Shown: positions 1-64,000 of the stretch, one piece after another
How the letters are laid out: each line of letters starts with the position of its first letter
Position numbering within the stretch: the first letter of the stretch is position 1
From: Phorcus lineatus
Taxonomy: Eukaryota > Mollusca > Gastropoda > Trochida > Trochidae
Assembly: GCA_921293015.1 (NCBI GenBank)
Contig: OV121097.1
Coordinates: 26,075,429-26,139,428 of the forward strand
DNA length: 64,000 nt
Direction: 5' to 3'
Translations under genes and position numbers: made by a program
The notes under the pieces: generated by a model
Database searches by the model: none
Seen by the model: the letters and a program-made list of their open reading frames with translations, nothing else
Told to the model about the DNA's origin: nothing

Positions 1-1149
1 CAGTTTATAACACGTTCTGACCATTTGATACACATCATTGGAACTTTTGTTGCTATAGTTTTCAGAAGAACTCGAAACTTGGCCATTTCAGAATGTCAAA
101 TGATGCAGTGTCATTCTAATCTTGTCTGTGTTGTTTGTTTGTGGTTAGGTCTACTTTTAATTTCAAATGTTTCAATGGAATTAAAAATTATTAATTATTA
201 AGTAAGTTTTCGCCTAACCAATCCGTTAATTATGTGTGCAATTACTAAGAATTAACTGTTACACCTCAAGAAATACAAAATATCGCATCATTTGGTATTT
301 CAGAAGACAGTTTTATATGTAAGGAGCTTTATTACTAAACTTTGTCATGAATTTGTATATCTGCTCTGTTAAACAAAATCGTGGAACAAATATTGATCAA
401 GTGATGTCGATGCATGACGTGTTTATGACAAAAGATCTTTGCATCAATTCTTCACAACCTAGCTGCTCAACAACTAATCCTAGTCACTTGTTACATACAA
501 AAATGACAAGTGCTTAATCAATATTTAAATAATGATCATATCAAAGCTACCAACCTGTTGCCGTTAAAGGCACATCCAAATCTAATTGTTCAACGTCGTG
601 AATGTCAATGATGTAAAACATTGAACAAAGTATCCATAGACATAACTCATAGGAGTCTGATCTTACGAATGCTTATGCTCAAACGTCGGGGTATGTCAAA
701 ATAAGATAAGAAAATTAGAAAAGATAAGACCATTATTATTCTTTCTGGTTCACTGAATGAAAATGATAAATGAGAGCAAAAGAAATCGTTCGTTAGCAGT
801 TTTTTGTTATTTATTACTTGAAGAATTAAAATATTCATGTTATGAACATAACCTTTGAGATAACATTTTAAACGCATGGATTGTATATTCATTACTTGAT
901 TTTTCTTTTACCGTTATTTGTTTCATAAAATGTTTCAATTTGAGTTTGCAATTTTTCATCAAACAATGAAATAACTTTAGCAAACTGTGATCTTGTAAAA
1001 TTTTCTGTCTTCAAATGTATATGAAAAATTGTTTTCCCTGACTGAATGTCCCCACCAGGCAGATCTTTGTCCCAATCGTTTTAATCTAGCATTTTAACTT
1101 TTGACATTTACGAAAACATAAAGTCGGTCTCTGAGATGTTGTGTTTCTA
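1..1149. other. Non-coding stretch, nothing recognised
   Basis: AT-rich sequence with short open frames only; the longest is an 81-codon minus-strand frame at 647-892 with no recognisable domain. I see no RNA gene, tandem array or transposon end. Confidence 0.6.
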
Positions 1150-1300
1150 TCTGTCTGATGAATGACAGACAGACAGACATTTTATTCAGTAACAGCCCTC
1201 CGGCCCAAAATACACATACATCAACACTTCTAAGTTGTAACATGCGCATAATTATCTATTTAAATTTAGATTTGTGTTTCTTGTCAACATGGTATAGGTA
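1150..1300 (-). mobile_element. 3' end of a LINE-like retroelement
   Basis: Read on the minus strand, a GC-richer segment (GGGCCGGAGGGCTGTTACTG) leads into AATAAA (plus-strand TTTATT at 1181-1186) and then a (TGTC)n tail (plus-strand GACA repeats at 1164-1179). A polyadenylation-like hexamer followed directly by a short tetranucleotide tail is typical of 3' ends of molluscan and other invertebrate non-LTR retrotransposons. No reverse-transcriptase frame is visible upstream on that strand, so this is a heavily 5'-truncated copy. Its 5' limit near 1300 is a guess. The family was not identified. Confidence 0.55.
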
Positions 1301-1499
1301 TAGACAAACATCCTTTATGATATTAATATTATGACTCTGTATAATGGATATACATACATACATAGTTGGGTATTTATTGAGATATTTTGATAGGTACTTT
1401 TTTCTTACTTTTTTTCTTTGTCTGATGAATGAGCTGCTATGAATAATTTTCCTCTACTTATGGCTCATTCATGCCATTCTAGACTTTATTCTAGCGATT

Positions 1500-1665
1500 G
1501 TATCATAATTTTTGTATTAGCTGTACTATTATTTCTGTAAGTTCTGCTACTAGTTCTGTTATTTTCCTGCCATACCAAAACTTTTGTATTAGCGGTACTA
1601 TTATTGCTGTAAGTTTTGCTACTATTGCTGTAAGTTTCTTCCTGTACCAACATTTTTTGTATCAA
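1500..1665. repeat. Tandem repeat, about 74-bp unit, just over two copies
   Basis: The word TTTGTATTAGC occurs near 1510 and again near 1583, each followed by a similar 'GTACTATTATT.CTGTAAGTT.TGCTACTA' context, and a third partial start (TTTTTGTATCA) appears near 1653. Open frames on both strands here (60-62 codons) simply read through the repeat, giving a repeated NNSTANTK peptide on the minus strand. They look incidental. Confidence 0.75.
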
Positions 1666-1669
1666 AGTT

Positions 1670-3079
1670 GTCATAGTTAAGTTGGTGATGTGAAGGCAAA
1701 ACGCATTAATGTGGTTGCTTTGTCTTTAGACCTTTTACAGGAAGTGTTTATACACATAATACACCAACAAGGTCTCTATAGCTACTTGTATTGCCATAGC
1801 TTAAATAACGTATTACCCCGACAATCAAATAATCTAAAGTTGGGTCTTCATTAAGTCGTATATCAAATATGCAACAGTTTGTTCTACTTGATTTTGTGAA
1901 GCAAGTCTCTGTAAGAAAAAGGAGCCAAGAAAGTAATACAAATAATTCTAAATAACGAGGTATATCAAATTCACAGACGATTTCTTATCAATACCTTTAC
2001 AAAATGCCTTTAATGGAAGCACGTTGAAGATTATGATAAATAGCATGAGACAGTTTTTGTCAGTGCTGACAGAAAAGAGGAATTTGTAAGTCATAATTAA
2101 AAATGACAATGACAAAGTATGGTGAAATACATCAATCACAGACTACCCATTACTCTTTTAAAATAAAACACTCCGTGTTTGTACTTGTCTGGAAATCAAT
2201 AATTTTCCAATTGCCTTTTTCCAACATTGCCCAATCTGCAAATATTCTTTTGTCAACAAAGACTATCATTTGTAGTCTACAGTAGGATTGACCCTTCGTC
2301 TGCCTGTAATAATAAACCCAAAATATGTGCCTGATTAACAGTAGAGATGTCTAGGGTTAAAATGCATTGGGGCACACCAATATTTCTTAAATATCATATG
2401 CCTCGATGTTACTTACGACTGACAGTCAAGTAATCTACCATTTAAGGTATTTTGAAAATATTCACGTATTCAGGCTATTCCAAGTTAATCCTAAAAGACC
2501 GGAAGTATTCATTACTTTTCATCAAATAACAATGAATGTCGATACCGTCAGTATTCGAAGTAACGTTTCATCCTTTGTCCTCAGTTAACTGGTTATGATA
2601 TATTCAGAAGTTGAACTATTCCTATTTCATCCGATTTTGTCACCATCAATAATTCCGATTTGTGCACATAACAATTTTACAACAACCTTTATAGTCACTT
2701 GCTGCCTATAGCATTCATGGATAATTGCATGTTGATTGCAAAGAATTATAACTATTCATTTGCATCGATAGAAAGCTCAAGTGAGTTCGATCATCTTCTG
2801 GCCTAATATCTCTACATATTCATACTAAGTTGGATTGCCAAATCCTTCCTTCAATAGATATGTTTAAATCAAATCGCCCTAAAATAAGCAATTTTAGTGT
2901 TAAAATGCGTGCTAAAGTGCCTTCCATGCCTTTAAAGACTAGGACACAATAAATGTATCCAATTGCCTCAAAGAAAGCATTTTATCGTTTTTAAACCTCT
3001 ATTCGTGTAAACTGTAGTTCAACTCATCATCATAAATTGTTTAATGAGTGCATGTCCTCATCAGTTCTTCACACCACAA
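1670..3079. other. Non-coding stretch, nothing recognised
   Basis: AT-rich with only 60-63 codon open frames. No splice-flanked exon, RNA gene, tandem repeat or transposon terminus was recognised. Confidence 0.55.
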
Positions 3080-4540
3080 CCTCTGCAACCAAAGTTATGG
3101 TTTTGGATCACCGGTCCCTACTTCATTCAACAGCAGAATGGCGTGTTGCCATTATTGATTAAAGTAACGCTTGTGTTGGTCACAAGTTCACGAGGATTAA
3201 GGACGCTCTAGAACTAACTACCGTCATACGAGACATTCACTGCAGAGGCTTCTGTCTTTCTGCTTTTTTGCGAGGTGTAATTTGATTTTTGGTTTCGGTA
3301 AGTATGTTAATATCTGTGATATATTCATGTGTACTAATAATACATTCGTATCCGCCTATGCATATATTGCTGATAATAAAAATGGATTTTGGATTTCAAT
3401 ACGAGCCTTCCCTTATGTTTCCAAGCAAAGCTAGAGGTATAACAAGGCAAATGTTAATTTTTATAAGCCATCTCATGCTTCAAGTGAAGCTCCCGTATCA
3501 GGGATTTTGTGAAATTAATTTTAAATCATTAATATGTAACCAATAAATTTCGCTTCTTGAAAGACTGTCATATGAACTTCAAAGATAAATACTTAATGAA
3601 ACGCACCGATAGTGCAGTTGGAAATAAGTAATAAGTCATCCAAATGAGAGTAAATAGCTTCGGTAAACGTACGAAATATATTGTAATCAGAAAAATTTAT
3701 TTGTAAAGAAGACCCGAACGCATCTGATGATCCTACGTCTTTGAAAAAATGTCAAGGACAATTTTGACGCATGTGCTCTGTAGTCGTGCGTCGGAAGTGT
3801 CTCTGCGTTAGCAAGACAATGTCAATACTAAATTACTAATGAACACGATGCGTAGTAAACAGACATTTAATCCTGATGAATATCTTAGCGTTTATCCATT
3901 GTTCACGTCAGATCGAACATCATATGATTGTACACCTTGGTGAGTTTCTTCAAACAGACTCAATCATTACTTATCAAGCAGTGCCAAAATCGATATTCAG
4001 TGACCTGTTCATCTAGTTAGAGGCTCAAACCGGAAAACAAGTAAGTGCTCTGCATACAACAATCAATAACAGTGTTATTGTATTGCTTTCCCCATGTCGA
4101 GTAACCCTTATTTATATGTGATATCAATCGTATAACACTGTATCAAGCCACAAACAATTCAACCTTAGCGCGGATACAACTTTTTTAAAAGTTATCTCTT
4201 ATATGGAATTGATTATACGGAATCGTTAATTTACCTAACAACTAATATTAGTTATTAATTTAGAGTCTGAATATAATGGCCTTTGGGTTTGACAGGGAAT
4301 CAATAGTTCAGACTATACATCATTTACACATCTTTGAGCCAATGACATTGTCCGAAAGTAAGCACACTGTGACATTATAACCCTGCATTGGTAAGTATCA
4401 AAGAAACTCAAGGAGGAAAACCTGAACATGTAAAAATCATCTTTGTACGTCCAAATGGAAAGATAACCTAGAAGTTGGAAACAAATTAAATTACAAAATG
4501 GTTTCCGATGTCTAAATATTTAGTGTTACACATTGAGTAG

Positions 4541-4601
<61 letters not shown>

Positions 4602-4605
4602 TAAT

Positions 4606-4651
<46 letters not shown>

Positions 4652-5060
4652 ACGTTAATATTATTTGCTTTGAGTTGTGGCAATAAATTTTGTTTATATG
4701 TTAATATAGAAAATGGGTCGTTGATGGAAAATGGATGTAATCGCATATCACAAATCAGTTTCCATGTTACGTTTAGAGTAATTTTAATTTAATTAAGATA
4801 AGATTAATTTCACCCATGATTCATTAAACTACATTGTTTCTACGTAACACAAAATGATGGGTTCCACCACTGATGGTGTTGAGAGAGAAAATTAAATATT
4901 CATAATGTGTGGTTAAGCTTGCTATCAATTAAATTATTTACCAGCATAGGTCGTGTAAACAATTCCATCACGTTATCGCATCTAAGGTTTCGCTGCTCTT
5001 GCTTTTCTAAGCTGATACCGAGAGAGATTATCAGCTGGAAAAGAAGCCCTGATGTGGAAA
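3080..5060. repeat. Segmental duplication, copy 1 (partner 19280-21080)
   Basis: Three anchors are shared in the same order with 19.3-21.1 kb. At about 3150-3290 a 'cacgaGTTCACGAGGATTAgg' type tract leads to 'CTGCAGAGG.TCTGTCTT'. At about 4000-4180 there is 'GGAAA.AAGT.AGTGC.TGCAT'. At about 4855-5050 'ATTAAATATTCA.AATGTG' leads to 'TATTTACCAGCA' and 'GCTCTTGCTTT'. The similarity is diverged and gapped, and the copies do not share an open frame, so this is old non-coding duplication. The last anchor recurs a third time at 28085-28270. The compound microsatellite at 4541-4652 is present only in this copy. Confidence 0.65.
4541..4652. repeat. Compound trinucleotide microsatellite ATA / GATAAT / AAT / AAG
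   Basis: An (ATA)n run at 4541-4562 passes into ATG/ATA alternation, then (AAT)n to about 4606, then a nearly pure homopurine (AAG)n tract to about 4651 with one AGG interruption. It produces meaningless polyisoleucine/polyarginine frames on the plus strand and polyleucine on the minus strand. The homopurine section is of a type able to form intramolecular triplex DNA. Confidence 0.97.
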
Positions 5061-7079
5061 TTGTGTTTTGGCATCAATGCATAATTTAATATATGACCAT
5101 CTTAAAACCGTTTAAGAGAAAAATAAATGACGGCTTGAGTTATGGGAAAAAAGAGAAATTGTGTGATTTGTGACGAAGGGAGGAATATATCTGATTCGTC
5201 ATTAATCACGAGTAACAAATAATTTCAATGTAGGAAGACCCTATTGATAAATAAGTTTTGATGAACAATGCTATCTTAACAATGTTTTATACACATGCGA
5301 ATATGTTACAGAGAAGACTACATATAACACGGAGAAAACAATGACCAAATACAGGTTCATCAATGCATTTTCACTTGAGTCAATATTACTGTTTAATGCA
5401 TGTTTTGTGATTGTTGCCATATACAGATGTGCATAAGAAATCAGGTCACCGGTCATTCAGTTAAGACCATGTTCATTTGTGATACAGACATTTCTGTGTC
5501 ATATGTAGCGCTCCTTAGGCAAATAGATTGCTTTCCAAAGTTATAAGAAAAATAGTTTTGTCAGTAACCAGTTAACCAAGGTCAGGTGTTTTTAATAGCT
5601 AGCTCTTAGACACCAAAGTTTCCTCTAACAGAAGGAAGGGCGAAAAAGGATCTTTTATGCTGGTATGCTGGTATGATCTTGCTTTTTCAATTCAGTGATG
5701 TGAGTAACTCTTTTTACCACAAGGATGTCAAACAAAGGTTTCTGTACGGAGGAGTGAACATATCAAATCAAGATATATAATTTTTCTGTGTAGAATTTTG
5801 TCATACCGTCTCTGATTTACGACATTAGGGAATGAGTTTAATTCTTGACCCTCTAGATTGATAACAGAAAGTGAAGATGTTTATTAAAGGCCAGGGAATT
5901 GATACCGGCAGTTTATCTGTCACTGTCAACCTGCCCTATGGCTACTGAGGTTTGAAACACCGTACACGTGGATACGGAATAAGGATGCTTTCAAATCGTA
6001 GAAGTAGAGCATTGAACACTGTTACGTATACAGTATTGGGTCGATGTTTAATAGTAATATTCTCTTTGTATCTAAACTTAATACTTTTCGAGTTTAAATG
6101 GTGCTTCACTTTTCACTTTCATGATTCTCAATATTCAAATCAATTGTTCATTACTATAAATAAAAAAACGAAAAGATTCAAACAAACCCACGTACATGCG
6201 CTCTCAAAATTGTCCCTTCATTGTCTTAAACATTGGATAATGAATGATTATAAAAAAAATTCTTCTTTTGTTAATCTTTTGCGATTACGTTACTCGCTTC
6301 TAACTCGGAAATGTATCACGTTCTGAAGCTTACAAGATTCCCGTTTGACCTTTAAAAGGTTTTCGGTGTGGAAAAGTGTCTTAAAAACGTTTTTACAACA
6401 CAAAATGGCTCTAGTAAGGCATATGAGGCCATAAGCAGTAAATACCAATCGGTGCAAAGAAATGAGACTCATTCTTTACATTTGACATGCAATCAACTAT
6501 TTGAAAGTTTGTATCTGTGTACAAAATTAAATATGGAATGTTAAAAGCGGCTAAACTAGTTCTGTGTGCTGCCTTTGAATTTACCTTTATCTCTGCACTG
6601 AGAACAAAGTATGAAGTATTGTTTATTGAGGCAATCTTGAAAATTTCACAAACACAGTGTTACCTTTGTTATTGATTACCACATAGATGATGTGACCTTT
6701 TCTATAAATGAAGTGTTTAATCTCTGATTGTAGTAATACTAGGCCTTCGGGTTATCAAGCGTTAAAGAATCCTTCCCTTTCTGACTATTCTAAAAGTATT
6801 CACTTTCAGAACGTTAAACCCGGATGAACAACTGAACCCACTGCTCTATTTTCGCTAATCGTAGACATCGATTTCGCTTGGTTTTTTCTCGAGGGCACAT
6901 TTATTCAAAACAATTGTCATTTATTATACACTTGCCGCAAATAACACTTGAAGATAACATGTCTAGACGCCATATAAGTGATACAATCCTATGTATAAAA
7001 AGATGGCCTCACGTTCATCTTAGTACTAAAATAGATAATTCCCCTAGAGCGGTTTCTCTAAATGTTAATATTCTAAGTT
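5061..7079. other. Non-coding stretch containing the longest open frame of the window
   Basis: A 124-codon plus-strand frame (5952-6326) opens at a TTG and is rich in Leu, Phe, Ser and Lys. It has no signal, domain or conserved-looking motif, and its composition matches the surrounding AT-rich DNA. I regard it as chance. Nothing else recognisable was seen. Confidence 0.55.
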
Positions 7080-7344
7080 ATGGTGGTATGTCCTCTTGCC
7101 GTTGTCCACCACTTATGACCCAACTGTCACGGAATGAACTGTTATTACTTGTTATATAATCACCAGTAACCAAGCAGTCCAATCACAGTAAAGTTATGAG
7201 ATGACAGTGACGCAGAAGTTGGGTGCCTATTCGAAGTGGCTGCTGTATTTCGTGCCGTGTCCGTTTGCCGGTCCTTCTCGCCTCGGGCATGTTGTGAACA
7301 TGATGTTGTGTGAAGATATACCCACTGTTTTCATAATATGCTGA
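7080..7344 (+). other. GC-rich island with a 47-codon open frame
   Basis: Base composition rises sharply above the flanks, to about half G+C between 7200 and 7310. An ATG at 7201 opens a 47-codon frame ending at TGA 7342-7344, containing the string KWLLYFVPCPFAGPSRLGHV. The opposite strand is also open (76 codons, 7183-7413), as often happens in GC-rich DNA. I recognise no family. It could be an exon remnant, part of a transposon or a promoter-like island. The short frame is not called as a gene. Confidence 0.3.
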
Positions 7345-8229
7345 TGTAGCACTCATGTAATGTATAATAATGTATATAATGTAAAAAGTATTATCTTGTA
7401 ACTGTGTAAGCAAATAATGAATTATGCCTTGCTTTTAGTATGATACTATACCGGATTGAATTAATCAGCAAATAACAAAAAGTTATTTAACCACATATGA
7501 CCATGGAAAGTGAAATAGCTTTTGAAATTCAACGGTAATATTCGCTAAATGGTTGTCGCCTACATGTATTCCAATTGCAGTACCAAAGCAACCATGTGTA
7601 AAACTATATAAACAATTTGTGGTCCTTCTCGTCCATCGTGAAACAGATTACTACAAGAAGAATCGAAATATCTGATGACAAGAATAATATGAATAGCAAA
7701 AAACAGAAAATCACCACCACCTCCCCTTTCACACTTAATTGCAGTAGCTAGCTACTTTTTATGCAATTCCAGACTTATCACCGATATATACTAATTCCTT
7801 GCCGCAGATTCTGACTGAATCTCCCATGATCTGTGAGCCGTTCGTTGATACCATCGTGAAGCATAGACAAGGTTTTATTATGCGTGGTTGGGTATTCAAT
7901 GGCTTTCTTCTAGAGAGAGGACTGAAGTCGTAACTTATTTTACAGTAGTATTTTATATATAGTGTATGCATTTCACCACTGGTACTATTCTGAAATAAGA
8001 GACTGGTTGACGTTAAGCTTTAAAGTATTTGAACATAATGTTTAATCGTCAATATTTTGAACAATGTAGGCTTGTGGAAATTCTATCAAACTTATATCAA
8101 ACTGTGATCATATAATGTTTTGGAATGGATACTGTATTATTTCTCTCCTTGTAAGGTTAGAGATTTAGCTTTTACACACAGAAAACGGATAACAGTCAAT
8201 CGTTTGGTCCATTGTTAAGCACACAGGAA
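7345..8229. other. Non-coding stretch, nothing recognised
   Basis: AT-rich with no open frame above 70 codons. No repeat or RNA gene was identified. Confidence 0.5.
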
Positions 8230-8640
8230 GGTTACACTTACTGTTCCTTGTCTTTTGTAGTTAAAGAAATAGTATACCGATAATGTTCTATTCATTATAT
8301 GATAGCCTTGATGGGTAGTTCGTATCCATATGAAAATCATATACAGTATAAAGACAATGGCTGTCTACGATGCTACATTGCACAAAACGTTTAAAGAAAC
8401 GTTACATTCTTTAAAAAGGCACATTAAGAACAAAGAAATGTTACACTACATGTATCTTGTCTTTTGTAGTTTAAGAAATAATACACCGAGAATGTTCTAT
8501 TCAATATATAATAGCCTTGTTCGGTAGTTCGTATCCATATGGACGTCGTATACAGTATAATGACAATGACTGTCTACGGTTTTACATTGCACAATACGGT
8601 TAAAGAAATTTGACATTCTTCAAAAACGGAAACTGATAAA
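8230..8640. repeat. Tandem dimer, about 209-bp unit
   Basis: TCTTTTGTAG occurs at 8251-8260 and 8460-8469, and the two units stay collinear through 'AATGTTCTATTCA', 'GTTCGTATCCATATG', 'ACAGTATAA.GACAATG.CTGTCTACG' and 'ACATTGCACAA'. Divergence is roughly 15% by eye. The 65-codon frame at 8330-8527 crosses the junction and is incidental. Confidence 0.9.
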
Positions 8641-8869
8641 GTATAAGAACCCTTATCAATGGTAAAGTGTTGTGCTTTAATGTCTCTTTCAGTTTAGCTT
8701 GGAACTGATGTCTACAGTGTTGAAGCTTTTCTTTGAATGTATTCGATTATCATTTTATCTTATAGGAAGTAAATCTTTAATGAACTTTGGTTTCAATAAC
8801 TTGGGGTTCTCTTCTCGATCAAAGCAAAGGTCAACATGAAAGAAAATCATCGGGAATTTATACATCATT

Positions 8870-9080
8870 CTACCATGAAAGTGCTGGATACTCGATTCTG
8901 ATTGGCTGTTTTGTCCCACTCAGAGGGTATCAATTCACGACTGAAGTTGCTCTGTTTACCCGAAATCAGTTTACACTGTATTAATACATACATTGATTTC
9001 CGACTTCCGACTATCCGCTGCGCGTTCGGTTTCAATTTAAAATTTACTCGCTATCAATCCAGTATAACATGTCTCTGATT
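8870..9080. mobile_element. Possible small DNA-transposon (MITE) remnant
   Basis: A CpG-containing, GC-richer patch holds CTGATTGGCTG near 8900 and a TCCGCTGCGCGTTCGG tract near 9015. Its ends (GCTGGATACTCGAT near 8882 and CGCTATCAATCCAGTAT near 9050) are imperfectly complementary. The terminal pairing is weak, so this is a tentative call. Confidence 0.25.
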
Positions 9081-9489
9081 TTCAAACACACTAGGTTTAT
9101 CTCCTAAATCTTAGTCATTTTCTTCTTGGCGACCAAACGTCATAAAAACAAAGCGTTACATACGCAACTGCCAATGAAACATTACTATTATCATACTTTT
9201 GCGCAACTTATATGTGAAATTAAGCATTATCGAAATATTGAAACATTCATTTCCGGATTCAGAAGTGGATAGGAAACACGTTGAAAACTATATTTTAAGA
9301 AACGTTAGAAATGTTGAATGTCACCTAATATTTTTTCTATCTCACAATCGTTTCTCAATTCCTCTGTCTATGCCTGGATCAGTAGAACATAAAAATATCA
9401 GTATCTCCTTTAAGGAGTTATTATTCATAGATCTCATCAGACCAAAAAAAAACTTTCAGTTTTGTATATTTGCTCAACCATAATGAACC

Positions 9490-10400
9490 TATGAAATTTA
9501 TTATCGACTGCAGAATATGTTTATAGCTTTCAAAATGAAACCGACAAGTATCTTAAAAGTTTTTGTTTCAATTTTCACGGAAATGACATTTACAAGATGA
9601 TAATATCATTGTTATAGGTTGGCAGAATTATATCAGTATGAAACGTGTCTGTTTCAGAACTGATTTCATCTGATGGTGTCAAATTATCAAAGCAATATAA
9701 CAGTGTGAAACAGATGGAACCTTAAGACAGGAAGGGAAAAAATGATTCAATTGATCAAACAATGATGATATTGTTTGCATGGTTGAAATGATTTTTACAT
9801 ATCTTATGGGAACAGTGCAAAGAATTATTGTAGGCGAGAATTAAAAAAGATCTATTATATTTTCATGAATTTATCATGTGCTGAGTATTGAAGATTCTAT
9901 CAGGAATAAGACAAACAAGACAGAGGTTAAACAACATTTGTACAGCTTGCGAGCATGGTTAAGACGACATACGCAGAGTATTCAACACAAACAAGAAAAT
10001 TATTACTGAAATATTAGCACTTTAAATATCACAAGTTGTTCATACCATATGTAGTACTCAATAAATAACATAGAGCAAAAATATATGTGAATCAATCAAC
10101 GGTTTAAAGCAATACAATTGTCTCTACAACTCTCACCAGCGTTGTCCTGTTCGACTATCTGTCCTATTGCCAACCGACATTAGCGAGTAAATAACACATG
10201 TCCTAAGGGAATAGGGCTTCTGCAAAATGGGTCTTAGTCAAATGTGCCGGAATGTGTCCTGATAACAAGACATTCATTGCTTACGCGCAGTCACATCTGT
10301 TGACACAGTTACTGTTGCGTACCATTACATGAATGACTTCAATTCCACGCATGCAAACGTAATGTTTATGCTTACGTTGTTTTATGCATATGAACTTTTG
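9490..10400. repeat. Duplicated block P, copy 1 (partner 11640-12990)
   Basis: Collinear anchors shared with copy 2 include 'CACCGACAA/ACCGACAAG', 'GATTTCATCT.ATGGTGTCA', 'AACAGTGTGAAACAGAT', 'CAGGAATAAGACAAA.AAGACAG', 'CATGGTTAAGACGACAT', 'GGGAATAGGGCTTCTGCA' and 'ATAACAAGACATTCATTGCTT'. Copy 1 lacks the 11926-12070 insert. No open frame is conserved between the copies. The JTG-like word 'CATCTAATGGTGTCATA' of this block also appears near 14630, possibly a third decayed fragment. Confidence 0.8.
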
Positions 10401-10460
10401 TACCTAAAGATAATAATTCTATTTATTATATACCCATGTAAACTTAGGATAGTAATACAA

Positions 10461-10529
10461 GGGTGCAATACGGAATCCGTCTTCAAATTCCGTATTGCAC
10501 TCGAGATTCCGCGGATCCGTATTGCACCC
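10461..10529. repeat. Palindromic element: GTGCAATACGGA in one direct and two inverted copies
   Basis: GGGTGCAATACGGA at 10461-10474 is matched by its perfect reverse complement TCCGTATTGCACCC at 10516-10529. A second inverted copy, TTCCGTATTGCAC, lies inside at 10487-10499. The first and second or first and third copies can pair, giving alternative hairpins. The two overlapping plus-strand frames here (10329-10651) merely read through it. It is likely the end or core of a fold-back transposon. Confidence 0.85.
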
Positions 10530-11164
10530 CTGCCGGTTCTACTTTTTCTGAACCTTGGGACTTCCCGGATTTCCCGAAGCAGCTATTTATAGATATACAT
10601 TTAGGTCATTGGGATTCCCAGTTTGCGAGAGTTGCACAAAAGCTCTTATAAATCAAGATTGTCATTTCCAAATGATTTGATTACAAGTATAAACAAATAC
10701 CATGAACCATGAAAATCAGCAGCGAAAGCGTAGACGTGTTATCTTCAACAGTGACTCCGACTAACTGACGGCGCGAGCCACGACAACGTATTTGAAAATT
10801 TTGAAAATGACCTTGAACTTTAAAAGTTACTGATTTCTACGCGATTGTTTATAAACAAAATAGCTCAATCATTGTTTGATATATGCTTTATCATATTAAA
10901 TCAATTCTGAATTTGATCAAAATATCTTTCTTTTTATCTATTTGTTGTTATTGTAAGATGTGAAAGTCGGACTTGCTATACTTGACGTCATGCGGAGGAA
11001 TGTGGCATTCAGGTCAATTGCGTTATTCGGTCATCGGCGTACTAATACCAATGTCAAGGTAAACTCAACGCGGAAGTATGTATGGCGTGAAAATGTGTAT
11101 CGCTACGCAACCTTTTATTTTTTATAAAACATATTTTTATTAATTAAGATCGGGTATATAATAA
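10530..11164. other. Non-coding stretch with CpG-rich patches and a TGACGTCA site
   Basis: It lies between two palindromic elements and has several CpG-rich islands (near 10765 and 10985-11095). A perfect TGACGTCA (CRE/ATF-type octamer) lies at 10983-10990. It may be the body of a larger element ending in the hairpin at 11165-11327, but I could not define ends. Confidence 0.4.
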
Positions 11165-11327
11165 ATATAGAACGTCATACTAGTGCATTTTGATGTTTTG
11201 TATTGAACTCGAAAATGTCATGGGAGCATAGAAACAACTCGTTCTTCGAACTCGTTGTTTCTCTGCTCCCATGACATCTTCTCGTTCAATACAAAACATC
11301 AAAATGCACTAGTATGACGTTCTATAT
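11165..11327. mobile_element. Fold-back element FB1, two ~78-bp arms
   Basis: The outer 43 bases of the arms (from ATAGAACGTCATACTAGTGC on the left to the reverse complement ending near 11326) are perfectly complementary. The inner approximately 30 bases have a few mismatches and close on a TTCGAA centre with almost no loop. Fold-back or MITE-type transposons have this structure. The low arm divergence implies a fairly recent insertion or arm homogenisation. No coding capacity. Confidence 0.9.
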
Positions 11328-11639
11328 ATATATTCATATGCTCTGACCGCATGTAACGACGTTTGTAGTGTTTGTGATGTTTAACATATGGAGTCGTTTA
11401 TGACATTAGCAAGGAGAGTGTTTATTAAAAAACCCAACAAATATATAAATGTAGATAGTGATGTGCATAAATATTTCATTATCATTGCTTGTTAGCATTG
11501 AGTTACAGTGCAAACGCAAATTATCAGAAAAACACTTTGTTTGTTTTTTGTGCATGTACAGTTTGTGTATCTGTATGTGCCAAATGCCTTTTACTACTTA
11601 ATTACCTTATCATTCTATAAACACCTTGTTGACTACTTA

Positions 11640-12990
11640 TTTTGAACGTGCTTATGTTCGTATTTAATACTGACTATAAACTATGTCTACAACTTTCCAA
11701 ATGACACCGACAAACATTTAAAATAATTTTCCCCTGAAATTCGATAGTTGCAAACTATATTCATAACGACATAATGACATCTACAAAACGATAACACTGA
11801 TAACTGAGTACGTTGGTAGAGTAATATTAATATGAAACTTGTCTGTTTTAGCACTGATTTCATCTAATGGTGTCATATTATGAAAGCAATTTAACAGTGT
11901 GAAACAGATAGGTCCTTATGAGATGTTCAGAGCAGTACCACCCATGGTTCGCTAGTTCCAGCCCATACTCGCAGGTTTCACCGCAATACATAGCCACAAT
12001 GGTGTTGCGGGCTTTCCCCCTGCAATACTACTAGCAGGCGCGATATAAGTTAAATGAAGTAAAGCAATATAAAGAACTTGCTTCCAAAAATCAAAGATTA
12101 CAAAAAACAATTAAAAAAGATATTTCTAGTAGAGAATTTCGTTTCCAAAAGAAATAATGAAATAGAAAAACTCAATTATAAGTGGTGTCCACTCGCCCCA
12201 TTATTCAATAGCTAATTGCAATTGCATTCTGAAATGAATAATTCTTTAACTTCTTCTATTGTAATACCTATAAGTTTTATGATGTATATAATTGACTATG
12301 TAACCATAGGAAACAATAAAACAAAATTAATGCTTATCATACACGAATTCATTGCTGTCATGGTTCAAATAGCTTGTTGACATGTCTGAGAGGGCGGTCG
12401 AGTAGGTATATAGGTTATATTAGTTTCATCCGTTTCATCATATACTGGGTATAATATAACAGTATAACAGTACGACAATATAACAGGAATAAGACAAAGA
12501 AGACAGGGTTGGTAGATCATTTGTAGACTTGGAAACATGGTTAAGACGACATCAAAAGGATTTATAAGACTTCCCAAGATTATAGATAAATGATGGAAAA
12601 TCAATACTTGTATAAATATTACAACAACAAAAGTTGTACATATTTCAGGAATCATAGTCAAAGTAAAGGATATAAAAAAACGGTAAATTAATGTCATTTA
12701 TCTATAAGAAGGAACACAGTTTTCAAAACCATAAAGTTAATAATCGTCTCTGCAAAATCTCCACAATTTAGTCATCTTCCTCATCTTCAAATGCCTACAG
12801 GGAGTAGGGCTCCTGCACACAAAAAAATGCTATAATGAGAATGAAAGTGTGTCGAAATGCTTTCTTATAACAAGAAGTTCATTGCTTTAGTGAAATAATT
12901 TTTGTTTACGCATTGACGACTGCGTTCAATCGTATGAATGCTTTGTGTTCATATAATGCAATCTTTGTGAATATATGAAAATCCTTCTTA
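11640..12990. repeat. Duplicated block P, copy 2 (partner 9490-10400)
   Basis: It is longer than copy 1 because it carries the SINE-like insert at 11926-12070 and additional AT-rich sequence around 12080-12460. The order of shared anchors is the same, and homology resumes at 'CAGGAATAAGACAAA' near 12484. A 110-codon minus-strand frame (12365-12697) falls here but is not open in copy 1, arguing against coding. Confidence 0.8.
11926..12070 (+). mobile_element. SINE-like insertion inside block P copy 2
   Basis: A markedly GC-rich segment runs from about 11926 to an A-rich end ('GATATAAGTTAAATGAAG'). It contains GGGCTTTCCCCCTGCAATAC followed by a CTAGCAGGCGCGATATAAG tract. It interrupts homology between the two P blocks exactly after the 'GAAACAGAT' anchor, which supports insertion after the duplication. 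The tRNA-derived head is not clear, so the class is inferred from size, composition and the A-rich 3' end. Confidence 0.45.
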
Positions 12991-14049
12991 AATACACACG
13001 CGCATCAAACGCATTCCATAATAAGCTTAAAATTTTTCAATTTCACATACACAGTCATTAATAATATTACCAGAGAGATGGAATTACGTTACCGTCTTGT
13101 TCCAGGCACTTTAAACACTGCTAACAAAGGATGATCGACATTATCTCTATAAAATATCACAAATAAACATACATAGGAACATGAGGTTTCTCTGAAAACC
13201 TAAAAACTGGGAAACGAGAAGCTCTTTCAAGGAAAACCGACATGTTTGCTTCATTATCAATCTCAACATGTTACATCAATTAGTAACGGTTGGTAGGATA
13301 TTGGACAATTTAAGAAAATACAAGACACCTCTGGTTCCGAGCAAGACGAAGGCCTATATTTGCTTGCATTACACCAACGTCTACGCATTCATTGACAATA
13401 TAGCTGCATTGGTCGGTGTGTTGGTTATGTTCCCATGCATCACAAAACTTTAAGTATAAAATAACAGAGCTATTGGACTGCTTCGTGGACATTTGCTTAC
13501 AACTAAACGTTAACATATTGCCAATGTGTGTCACTAATGCTTACGATCACAATTATGCAGGCTTAAACCTCTCAGGACGACATTATCATATCTTGGCGTC
13601 GTAATCCAATGTTGTTAAGCTTAAAAGCTTTCTGAATGAATCTATGTGTGAGCTGTTAGTTGATTTCCGTGATGGAGATGATCGATGACAGCCTTGCCAT
13701 TGCTCTCTGGGAAAAGCATATTCAATCTGAGATCAAAGTTACGGAAAACATTGTTTAGAATCATAAAATCATAAGATGGATAAAATAATGTTCTGGTAGG
13801 TTGTTATAAATACAAAAAATCTCTCTGAATTTTTTTTTATTAACTCCTTGTTTTATGCCACCTTTGAATATCGCATACGCTTTTTCAAGTAAAGTTTTTA
13901 AACTGCAAAAGCATTAACCAATTGTATGTCATGAAAATTGCAAATGTCAATTTCATTACACTCAACCTTGGTCAAAGTATTTACATTAAATCGGTCAATA
14001 TTCTCAAAATTGAAATTGTTTACCATTGATCTATATTTTTATATATTAT
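12991..14049. other. Non-coding stretch upstream of the splice-like site
   Basis: Several overlapping 60-74 codon frames occupy both strands between 13268 and 13604, which by itself argues against coding. No repeat or transposon end was recognised. The last 100 bases become increasingly pyrimidine-rich. Confidence 0.5.
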
Positions 14050-14120
14050 TATTTATTCCCCTTTCTTTTTCCTTTTCAGGTAAGTAAATGTTTGAATACT
14101 TCAAAGAAGGTTGGTGAGTA
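14050..14120 (+). promoter_or_regulatory. Candidate recursive (ratchet) splice site RS1
   Basis: A long pyrimidine tract (about 14057-14076) ends in CAG at 14077-14079, immediately followed by GTAAGTA at 14080-14086: a near-consensus 3' splice site fused to a near-consensus 5' splice site. This is the form described for recursive splice sites in long introns of flies and vertebrates. A second 5' splice-like sequence, GTGAGTA, begins at 14114, which would define a 34-nt RS-exon (14080-14113) or a microexon. No gene has been identified to use it, so function is inferred from sequence alone. Confidence 0.5.
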
Positions 14121-17100
14121 ACGAAAAATGTTTTAGATATTTATTTTGCAGTTGGTCTGTGTCAATGGTTGTACATGAATATGTTTGTATAATTAGATAG
14201 GATGTAAAGATCCTTCCCGCAGACTGAAGTTTCCAAATAATATCTACATTGATAATTTTGAATGAATAGGATTCGTACATTGATTAAAACAAAGAACATT
14301 TCCTGCCGCGGTAATTTATGATTCGAATCAATGAGGCAAAACCCTCTTAGTTGATGAATGGATAATTTGATGTACTAATGTATATTTAATGAAAATGGTC
14401 AAATCCGTTCATGATTTTGAATTGTACTCACTAATCTACTTTTCATGTTATTTTATTTACAAAACAGTCTTGCGTGTTCAGTTCTCGTTTTTCGATTTTT
14501 TATTAATCTTGTTTGCATTCTGTAGAGTCCAGTCAGCACATTACCGAGTCAAAAGCTGCTTACATCCTTTGCGCATTAGTTGGGCGTGTAATATTAATGT
14601 GACAGATATACGTTATTGGCACTGATACCATCTAATGGTGTCATACTGAGAATGTAATGTAACGCATACGCTGGTATTGGAACAGATAGTTCCACAGGAA
14701 ATAGATGTTCTTGTGATTATTTCCGTGATACGTTTGCTAGCGTTATTGAGTGTTGTGTTTTAAAATCCGATTAAATGATACAGTCCAGTTGGAGTGAAAT
14801 ATATTTTCATAATACATATTTGTGTGCTATGTATATCATATTTATCAAGGTTGCTCCTTGTCATAGCTAAACTTGTAGATAGCAGTTACAAATATAACAG
14901 TATCAGTTCAAATAGAAAATATCTATGATACCTGACAATAGTTAAAGCTTATACTGTTAAAATGACGATACTTCTCAAGCTTTGTACAGCAGATCGTAAT
15001 TTAAAAGGATAAAACAATTTAATGGACTGGTATGGTAACATCCATTTGAATGATCTTCCATCTTACAAATAAATGTAGTTTTGATTAGGTCACTGCTTAA
15101 TTTTAGCATTAATGTATTTAAAAAAATTCAAAGTTGTGTCTAATAAGTAATACACAATAGCTGATGAGACTATTAAAGATAAAGAGATTGAAAATTTTGA
15201 AATTTAAGAGATTTGAATAATAAAACGATAAAACAAGAGCATTTTTATAGTCCTCAATCAGAGTCATTATCTTATTGAAGCAATGTTTGTATGCCATGCA
15301 TGAAAACAACTTAGGACTACCAAAAGGAAACACTGAAATTTTGTGAAACCGTGATTTCTTCCATGACGTTCCATCAATTGTTCTGACACACCGTTTTATG
15401 TTATAAAGTAACACATTCTATTTCATGTCTGTGTCGGACATTTGAAATTTCAGATCATTAAGGATCTCTAATCACCATGTCCAGATTATTATCCTGATCT
15501 TGTTTACAAATAGTGACAATTAGATTGTTAAAGCACGATGATTGTTATTGTAGACTAAGTCAATATCGTTTCCTATCTAGCCCCATGCAAATATTATCTT
15601 TCCGTTTGACTTAGACAGCATAAGGGATGGCCTTATTGACATATTGAATAAATATTTGTACTTGCGGCGAAAAAACTTTTTGATTTCGATGTCTGTAACA
15701 CGATATTTTTTTATAAACACTTTATAGGTTTTTATAAAGATACTGCTTTTATACCTACCCTTTACTTACAATCAATTCTGACAAGACATGAACCAATGTA
15801 CCAATGTTGTCTTACATGTAAACATGACCATGCTCTGGAACGTAAATGATCATTATTGAATATATCAGATTGACTCGTGGATAGAGATATCTTGAAGCTG
15901 GTATTGTCTTGGCCATGTAGTGTTAACAATCATGGAATATACAGAATGAAATTGAATATGTTTAGAACTTGATTACCAGAATGAACACATTTTCAAGCTT
16001 TACACTCATGTATCGTGTATGACACCTAGATTTTCCTATGGTAGAGCTAAAATCATTTCGAAAATCGCGTTCAATATATTGGTCATATTTGAATAGTAAC
16101 TGCGCTTTTCTTTAAAGGATTACCTGTTTTAATCCCTAATATCCCAAGAAAATCATACTCTTAACCTCAACATCATTTAGCTAAGTGGCTCCACCAAAGC
16201 TTTTGGAGACTATATCTGTTATCGTGAGCGGAAAACGAAGTGATTTAAATTTGGAATTCTGATTCTATCTAATGACATATTGGGAGAGCTTTGCCTGATA
16301 CAGGGGAGCAGATGTTCAATGTTATCGGACAGAAAGGACGTCACGTTCCGTGCGATGATAACACTAATGAGTCGACATAATGAAGTAGGTAAAATTGTAC
16401 TGTATAATGTGTTTGAAAGAACTTATTCGGAATTTAAATCTATATTTTATTTTATAGCTTGATAATTGTTAAACAGCGAAAAAGTTAAACTTATGACAAA
16501 CTTGTAAACGCTACATATACAATTGTAACTCACTTAAATGTTATGGTGCAGGTAACGAAAACATTTACAGACAATGCAACCATCTATGGTAACATAGCAT
16601 TGAAATAATTTTCTCAGAAGTTCAGTATCTTTGTAAATAGAATATCACATAAAATGAAGATGGATATTGAGATATATTGAATGTTCTAATATATGAAATA
16701 ATAGAAAATGAATGTAGAAAACCATTGGTATTCATCGAAAACGCAGATATTCATAAATGTTTCCCTTTCTGTAATTTGCAATAAATATAACGATAATATC
16801 TTATGATATATAACTTTGTCATTAAAAAGTGAGTGAAACATGGTATAAATAATCGGATTACATAATTAAACAAGATAAAAATATTAACCTTGTCCTGGAC
16901 TCTTGTCACAATGATTGTGCTATCAAAATGGTCGGCCTTTTAACGTTATGCTATGAAAACGGCAGTCGAGATACCATTGGCATTAACATGGTCACAAAAT
17001 TGGACAAAGCTGGCAAGTTCACATGAAACTAAATCACAGCAAAGTTTGTGATATCTACTAAAAAATAAGAATTTGAATTATATCTGTGCGAAGGGCACAA

Positions 17101-17848
17101 TTGTTAGTTATGGTACTCGAAATTTTGAACCCTTTTGAAGTGACTCTCCCGGGCTATTCATCGTCAGTCATCATAGGACTGTTTTTCAAATCAACCAATG
17201 AGAATCAAGAATAATATTACAACAGAGTTTGTTGCATGACCATTATGCAATGAGTAAATATTGACAGTATAGCATTAAATTGATAATTTAATCATCTGAA
17301 ATTACAATGCTGTCTTTAACTTTCCTGACGACCGGTGGCAAGTTCTTTCCCGACCATTTGGCTGTTACGTTGTGACATTTGACATTTCAGAATACGGCAA
17401 GGTAGGTCTGTACGATTGTTGTAATTCGAATTAATGTGTCTGTTTACATTCACTGAATGAGATTCTATGACTCACCTTATTCTACTAATTAAATCACAAA
17501 AAACACACATAACTAAACGTTGTCTGATAGTTTGGGATTGAGACTTGGTTAAAGATAAAATCAAATGTCTAATATTTTGTACATTCCTCCTGTAATGTTG
17601 TACCATACTTTGCTCTTGATTGAAAGATGCTTTAATCATTTTCTAGACAAGTATTACATAGGTAGCTCGGCTAGTGTCAAAGCCTATACATCTTGTTACT
17701 TATTTCTGAATGAAACGGTAGTTCTATCCTCTTCGAATTTTCAGTTTAAAGTATGCAACATTTGATTCAACGTTTAAATACTATGGTTCACTACGACAAC
17801 ACAATAGCTTTTAGCAGGAACCTGGGCACAGCTAATATCATCGAGTGA
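14121..17848. other. Non-coding stretch, one possible decayed repeat fragment
   Basis: A short tract near 14625-14640 (CCATCTAATGGTGTCATA) resembles block P, and the region around 16250-16320 is more weakly similar. Open frames do not exceed 98 codons (15118-15414, minus) and show no recognisable motif. No RNA gene seen. Confidence 0.45.
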
Positions 17849-17996
17849 CTTATAGAGATTATTACCCGAGGAAGTGTGTCATATGACTTTTACGAAACGT
17901 GTATTATCCGAGCGAGAGCGAGGGTTATACACTAATCTGCACGAGTTTCGTAAAAGTCATATGACACACTTCCGAGGGTTATAATTTCTTTATAAC
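17849..17996. mobile_element. Fold-back element FB2 with nested inner palindrome
   Basis: The left arm (about 17849-17899) and right arm (about 17944-17996) match almost perfectly through GAAGTGTGTCATATGACTTT and TACGAAAC, with one small indel near the outer end. The centre holds a second, smaller inverted repeat (GTGTATTATCCGAG against CGAGGGTTATACAC) around a GCGAGAGCGAG core. A pair of TGACGTCA octamers lies about 65-90 bases to the right. Confidence 0.9.
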
Positions 17997-18059
17997 TGAT
18001 TCTATTTCATTTTAAACTCACGGAATGCGGCCTGCTTCCTTTCCGGCGGCCCGCTACAG

Positions 18060-18090
18060 TGACGTCACGAACAATGGTTTTATGACGTCA
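18060..18090. promoter_or_regulatory. Paired TGACGTCA (CRE/ATF-type) octamers
   Basis: Two perfect palindromic octamers at 18060-18067 and 18083-18090 lie 23 bases apart, centre to centre, in a CpG-richer patch just right of FB2. The octamer is the classical CREB/ATF site. Occupancy or function here is unknown, and the pair may be part of a transposon. Confidence 0.5.
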
Positions 18091-18135
18091 CAGACGAGGT
18101 GATACGGTAACTCGCTCTGAAACAATCGTTGCTAG

Positions 18136-18947
18136 GAAAAAGTGATATGTGCACATGTGCTCATATTGAAAATATGTCACTGCTTATGATTAACCATATG
18201 GGTAATAAACATATTTATTTCATCACGAGTGGCGCAATCATATAATAACGTATAATTAGAAGTCAAAATGAATATTAATCTTTTTTTAAAAGGATCCTTT
18301 TTTTCTAAATATTCTGACCTCCAGCATGATAATAACAATTATCTCTTCCTGGGCTTTAAATATAATATCAGCCCTCTGCCAACATTATTTAGGTTTAGAT
18401 TTTTTAAAAAGCTTAAAAGAAATTCTTAAAAAGGCATTTCGTTTAAAATTGTGGTGCTTAATTGGACTGTGTGAAAAAGGATGATATATTTATGATTTCA
18501 GATGATTATTTAAGTGCCTAGTTATTTCATTTACAAATACATTTCTATGTTCTATATATTTACATTAGTAATTGTTCTTTCTAGAATGTTGTGAGAATCA
18601 GTGTAGAAATGTTCTGCAGTCGTAAATGAGATATTGTGATATTGCTAATCATACGACTGTCATTTTGACAAAATTGATTATCGCGAATTTGAAAATATTT
18701 AAAAATAGTGGCTGAAGTTATATTTTTAAGCATTTAAAACAAATTTTATCATTAATGTTCTTTCAAATGCGCAAAAGGCCAACCATATAACTACTGTATA
18801 ATGATGGGGCGCTTAATATGTTTTATTGTGTATTGAGCTATATTTTTGTTTTAATTGCAGAACTACTACTAGCAGATAAGATTCATGCTTGGTTAAAATT
18901 AGGATATGTTACTTCTTTGAGTGACATTTTTTAGCAATTGGAAGCGA
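18136..18947. other. Non-coding stretch, nothing recognised
   Basis: Very AT-rich. No open frame above 60 codons, no repeats and no RNA gene recognised. Confidence 0.55.
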
Positions 18948-19140
18948 ATGAATACAAATATTTATGTATGACAACTTCTTTATAATGAGATTGCGGCGTT
19001 TCGATACAGATTCTTGTATCGTTGTCAAGCGTGACATTTCCTCCATATGCCATTCACGCTTGACAAGGATACATGAATCTGTATCGAAAAGTCGCAATCT
19101 CATAATAAAGACGTTGTCATCCATAAATATTTGTATTCAT
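18948..19140. mobile_element. Fold-back element FB3, two ~88-bp arms
   Basis: The left arm begins ATGAATACAAATATTTATG at 18948 and the right arm ends with its reverse complement at 19140. The arms keep pairing through GAGATTGCG, TTTCGATACAGATTC and TTGTCAAGCGTGA with roughly 10% mismatches, closing on a short loop near 19040-19052. Both strands therefore carry nearly the same 62-71 codon frame (18909-19124 minus, 18964-19152 plus), which is a consequence of the palindrome and not a gene. Confidence 0.92.
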
Positions 19141-19279
19141 AGGATATATTAATCTTTCCCGATGCGGTTATCAAGGCGACTGTACTGTACTTTAGTATGT
19201 TCCAAGTTAACTGTGGTTTCACTCATTATGTTAATATGTAAATGCAAGCAGGTATCGGTCTTTCTTCAAGACAAACATT

Positions 19280-21080
19280 CTGCAACTGGAGCTACTGCTG
19301 CCGTTGTCAGTTAATGTACACATGTCTGCTCACGAGTTCACGATGATTAGGGTCACGTTATAAATACCAACTGACATATCGAACAGTAACTGCAGAGGTA
19401 TCTGTCTTAATGTCCTTTTCCGAGGTATAATTATCTTCTTTAAGATTAGAAAAAGCAAGGCTAATGTCTCCCTTGCTGCAGAACAAGCCATTTCTTGGCT
19501 CCATATGAGGGCCTAATTTTCGATTCTGATACAAACATTCATCAACTTAGTTTCATATGACCAATGATGTGACGTTAACTTTTGTAAAGTCTTAAAACTA
19601 TGTGAAAGTTAAATGTGATTGATTAAGCGCTTTTCAACTTAGTCACTTGAGTAAAGAGCGTTTGCCTTATCATCGATTTTGATACAAACATTTAACAACT
19701 TTGTTTCATATGACCAATGAAGTGACATTAACTTTTGTAAATTCTTAAAACTATGTGAAAGTTAAATGTGATTGATTAATCGTTTTCCCACTGAGTCAAC
19801 TGCGTGAGGAGCTTTAACTTATAGTCAAATGATTACTTAACCGAAACTTTCGACGTGATAGCTATGGTGATCAGAATTCATCCCATAAAACGACAATCTG
19901 AACAATCTGGAAAGGCTCTTGATAAAGCAAGGATTTTTTGCGCTTTTCACAAAACAAGTATTCTATTTCTTGCATTGGTATTATGTGTTCGCTTAAATAA
20001 ACTGTCAATAATGATAAACTATGCATCAAAATTTTATATTAACAGAGGTAAATATTAAACAGATATATACGTAGATGTATATCTATAGTTCACGTCCATA
20101 CTGATCATTTACACAATTGTACAAAGAAGAATATTTATCTATTCAGACCTCAAAGACTTTGAGCGGATTGAAAATTAATATTCACTGAATTGTTCGTCTA
20201 ATGAAAAGCAGAATCCGGAAATGAGTTAGTGCCTTGCATCAAATACTGTGTGATTGTATTTCTTTCTTCCTTTCGAAAAGGATCCCTTATGTCAATGACA
20301 TACCAGTTGTATATTGCTGTTTCCAATTAATACAATTGACCCTCATTGTGGACTCTTCGTCTTCGTATAAAACGCTAACATGAAATGGCTTTTATTCGAA
20401 TGGTTAACTGTGTACAGATTGGTATTAGTCATTCATTGAATGTTCTTTAGGGCATGGCACGGAATTAATATTGCAGGCAATATTGAATTGACACGTGTTT
20501 AAACAAATGAATTGAATTTACCTCTCCTCACTACAAAGTCAAACGATAAGGTAAAATTGCAACATTTTCAGTCGCAAGAACATAACAAAATTAGTGTAGT
20601 GGTTATGATTGTTATTTACAAAATAGAATTGGTAAAATATTTGATGTAAAATTAAAATAGTATATGAGTCATATGTTGTCAATTGACTAAAGCTCAAAGT
20701 TAATCATTGTTCATACGCGCGTTCAAATGGTCCCGATCATGTTTGTACAAAATGTATGGTCATCGGAGAGTGCCTGGTATCAAATATCGTCTGTTTACTT
20801 GAATAAGTCAAGTATATAAGTGTAAGACTAGTATAAATTGCAAATATAATTCAGTACACTGTATAGTTATCACGTGATACGAAAAGGAAAATGATGAGTT
20901 CCATAACTGACGATGCAGATTTTCTGGGCACGGACATTAAATATTCACAATGTGGGAATAAGCCCGCTGTTAATGTCATTATTTACCAGCACGAGTCGTG
21001 TGAGCACTGGCGTCACAATATCACAACAAAACTTTATTGCTCTTGCTTTATTCAACTAATAGAGGTTACACTTCACGAAG
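19280..21080. repeat. Segmental duplication, copy 2 (partner 3080-5060)
   Basis: It shares the three ordered anchors of copy 1, at about 19320-19430, 20180-20340 and 20890-21060. It additionally contains a 153-bp tandem dimer at 19515-19825 that is absent from copy 1. The frame at 20891-21088 (65 codons) spans the last anchor but is not open in the other copies. Confidence 0.65.
19515..19825. repeat. Tandem dimer, about 153-bp unit
   Basis: Unit 1 starts near 'CGATTCTGATACAAACATT' at 19521 and unit 2 near 'CGATTTTGATACAAACATT' at 19674. They stay collinear through 'TTTCATATGACCAATGA.GTGAC', 'AACTTTTGTAAA' and 'AAAACTATGTGAAAGTTAAA'. Identity is about 90% by eye, so this dimer is younger than the surrounding segmental duplication. 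Confidence 0.93.
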
Positions 21081-22213
21081 AATGTTAATTAAGTTTTATG
21101 TTGTAAAAACAGACCATCGTTATATTCGTATATGAAATGCGTTATATAGAAAATATACTATCAATTGCCAATGTGAACATTTATAAGTAAAATGATCAAA
21201 ATTCCGTCAACAAAATTCGTAGTTTTTGGGTGCTAAAGGAACAAAAAAAGAGATGGTATTTTGAAAATTTAAGAGAACAACTCAATGACTCATATCGCTG
21301 ATACATGTACACTAAAATACTGCTGACAACTCTAACCGTTAAAGCGCTCTCGCTCAAGCAATTACTCAAATCTCTGATGATAAATCACATCATGATCAGA
21401 TCCTGACACCGTTTCAATGAATAAGACAGACACGGGGAAAATGAAAAGCCGATAACGTTTATCAGTGCATTGTTTGCAACGTTAAAGGGCTTAGGTCCAT
21501 ATCAGTGTTACTAAATTGCATTTGCGGCATACCATGTCGTTCCGTTTCATACCGTGCAATAGGAAGTAGATTGCTTTGAGACAAAGGAAACGCAGCAATA
21601 CTTCCAATGTGTATTCCTGGTCATATTTGCCTCTCAAGTGAATAAGTGAATCATTTCTTATCACTCTGTAGTCACCCGAACATAATCAGTATGTCCGAAC
21701 GTAATCGTTTCTCGTCACTTACCAGTTCCCAATAGATCTTGTGTTGATGTTTACCATTACCAAAGCCTAAAAAGTCCTGAAAAAACGAAAAAGGGGGGAA
21801 AATAACATTGCTCTTATGATTATCAAACCTAAGCCAATTCCTTGATAACGATTCCTAGGTTTAACAAATGAGCATACAATGACAAACTTTCTTTATTGCA
21901 TAATTGCTTTTAAAAGTAAAATATATAATCAGAATTAAGACTACAAAACTATACCGTAAGAGCTTAAGTTTACACAGTAAATATCCTTATGTGGCTTCAT
22001 TGAGGTTGCTACAGGCTTGTTACTTTGAATAAGGTATCTACGACGATGGTCAATAGGTAGATAAAATATACCCCTCATATATTCAAATATTTCTAGTAGG
22101 TACTTGTGCAATCATTTTAAAACGCAGGGAAGCATTGTAAAATTTGTTTGATAAAATAATCGAAATGTTGGTCTCAGTTTGTAACCGCTCGATTTTGGCT
22201 TTTGGTAAACGTG
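21081..22213. other. Non-coding stretch, nothing recognised
   Basis: AT-rich, with no open frame of note. Short G- and A-runs near 21790 are the only compositional feature. Confidence 0.55.
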
Positions 22214-22270
22214 TCTAAATAGTCTGTGGTCTTAGTCAACAAAGAAATCTAAATAGTCTGTGGTCTTAGT
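22214..22270. repeat. Perfect 23-bp direct repeat, 34-bp period
   Basis: The 23 bases beginning TCTAAATAGTCTGTGG occur identically at 22214-22236 and 22248-22270, separated by 11 bases. The perfect identity indicates a recent local duplication. Confidence 0.95.
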
Positions 22271-25200
22271 GAATTCCTATATGATTCATGTATCATCATG
22301 ATATTGCTGTACATTCAAAATTACTTTCCCAAACGAAGGCATTGCTAAGATACGAAACGAACGGAATTCAAACCTATTTTTCAGTTCGTGTTTTCAAACT
22401 TGAGTAAATCACTTTTTAATAACCACCATATTCTGTTTATAAACCTCATTGTTGAAGTTGCAATTTAACCTCAAAGAGTTCCCCGTAAAATGACTATTCA
22501 ACAAAAAAATTATAGCGTGATTCAAATAGAATTCTTTAATTCGAAGATGTTGACAATCTTATGTGCATTATTAAATATTACATCAATTTGTTTTTAAGAT
22601 TTCACTTTATCATGACAGTGGACTCAATTTGATGAATAGCAATTTGTTTAATTTTGTTGTAGCTTGATGTTTACGATTATCAAAATCGACGGGGATTTAT
22701 GGGCTTCCTAAGAGTTAATGACAGTTGAAATCCTGTAACATTTGAAATCAACATTAAATTGGTACTATGGGAAAGACGGACAATTTGGAAATGGTAAAAT
22801 AGTTGTTTACGTGTACATATTTAAAAAAATAAAATATCGCCACTCACTGTACATCATTATTTATTAATATAAGAGATCTATTGTTGATTTACATGGAGTA
22901 TCTTTTCGCCAATTGTTATTGAGCTGATTTGTCAAACTTTTAAGAAATTTATTGAAAACCTAAGACGCTAGTCTCTGTTGAAAATACATAGCACTCCTAG
23001 AGATCTTAGTCAACGTGTAGTATATTTCATTTGTCTGCATGTGCAGAGTAGGATGACTTCATTATCTAATTTCTGTTTGAGTTTTGTGTTCATGGAAACG
23101 GGACAAATGAAATTGCAACCCCGAACTGAATAAACGAACGATTAAAGTGACTGACTTTAACACAGACATACTTAAAATGTTAAACAATAGAATGAACGAT
23201 AAGACTGACACACAAACAGCCAATCTAGAAAGAGCATTTAATATTTGCCTTCATTTTGGTAAAGATAATTTGTTAAGTTTTGAAAATATTCTCAGAACCA
23301 ATATATGTAAGTTATATATGTACTTCATTTCAAAGGGCAATCCTTTAGAATAATGCATAAGATTTGGAATTTACAAAACACATGCGAAAACTTCACATAA
23401 AGTCATCGATAATTGTGTCTAATTGTGTCTAGTTTCGTACCAATTTTGTAATCAGAGTTTTAAGCGAAGGAAAAGCCTGGAAGATGGAGGGTGGCACACA
23501 CTGCTTATTATTTCTGTACAATGTTGTTTTGTTAATGTCAGACAGATGATCATTAAGTGCCAATGAATATTTACACATTCTCTACATTTCTTAGACTATA
23601 ATGATCAGCCACCGATCAAATGTGTCGGTGATGAACCCCAGTTTGCTGAGGAAGTGCATTTAGGTCCCAAATAATTCGACGGTGTTGTTTGAATGCATAA
23701 TAAGCCCCTCAAAGAGTGTTGTTCGGTAATTAAAGGGGAGGAATATTCATTAAGGTTTCTTTAATCGAAATGAGATTGTCATTTCAGTGAAATCCCTACT
23801 GGGGAGACTTCAAGAGACTTTATACATGAACTGTCTCCCATTTGAGCCATTTTTGCATTGTTGTAGATGTAAACACTTGAAATACCAAAGGTCATGCTTC
23901 ATGTCTTAACCGTTGTCTATCAGGAGAGAAACGAGGGTATTTTGAGACTTAACAACATGGTGTACTTTTTGCGAAATCTTCAATGATTCCTCTCTTCCTT
24001 TCAGTTGTGCAAAAATAAACATGTACAAACATCATAAGTGGAAGAAATGAACATTCTTTCTTTAAGGCTTACGACAATTAACGACGAGTGATAACTTGAT
24101 TAACATTGATTCTAACATATCAATTTTGAAGAATCTTATAACATGATGGTGTTATGAAACTAATATCGTGGTAATGTACTGTCACATGCATTTCTGAGGT
24201 CCACCTTAGTAGATATCGACTCTTTTGTGTGTCTGTGGCATAAACCATTCAACCTTGCTTATCGGTCGTTTACAACGTTTTCGTATATGTTTTTCACCTC
24301 TATATCATGGCGCCCGTTATTTATTGTTCTGTAGCAATTCAACAGGTTTTACTTGTATATGTTATCCAGAGGAGCATATGGGTCAAATCGCTAAATAATA
24401 CATAAGATTGCAAATTTGAAGCCCCTTTCTTTTCGATATCATATACTTAACGATTTTATACAAGCTGCATTATTTCAGCAAATCAACAACTATACCATAT
24501 ATCACTGCGTTGACGGGAAGTTTTGTTCAATGATATTTAACCTGCTTATGTGGGAACAATAGTTAGGAATGATGACAAAATTAGGCATTGTGTAAGAAGT
24601 TATGTACGTCGTTTTGCTTGGTTTGTAATTGTACCTGTTGGTTTATGAAAGATTCATATAAATGTGAATACAGCACACATTCCACAAAATGAACGTACAC
24701 GAACACTTTTAGAAATTTTCATAAAAAACGACAGTTTTATATCTATTGTTGAACTGGAACTTTGAAAATCTGTTCCGTTCTATCAATTTGCGAATCTTCA
24801 AACAGGACCACGTTTTCCAAATACAAGTATGGATTTTCATTTTTTTTTCGAGAAAAAATTCACCCAATGTGAAGTTGAAAAAAACTAATATATGGCAACG
24901 GTTCATAAACTGTTCGGGTCTTAAGTGAAGTTCAGAAATATTAGCAGCAGGTGTCGATCAATCACTTGAAGTAGTTATATAGTTATGAAGGATGTCATTA
25001 ATCACAAGCTTGAAAGCAATATTGTTTAGCCCTATCACTAAATCGATATAGGGATATTGCTGGGTTTCTATGAATTCATTTAAGACACATTATGGATCTG
25101 ACACGTTTGATAAGTGTTAAGTCTTGAAAATGGAGGTTTCCTTTACTTCAGAGCAATCAAGTTATATTTATATAAGATTGAGTCTGAATACACTAACGTA

Positions 25201-25429
25201 TGTTACCAAGCTCGAACTAAATGAAGCGTTATGCCTTTGAAAGAGAATATGTCATCTCCAAAAAAGAATATTTTCATGATTTCATCAAAGCTTGAAAGGA
25301 CAATGAATCATCCTAAATGATGAATGTAAATGTATTTGCCTGTTTTGTCTTTACCCGATTACCATAACTGTTTAGTATACTATTCACAAAATGACGAAAT
25401 ATGACTTACATAATCAAGATTCACAATTA
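22271..25429. other. Non-coding stretch, minor repeats only
   Basis: No open frame above 68 codons and no transposon end recognised. An 11-bp tandem (AATTGTGTCTA) occurs near 23420. Overlapping opposite-strand frames at 24709-24928 are AT-rich shadows. Confidence 0.5.
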
Positions 25430-25815
25430 ATAAAGTATAACTTAACAAGAGAAAAGAACGATAGTTAATGAGCCAATCTTTATCTCACTACCAGAACAAG
25501 GAGGATGGTATGCTCCATCACGGAATCTCCGGACCTCAGATGAGTTACAGCTGACTGTTCCATTCACAAGAACTCAACTTGGTAGTCATGCATTCTCTGT
25601 GATAGCTCGAGTACTATTGAAAAGTATCCTTCTTGAAATCAGAACCGCAACCTATATTTACAGTTTCCGCCACTACTTGAAAACACATTTATTCTCACTG
25701 CACTTTTCGATGTTTAGTTGTCCTCATGACTTTTGCCTGTTCCCGTTTAAAACACCACTGGATAGATTTGAGTTGGATAAATATATTATTATTATTAGTA
25801 GTAGTATTTATGTTT
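25430..25815 (+). mobile_element. CR1/L2-type LINE remnant: C-terminal end of ORF2 and 3' tail
   Basis: A continuous plus-strand frame from about 25467 to 25817 reads ...GGWYAPSRNLRTSDEL, then LTVPFTRTQLGSHAFSV, then LLEIRTATYIYSFRHYLKTHLF. The pattern 'Y.P.R.LRS.D...L.VP.TRT..G.RAFSV..P.LWN.LP..IR...S...F+..LKTHLF' is the well-known C-terminal end of CR1/L2-clade LINE ORF2 proteins, downstream of the reverse transcriptase domain. In this copy the usual LWNSLP core is decayed to LLKSIL. The frame runs into a short 3' untranslated part ending in a (TTA)n/(TAG)n tail at about 25783-25808. The reverse transcriptase and endonuclease domains are absent, so it is a strongly 5'-truncated, dead copy. 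Confidence 0.8.
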
Positions 25816-26229
25816 AAGATATAGAGAACGAAAAACATTGCCGCATACATGTAGTTCATGTCATCAACAAAATTCCCTAATGTTAAGATCCGGTTTCCAT
25901 GACAGTTTATTCTTAGAGCAATTAGCGGCTTGTGATGCCTTGAATAAGTGGTCAGCTATGTAATCTACTCACATTTTTGCATAAAAACACATGGCTCACC
26001 CCTCAAAAACATATGATCATTTCCATATTCAAATACTACAAAACATAAATATATACATAAATAATATTAATACAAAATATATCGATGTAAGCAAAGAATT
26101 CAAATATCATTTTTGTTCTACTATACTGACCAAACACAAGACTTGCTGAATGACATACACTTTGTATCCTTACGATATTGGTAAATTACTTTATTTCAGA
26201 TGACTATTAACTAATTCACCAAATACCTA

Positions 26230-26470
26230 CTAAATCCCAATAAAATCCATTTGCAGATTAATTGTTTTAGACACGAGAGACAATGAATTGCTGTATTGCT
26301 TCCTGTTGCGGGAAACATAATCATGAGATAGAGGATTCATCGGAAACGTCCATCAGATGTCCCATTTACAAAATATACTACATGTTGTACTGCGTGTTTA
26401 ATAGGTTAGCTTGCGAATTATTTGGGGTATTTTGGGAGCACGAACACCTCTTTCCTTTTGTAAAATATAC
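26230..26470. repeat. Module D, copy 1 (also 28910-29060 and 40890-41010)
   Basis: The three copies share 'AATCCCAATAA.(A/G)TCCAT', 'GATTAATTGTTT', a 'GACACGA.AGACA' tract, and 'TTTCCTGTT..GGGAAAC' in the same order. Each copy carries an open frame (63, 84 and 82 codons), but small indels put the frames in different registers, so the shared sequence is not under obvious coding constraint. This is the left-most member of the 26-55 kb duplicated array. Confidence 0.6.
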
Positions 26471-26474
26471 TTAA

Positions 26475-28084
26475 GAGAATTTGCAGGTATGATTTGTTTA
26501 TGTATATTTAGTTATTATCTATATCTGTATAAACATGTACTTTCAGCAGCTTAATAGAGGTATTTGTTGACAGGAAATTCAAGGAAAAACCGTTGTTTTA
26601 AGTTATATGCTATTAATTCGTGATCAAGTCAAAACATACCAAAGCAGGAAAAACTGTTGAATAACATTTGAAAATTTAATACAAAAACACATTTTTTTAA
26701 AAATAGCGCAATTACGCCATGCAACGTATCTACGGGCGTGAAAAGCCTTCATACGAAATGTAAAAGCATAAAAAAATGTAACATGACAACGTTGACCATT
26801 GGTGAGGTCTGGTGGTCGTGTGAAACGTTTTAGGTATGGTCAGTGCCGGTGGTCTTGTCAGACCCTTCGTGAGTGAATTCAAACATCTCAAAAGACTTGA
26901 ATATTATCGAATATGTACTTTTTCAGAAAATGGAATTTCAAATATCACTGTGTAATTTGAATAAAGGTCATTATTGAAAAGATAAGTATGTCATAGCAAT
27001 GTTTAAGAGCTGTTTTATGATTTCATGTCATCATTTATGTACATTAAAGCCGATTATTTCAGTTATAGCTGATAGCTTGAAAGTTGGGTATCATAGTGTA
27101 TTGGAATATAGTCTTGACCTTCTGAAAACCTTTACGAATTTGTTTTTTATTAATATTGTTATATACATTTATATTATGAATTGGTTGTGTGAATTTTGTG
27201 CGAACATTTAATCGTTCCTATAATAAGGCCACGTCTGGAATTTTAGTTTTGTTGAGCTGAATGAAAATATCATCACAACATTTAACTCAAAATATTTACT
27301 CAAAATATTTACTTGTTCTTTCTGGTTAAGCAAAGGTTCTAAGACGATGTTAAGTGGAATCCTTTTGCATAAGGACTAGTGACAGAAAAGAAATTCTTGA
27401 GAGGATTGGAAAGAAATACTTTTGCTTTGGCTTCAATCTATGATAATTTGTGTTCATTCACCATCGAAAAGCATCAAAGGTTTGCTATACAGTGATGCTC
27501 AAAACTCCAAAGCTTTGACTTGCTGCATCTTTTGCAATATAATGAACAAACCAGTTGTCTATAGAAGTGTCAGACGAAAATTTAAAGGACATTGAACTAT
27601 GATATAAATATGCAGACTTGACAATTCAGTCATAATTTTGTGATTTCTCTTGCGAAAGCATGGTCAAAATGGTGATTTGCCAGATCTCTTAAACATCTTT
27701 GTTGGAGTTAATCCAAGAATGAAATTGAATTGTTTTGAACAATGCAGGTACTGCTATTTTTTCCCCATGTCAATTGTAAATCACAAACCAGAGCATGATA
27801 TTTTTGGTTGGATAAAAACTCCTGGTGTAGGCTCTGCTTGTAGATAAAATAAAACTAGGTTCAATTCACACGTACTTTAATCACATAAGACAAGTGTTAT
27901 TATTCAGATTGTATCATAAAAAGACAACGTTACGTATCATGAAATACATTGAATCCTTTTAGATATAATTTATTGTGAATTCAATTATGGTTCCGGTAAC
28001 AAGATAGCATTTTTCGAACCAATGTTGATTACACGCTGAGATATATATAGTTCATCATCCTAAATGATAATCCCCTTGAAATGA
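26475..28084. other. Non-coding stretch, nothing recognised
   Basis: AT-rich, open frames up to 70 codons without motifs. A 13-bp tandem (ACTCAAAATATTT twice) occurs at about 27285-27310. Confidence 0.5.
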
Positions 28085-28270
28085 ACTTCGATGACCGATG
28101 GAGCAGGTGCGCTGATAGAAGATATAAAAAATTTAAAACGTGGAACTACACATGTTAATTCAATTACTTAGCAGTATGAGCCTAGTAAGCATTGGCGTCA
28201 GGGTAGCACATCGTAAAAAAGCTTGATGATTGTTTTCTGCACTGGTACTGATAGAGGTTCAAGGACTGAC
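28085..28270. repeat. Third, partial copy of the 4.9/20.9 kb anchor (module A)
   Basis: It aligns with 4855-5050 and 20890-21060 through 'GATG.ACCGATGGAG', 'AATTCAATTACTTA.CAG..TGAGC', 'GCATTGGCGTCA' and 'TGATAGAGGTT'. The best match is to the 20.9 kb copy. It joins the left-hand duplication to the right-hand array. Confidence 0.6.
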
Positions 28271-28909
28271 ACATTCCAAATTTGAAATCGCGTTAACAAG
28301 CATCCGCACATACGAACGGACTAACGTCACTGTATACTAAGTCCTTCGTTCCGCCTTGCGGAGGGGATCAAAAGTCTGCCAGTTTTCTCTGTTGGGCTTA
28401 TTAAGAACTTGTTGATCAAGTTCATATGTTTCCATGTGTTAATCAATGGCTTCTTATCACACGCTATCTTATCACAGTTCCCTTGATAGGTCAGGCATAC
28501 GTGCTAAAAACAATTAGCTGAGATGGGTTTAGCTCAAAGCTAAATGCCGCACAGTTAACGGTCTTAATTTTGTAATGCATGCTTCTTATTTGTTTCTATT
28601 TCTATCTTCCTTTTTATGAAATAACACAAATTTGTTTAGGTTGATGCAAGGTTTGTACAAAGTGCTCCCTTCTGGAAATTGATTTCACACGATGAACCGT
28701 TCCTCGGTTTCTTGAGAAAATCGTCATTTTTTGTCTATCTATGTGCGTTAATTTCTTCAATTAAGAAGTTTGATAAAATCGCTTGTAGAGTTGCTTCAGC
28801 ATTTTGTGAATGTATTACATACCACATATTGGAATCCATTCATTGATAAAAATATTCACAGCAATGCAATTTCGGATCGTTTATAGCCGTAAATATATAC
28901 TAATTAATT

Positions 28910-29740
28910 TCAGTACATGCGTGCCAAATCCCAATAACGTCCATCGACAAATTAATTGTTTACATATAAGAGCTAATGAATGGTGTCGTCTGTATAGTTT
29001 CCTGTTAAAAATAACGGGCTTAACGGAAATGTTTTCAAATTCCCCCTTCAATTCGAATACCTAATGGTGCAAAAGGTTGCGGAAGCCATTGTTAAAATCT
29101 AACCTGATAAGAGGGGTTTATGTTGATAGTGTACCATTTTACTTTAGTGTACGTTCTTAGCTCACCTGACCTGAAAGGTAACATGGGCGTATTGCATGGC
29201 ACGCAACGTTCGACAATAATTTAGGGTAACCTAAGTGTTTTCAATGAACACCAACAAAATATGTCACGTACTTTAGATACAGTTCAAAACGGCCCTTTCT
29301 TCGTTTCTACTACCGGAATGGGTTATATACATATCAGGTTGTCAATTTTCAGAGCTATAATTCAATAGTAACAAATCAATGAATAACATTTTTGATGGAA
29401 TATATCTCAAGTTACCATTTTAAGTAACGATGAATTCATCACATAATTATAGAAACCATGGTATGTTCAGGAACTTCCAAGTGCAAAAAGCTTAAGGGTA
29501 CAGTATACAAAGGTCAATTGTTATGACTGACGAGAACGTATGTGAACATTAACCTTGCTGTAATAAGATTTTCATTTGTGGCATATCTACACGTACTACC
29601 ATCATGAAAGTATTGATTTAGGATTTTCTATCCAAGTAATTCAGTAAGTGTAATCTGCTTTTGCAGTCAATTAACAATTTATTTTCTCTATCTTGACAGT
29701 TATGAATGATGTATTGAATCGAATAACATAGCAAGGAGTA
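28910..29740. repeat. Array unit U1: modules D and E
   Basis: Module D (28910-29060) is followed by module E (about 29450-29740). E is recognised by 'AGTGCAAAAAG', 'GTATTGATTTAGGATTTT', 'CTGCTTTTGCAG' and 'TTGACAGTTATG.AT.A'. E recurs at about 41265, 46280, 47370 and 50850. The D-E order is repeated at 40.9-41.6 kb. Confidence 0.7.
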
Positions 29741-30699
29741 AGATGCCATAAACTGAAAATTAACAGTGCGTAGGGCTACCGTTTAGTAGAAATAACCATT
29801 TAGTTACTGAGACACTGAATTATCCTTTTGTTTTGAATAACGACTTTGGTTGTATAGTCCTCATGGATCAGTAAATTGATCAGTTGATCCACATTATATG
29901 ACTTCAGGGAGATTTCTTTTTGACTACACATGTAGGAACCTATAAAGTAGACGTAAAAGCCTTGTACTTATTTTGCGAATGCTCTGCCAGAACATCAGGG
30001 TCCATCCTATCAGAGATAAGTAGGTTATCCATTATCCATAATCCCTATCCTATGTCCTGGAAGTTTTACAAGCTGGATTATTTTATATTTGGAATGTATT
30101 ATAGCCATGTCTGGTATGTAAATAAAATTGTAAATAAGTATTAAAGTGGTTGAAGAGATACTGTTTGATGGTTTATAATGTTTCCTAGGAAAATGTCCTG
30201 AGTCATGTGATGTGACCTTATATAACCTTATACGAGTTCAGAGCTTCTCTGGTTATAACTAGATTGTCAATCGTTTTCAATAGAGTTTCTATAGCCTACC
30301 CAAAGGAACATGAGAATCTAATTATTTGCAAAATATATAAAAGGTTGCACGATGCATGACATTTACAAGTAATAAAGAGACGCATTAGTAGACATTGCTG
30401 AGACGATATAACCCAGATAGTCATGTTATTTCACCCCATTGTGAATTTATGGAAACCCAGGAGTGTAATTTCCCAATTGGTGATCTGATAAATACTCAAT
30501 TTTTTCATAACAAATTTAACTGTATTGAATTCATGCTTTTTGCCCACGGGTCATTTTACTGGACAGCAATCACTTTTTAGTCGTTTAAATGATGTTTTCT
30601 TTCATAAATAATGACAATTGATAGTTAATGTCAAATTATAGTTAATTTTACAGAAGAATGAATGGAATATTTGACGTAAACATGAATTGTAATATAATA
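29741..30699. other. Non-coding stretch within array unit U1
   Basis: It probably corresponds to the module F interval of the other units but has diverged too far for me to align. Open frames of 61-74 codons show no motif. Confidence 0.4.
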
Positions 30700-30900
30700 T
30701 TATTATGATATCACTGCAGACAGAAGTCTCTTGTTGTTATGAAAAACCCAATTAATATATTATGATAAAACCTATTTACTGAAGTTTCCACATCCTCGTT
30801 CTGCCTGTCATATTTGATCCAACAATGCTGTACAAATCATGGTGAAAAAGCACTACATCAGCTTAAGTAGATGTAGCAGTAGACAAAGTATTTGATAATG
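30700..30900. repeat. Array module C, copy 1
   Basis: Shared with about 42840-42990 and 53520-53700: a 'GACAGA.(A)GAAGT' start, 'CTGCCTGTCA.A.T.GATCCA', 'CA(A/T)T.(C/T)TGT.CAAA.CAT' and 'TAG..CACTACATC'. This copy is the most diverged of the three. Confidence 0.6.
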
Positions 30901-33485
30901 GTTCATCAATAATGTTTTGCTAAAGTGCCACCTGGTTTGACCAACTTTGTGAAAAAACATCCGTCATATAACTTTAAAAACCAACTTGTTATATAGTAAT
31001 TAAAAAAGTAAAGAATTTTCGCTTAGATCATCAACATTATCATTTTCAATCATTGAGGCGGTGACTTGCATGTTGATGTTCTAAGTACAGTGGTATGAAA
31101 TATATGAAGATAAATTGAATCCTTTTAACTATGCATTGATAAGTTACAATGTAATTGAATGCAAACCTGAAATGATATAATGAATTGATTTATACAACAT
31201 GGATGAATAAAGGTGACATCAGATGAAATTCAACTGAAATTTGAGTATGTTGGAAAATTACAATTTCAGTTTCGTCGATCATTCAACTAAATTAAGTTGG
31301 GATAAAAACAGTAGAAGTAATATTAGAGGGATAAGTAGATATGAATGTTCAGTGTTGTTTCTTATTAGATATTAATTGAATATATCATACTTAAATATTA
31401 AAGAAGGAAGGTGATTATCTTTGTATGATGCATTGTTATGTTTGCTATCAACTTTTTGTATGATCCATTAATTCAAAACATATTTATTTATTAGAATATA
31501 TAAGTTTTAAAAAATTGTTTGAAACAGAATTTTTAAAAATAATTATGTAAATACATGCTGACAACGTACACCTGGTGATACTTTAGTTTGAAGTTGTATA
31601 AGTTTTAGATGGCATGAAATTTAAGTTTTGCTTAATTCAAATTAAATCAAATTATATAAAGTTAAATCGTATCTGTATTGCGAATCGAATCCCTGTCTCA
31701 GGTATAAGTGGTTTATGACTTCTATTTTGGAATTTTCATTAATTTATGATGTGGTACGTACGGAGAGTTCACCGTTTCAATAAAGTAAAAAAATGCAAAA
31801 GGTTGACCTTTATCTATTCATCTGGTACACACGATAGTCTCGACCTTTGAAAGATTATTGCTTTGAATTCAAGACAGCATTTCATGATGACCAGAGTTTG
31901 AATTAGTGTTATCTATGTCATCTGAAAGGGTTGGTAATCTTTTCAATCATCCAACCCATTAGCAAAAGCTTTTAGGTTCACTTTAAAGCTTTTAGGTAAT
32001 TCCATAGGTTCACTATGACAGTCTCCAGATGTAATCATAATTTTTACATCGATATTGCTTAGATGAACACCATCTGTATCGTCGAGTCAGAAGGTGTACC
32101 ATTACCCTAGTATCTATGTATCAGTAACATTCTCAGCACTTGCATCAACCATTTTGTAAAAACAACGTCAAATACAAGTGTTATTTCTGCGATCCCTAGA
32201 TGTTATCATCTCTTCTATCAGTCTCTATTGCAATAATGACCACCATTTACTCAAATCGTAACTTTTATGATTATGATAAAATAGACCAAATGGATACTTG
32301 TTTGTAAGTTTGGTATTTATTAAATTTTGCCATTTGCTGGATAGAAGTTTTCCATTCCCACAGCTACCTTTACCGTGATAACGGTCAAATCAAAGTCCTA
32401 GTTTAGGACAAAAGAAGCATTACGGAAAAAAAACTTTGATCCCTGGTCCCTGGCTAATGTGGCTTTGCGAAACCAACTTACTGTGTTTCCTCATAATGAA
32501 TACTGGTTATCTTTCACTCACCATATTCCCATGCTTTCTTAATGTACATTATCAGTTTATTTATATGTGAATCAGCTGAAAGGAGTAGTGAGACAAAAGT
32601 AAATGTTTAAAGAATAACCCATTTATGATGTTATTTCTATTTGAAACTATGCTGGTTTATCGTTTATGACTTGTCAAGTCATTAATATAACACATCTGGG
32701 TACCACATAGAAGTAGAAGCAGAAGTATAGTAGATAAGATTTAAAAATTAAATTTGCTTAAACATTGATAGGCTCACAAGCATATTTTGTAAGACATTCC
32801 TCACACCGGAGTCTGGACACTAGACAGCTGTCCAGAAGTACATTCTAATTTAGTTCTCTCCAGAGACCTGAAGCTTGCAGTATATCTGTCTTTGTCCAAC
32901 TGATCGGTTGTGAATGAGATTCAAAATAGAATGCCATGATAGGATGCAAGATGAATGAGGTTTTCACGTTTTGAAAGTAGTGAATCGTACAAAGAAACTA
33001 AGAAACAGTGTGTTGTTAAAAAGAGGATTTTTTCGTTTGTATCTATATTAATATTTTGAAATTGTATTTGATACTAATGGCAGTGTTCGATGAGATAAAG
33101 TTAAGAAATTGATTGATATAATTCTTATTACCATCAAGTTCACAAAAAGGGTTTATATTCATCTAACCATTTTATTAAATGCTCAGTAACAGTTGACATA
33201 TGTTACGAAATAAATTTCCAATTGAGTGAATACTTGCAAAAGGTAAACAATAGGAACTCACGTATACAGCTGCATACCGAAATTTGTTCACTTACCACTG
33301 AATCGTAGTGCAAATATCATGTAATTTGGGATTCGTTTCAACGTCAATAGAACTTCAGCAAAACTTGCAAGGGATCACCCGTTGTCCATGTGTTAAATAG
33401 CTATTCTTGAACTCATTTTTGGATCGTCTGGTCTCTCGTGCACATATTATGGCATACTGATACAGACAGAGGGGGTCACATTTTC
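30901..33485. other. Non-coding stretch, extra material in unit U1
   Basis: Units at 43 and 54 kb have about 1 kb between modules C and I, while U1 has about 4.2 kb. Most of this interval and the next is therefore insertion or old expansion. I recognise no transposon ends, and open frames are under 60 codons. A short inverted resemblance to the 35.5 kb 'AAAGCTTTTGCTAATGG' tract occurs near 31960. Confidence 0.45.
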
Positions 33486-33775
33486 GAAATTTTGATTTCG
33501 TTTACTTTGAAATAAAATGTTCCATATCGACTCTCAGAGATGAAAACCAATCCCATTGACTTTGTGCTAAGGAACAAACGTGACGTATTTTTAAGAAGAT
33601 GATTACTGATATAAATTATAAATATAATAATAAAATTTCGATTTCATTAAATGTCTAATAAAATGTTCCATATCGACTCTCTGAGATTAAAACCAACATA
33701 ATCACATTGACTTTGTGCTAAGAAACAAACGTGACTATTTTTTTAAGAAGTTGATAACTTAGTAAGGATTTTATG
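33486..33775. repeat. Tandem dimer, about 146-bp unit
   Basis: 'AAAATGTTCCATATCGACTC' at 33514 recurs at 33660, with both units continuing through 'TGACTTTGTGCTAAG.AACAA' and 'ACGTGAC.TATTTTT.AAGAAG'. The second unit carries small indels. Identity is near 90% by eye. Confidence 0.93.
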
Positions 33776-35109
33776 GAGAAACATAAAAATTAGTGTTTTC
33801 GGAATTTGACCCCTGGTCACTTCAATGGCCTGCCAAAACTGTTACGGATAATTGTTGGGTACAATAACATTTGCCTTAAAGAAGGATGGATCTGCATATG
33901 TATATTGAAAATTCAATATTATACGTTTGTTTTTCGCAACGCTACGATACCTCAAAGGCATCTCAAATTACATGATATTTGCACTAGTATATACAGGTAT
34001 GTAAACTAACTTTTGGCATTAAGCTGTAGACTTGTTAACTGATGTAGACGAGACAAAGCGAATCTTACTTTGGTGTCGTGTTTTATATTTTTAGTCGACA
34101 GTTAATATATTTGATATCACAAGACACCGACGTGCGAGTTCACCTATCGTCTAAAAGCAGCTTTTCCACATAAATGTACATGTACATTTTTGAACACTTC
34201 ACTACAATTCGACTAGTGAACAATGTTGCAAAAAACCGATCTCAGTGCATACATGTATATGTGTATGTGTGCAAATACGATATTCTGCCCTGTCGGCAAT
34301 GAGTTCAAATAGCTTCCAACTCTCAGGTATTTATAGTATATAGAAACATTTGTTGACGAAATTATTCACAAAGATTTATTCATGATAAAGTCATCTTGAT
34401 CATGTATATATGTATATATATCATTAGTAACAGACCATAAAGATAATTGACTTTATGGTTGTTCATGTTTTTTATTCTCAACTTATAACAGAACCATGCT
34501 AATGAAATGTATAACACTTTAAAAGCGAACAATGAAGGTGGTTGTAATTACTTGTATGTGCAAATAATCTTATTCTACGAGCTTTATACCCGTCAATCAA
34601 GACAGAAGACGAAGGAAATTGAAGAGTGCTGTAATATGCGGTGCGGTGAATTTGACATGATTGTTCTCTCAGATGACAAATGAAATTTGGAAATAATCAA
34701 AGGCTAATGTGACATACGATGCTCAAATGGAAAACAAGTTCGGCGGTTAATAAGCAGTAACATGTTATGCTACAGTAATGTCAACACTATTAATTACGAT
34801 TTTGAGCAGTGACATTTCAGCTTTCAACAATGATTTCTGTGTGGCAAAATGTTGGAAAATTTTCTTGATCCTGGTGTGGCAATTTAAATGGCGCTCCATA
34901 AACGCCAATACAAATCGACACTATTACACAATGCTGATAATGTATCATTCTAAACTACAATTATCCACCATTTGAAAAAGATTAACAAAATATATGTTTC
35001 AACATTAGTTCAGATTGATCTAGTTGTAATTCTGCTAAAGTGCTTACTTTTTCTCAAATGATAACAAATAGGTCTGTTCATAGTCGTGAAATAACCTCTC
35101 GTCTCAAGT
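33776..35109. other. Non-coding stretch, short AT/GT alternations
   Basis: Contains TATA/TGTA alternating tracts near 34250 and 34400 and a 7-base-arm hairpin around CATAAAG...CTTTATG near 34436-34457. Open frames are up to 67 codons, with no motif. Confidence 0.5.
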
Positions 35110-35540
35110 ATCGATTACTAATGCCTTCATTAGAGGAGTCCTCCTCAATAAAGACATATTTTAGGTACATCAACTTAGCTGACATATTTTTAGAATTTAA
35201 GAGGTTGGTCGGTGATACATTCAGTACCAAAGGTTCACTCCATGATCAGGTCATTGTTACTTCAGGAGAACAGATTAATAGTGTTTATCCAATTAATGAG
35301 AATACTTAGTTATTGCAACTTAAGTTCTGATAATGTTATTGATCCATAGAATAAAAGGTAAAAGTTCATGTAGTGACTTTAAGATTAAACCTGTCTTGAT
35401 CCATCCTATATAGCTATAAAGGATTGTTATCATTACTACATTTGATAACTAACAGCCTAAGCCTTTTTGGCTTATCTAAAAGTCTTAAAGTGTACCTTAA
35501 AGCTTTTGCTAATGGATTGGCGGATTGATTATCATTTCTA
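35110..35540. repeat. Array module I, copy 1
   Basis: It shares 'TTTTAGGTAC', 'ATGATCAGGT.ATTGTTACTTCAGGAGA', 'CTGATAATGTTATTGAT' and 'CTTAAAGTGTACCT.AA.CTTTTG' with copies at about 43750-43950, 48860-48960 and 54570-55000. The 89-codon frame at 35040-35309 spans it but is broken in the other copies. Confidence 0.65.
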
Positions 35541-35734
35541 ACCTGATTGCTATTCAAAAGCCCATTTAATGATGATTAGTGTTGTATTGAATAAAATACA
35601 CAACACATAGGACTAATGAAATTTTTATACAAATGGATCTTGACATTTAATAGTTAGTTGGACACTTATAATAATATATTGACATATTTCATAACATAAT
35701 AAAGAAACGTTCATGAACCCACGCCTCTTATAAT

Positions 35735-36180
35735 GCAATCTGATTAAAATCGACCATGTTCCGAGGAATAAAAGTTTGAAAATATTGACTCTAGCGAGAT
35801 TCGAACTCTAGGCTATTCGCTCCACAACGGTCTGAAGGCAGCGTCACTGCTCGCACGTGCTGACACCAGTTTAGTGCAGACAAGACATACATGTAGTCAT
35901 TAGCGAACCAACCACATCATCGCTTTTAAAATAAGGATAGTGGCGATCAAGGTTAACGAAAGGTAAATGGGAGTTACTTGTCCCTAGCTACTGATACCGA
36001 ATGCTTTTGCCGCACGCATTGTGATTGGTTAGCTGAGTTTACGCAAGAACGTGCGCTACAGTAGGCTGCGGTCAGACCGTTGTGGAGAGGATAGCTTAGA
36101 CAGTTAGAGTTCGAATCTCGGTAGAGTCAATATTTTGAAACTTTAATTGCTCGGAACACGGTCGATTTTAATCAGAATGC
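35735..36180. mobile_element. Non-autonomous DNA transposon with ~120-bp terminal inverted repeats
   Basis: The left end (GCAATCTGATTAAAATCGAC, 35735 on) and right end (GTCGATTTTAATCAGAATGC, to 36180) are inverted repeats. They pair inward through 'TTCCGAG.AAT..AAGTTT.AAAATATTGACTCT', 'GATTCGAACTCTA' and 'CTCCACAACGGTCTGA' with scattered mismatches. Each arm includes AGTTCGAATCTCG, which resembles a tRNA-gene B box. Between the arms is a roughly 200-bp unrelated centre including GTGATTGGTTAGCTGAG. No transposase frame is present. It could alternatively be two head-to-head tRNA-derived SINE fragments. Confidence 0.8.
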
Positions 36181-36346
36181 TAATAATGATACCTGTGTTA
36201 AAAATTTATATGTTGAAGTTACAAACTCAATCTGATCTTTTGCAGTTGTAAAAGAATTAACCAAGTGTCAAGCAAAAACACCTTTTGAACAACATTTAAA
36301 CTTGAAGTACAGGAATGGATTGGACGATGTGTTTGATTTAAAGCTC

Positions 36347-36368
36347 TCTATTCTATTCTATTCTATTG
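36347..36368. repeat. Short (CTATT)n pentanucleotide run
   Basis: Four consecutive CTATT-type units follow a 'GATTTAAAGCT' context. It may be a retroelement tail, but no element body is recognisable upstream. Confidence 0.8.
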
Positions 36369-38029
36369 ATAAAAAAAGTCATTATCTTCTGGAAAAATTA
36401 ACGTTCTTTTCCTTGAGATCACTTTATTTAGCTTAAATAAGCGAGACTCTACCTTTAAGTGTCTGTTTAGAATCACAAAGCTTAATAATCTTGAAGCAGT
36501 CTACGAAGAAGCCGACCTGATGTCGTCAAATTACCAGAGCTGAGTGAACTTGCAATTAAATTTTCATGAAATTCTATGAACAGAAATTCATTAATCGATA
36601 TTAATTCAATGCACCGTCTCCATGGTAGACAGATGTTCCTTTTTAGAAAATGAAAGGACATATATCCTATAGTATGAATAACCTAAATCCTACAAATATT
36701 GTCTTTATTTGTCAAGTATTTAGTCATAGGCACTCAATCCAATTGGGACGACAATTTCAGCTCAATTAGATGTAGCCATGGTCACATAAAGACAATTTTA
36801 GAATATGTAAAATCATTTCAGCATAATATTGAATAACGTTATGGAATATATTTTTGTTTTAATAACTCTCTCTCATTTGAATAAAAAAAAACGTTACTGA
36901 TCATTGACCAATATGAAGAAAAATTAAACATCCTGGTTCTCGGTAATAACACCTCTTAAGAGTAAACACTTTGGATGTTAAAAATCGAATAGTTTATGAT
37001 TTGATTTGAATAAGTGCAAGCTTGATAATCTATACCATGATATTCCATAAAATTATAGATGAATTTCTCCTTTGATATATCTCTTTCAAATCAGATTTAC
37101 TTAAAATTGACAGAAGCGAAAAAAATAAAATAAAGGTAGAAGTAAGCGTCCTTCATAGCCACAACATTTTCATACATGGACTCCTAATATTAAGGCAGTG
37201 AAAGAGACAGCTCTAGCTCTTTAAAACTCTGCCACTTAATCTGATAAAATAAACTGTAGTTATGTCTCAGAAGGCCTTTAAAGTCGTTGTAAGCGGAACT
37301 GTGTATTGAACAGCAAAAACTTGAATCAGTCATTTTTCAACGAGTAGGAATTTAGTGCATATTTGCGCAATTTAGTCAATTTGATATTTCATCCTATATT
37401 TATAATTATTCCAACAATAGGCAGTGAAGACATAACATTAAATCTCACGTTTATGGACCATACGATTCATTAAAGAGTAACAGAAAAGTGTTTTAATGAA
37501 TGGATGACATCTATCAAGTATATTATATTATATGTTAGAGGGACCGAGTTGCCTAATAGTATAAATGATGTCAGTGATCGGACATGTCACTAACAAACAT
37601 GTTAAAATTGCTGGTACAAGTATGCATTAGATGAACTGACGAAAGAAATATTTAAGATAGTAAGATAAAGAAACCCACTATTAACAGACATAATTTAAAA
37701 CCTATGATATTTAACTAATAAATGAGTGAGTGAAATATTGTTAAGCGCAACTAGGCAACTATTTCAGCCTCTAAGGACGCTTGAACTCTTGAACAATTAA
37801 TGACAGTATCATATGCAACTCAGAATCGTCAATTAGATTAGATGCAAAGGCATGGTTTGGTTTTAGTTCCAACGTCTAGACTATACTAAGCAACCAGTGA
37901 AAAAATTACTTTAGATTTGTTACTGCAGTTTACAATGACTGAGATAATTGAATTTCTTAAATTATTCTCTTTTTTAGTATTTATTTCTTTTATTCAATTT
38001 TTTGTATGGTACATTACCATCACTTAAAT
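36369..38029. other. Non-coding stretch, nothing recognised
   Basis: No open frame reaching 60 codons. A GAGTGAGTGAAATATTGTTAAG tract near 37723 weakly recalls the SINE-like head seen at 46640, but it is too short to call. Confidence 0.5.
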
Positions 38030-38105
38030 TCTTTTCACTGACGCATTTGTTCTCTTTTGTCTTCAGGTAAGTCTATTTTCCTCCATTTCTGGTCGATGGT
38101 AAGTA
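38030..38105 (+). promoter_or_regulatory. Candidate recursive (ratchet) splice site RS2
   Basis: A possible branch-point context (TCACTGAC near 38036-38043) and pyrimidine tract (TTGTTCTCTTTTGTCTTCAG) end in CAG at 38064-38066. GTAAGT follows immediately at 38067-38072. A second strong 5' splice site, GTAAGTATG, starts at 38099 and would define a 32-nt RS-exon at 38067-38098. The arrangement matches RS1 at 14.08 kb on the same strand. As with RS1, no host gene is visible in the window. Confidence 0.5.
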
Positions 38106-40349
38106 TGTTACAGTAGTTTTCATTTTTTCTAGGTCACATATTGTATATGGCGAACGTGTCAAAGGTTTTATATAACGAAACGAGGCAATGAGTTCCATTT
38201 TCTGTTCTTTATTAGAGATAATTATTTGTCACCTTTAATATGAAATCGTATCATTTGCATTTACAATTTAACAAGCTACAAAACAACATTTTATCTCTCT
38301 CAGTTAAGTTTCTATATATTCAAAACTTGAAATTTATTCGACATTGTCCATTTTGATTGGACTGGTTATGTGACCGGTATACTTAAAAAAAGAACTTAAA
38401 AACTTAATAGACTGCGTAGATACTCGTCTGGCTTCAGATATTTGTGGATGAATTTTTTAATGGATTAATATCTCTCAAGGGGACCTAATCACGAATTATT
38501 TGGACAAGTAGTTTACATGTACATTCTTACAACGGCATTTAGTGCTACGGTTTCCAGACACAAAATTAAACTGTTCCCATTGTAGGTCGTTTCGTTGGTT
38601 GTGATAATGACATATAGTATTTTTGACCTTTTACTTCGCTTAACTTCGGTCTTCTTTATTTTAAATTTTCACTAAACGCAAAAACGACGTTTTGAAATGG
38701 CATCTTTCGCCTAGCTGAACGGACATAAAAATAAGATCTGCTTGTTGGGGAATCTTTTGATGATAGATGTGTGATTATGTCATTTATAATTTCACCTTTT
38801 TCTTGGGTCATGGTACAATTTTTTTCTTTTAATTATATAATAATTTTTTTCTCCATCGCTGCATAGAAAAACCAAGGTTAACGCGACGTTTGTCCATTCG
38901 TACATTCCATTTCAACCGACTCATTAATGGTTGCCAAGTCTATCAAAAACTGAATACACCTGACATTGGAAATAATGACACCAGTGAACTTGGTCAGAAA
39001 GTCATCGCGCCCTTTTCAAATCTCCAATTTCATCTAATACAATATCCAGCAAATGTTAATACCAATGTTTTGATGGCGATCCACAGGAGGATCATATGAC
39101 ACTTATCAAACATTTCTCTGCGATATGTTTTATAGGATATAAGGTTTCCCTATTTTTGAGAAAAATACAATTTCATTGTCTTTTTCATTCTTTAGTGCAA
39201 TTAATTTAGAACCAGCGTCTGGCCTAGTGCTAAAAACACATTAAGGTGTATTGATTTATCTTCAGTGGTATTTTAGTTTATCAAGACTTACAAATGTACA
39301 AGTTGTTAGGTTAACTCTGCGTTGAGAAGGATATTTGGGAACAACAAGCTCCATATTATCAACCATTACATTATACACTAACGATTTATGTCAGCAAGTT
39401 TTTTTTCATTTCATTTGGCTTTGCTTGAAAAATAATTGGAAAATATGAATTGCTAAGATTGTTTAAGCATACTTATTAGCCTGATTATATTACATGAAAT
39501 CCACTTTAGCCACTCATCACATCAATGCAAGATTCCTTTTACAAAAACCTCTAAACTCTATATTTCATGCCAATACAATCATCTTTTTGCGCTTCCATCG
39601 CGATAAGTCCATTTGAGGGTTACATGAGATACAAACCTCGGGATGTTAAAGTTCGATAGTTGAATATAAAAATATTTACATTCTCATTCCGAATTGACAT
39701 ATCCGTGAACTCTGAAAGGTAAAACAATTTTTAACACATACATGTTGAATGATGTAGAGTTAAGGAGCGATAGTAAACATTCTACAAATATTTTTATAAG
39801 TAATGGTGTTATCTTATATCAAAGAGTAAATAAAAGTTTTTTTGACTATATTGACATTAGGTTTATTTGTGCATTAACTTAAGTAAATCCTAGCATTAGT
39901 GGTTAATGATAGCATTAGAGTTACAACATGATATGATGGTAGATGATTACTAGTAATTAAATGTGATTTAGGCATTTTAGCATGTTCAAAGGAGAATATG
40001 ATGAAGTAATAAGAAGAATCGCATGAAAGAAAAACAGGCGTTACCCATTGTTTGATTTGAATTGAAAGAACTTACAACTCTCGTTTAGGCTACCAAATCT
40101 GTTTTCCCAACTGAAAAGATTAAATGTTGTCTAAACTTTCAAGGGGCAGTGATGATGGTTGCTTGAGAGTTAACGATCGTTTTCTAGGAAAGGCTGATTA
40201 CACGCTCGAAACGAAAGTAGAAAAAATATAGTGTTCTCACGAAAACGAAAATATAGGTTTTTTAAATGTCTTTTCACTATAAGAAGCCGTTCTTTAACGA
40301 ACGTATCAAAATGGGTTACGCTATACAACCCATTTCCTACCTCATATGA
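38106..40349. other. Non-coding stretch, nothing recognised
   Basis: AT-rich with poly-T runs near 38820 and 39400. The open frame at 38890-39099 (69 codons) has no motif. No repeat alignment found. Confidence 0.5.
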
Positions 40350-43300
40350 TTAAAGGGTGTTCACACCAAAATGGTCGCGCGTGATTTTTGCTTCATACAG
40401 GCTATAGATGGTTGGATTGTGTAATAAGATGTTTTTGAACCTCTGAAGATATATTTTGCATTTAAAGATATAAATGTTTTATGCCTCAAACAATGTTGGT
40501 CAGAAATGTGCGTCATTGTCAAGTTTTCGATCATAAATTACAATTTAAACCTGAGTATTGTTTCCATTCTGACCTGATTAGCCATACGATGGTGATTTTA
40601 TGAGACAAGCAATATTTTTCGACGAAATGACACCATTTATAAAGTTTGACAGATTTGACTCCAACAACAAACTCTGTGTCCCTTTGAATTATGTTTCAAC
40701 AAGTTAGTTGGGTCCGCCCGCTAAACGTGTTTCCTTGAATATAATATAGAATCATCGCAAGGTTGTAAAACATAATTCTAATAGTTTGATGGCATAGTAG
40801 GTATGAAATATATTTGTATAGATACGGTATACATGTAAAAAAGTAGCAGTTGCTCATTGTAGCAGTCAGTTATTATAACTTGCAAAAAACAACCGATTCC
40901 ACAAATGCGTTCAGACATATTAGTTTACTGTTTAAGACACGAAAGACAGTTATTGATATTTTCTTGTTTCTACTTGTGGGAAACTGCGTTCCGTCGTCGC
41001 TCTCATCAGAACCTAAGACTTCCACCTTCGATCTGAATCAGGTCAAAACAAACGCAAAGTTCGGGGCCTCTTTCGAGATATCGTTGGACATTAGGTGAAC
41101 GGCAGTGTAACCGTTTTTTAAGTAACGATTTGGCTTATAATTATACATATCACCTTTAGAAAGATTTTCGAAGAAGTAATTAAAAATGAATTTTTTAAAT
41201 ATTTACGCTAAAAATACATTCACAGATAACTATTAAGAATATCCGTCAATGCATGAAATTGCTTTTGAGGACAAGGTGGTCAGAGAAATTTTAAGTGCAA
41301 AAAGGAAACCCCATCCAATAGATACAGAGTGATAACAGAAGAGAAAATTTATTGACATTCACCAAGTTCTGATAGGTTTTTCATTTGCTTGAATTATCTA
41401 CTCATGTGAAATCCAGTCGTACTTTCATCATTAAGTATTGATTTAGGATTTCATTTGACTCCATTTATCCATACCTCACTCTGCATGAGCAGTCCTCCAG
41501 TGCGTTAAAAACTAGCAACAAGTAAATTTTATTCTTGACAGTTATGGATTAGGAATGGATTCATAGAAGAGTTTATGCAATGGACCGTAATAAATGTAAA
41601 TCTGTCCATTCGGTGCCAGTACCTGTTTCCGAAACAAAGTTACTATGACGATTTACCTAAACACGCCTGGCTGACAGTTTTTACTCGTAACATGTCAAAC
41701 AACGTTATAATACATATTTGTTGATTAATACAGTTTTTAATGAATAACATTGTTCAACAAGCAAAAGAACATGTATAAATGTTTTAGTGATTATTTATAG
41801 GTTATTGTGCCTATAATTACCCTGTAGATAACTCATCTGATTATTTCAAAAGCTTTTTCATAAAACATGAATAATTTATTATTAGAAACAATTATCGCAA
41901 AGTAGATACAGCAGGTTAAAGCTTTTAAGAGTCATATACACAGGCCCTACTGGGTATTGTAACGATAAAAGACATCTGCACGCCATTATCAAACAAACTA
42001 AATTTGAAAGACACGTCTATTGCAATGTAATTTCACACTTCTGAATCTGATGGGCAAATGTTGTGACTTAACATGATTAAATTGAATCGAAAGAGAAAAT
42101 AAATATTTGCATATGCTTTTTCCTTTTACCAGTGAATCAAACTCTTCATCGATTGCAAAATTTTCTCTCACTGAAATGTCTTTATCAAAACGGATATCAT
42201 TGGAACTTTTGCCAGTCTTCTAATACAGGAAGTTTATGGCATATGTTTTGAAAAAGTAGAAAATATAATGTAATCGAGTTCATAACAATGAATGGTTTAT
42301 AGAATTGTAAGGGAAGTGTGATATGGTTCAAGTATCATTGTACATAATAAACGATTTGAACTCATTGATAAAAACCTAATTTTAGTTTAAAACAGATTTT
42401 CAATGAAAAAAATAGGTTCTCTTAGATCTAGTTTTGTAATTATGTAACTTTTGTATGTATGTAACTTTACTATGAGCTCAAATTTACACAGTAGATGTGT
42501 TCACTTATCATTTATGTCGGGGATCACTTTTCATTGTTAATATTATAGAAACAATTGAATCTTATGTGTCAATTTGTGCTGTGAAAATGAATGTTTAAAT
42601 GTTTGCAAATTTCTAAACGTCACTGACTTTCAGTGTGTCTGATTGATTCTTTCAAAGGTCAAAAGGTGCTATCATCTTTTACTAAAATCATTATCGAAAT
42701 GATTATAAGGTAAGTTGGGTTTTTTCGAAAAGAAATCTTCAACCAACTTAATTGTGCTCAAATTATTCTACTGAATAAATAAACCTGCAAATCAATTGTT
42801 AATATAACTTTAAGAGCGGAAACATTCCATATAATGTATAGAATTTCGTTGACAGACTGAAGTATCATGTTCCAAATAAGAAACCAATCGTGACAGAACC
42901 AATTTCCTCAGCTATTCACATCTTCTTCTGAATGTCAGGATTGATCCAACATTGCTGTTCAAAGCATAATGAATAGCCCTACTACCGTAATACTAAATGT
43001 TCGTGTTCTGATATATAGGCATTGGTACGTGGTTGATATTAACTTGTGTTATTAACCACCTCTCAGTTTTTAAAGATCACTTTTTTCTGTAGAGATAAAT
43101 AGGATTTTTTTATTAATCAAACATATAGGGAACATGAAGCTCAACAAAAAACATGGACGCCGTTTAATATTCATAGGGTTTTTATGTGCGTCTTGCTTCA
43201 CATGTCAACTGCATCACTTTTGATTTATCAAATTGACCTTTTACTTTCACAAGGATTTCAATGAAGCCAAACATTCTGAAATACCTCGAGTCGCATACAG

Positions 43301-43950
43301 GTTTAAAATTTTGTAAAGATAATTCAAATATAATAAGCATATATGTAAGATACGAGTATGTGAGTAAAATAGATAATATAAACTAAACCGAAGGTGAATC
43401 AACAATAACTAATCAAATAAATGAAATGTCATGGAGATGTATGATTGTACTTTTCTGTAAATACCTGTATACCCTGCTCTCCTCACTCAAGTGTACATTC
43501 TAGATATTTTTGTCTCTTCTTTGTAAATATTCCTTGTTGTGACTGTATTGTAATTACTTGATGTAAGTGTTTATATACATGTATGATGATCTTCGGACTA
43601 AATCTGGAGGAAATAAAGAGATTCATTCATTCATTCATTCATTCATTCATTCATAACCGGTAATCGTAAAGTTCAAATTAAGTCATTTAAGCTAAATTCG
43701 ACTTCAGTTTTAAAGTTTACAGAATTGTTTGTTTTATGTTTTATGTCTCCACGTCGTAGATGTCAGAGACTAGCGGTTAAGTACAGGCATTCTACTCAAT
43801 TTGATGATATTTTAGGTACGGGAAGTTAAAGATTGCACTGTAGATATTCACGTTGTTGACAAGCAGGCAAATACTCCAGTATTAACGATGAACTTGATGA
43901 TTCAGATGGTGTTACTTCAGTAGAAAATAATTACAGTGTTAAATGTATTA
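40350..43950. repeat. Array unit U2 (block L1): modules G-D-H-E-F-C-I
   Basis: The block is collinear with 46860-48960 (offset 6.1-6.5 kb) and with 51425-55000. Anchors in order: 'AAAGGGTGTTCACACCAAAATGG' (40350), module D (40890), 'CGTCAATGCAT' plus 'ACAAGGTGGT' (41245), module E (41265-41640), 'TTCACACTTCTGAATCTGATGG' with 'AACATGATTAAATTGAA' (42030), 'TTGTACATAATAAACGA' (42340), 'CACTGACTTTCAGTGTGTCTGA' (42620), module C (42840), and module I (43750). The insertion of a LINE end at 43425-43654 is unique to this unit. Confidence 0.8.
43425..43654 (+). mobile_element. 3' end of a LINE-like retroelement with (ATTC)n tail
   Basis: A segment without coding potential ends 'CTTCGGACTAAATCTGG', then AATAAA at 43612-43617, then an (ATTC)8 run at 43621-43654. 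The paralogous unit at 54.5 kb lacks exactly this segment: homology on its left stops near 43425 and resumes near 43660 ('GGTAATCGTAAAGTTCAA' against 'TGTAATCATTTAGTCCAG'). This supports a true insertion after the duplication. The 3' structure resembles the minus-strand element at 1150-1300, but body sequences differ. Confidence 0.75.
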
Positions 43951-44218
43951 ACAAGAAAATATTTGAAAGATTTTTTGCAACTAAAGTTCTATTAATGTTA
44001 TTGCTAGATTGACTGATTTGGCACAAGATAATGATTTATGATATGACTTTGAGACGTATTTCGATGTGATGTCATCATGATAATTGTTAGTACACCCGGC
44101 ATTTATCTGACAGGATTTATTTTCAGCCTAATCATGACATAATTCTAATAAGGCTATTTATAAAGAATAAGTTCATCAGTCAAACGCAAGCCCTTACATC
44201 AAGAAAGGTTTCATTGCA

Positions 44219-44718
44219 ATGCATGTTCCGGTAGAGACCGATGAAGAAGCATTCTCTACCAACAGAGGTATCTCCCTCATAAATTTCTATACAACCTCTG
44301 TCTTAAGGTTTCTCGGTCTTCCGGCACTTTCCCCGAGCGGGACAATATTGCAACTTAAAATACCTGACTATATTTCAGCCAATGAAAACAACGAATGCAT
44401 GAATGACATAGTTAATGTCACACAGGCATGTGCAATGAAACAGTCGGAAAATGAGGCGTTTGTGTTCTGTATAAATACGACTCAAAGTGTAAGGTGCATA
44501 TTCGAATAAAGTTTAGCTTTTGGGAAGATTACGGAAGTAACTAAGGCGGTTTGAATGATAACTTTTAATAAGGCGTCGCTGATTGCACAACTAACTTTGA
44601 TTGCAGCCAATCAGCGTTCTGCATTTCGTGCACAAGAAACCTCTGAAGAGGTTGTATAGAAATTTATGACGAAGCTACCTCTGTTGGGAGAGAATGATGA
44701 AGAAGTACAAACGTTGAT
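44219..44718. mobile_element. Fold-back element FB5 enclosing a 96-codon open frame
   Basis: The left arm (about 44240-44314) and right arm (about 44633-44708) are inverted repeats that pair through 'GATGAAGAAGCATTCTCT.CCAACAGAGGTA' and 'TCATAAATTTCTATACAACCTCT', with an indel or two. The interior (about 320 bp) includes GCAGCCAATCAGCG. The 96-codon plus-strand frame at 44219-44509 begins inside the left arm and has no recognisable domain. I treat it as a by-product of the element, not a gene. Confidence 0.85.
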
Positions 44719-44779
44719 ATTTCATTACTTTTTATTTGCCTATATTTCCAACGACAGTGATTACTACTCCTGGGAACTA

Positions 44780-46830
44780 AGCTTGAAATGTCCGACTATA
44801 AGGCCTTATGTCTGATTTCCAGAAACAAAGAGTGGAGACAAGAGCAAATTCCAAATGCTGTCTGACAATCTCTTGGCATGGCCCGTGTGGAGATAAAATA
44901 GATCAGAAAAGATCAATATTGAGTTACTAGAACTCGTAGATTTTTCTCTTTCTATCGCTAGGGAAATGGATTATCAAGTTTCAATCGTTACTCCATTGTA
45001 TGAACCAGACAAATTATATACACTGCGAGCATTTACAGATATCAATGCCTTAAATTAAATAACTGTGATCAATGTATTCTTATAGCTCATTCATGTAACG
45101 CTGCACAATTAATAAGAATAAAGAAGTCTATTGTGAAAGAGTAGAGAAACGTCTGGAATATCAGGACCTTTTTACAGAGTGAAAGAACATCTGTTTTTCC
45201 TAGACAAATACAGTGTTGATCACATTTCGTGAGGTAAAAAAATAGGTATTTCACAAGTGATGTATCGTCAGATGTTCTGATTCTGAGAGATTTTTCTAAT
45301 TTAAACTCTTTCGAAGGTGAATTTGCGCACAAAGGAAGCCAGCAAGAATATAGTAATTAACATCATGGGCTCACTGCATTGTTTTGATGACGTCATTTGT
45401 ATGTTGACGATAAAGGTTATTGCCACTTAAGCAATTTATACCTACTTTATACCTCTCATATTTGTACCTACTTAAGCAACATAGTGGATATCTAAATGAC
45501 AAAAGATTGTATACTTTCCATCATACAACAAAAGCGTATCTTCTTCCACCTTTAACATGCCAGAAAAGATAGCAAGCTTTTAAAGGTAATCTATTAATAA
45601 ATCCTTATTGAATAGTTCAAGCATGGTATATTATTCTTCTTGTATATCTTCTTGAGTGTTTTGGATATTATTGTGAGTGATAAGTTCAGTGTCACCGATG
45701 GTTTTTCATTGACCTCAGGTTAATGATGTGGCTATTGCATACCTCTTGTGCACTTGTGATACTTAATCGCCACCCTTGATGTCTGTCCTTTGCTTTTTAT
45801 TATTACAATCGTGAAATTGTCAGGAAGAGCCAAAAGTTATTGCAATATTGAATCCTTATATGCCATATATTTGGCTATCTCGTTCCTCCTTAGCATAAAC
45901 GTGGCCTTTCTGGTAAGTTAGTTTTGCTCGGTGGCATGGAAACGTATATAATGGCATGTATTTACCGAAAGTTGTGCAGATAGATTTATGCATAGCAACA
46001 TAAAATATGTTTTAAACTTTATTCAAGCTGTAACGTAATCGTTTTCGTAACATTGTGGCTAAATATTTATCAATTTCGTTACATTGGCACACATCTTTTT
46101 CATGTAGAATGTCATTTATGTAATGCTGTGTTGTGAAATTGAAAATGAAATAGTCTCACGAGACAGTTTTTATCGTCAAATCACATTCGCCATATCTACA
46201 ATAACTGTTAACAAAAGAATGATCAAAAACCCATTTTCTTCGAAGTACTAGTATTTCCTTCTTTAGCAAATTAATAAGAGGTAGCGACAGATACATACAT
46301 GACAGAAGATTGGCAATGGTTGAAAGAGAAACGATGGTGGCAAAAACTGAAAAGAATGTGGGCTGACATTAACCATTCTGTGATAGGCTTTCAATTTGGA
46401 TTCCCCAAAATAGAAGAGTCTACTCTATGGCGAACCTGAGGTATCGATTTACGAGTTCTTTTCAACTTACTTTTCCATCGTAATTGGCATTTGCAGGCAT
46501 TACGTACATAAGAAAACCAAACCTACACAAATTTCTCAATGTTGACAATTACGATTAAGCAATGGAGTAGTAGAAGATGTTTATGCCAATGGCTGTAAAT
46601 GGCATCCAGTGCTTAAGTGGCTCAAGAAGCTAACTAAACAAAACGTGAGTGAACGAGTAATGGGGTTTAACGTCCATTCAGCAATATTTCAGCTGAAGAA
46701 TAAAAGGACTTTTTCTAATCAGGACATTTAGCTGGACCTTTTAAGGGTATGGGTATACTGTTTAACAGTCTACATACAACAGATATCAAATTTCAATTGT
46801 AAAACAATATATGAACTTTTAATTATCAAT
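44780..46830. repeat. Array block K, copy 1 (partner 49930-51400)
   Basis: Shared ordered anchors: 'AAATTC.AAATGCTGTCTG', 'AATAGATCAGAAA', 'ATTGAGTTACTAGAAC' (44820-44940), 'CGCCATATCTACAATAACTGTTAACAAAA' split across 46190-46215, module E-like 'TTGACATTAACC.T.CTGTG' (46360), the SINE-like tract (46640), and 'GGGTATGGGTATACT' (46748). The offset to copy 2 shrinks from 5.2 to 4.6 kb along the block, showing deletions in copy 2. The minus-strand frame 45087-45332 is not conserved. Confidence 0.8.
46640..46705 (+). mobile_element. Degraded SINE-like head, gastropod type
   Basis: The tract GTGAGTGAACGAG followed by GGTTTAACGTCCATTCAGC and AATATTTCAGCTG resembles the 'GTGAGTGAGTGAGTTTA', 'ACGCC...AGCAATATTCCAGC' start of an abundant short repeat I recall from abalone and related gastropod genomes. 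The paralogous position in block K copy 2 (about 51208-51262) has the same element, more decayed, so insertion predates the duplication. The assignment is from memory of the family. Confidence 0.45.
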
Positions 46831-46859
46831 AACTATAAATCAATTTTTCTTCTCACAAA

Positions 46860-48960
46860 TGATAAAAGGTGTTCGCACTAAAATGTCCACCGTTGATATT
46901 TGCTTCAGAGTTGATTATTTCTTGTATCATATGTATCATTGAGTTAAGAAGTGAATTATTTGTTTTACCATTTTGTAGTTATTAAATTTGGCATTTAAAT
47001 AATGTTTATTGGTGACAATTAAAGAAACAAATTTGATCAAAAACATGCTTACGCCTCTGTAACCAATGTTACCTATTGATAACACTTTAATATACAGTAC
47101 ATGCATGCTATTTTGGTAATTTCTTTCGACGAAATTCACATGGTCATCCCCTTTGATTATTTTGTAATTAATGTGGTTGATAACTGTTTTGTGTAGGATG
47201 TTCTTTTTAGGAACTATATAACCCTCCTTACTTGGTCATATATTACTTTTATGTAGATTTGGTGTGTGTACTAAAGTAAATCAAAAAGTACAAATATTGA
47301 ATATTTAAATATTGTATAAATCCATTACAGGATATCTATTAGGAGTAACAGTCAATGCATTAAATGCTTTTATTTACAAGGTGGTAAAAAAGAGAAAGTT
47401 ATCCCACAGGTACATAGTAGTAACAAAACAGAAATTGAATTTACATTAACCAAATTGTGATAGGCACTTCATTTGTGTGTCAGCGAATTCTCTAACACGC
47501 GAGATCAAGGCGTGCTCCATCATGAAGCATTAATCAAGGATTTTATTTGACTCCATCTATCGAGTATGTTTTCTGCATTTGCAGTCCTAAAATACATTTT
47601 AAAAACCTGAAAATTTTATTCTCGACAGTTATGGATTAGAAATGGATTCATTGAAGGGTTAATGTATCGGACTGTAATAGGTGTCTATCCGAAGTTCAGT
47701 GTCAGTACGTATTTACCAAACTAAGTTCCTGAGACACTACTAAACACACCGATAGACAGTACTCACTCACGACACTACAAAAACATTATCAAATAACGTT
47801 ATGATAGGTTGTTGGATACACTTTTTAATGGACGATGTTGTTCAATAATCAACAAACCATATATAATTGTTTAATAATCAAGAGATTATTTTGGCTATAA
47901 TTAACCAGGAAAGCACTCATGCATATATTTCTAAAGCTTGTTCAAGCAAACTTGAAGACTTTATTATTAGAGACAATTATCGCAAAGTAGACACAAGGTC
48001 ACATGATGTATGACAAGTTAAAGCTTTTAAGAGCCATATCCACAGGTATTACTAGATATTGCACAGTTGATATACTACAACATGTCCATTATCAATCAAT
48101 CTAAATTCATAAGGGATTTTTGTTGCAATGTAATTTCACACTTTGTGATCTGATGGACAAATGTTGTGACCTAACATGATTAGATTGAAAGGGAAAGGAA
48201 ACTAAATATTTGCATATGCTTTTCCCATTACCGATGGCTCAAACTATTCATCGATTGCAATTAATTTCTCTTAGTGAAACGTGTCAATCCAAAAGAATGT
48301 CACTGTGACTTTTGCGAGCATTTGTAGGGTTAAGAAACCTTCCCTGCAGTCTTTAAATACAAGAAGTTTATGTCACATGATATGATAAAGCGAAAAGTAA
48401 AAACTAGAATGTAATCGTTTTTATAATAATGAATGGTATATAAAATAGTCGGTAAAAGCGATATTTGGTAAGAGTATCATTGTACATAATAAACAAATTG
48501 AACGTTCTGTTAAAAAAAACTAACAGAAAATTAAAATCGTAGTGAAAACAAAGAAATAAAAGATTAAGTTCTTTCAGATCCAGTTTTTAAAATTATTTAA
48601 GTTCGTGAAATTAATATCAGCTCAGTGGACTGGTAAAACTATTTGAAGCTTATCATTGTTAACAGTATAGAAACAATTGAATCATATGTGTCAACTGGTG
48701 ATGCGAAGAATACATATCTAAACAGAAATTGTATGCTTAGTTCAGATGTCAGTGACTTTCATTGTCTGAATGCTTCCTCTCAAAGGTCATAATTTTTTAA
48801 TCATCATTGACTAAAATCATCATGTTAAATGTTATACTGTAAGAATTAAGGAGTTTGACTATTAGGTCTTGTCAAGTAGTGACATTGCTCTTGATCAACG
48901 ATATGTTATTGCCTCAGGAGAGCAGAATATCTGGTTTTGCTGTCCTGACATGTCAATTCA
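46860..48960. repeat. Array unit U3 (block L2)
   Basis: Collinear with L1 from 'AAAGGTGTTCGCACTAAAATG' (46864) through 'AGTCAATGCATTAAATGCTTTTATTTACAAGGTGG', module E (47370-47720), 'TTGTTCAATAATCAAC' (47838), 'CTGATGGACAAATGTTGTGAC' (48150), 'TTGTACATAATAAAC' (48480), 'TCAGTGACTTTCATTGTCTGA' (48750), then directly into module I (about 48860-48960). Module C is missing here, indicating an internal deletion. No open frame is preserved across units. Confidence 0.8.
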
Positions 48961-49929
48961 TAATACTTGAACGTTTTGCATCAACTTTGGTTTTGGAATT
49001 GATGCATTGTCGGTAAATAATTCATAATGTGACATGAGGATGCATTTCTGTCAGCATTTATTATTGATAACAGTCAGCAATATCCTCGTTGTTACATCCG
49101 GATTTTGTCTGAATGGATTTCCAGCCTAAAAAGTCTTGCAATGTGGAAGATTTATTTTCTTTTTCGTGGGGTCACTTTAGTTATGTAAAACACTTGCTAC
49201 CAGTATCTGTTTACATCCACAACGCTGATTACTTTAGAAACAAAACTCGTTTTTAGCAATATTTCGATAGAAAAAAATGTCTTACTTTTCATCAGATCAC
49301 TGTATTTATCTAAATATACGTGCTACTGCCCCTTTAAATACAAAGGTCACTCACTTGTAGTGATAAATCGACCTGATTATTTATATGTTTTATGAAATCT
49401 TGATGCTTTTAATTGTTGTTTATTTAACAGAAGAGAGACACATTTAACTGTTTCTTAATCCTATGTGAATAGAAGAATCACAGTGACAAAGTTATTTTCT
49501 CCGGCATCCTTTTAGGTATAAATCTCATCACTTATCATAGATCATCATAATATCGATATATTGAAATACATTTTTATAATGTAGCATAATTCTAGAGAAA
49601 TAACCATTGTAAGATTTGGTTATCATTTCCTATCAAAATGACTTTTCTTTGTCGTTATTACAGTTTTTCATTTTACTATGTAGTATTTTTTTTAATTTCA
49701 ACAATTCATTTGAACTATAATATTTATATTATATGACAGCATAAAGCTAATAACGGTTTTTGTAAAGTATAATTAGTTTAATGGATTTGAATTTTTTTTT
49801 TAAACTCGCCCTTCCTTCAAGAAATGCATTTGATTTATCAATCAGACACATCTATATTCATCTTAAATAGATTTTTCAGGCATGATGGTAATGGATCTGT
49901 TGCTAATAGCTAATAAAAACGACTAATGT
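48961..49929. other. Non-coding stretch between array blocks
   Basis: AT-rich with poly-T and poly-A runs near 49690 and 49790. No alignment to another unit was found by eye. Confidence 0.45.
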
Positions 49930-51400
49930 GAATCTTGAAAACGTTCCATCCTTTGATGTTGGCCTATATTTTCAACGACACTGAGAACTGACCTTGAAAT
50001 GTCAGACTGTTTTGCTTTTTTGTGTCCAGAGACGCTCTATCTACAATAGAAAGTGAGACTAGAGGAAATTCTAAATGCTGTCTGGAAAAGTCTTGGCTTG
50101 GTACATGTAGATATATAATAGATCAGAAAGTGTGACAAGACCAATATGGCGTTACTAGAACATTTACATGAGATTTCTTCTTTCTTTACCTGTCTAATAA
50201 GATACGATTAGCAAGTTTCAGTAGTTACGAAATTACATTGAATACACTGCATATAGTTACAGTTATCATTGCCTAACAATATGTAACTGCCATCAATGAA
50301 TTCTTATAGATTTCACGAAATGCTGAGTCATTAACACGAATATAGGAATCTATTATGAACGAGTATAGAAACATCTGGAATATCTGGATATCTACCACAT
50401 TTCAATAGTAACACCATTGTATTAACCTGAAAAATTAGATACACTGCATGCACTTGTAGTTATTAATGCCTAAAATATAAGTAACTGTTATCAAAGTATT
50501 CTCATAACACGTGTACAATCGCGTGTTTTTACCAAAAGGTGTGCAGGTACATTTTAGCGTAGCAGAAAACGTAAGGTTATGATTTTGGTAACATTGTGGA
50601 TAAATATTTATCACCCTCGTAAGCACATATTTCTATTATGTAGAGTTTCATTTGTACATTACTATTTTTTAAAATGAAAAAAATAGTTATCTCTCGCAAG
50701 AGAGTTTATTTCATAATATTGCACTCGCCATATCTACAATGATTGTTAACAAAATAATGATTAGAAACCTTTTTCCTCTGAAATATTTCACAAAACCGCA
50801 ATTCGCAGATATAGGCTTAGAGTAGAAGAGGGATAAATGCTTGGCAATGCTTTTGATTCCAAGATGATAAAAAAATCATCAGTACAAAAAGGGAATGACA
50901 TCCCCGAGGTACATGGTAATAACTGAGGAAAATGTGTGTTGACATTGACCGTGCTGTGGTTTCCATTTGCTTTCCCGAGAATAAAACAGTCTACTCATGG
51001 GAGAGCCTGACTTATTGATTTAGGATTTTATTTGGCTCAAATCATTCATCTATTGTATCCATAGGCATTACCTAAATTAGAAAATAGACCTGTAGAATTT
51101 CTCAATATTGACAATTATGAATGAGGAATGTATAAGTAAAAGATATTGTACAAAGTACTGCAAGAGGTATGGTGGACTGGGATATATACTGCTAATACAG
51201 CTAAAAATGAATGAATGCGTAAGAGGCTTTAATGTGTTTTCAGCAATGTTGCAGCTGGAGAGTAAAGAATAGTATACTACTTACATGTAAGTAATTCTGC
51301 CTGAATCATTAAGGGATATGGGTATACTCCTTAAAGCCTACATGTACATAAAGCATATATCAAACTTCAAATGTAAGACTTTATATATGAGAAATATTTT
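49930..51400. repeat. Array block K, copy 2 (partner 44780-46830)
   Basis: Same order of anchors as copy 1, ending with 'AAGGGATATGGGTATACT' near 51310. It is about 600 bp shorter. It includes the decayed SINE-like tract near 51208-51262 ('TTTTCAGCAATGTTGCAGCTG') and module E at about 50850-51140. Confidence 0.8.
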
Positions 51401-51424
51401 GAACAAAAATTTATTTGAAAATTA

Positions 51425-54400
51425 CTCATAAAAACGCCCGTGTTATCACGCATGAAAACGTCCTTATCAGACACACCTATCGCAAAGGTTGCAGGATGGT
51501 TAACAAGTTACAGCCTTTATGAGTCAAAGCATGATACATTACTAGATATTGCACATATGATTTAGCTTACATATTCATTATCAATCAATTTGGACTCAGA
51601 ACAACCTAATCTATGACGTTGTATCTTGAGTTTATTACAAAAAATATTTTGAAATGACACATTTATAATATAATCAAGACATTTAGTTTGTAACGTTTTG
51701 GAACCCACTGTTGCATGAATACCAGCTTAATGTGTGTTCTTTTGGATGAATGACGCTTGAATTCGCACCAATTTTTTTTAAAAATTGATATAACACGCTT
51801 TCGTTAAGAAGCTGTATATAACTAGGAGGCGAATTCAGTGATTCGATTTTAATCAGACTGAACTCAGAAAGGACTTCTGTTGCAGTGTTGTCTCACACTG
51901 CGTGATCTGATGGACAAACGTTGCGACCAAACATGATTAAATTGAAAGGAAAGGAAACCTAGATATTTACAAACGCTTTTAAACCTTTACACATACATAA
52001 ACTCGTCATCAATTGCAATTATGTATTGTTATGAAATGGTTTCGTCCATCCAAAAGAACTTTTGCGAGCGTTTGTAGGATTTAGAAAATGTTCCGCAGTT
52101 TTGAAACACAAGAAAATTATTTCATATGGTATGATAAATCGAAAAGTAAAATAAATGGTATCTTTTTCAAAAGAATGAATACAAGGTAAACTTAGATTTG
52201 ATAAGAGTATAATTGTAAATATAAATGATTTGAACTTTGTGAGATTCTGACTTTAAACCAAAAAAGATTTAAAATAAATTATTTTTAGTTTTTATTTTAT
52301 CTACCTTTGTAATTTTGTAAGTACCTACACATTCTAATAAAAGCTCAAATAAGCTGAAGATGATGTACCTATATCTGTGAACAGGTAAAATAGTTTGTAG
52401 CATGACACTTGTCATTGTAACATTTGAATAATATGTGTCGACGTATTGACAACATGCTTAAGCATAAACTAGGTCAATCTCTTGCAGGAATTAAATCTAC
52501 AGCCTTAGAGTCTGGCAAAGCTGCCAGCACTGACCTAAGCAACAGCTTACCAATACATCCACCATTAAAGTGAATCAGATCGTTTCAGATTCATGGCCAT
52601 TTTAGTTATGATTGAAGTATTTACCTGTTAGTAAAGGTAAATCACTCATTATAATTGCACTTGATCATTTACATGAATCATAATTTTAAATAATGTAATG
52701 TAGGATCGAGTGTCTTGAACATAAGTATGTCATGGGCACGATTATGATAGCATGTTTATTACCGAATTCACAAAATCAGAGGAAATTATCAAAATCAATC
52801 TCCAAGCATTCGCAGCTACCGTCGTCGTCACATGTGGAAAGCAACGTCATAGGCAAACTCTGACGTCGAAGCATTGTTAAGGACGTGACATTACAATGAA
52901 AAGTGACATTTTGTCCTAGGCCATCGTATGATAAATATAAGCCCTAACATGATCTCCCTCGTAGGTAATACATAAGAATACGTGATCCCCATCAATGTTA
53001 TATCATTCTCATTCTTTTTAAACAGAAATACCCTGTGGATAGTTTAATATCTGCTTTTAATCATTCTTTAAAAAAACTCTAGATCAAGGACTGATCCTAT
53101 TCATTCCCAACAATTTTCTTCACAATACTTTCCATAATGACCATATCCAGAGAGGATCACATGTTAAAAAATTGGATAACAAATAATTTCAAAATTGAAA
53201 AACATGATAAAATTCAAATCTAGAATAATTTTAAAGTTTGATAGTTTAACATATGCTTTTTATCATTCTTTAAAACATCTCTAGATCAAGGACCTATCCT
53301 ATTCATTCCCCAAATTTTGTTTCATAATACTTTCCATAATGAACACATCCAGAGAGCATCAGATTTATACTTAAAAAAAGCCATTTTTAAAAATTGGGCT
53401 AACAAATAATTTCAAAATGAAATATATGAAAACACTAAAAATCTAAAATAATTTCAAAGTTTGAAGTTTCCTTGCAATCAAGATGTTTTCTAAACGTCTG
53501 TGGAAGTTTTGGAACGGAAATATTCCATACAATGTACTGAATTACGGTGACAGATAGAAGAGTCATGTTCCAACTAAGAAACCAATTGTGACAGAACCAA
53601 TTTCCTCAGCTACTCTCATCATCTTTCTACCTGTCACACTCGATCCAGCATTACCGTTCAAGTCATGTAGTATGGCACTACATCATGACAAGAGGACACA
53701 TACTTGGGAGTCTGATAAACAATATTTGTGTGAATAATTTGATCAGTGTATATCAATGACATTTTCTTTGGTTTGAGGAACTTTATATTAAACATTGTTT
53801 CCGAAATGCAACGATTTCTGTCTATGCATTTTTCTGTAAACTCTTTCAAAACGTTTTAAAAAGAATATTTTTTCAGAGTTGAATTGATATTCAGTAACTA
53901 ATGTTTTTACTATGTTGAGTGTTTATTAAACGATAACTCAGAGTTGTCTATTTGGAGATACCATTAACGAAGAGGGATCAAAGTTACATTTGAATTGAAT
54001 GGAAAAGACAATATATAATTACAGACATTGGCAGGTTTGATATAAAGTTATGTTTGGACCATCAATGTGTCACTCCAATTCAGGCCTAAGGACATTCGGT
54101 CAAGCTAAAATGTTACTTGCAATTGGTTTGATGGTGAATTTGTTATGATTTTTTCTCAGGGAACCAACAATTATGGAACACGATGCTCAAAGCAAAAAAC
54201 AGGGACGCCGTTTAATAGGCATCTCACATCATCAAGGATTTCAATGTCTCAAGCTTCAAAGTGTTAACACACTTCATCAAATAATGGCATGTTACAAAAG
54301 TAATTTAATGAAGCTGGGCATTCTGAAATCTCTCATGTGACTTAATCATGAAAGTTTTAAGATATTGTTGCAGATGACTTGAATGTAAAATAGACATGAA

Positions 54401-55000
54401 CGTGAAGACTGAAGTATACGTAAAGAAATACAGTTAAAATAGTTTCATGTGTTCCTTATAGCAAAAGAAATACACAATCTGTAATCATTTAGTCCAGTTC
54501 AGGAAAGTTGTAGCTAATCGCATCTATACTTTTAATAAATTAAGATTTGTCTGTTCTATGTTAGTGATAGTCTCCACGTCATAGATGTCAAGGACTGATC
54601 TTTAATATAGGGTTTTCTACTCAATTTGATGATATTCTAGGTTCAAGGAGTTAACAGTTATACACTGTGAATATTCACAAGGTTGACCAGTAGGCAGTTC
54701 TTCTAGTACACACGATCACCAGGATACCTCAGGAGATGATTACATGATTATACTGTGTCACAATGTTAGCTGTAATGATACGTCAATCAATAATACTTAA
54801 TGGCTATTTCATCTTAAGTACTGATAATGTAATTGATACAAAGACAGCAAGGCTATGATTCATGTATCGATTTCAGGATTCATTTACGATTGGATTCATT
54901 CAAGATGTAATCTTAAAGTACATCCAGAAACTATCTGAACAGACTTGAAACCCTTAAAGTGTACCTAAACCTTTTGGAAAGGGGTTTAAAGATTGGTAAG
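51425..55000. repeat. Array unit U4 (block L3)
   Basis: It aligns with L1 and L2 from about 51880 ('CTGATGGACAAACGTTGCGACC') through 'GGAAAGGAAACCTAGATATTT', then module C (53520-53700), 'ACAGGGACGCCGTTTAATA' (54200), 'GTCTCCACGTCATAGATGTCA' (54570) and module I (54600-55000). The L2-to-L3 offset at the 'CTGATGGACAAA' anchor is only about 3.8 kb, so the front of this unit is deleted. It carries the 202-bp tandem dimer and lacks the LINE insertion of L1. Confidence 0.75.
53038..53470. repeat. Tandem dimer, about 202-bp unit
   Basis: 'GATAGTTTAA' at 53038 recurs at 53240. Both units continue through 'ATCATTCTTTAAAA', 'CTCTAGATCAAGGAC', 'TATCCTATTCATTCCC', 'AATACTTTCCATAATGA' and 'TAACAAATAATTTCAAAAT'. 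Identity is roughly 85-90% by eye. It sits immediately before module C of unit U4 and is absent from the matching place in U2. Confidence 0.93.
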
Positions 55001-56291
55001 ATTAAAAATGCTTTGTGAAACACATTAAGATAATACTGATTTTCATTTCACTCCTTTACTTTGAAAAAGGTACTCTATTTGATTTGTTAAAACCTGCATC
55101 TGAAACAGCCATTATTGGATAAAAATCTATAGAGAAAGATCGCAAGTTTGGTTGATCCTTTAAACTAAGTTGACATTTCAATAATAATTTATCAGTGGTA
55201 CTGATAAGTCGAAAGCATAGAAATTGCAGTGGCTTTCCAATAGCTAGTTCATTCACCTTTGCAGACATTCTGTAATGGTTGTAGGTCATTGTAAGACAAT
55301 ATCCTGGTAGACATAGGGGTCTGTTTACAACCACAAAGATAATTGAAATCAGTTTTTATTTTCTTTCATATTCTCTGATCACAATTAATAACTCAAATAG
55401 GCTATGCGAGTTGTCGTATGTAAAACAATCACACTTTTAATATGAACTTTGTCATTCAGCACCAACATCAAGACTTGCTCTATCCGCAAATGTTGCGCCA
55501 TTTTGTTTTTTTGGAGAATTGCATAAAATAGGCGCTGTACTTTTACTACCTTTACAACATTATAAAAATAACCTATATGTATGGCTAGAATATCCACAAA
55601 TACCAAAATGATTTATGATAAGGGTGATCAACAGTATACCTTGTAATGCCGTTCGAGGCTTCTCACACTCGTTTAATGGCTTCATTTCTCATTTTCGTGG
55701 TTCTTTTAACCAGTGTGCACTGATGTTCATCAAGTCATCAAATCTAGATCAACCAAAACGGTAACTTTCAACTGTATTGTCCTATACTCATGTACATATA
55801 CCCTATATGAATGAACAGGAATGCCCCTTTCCACAAAAAATACCTTGAACAGTCAATCATTTTAAGAAGCAACCACCTCTATTGATATATAATGTAGTTC
55901 TGAAAATAGCAGAATGTGTTTCTGGTGTTACATGTACATTGAGATTCAATACCGAAGCGTCGTGATTACGTGAATATTGAAGTTGAATATAAATAAATCT
56001 GGCACCTTTTTCTGACACAACTTATGAAACGTGAAAGTTAATAGGACACGTATTGCTCAAACGATGAAGGGCTTTCATATATTTTGAAATCAGCTTTTGC
56101 TTTTGCGTCATTTACATTTGCACTGTGAATATTGAATTATCTATAGGAAATATAGTCACTGTTTTCGGTATTTCCAAAATATTCATGATCCAAGAGATGC
56201 ACGGGTATAACCATCTACACACGGACATACAAAAGCGCTATTGATATAATATCTTATCATACAATGGATAGTGTCCTCGGCATAATAAAGT
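55001..56291. other. Non-coding stretch, nothing recognised
   Basis: Minus-strand open frames of 92 codons (55056-55334) and 73 codons (55385-55606) show no domain, signal or splice-flanked structure. No repeat found. Confidence 0.5.
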
Positions 56292-56385
56292 CAACGGATA
56301 TTTTCGATATCCGTTGGGGTCAGATACCGATGCAAATTACAGAGGTCAAGTGCCGGAACTTTTTCTGAAAACTACTATGACGTCA
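56292..56385. repeat. Perfect 10-bp-arm palindrome followed by TGACGTCA
   Basis: CAACGGATAT (56292-56301) and ATATCCGTTG (56307-56316) are perfect inverted repeats around a 5-base loop. A TGACGTCA octamer follows at 56378-56385 in a GC-richer context. The palindrome-then-TGACGTCA arrangement is also seen at FB2 (17849-18090), suggesting the remains of a related element. Confidence 0.6.
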
Positions 56386-56799
56386 CACGCCTTATCATTT
56401 GGAATGCCTGCACAAACGGATGGTTTTAGCAAATTATTCGTCATCTAATGCATCAAAATTAAGTTGAAGAAATGACAAACGGACTTTGTGCAGCTGTTTC
56501 GTGAAGTTCATGATTAAGCAGTGCAAAATATCTTAATTACATCGCTGGTTGAAATCAACCGAAATATATAGGCCTAGCTATTTCAAAGAATGAACTGAGT
56601 TATATTTTACTCACGGGAACCAAAGGCAGATTGAATCACATGTTCAATGACCTCATATTTAGCTTCGACATATCATACATGTTTTCGTCATTTATTGGGT
56701 TTTGGAAATTAAGTAGAGTAAGTATTAATTAATCTATCCGTAACGCTGCGTTTATACAAACTGCCATTTGCATTTGGAAAAGGGAAGAAACTCTCGTTC

Positions 56800-56885
56800 T
56801 AGGTGGGATACGCTCGCCGCCTGAGTACGAGTGAATGCCAAGGCGAAATCTTTCGCAGTTTCGGGTTCAAATCTACACGTACTTT
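56800..56885 (+). other. tRNA-like, SINE-head-like patch (weak)
   Basis: A GC-rich stretch holds GGGATACGCTCGCCGCCTGA, loosely like a pol III A box region, and 56 bases on GGGTTCAAATC, which fits a B box. The cloverleaf stems do not pair properly, so it is not a functional tRNA gene. A decayed tRNA-derived SINE head is possible. Confidence 0.3.
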
Positions 56886-57117
56886 TACATCTTTTTTTAT
56901 TTAGAAACAAATTCTAAGACCAACTGGAACATTTAGATCATGCCAACACAACAGCTATGTTGCCTCAAAGGCAAAGAATGGAGGATTAATTTAATGTCAA
57001 TTTACCGTGGATATCATTACGCTGTTCATTTGCATATATCAATGCGCACATTTGAAGATAAGTAATGACGGCAGACCTTATTTGGCAAAATGAATGCAGA
57101 ATGACATTGTATGATAA

Positions 57118-57269
57118 AGAGGTTATCATGCGAGTATGTTTTGGGATGGTAAATATCCTGCATTAGGAATAAACACTATGTATTTAGCTCGCCAAGGCTC
57201 GCAAAATACAATGTTTATTCCTAATGCAGGATATTTACCATCCCAAAACATACTCGCATGATAACCTCT
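57118..57269. mobile_element. Fold-back element FB4, near-perfect hairpin
   Basis: The left arm from AGAGGTTATCATGCGAGTAT (57118) is matched without a visible mismatch for about 58 bases by the reverse complement ending near 57269. Pairing then continues, imperfectly, to a GCTCGCCAAGGCTCGC centre. The arms are the least diverged of all fold-backs in the window, implying a recent insertion or active homogenisation. A transcript through it would form a long double-stranded RNA. No coding capacity. Confidence 0.93.
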
Positions 57270-59386
57270 ATATACCAATCAGTAGTATTGAAGTCCTGAA
57301 ATGATATGTGAGCAAATATATTTACAGAATTTGACTATAACGTATTAGATATACATGTAATAGAGAAAAGAATCAAATCTAATATAATTGAATTGAAACT
57401 TTGGTTTCAGATAATAAGCAATTAATTATTCATACAAGCAGATGGCGATTGTATTAAGAATAAGAAAATGATTTTCCAAATTCTTTTTTTAAGTAAGTGT
57501 TATTTTACGTACCCATGAGTGGTGAGTATGATTGTTTTCTTCGTTCAAAGATAATGAATCGGTTTGGTGCGAAGAGTTGATGTACTTACATGTTTCCATA
57601 ATGACAGAAGGTTTCGTTAATCAAACTAAAATTCAAGTATTGTTCTGGCTTATGTACGGAATAATCTGTTCATCCTCTTTTCATATTACATGTATTTCAT
57701 TTCAGCAAATTGCATCATTTTCATTCGAGTCTTGACAAGTGAATGGTCTCTCAGTTGATGTTACGATTTCTTTCTAACGTCAAAAATGATCAAACAATCT
57801 CCAATGTCATTCGGATCTTAACATGCCTTTTCCTGCCACTCACATTGCAAACATCATGTGTGTGCGTCATTCTATCAAAGTTTCCTATGCTTTAGATTTT
57901 CAAAAACATTCATATCAAATTCTTTGTGACATAGTTCACATCGATACGAGAACGTAATAAGAATACAACATATTATGTACGATTAGCTAGGAACTCCGTC
58001 CAAAGAACATGTTTAAAATAAAATATTTTGAAATACGTCCTCATTTAATCACACCTACATCACTTGTATTGTTTAATGTATTTTAATAGTCTGATTATGA
58101 CATTAGAATTATTCCTAAGACCAAAATAAAAGTCACAATCATAATAAGTTGCACAGTTATGATTTTCAAGATTAAAAAAAAAAATTCGTGTGAAATGTGA
58201 TATACAGTTCCTCAATTCCTTATTACGTGAATTATTAACTCAGGTGTTAGTTAGCAAAGTAAAGTCTCTGCTTGGAGATTAGGATGCTAATCAGGCCTTA
58301 GACTGTACAGTTGTGGAGAGTCAGGATAAATTTATTCATTGCTTCTAATTTCCCACAGGAGAGAAATAAAACGAGTTACAAGGACAAGAAGTTCATGTGT
58401 ACCTAAAGGGCTTTGGTTCCTTTGGAAAAAAGACAAAATGTTTCAAAAGTTAAATGTTTCCATTCCGGATATGACCTTCTACTGGTAGTTTTATAATGAT
58501 GACAAGCAGTCGTTTGCGTAGTACAGGATTGTGGCATGATTGCCCATTTAATTGATTTCACAGATTTAATGTATCAAATACATCAACTACAATATTGCTG
58601 TTTCATGATAAGATTAAATTTTCTTTTAACACACAGCTCGACCTATCGTTAATTCCTTTGGAATATATTGTCAGCAACATGTGCATTGATAGCTAATGAC
58701 GTCAAGAAACATATAAATCTGATAAAGTACTAATTTCATTATATAAAAGATATTCATGTTTAAGGATAAGGTAGGCATATGTTGATTAACACCCCCGTTA
58801 GAACACTGTATATCATTTTCAGGTAAAATTTGAATTAAGAAATCAATGCAGATGCGTCTATGCGTGGTGTGATTTCAGAAGACTAAACAGCTGGAATCTA
58901 GGGTAATTTTGATCCAAAGATAGGTACATTTCATTTCTTGTGCAGGACAGCGAAGTTGTCTACCGTCATAAAATGTTATCAATGTTTAAAACAATTTGGC
59001 GTTTACTGGAGAAACTATACCTTCTATACCGACATTTCCTAAAGCGGAGAGTAAAGACCATTTTGCCCTGTAAGTTACTCCAGTGGACATAGGTTTTTTC
59101 CATTAGTTATGATCTAAAAACTGTTGAAAAATCCTTTGTTCTCTGAGACATCAATATTTTCTAAACGATTTAAAATCAATTTCATAATACAGAATTAAAA
59201 CAAATATAATTATGTCAAACAAAAAGAGGAACATTTTTTCATCGTAAAGAACATTTCAGAATGAGTCAACTCTCTAATAATTGATTTGAATACGGGATGA
59301 AGATTACAATATAGCTTTACTCAATAACATTTCTATTAGTAAAATCAAATATAAGAGTTTTTATAGTAGGATTGTCTTTTATGTAG
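57270..59386. other. Non-coding stretch, nothing recognised
   Basis: AT-rich, one 67-codon frame (57532-57735) without motif, and a poly-A/T run near 58180. A TGACGTCA octamer lies at 58697-58704. A weak CAG/GTAAAAT site lies near 58821. Confidence 0.5.
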
Positions 59387-59508
59387 AGCTACGAGCAGCT
59401 GTAAAATGCATCTAGTTAGCAAGGAGAAGCTTGACATCGAACTCCGTCTCTTCCAATAGCGACGTCTTCCACTCTGAATATACCCAAGGAGGATACAAAT
59501 CATCTGAG
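59387..59508. other. Exon-like segment, strand ambiguous
   Basis: On the plus strand, TTGTCTTTTATGTAG/AGC at 59386/59387 and CTGAG/GTGAGAG at 59508/59509 look like a 3' and a 5' splice site around a 122-bp GC-richer segment, but all three plus frames contain stops. On the minus strand, CTCTCTCACCTCAG/ATG (acceptor at 59504-59505) opens a frame that stops at 59412-59414. The frame encodes about 30 residues including DLYPPWVYSEWKTSLLEET, with protein-like composition, so it could be a terminal coding exon. I recognise no family. It may be a non-coding exon, a minus-strand last exon, or chance. Confidence 0.25.
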
Positions 59509-62500
59509 GTGAGAGAGCTGTCTCCGAGCTAATGAACGAGTAACAGATGTTTCTTAGGTGTGATATATTAGAAGAGGAAAACATAAATTCTCTCTGATCA
59601 ATGACGCCCCATGTGATTTATCCGCCTTTTCCGTGCCATACATCAACGATTTACCATTAATTGGTAACGATCTATTGTCTGTCTTCACTTTTTGATAAAA
59701 ACATTTTTAGCAGTAGGTTAGTAGGTTAATGTAACTGTCGCATGAGAGCAATTTATGAATTACATGTTGAGGTCCTTATAATGTAGTTTTCAAGGTTATC
59801 TACTAAAATGAATGTAACAAAATATTTGAAACATTTGAAAGGGGAATACGAAATTAAGTTAGTTTTTTTCAAAATGGCTCTTATTAGTAGAAGAGTAATG
59901 TTAAGCAATTCCCTGCCATGCTCTTGTCTTTTATCTTTTAAATTTAAAAAAATTACGCTAGGGGGTCGACTTTCACGATAGACTTCAGAAGGAAATTGTA
60001 TTTGGCCTGAAGAGGGCTTTTAACAACGCAATCTTCGATTGGTGCCACTGAAATTATTCCGTCTGGCTCGGAATACCTAAAAGATCACGTGTCTCAATTT
60101 GACATTTATTGTATAGATGACAAGACCAAAGGCACTTATAAATTGAATTCACCTATTTTACCTACTCAAATGTACCCTTTGCATTTAAGTCTGATACCAC
60201 TAAGAGATGATAATTATTTAATCCTCCGGTCATATAGACTTGAAATTATGACCAAACCTGGAGCTTCTAGGTGTACGTTATGTTGCAGGATCGATATACA
60301 AATTGAATGTATCGGCTGACGGTGTTGCATGACAAATGTTCTGTCCTTACGAAATGAAATGTATACTCCTTGATATACTTAATGATAACAATGAGAGTAT
60401 CTGAAACCTCACCGACCTGCGTGAAGAATTTGTCAAAAAGTGATGTTGTGTCTGTTTCTGCCTACTAACTTTTAACATGCTTTTCGAAGAAGTGATACCC
60501 CGTCCCTCATTGGGCATGACTTGGCACACCTGTGTAAAAATGCTTTCAGATATAACATATAGTATCATCAATTACACTGAGGATGCTATGTACAAGTGGT
60601 TATTTGTATAGATATGCTTAATCATACATGTCATATACATTTATACACTCCTCACTCGTTTGTTATCACGACTTTGTCGTTTTTGAGTTCTTAAACAAAG
60701 TCATTAATGCCGATACTATACAATCAAAAGTGGCCCCCCATCTTAAACAAGGTTCTGTATTGTAAGAAAGTGAATTGTATGATTTCATCAAAATTTAATT
60801 TATAAAAACTCAACACCCTCATTCCGACACAACATCTTACCAAGCCCCATAACAAAAAGTTGTTACGTTAATTTTTGGACAAAACGTTGGACAAAACGTC
60901 AGCCAATCAGAGACTTTGATTGTTAAGTTAGAGCCGAAAAAGACGTATTTTATCTTTTTTTCGGACTTGAAGGTCCTCTAATATTTCAAGATTACCAAAC
61001 CAATGTCCCACTTTAAGAACGCGTGATTTTGTAGGCTTAGCAGTAATTGATTCGTGTAACGTAGTGTGGCTTTTTAAAAGATATATTTATTTTATTTTAA
61101 TAAGATTTCTCTGCCACAATTCAATTTACTTGGAATCATTCTGGGGTTTTCTATTGGCCGCACAATAAAAAGTTCAAATTGAACGGAAGTTATGTAAGAA
61201 GAGAAGACTTTAATAACCCCGCAGAGGAGCAAATTCAATGGTCCCAAAAGACAGTGAATTACATCAGTTGTCTGGATTCTTCTGTGCAGGACAAGTCAAT
61301 TATTGATTATTCTCACAGGAACACTCACTGATATGTCATTGATATATCCACCCTTTCCGGACTTAAATGTATATGACGATATTTATTTCGTACTTGAGAA
61401 AAATCTAACCGATTGAGCCTCACACAGCATATGCTTATCAATAAAACCGTCGGGCAATTGTCGACTAAGTAGCGCCAACCGAAATGTACTGCTTTCAGGT
61501 TGAAATTTTAAACTGCAAGTTTTTAGAGATAGCAACTTTTTAGTTTGGAAATGACAATCTTCATGCTCCTTCATCAGGTACTACCAAAATAGTATATATA
61601 TATGGAAAGCAACGAGAACATGTTGACCATAATGATAAAGCATTTTTTCTATGCTTAGTTGAAAAGGAAGAGCGCGATGGGAAAGTTTGAAGGAATTTTA
61701 GAAGGCGACGTATTCAAAATATTGATACATATCAAGGTTTGTAACTCAATGTAATGCCTGAGGTATTAGTTTCACGAAATATGTCCTTTTTCTCACAACA
61801 ATCATGAAAGGGTATAAAGTTTGTAATAAGAACTAAATCGAAGCTGTCTTGAATCAATGCGTTTAAGCTGTTCATCCGCAGAACTTCTGTCAATGATTTG
61901 TTGCAAACACTTTTTTTGACGTAAACAAATTGAAAACTGGCTATTTTAGTGCATATGAGGGCATTTACTCTCACTGTAGGGTTCTATTATTGCACTAAAA
62001 TACTGTTATACAATAGACAATGTAAGTTTGTTGCAAATGTTCAGGCGACACAAGTCAGAAAAGGTTGTCGGCAAATGTCGGTTCTGCTTAAATCGGAAAT
62101 CTTAATTGTTGAAAATTGCTAAACTATAATATGTTAACCTTGTTAGTAGCTTAAGGTAGGAAAATGTATTTAATATTCTTCATCACGATAAATGTGAAAC
62201 TTTGCTGTTAATATAGCCATAGTAAGTACCGTTTTTGGTTTTCAGACTTAAGGCGAAATTTGAATATTTTCTTTTAGATTCTTTGGAGCATGAATACGTA
62301 CATATTTTCCAAATAACTCAAATGGTAGATGTCTTGAGTGCGGGTCGTATTATTGAGCTATTCGCATTATCTGTGTTTTAATTATGTTTACGATATATTG
62401 GTGTGCGCAAGTGCCTTTAACGGTGAAATCCAGTTAACGAGAAAGAGAAGCATCAGGGGAGAGAACTCGTGCGCGATTGTTTGAATGAAGTGCCCTGCCT

Positions 62501-64000
62501 CCTTTTATGAACACTTTATCTCAAAGGGAAATAACTCCTGAAGTCTTGAGCTGGACAAACTTCCCAATGGTAGTATAATGAATAATTCATCTAAGGGTGA
62601 AAGTTTTACCTAAAACATTAAATACCTTTTCTATTTTTTTCTAAACATATGCCGAACCTGTTTAAACTTGAAACTTTTAACTTGAAAAACCAAAATAATT
62701 TCGATTTGCCGAAATGTGAAATGGGTGTACCTCGTAAAATTGAATCAAGTAAAGCGTAAAATTACATCAATAAAAACCGATTGCTCTCAATTCAAGTGTC
62801 AAAAACGTGCCGACACTAGCCGTATGATATAAAGTCGAGAATGTCAATTGAATCATTATTGTTCTTAAGGATATTCATTTTCTATATGAAAGCAAAATGC
62901 ATTTTTATTGCCTTTATGAATAGATTTTTCAATGCACAGTGTTTGTAATTTACATGTAACCACTTTTGTGGTCGTAGAATGAAGCGTCCGTAAAATAAAA
63001 GCACTTTCGCTCTGAAGAGAAAACAATTGATAATGTTTTTAACGCGAAACAATTACGTGTAGAAACAATTTTGAGACCCGTGATGACGGATGTAGATATA
63101 ATTGATATTCACACGAAAATAATTTTTTAATAAAGCCTATTACGTGTTCACAATCTTATGTGTTGCTTTTCAGTTCAATCTTAAGTAAAATCTAAATTAA
63201 TCTTATTGAATTAATGTTTTCGTTAACAAATTCCCCACTAATAATGACTAGATTCCATTGTTTTTAATCAGAAATTCATGTGACGTGTTAATTATAGCTT
63301 AATCAAGATTCAAGATTTCTTGCCTGGTTAAAAACATCTTCTTCCATTGACACAGGACCTTGTTTATCTTTAAAATACCAGATATTAATTTAAAAGGTAA
63401 TCATCATATCTCGATACTCATACACGGTACCACGACACATTGTGTTCAACTCGACAATTAAGCAATTATTTTCGTTTTTGTTTTAAATCTTTGAGGGGGA
63501 TTTTATCTAGATTGTAACGTCTTTTCTGTAAAATTTAAAGGACAATGAATTTATCGGGGTGCATAGTATATCAATAGACACTTTGTGTTGAACCCTACAA
63601 TCAAGCAATGATTGATGTTACTCGCAAAATAATGTTATTTTACGCATTTGAGAGGGAATCTGTGTTTCCTAAATAGCTTTTTCCATATTTTCAATTTACT
63701 TGTTTACCAAATTAGTTTAGGTATCCCTCCATTGTCCACTATATTTTTTGTGCCATCCGAACCTCGTATCCTTAAGATAATTGCTTTTTGTTTAATTTCC
63801 GCTGAGGACTGGAATGCGTTGTACGAATGTCCATTGATAATGGGCTGCTGTCGTTTTTACGGAACTATTGGTCTTGGGAATTGGTGTCTGTCCTTTGAGT
63901 TGATTAAAATACTGAAAAACAATAACGTGACGACAAAACCAATTCCGTCCTAGGCTTATCAATTATTGGCAATATATGAATCGAGGCGTTTTTCATTAAT
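59509..64000. other. Non-coding stretch, nothing recognised
   Basis: Open frames of 63-101 codons (60089-60319 plus, 61732-61974 minus, 63648-63953 plus) have no recognisable domain, signal peptide or splice context, and their composition matches the flanks. A 12-bp tandem (TTGGACAAAACG twice) occurs near 60877. No transposon end or RNA gene recognised. Confidence 0.5.

What the first reader, a model, noticed from the sequence alone, without database searches (positions are those of the whole stretch)
14050..14120. Textbook recursive splice site (RS1) in gene-free DNA
A long pyrimidine tract, CAG, and GTAAGTA are fused without a base between them at 14079/14080. That is the recursive-splicing (ratchet point) form described for long introns in Drosophila and vertebrates. 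A second 5' splice-like GTGAGTA begins 34 nt downstream, as in vertebrate RS-exons. I know of no published recursive splice site in a mollusc.
Basis: partly seen in the sequence, partly recalled or inferred. Interest (0 to 1): 0.75.

Follow-up and report, generated by a model that had tools for sequence, protein, structure and literature searches.

The report
Paired recursive splice sites, likely intronic
This stretch of what looks like animal DNA carries two probable relay points at which a very long intron would be cut out in steps, a trick known from flies and mammals; whether the cell uses them is not tested.

Summary
It is stronger than reported: a second site of the same form lies on the same strand at 38066|38067, 23,987 nt on, again with a second donor (GTAAGTA) 32 nt later. 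On the plus strand the two best acceptor scores (of 3,239 AGs) fall exactly on the two positions that tie for best donor (of 3,697 GTs); zero displacement ranks first of 2,001, and simulated sequence gives about 0.002 such sites per window. Both sites have the anatomy described for fly ratchet points: AG-free zones (100 and 87 nt), branch-point candidates at -24 and -25, a ratchet donor stronger than the short exon's donor, and exon lengths that break the frame. Most likely both are working recursive splice sites in one very long plus-strand intron. Against: an equally exon-like minus-strand pair lies between them, and no host exon was found. Transcription, conservation, host gene and phylum (mollusc) could not be tested. 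A new member of a known kind; searches of open-access papers found no report for molluscs.

The parts
14056..14079 (+). RS1 acceptor: 22-nt pyrimidine run (14056-14077) ending in CAG (14077-14079)
   Evidence: Sequence; best 3'ss score of 3,239 AGs on + strand, 16.7 bits; the only CAG of 1,367 with 20 of 20 pyrimidines
14080..14088 (+). RS1 ratchet-point donor GTAAGTAAA, fused to the acceptor (CAG|GTAAGT)
   Evidence: Tied best 5'ss of 3,697 GTs on + strand, 12.75 bits; CAGGTRAGT found only twice in window
14080..14113 (+). Putative cryptic RS-exon 1, 34 nt (not a multiple of 3)
   Evidence: Highest-scoring exon-like pair (25.5 bits); open in frame 0 only
14114..14120 (+). RS-exon 1 donor TTG|GTGAGTA, weaker than the ratchet donor (8.79 against 12.75 bits)
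13978..14077 (+). AG-free zone of 100 nt upstream of the RS1 acceptor, with branch-point candidate TTTAT (A at 14055, 24 nt from the junction; one of 3 yTnAy within 60 nt)
   Evidence: AG-to-AG gap 102, top 0.7% of AG gaps (top 1.2-1.9% among AGs with 13-15 or more of 20 pyrimidines)
38043..38066 (+). RS2 acceptor: GCATTTGTTCTCTTTTGTCTTCAG
   Evidence: Sequence; second-best 3'ss of 3,239 AGs on + strand, 14.2 bits; third when both strands are ranked
38067..38075 (+). RS2 ratchet-point donor GTAAGTCTA, fused to the acceptor
   Evidence: Tied best 5'ss on + strand, 12.75 bits
38067..38098 (+). Putative cryptic RS-exon 2, 32 nt (not a multiple of 3)
   Evidence: 24.8 bits, third of the exon-like pairs on both strands; open in frames 0 and 2
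38099..38105 (+). RS-exon 2 donor ATG|GTAAGTA, weaker than the ratchet donor (10.59 against 12.75 bits)
37978..38064 (+). AG-free zone of 87 nt upstream of the RS2 acceptor, with branch-point candidate CTGAC (A at 38041, 25 nt from the junction; one of 2 yTnAy within 60 nt)
   Evidence: AG-to-AG gap 89, top 1.1% of AG gaps (top 2.3-3.8% among pyrimidine-rich AGs)

Best explanation
14079|14080 is a working recursive splice site (ratchet point) of a plus-strand transcript, one of at least two in one very long intron. Inferred working: the 34-nt cryptic RS-exon (14080-14113) is first recognised with the help of its own downstream donor at 14114, and an upstream exon is spliced to the CAG at 14079. 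The joining leaves GTAAGT at the junction as a new donor with the full U1 consensus. This donor is stronger than the RS-exon's donor, so it wins, and the 34 nt leave with the next intron piece when the junction is spliced to 38066. The same is repeated there with the 32-nt RS-exon (38067-38098), and then to an exon beyond the window. Nothing of either site stays in the mRNA. Shown: the sequence anatomy and its improbability by chance. Inferred: transcription of this strand, use of the sites, their order, and that both lie in one intron.
For: Exact anatomy. The two best acceptors of the + strand are the two tied best donors. Displacement control: offset 0 ranks 1 of 2,001 for the best pair (29.5) and for the second pair (27.0, next offset 18.7); by best pair offset 34 is 2nd (25.5) and 32 is 5th (24.8), these being the two RS-exons. 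Minus strand: best fused site 18.4, offset 0 at rank 48 of 2,001. AG-free zones 100 and 87 nt, branch-point candidates at -24 and -25. Simulated rate about 0.002 per window; 0.4% and 0.5% of simulated fused sites above 22 bits (n = 282 and 185) had a second donor like these. Self-BLAST finds no similarity between RS1 and RS2 and no repeat over either. Literature: fly ratchet points have a short cryptic RS-exon (about 50 nt), generally out of frame, with a ratchet donor stronger than the RS-exon donor (PMC8605326 Introduction); most fly RS sites have another 5'ss less than 100 nt downstream (PMC6224609); introns over 50 kb of five invertebrates hold 0.48-2.2 ratchet-like sites per 100 kb against 0-0.12 on the complementary strand (PMC2773006 Table 2).
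Against: No RNA and no related genome could be examined. No exon of a host gene was found (Pfam), so transcription of this strand is not shown. A minus-strand exon-like pair (21723-21776, 54 nt, one open frame, 25.4 bits) lies between the two sites and is also unlikely by chance (0.007-0.04 per window); if real, a gene on the other strand is present too. RS2 also has an acceptor-like AG at 37976-37977 (11.5 bits) that would make 37978-38066 an 89-nt exon, and another ending at 38132 (12.1 bits). The best minus-strand fused site (52624, 18.4 bits) also has a second donor, weaker (7.6 bits) and 74 nt on. The spacing of 24 kb is longer than the fly's typical 9-15 kb (PMC6110457). The simulated nulls were trained on this one window and the matrices are recalled.
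Confidence: 0.83

Rival explanations
1. The two elements are ordinary short alternative or poison exons (34 and 32 nt) that happen to begin with GTAAGT and are included in some mature transcripts, with no second splicing step.
For: Each has a good acceptor and a donor close behind (25.5 and 24.8 bits, first and third of the exon-like pairs). Both lengths break the frame, as poison exons do. The donor of RS-exon 2 is only about 2 bits weaker than the ratchet donor.
Against: Two of two exons starting with CAG|GTAAGT is not expected of ordinary exons; the ratchet donor is the stronger at both. This reading shares its anatomy with recursive splicing and differs only in outcome.
Confidence: 0.1
2. 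Chance: unused splice-like strings in untranscribed DNA, picked out because the reader looked for striking motifs, possibly in many windows.
For: A large genome would hold some single sites of this quality by chance (about 0.002 per 64-kb window, both strands).
Against: Two in one window on the same strand, each with a second donor within 34 nt; next-best fused site 8.6 bits lower; long AG-free zones.
Confidence: 0.05
3. The two halves belong to ordinary exons of a long non-coding or nested gene; for example 38067 is simply the donor of an 89-nt exon 37978-38066.
For: The acceptor-like TTCTCTTTTTTAG ending at 37977 pairs with the RS2 donor (24.3 bits, open in frame 0).
Against: It does not explain the pyrimidine tract, the CTGAC branch-point candidate and the high acceptor score at the end of that exon, nor RS1, whose upstream 100 nt hold no AG.
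Confidence: 0.02

Closest known systems
Intronic ratchet points with cryptic RS-exons of Drosophila long introns (Ubx, kuz, Bx, Ten-m)
   Same: Fused pyrimidine-CAG|GTAAGT; short out-of-frame cryptic exon with a weaker downstream donor; several on one strand of a long stretch
   Different: No RNA evidence here; spacing about 24 kb against the typical 9-15 kb of flies; RS-exons of 34 and 32 nt are shorter than about 50 nt
Vertebrate recursive splice sites with RS-exons (for example CADM2, named in PMC6224609)
   Same: RS-exon defined first, then competition between the reconstituted donor and the RS-exon donor
   Different: Vertebrate long introns show little or no enrichment of such sites over the other strand (ratio 0.9-1.5, PMC2773006); two strong sites in 64 kb would be unusual there
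Annotated RS-exons kept in the mRNA by the exon junction complex (human, mouse)
   Same: Exon that begins with a donor motif
   Different: Here the ratchet donor has the full consensus and is stronger, and the exons break the frame, which predicts skipping rather than inclusion (inference)

Membership tests
Recursive splice site (ratchet point) | Acceptor and donor juxtaposed at AG|GT with strong scores for both | tested here: met
   16.7+12.8 and 14.2+12.8 bits; ranks 1 and 2 of 3,239 acceptors and tied rank 1 of 3,697 donors on the + strand
Recursive splice site (ratchet point) | Enrichment on one strand over the complementary strand | tested here: met
   2 on +, 0 on - above 18.5 bits in 64 kb; one window, so a small count
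Recursive splice site (ratchet point) | Lies in a long intron of a transcribed gene | tested here: inconclusive
   No coding domain found (Pfam; two minus frames of 4400-19398 searched against PDB only; minus 63299-64000 not scanned). Fits an intron, does not show one
Recursive splice site (ratchet point) | Junction reads, lariats or saw-tooth coverage | not testable with these tools
   No RNA-seq available
Recursive splice site (ratchet point) | Conservation of the AG|GT motif in relatives | not testable with these tools
   No animal genome collection is offered; the genome search did not answer 8 identical requests
Cryptic RS-exon | Second 5' splice site less than 100 nt downstream | tested here: met
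   34 nt and 32 nt; 0.02 GTRAGT expected in a 41-nt stretch
Cryptic RS-exon | Ratchet donor stronger than RS-exon donor; exon length breaks the frame | tested here: met
   12.75 v 8.79 and 12.75 v 10.59 bits (recalled matrix); 34 and 32 nt
Cryptic RS-exon | Recognised by the spliceosome and then excluded from mRNA | not testable with these tools
   No RNA-seq available

The most novel reading that the evidence does not exclude
A lophotrochozoan (mollusc) splits a single intron of more than 64 kb at two or more fly-type ratchet points with cryptic RS-exons. Together with flies and the enrichment reported in sea urchin, this would make intronic ratchet points an ancestral bilaterian way of removing giant introns, with the vertebrate scarcity a later loss.
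Probability: 0.5. Interest if true: 0.65.

Novelty: new member of a known kind. Interest (0 to 1): 0.52.

Why it matters
The passages that I saw of a 2026 review (PMC13149111) name flies, mice and humans as the animals where recursive splicing is documented; for sea urchin, mosquito, bee and beetle motif enrichment is reported (PMC2773006). Flies have many cryptic intronic RS-exons, deuterostomes more annotated RS-exons, which in human and mouse are guarded by the exon junction complex (PMC6224609). Which state is older is a question that a third branch of bilaterians would help to decide. The two sites give exact coordinates for a cheap RT-PCR or a look-up in existing RNA-seq, and suggest that genome-wide fused-site scans should work in such genomes.

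Tried and rejected
Duplication or repeat origin: self-BLAST of the window shows no similarity between the two sites and no repeat over either; an 85-nt repeat (14579-14663, copy at 11812-11895, 76%) starts about 500 nt downstream of RS1. Weak inverted repeats around RS1 (for example 13901-13921 with 14133-14153, 76%) were not pursued.

Further sites: the next fused site on the + strand (58823, 16.6 bits) scores below the best on the minus strand (52624, 18.4), so it is not counted. Offsets -284 and -66 rank third and fourth in the displacement control (24.9 each); -66 fits the RS2 donor with the acceptor-like sequence at 38133, -284 was not traced.

Strand asymmetry of pyrimidine runs (37 against 70 overlapping counts) goes once 4501-4700, which holds the AAG array, is left out (13 against 16 runs); dropped.

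Host gene: no Pfam family at E up to 0.1 in what was scanned; no positive control was run for the stop-as-X reading, so short exons outside known domains can have been missed. Of 10 stop-to-stop frames of 100 aa or more the longest has 125 aa. Rfam: 0 matches. tRNA: 0. The minus-strand 54-nt candidate exon with its read-on (34 aa) matched nothing convincing in the PDB (best E = 1). Species: no tool could place it.

Papers: 'recursive splicing' or 'recursive splic' with mollusc (0 papers), cephalopod (1, PMC8797185, both words in its reference list only), mollusk (2: PMC8997533 checked in passages, unrelated; PMC11944328 seen in the listing only), bivalve (0). Two searches with several animal names: none of the 15 and 10 papers listed holds 'recursive splic', but these were 15 of 12,284 and 10 of 1,150, so they say little. 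(5 of 5, 18 of 18, 25 of 33 and 2 of 2 papers listed) showed no mollusc paper by title. Duff 2015 and Sibley 2015 are not held. Seen of each paper: PMC8605326 outline, Introduction and passages; PMC2773006 abstract, Introduction, one Results section and passages; PMC6110457 abstract and Results; PMC6224609 abstract, Introduction, two sections on evolution and one methods paragraph; PMC13149111, PMC10156609, PMC8797185 and PMC8997533 passages only.

Full report
What is there. At 14056-14079 a run of 22 pyrimidines ends in CAG and is followed without a base by GTAAGTAAATG; 34 nt further on, at 14114, stands GTGAGTAAC. A pattern search showed a second site of the same form on the same strand: GCATTTGTTCTCTTTTGTCTTCAG|GTAAGTCTATT at 38066|38067, with GTAAGTATG at 38099, 32 nt further on. 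The sites are 23,987 nt apart.

Is it more than chance? CAGGTRAGT occurs twice on both strands of the window (0.52 expected), and these are the two sites. Of 1,367 CAGs on both strands 11 have 16 or more pyrimidines of 20 upstream; both sites are among the 11 (hypergeometric 5.9e-5). The consensus Y12-N-CAGGTAAGT with up to two mismatches is found twice against 0.08 expected; 1 of 100 shuffles had two. Among 900 simulated windows of Markov orders 2, 3 and 5 (300 each), one CAGGTRAGT with 16 or more of 20 pyrimidines appeared, in the order-5 set. In 236 Mb of simulated sequence for each of two Markov orders, 4 and 3 sites reached 26.99, about 0.002 per window, and none of the 7 had a second donor of 8.7 bits or more at 20-60 nt. 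A control that keeps the real sequence: acceptor and donor scores were paired at every offset from -1000 to +1000. Offset 0 ranks first of 2,001 for the best pair and for the second pair (27.0, next offset 18.7). By best pair the next are 34 (25.5), -284 and -66 (24.9 each) and 32 (24.8); 34 and 32 are the two short exons. On the minus strand offset 0 ranks 48th.

Anatomy of a working site. Both acceptors have long AG-free zones, 100 and 87 nt; the AG-to-AG gaps are in the top 0.7% and 1.1% of all gaps, or the top 1.2-1.9% and 2.3-3.8% among pyrimidine-rich AGs. Both have branch-point candidates at usual distance: TTTAT with its A 24 nt, and CTGAC with its A 25 nt, from the last base of the AG; the motif yTnAy is loose and occurs 3 and 2 times within 60 nt. 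Both are followed by a second donor at 34 and 32 nt, where 0.02 GTRAGT would be expected in a 41-nt stretch. The ratchet donors (12.75 bits both) are stronger than the donors of the short exons (8.79 and 10.59). The short exons have 34 and 32 nt, not multiples of three; the first is open in one frame, the second in two. Self-comparison of the window shows that the two sites are neither copies of each other nor within a repeat seen in the window.

Comparison with what is known. Ratchet points of Drosophila have the same fused motif, a cryptic RS-exon of about 50 nt that is generally out of frame, and a ratchet donor generally stronger than the RS-exon donor, which leads to loss of the RS-exon by donor competition (PMC8605326, Introduction). 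Most fly RS sites have a further 5' splice site less than 100 nt downstream (PMC6224609). Introns above 50 kb of five invertebrates hold 0.48-2.2 such sites per 100 kb against 0-0.12 on the complementary strand; eight vertebrates have 0.07-0.14 on either (PMC2773006, Table 2). Two on one strand and none on the other in 64 kb is what a long invertebrate intron would show, though the score scales differ. In flies 63% of introns above 40 kb have a high-confidence site, and pieces are typically 9-15 kb (PMC6110457); the 24 kb here is longer.

What could not be shown. A stop-as-X reading against Pfam of all three plus frames, and of the minus frames except two frames of 4400-19398 (searched against PDB only) and 63299-64000, gave no family at E up to 0.1. 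This fits the inside of an intron but equally an intergenic stretch. The phylum could not be checked.

Against the reading. A minus-strand exon-like pair at 21723-21776 (54 nt, one open frame DFLGFGNGKHQHKIYWEL, 25.4 bits) stands between the two sites and is itself unlikely by chance (0.007-0.04 per window at this level, 150 simulated windows for each of two orders). It may be a nested gene on the other strand, or the window may belong to a minus-strand gene with an overlapping plus-strand transcript. RS2 has a further acceptor-like AG at 37976-37977 that could make an 89-nt exon ending at 38066 (24.3 bits), and another acceptor-like sequence ends at 38132 (12.1 bits). Neither accounts for the complete acceptor at 38066. 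The best minus-strand fused site (52624, 18.4 bits) also has a donor behind it, 74 nt on and weaker (7.6 bits), so a trailing donor alone is not proof.

Verdict. Recursive splicing at both sites is the best reading (0.83); ordinary short exons starting with GTAAGT 0.10; chance 0.05; halves of ordinary exons 0.02. It is a new member of a known kind. The interest lies in the pair with RS-exons and in the possible branch of the tree: a testable hint that intronic ratchet points are older than the split between flies and molluscs, if the species is one.

Noticed in passing
window 21723-21776, minus strand: Exon-like pair: TTTTTCGTTTTTTCAG|54 nt|GTAAGTG, length a multiple of three, one open frame (DFLGFGNGKHQHKIYWEL); possible nested or overlapping gene on the other strand. 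The frame stays open 16 codons past the donor.
   Followed up: partly
window 41194-54696: Old, diverged local duplications (66-85% identity): for example 41194-42714 with 47304-48843 and 44835-45166 with 50055-50388; looks like a rearranged duplicated segment of several kb.
   Followed up: no
window 25446-25817, plus strand: Open frame ending ...GSHAFSVIARVLLKSILLEIRTATYIYSFRHYLKTHLFSLHF..., which recalls the tail of a LINE-type reverse transcriptase (from memory; no Pfam hit).
   Followed up: no
window 8215-8626 and 19520-19798: Tandem arrays with units of 209 nt (2.0 copies) and 153 nt (1.8 copies).
   Followed up: no
window 38133, plus strand: Further acceptor-like sequence TTTTCATTTTTTCTAG|GTCACAT 66 nt after the RS2 junction, itself AG|GT (12.1 bits).
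   Followed up: no
window 13901-13921 and 14133-14153: Weak inverted repeat (21 nt, 76% complementary) whose arms flank RS1; may be chance.
   Followed up: no
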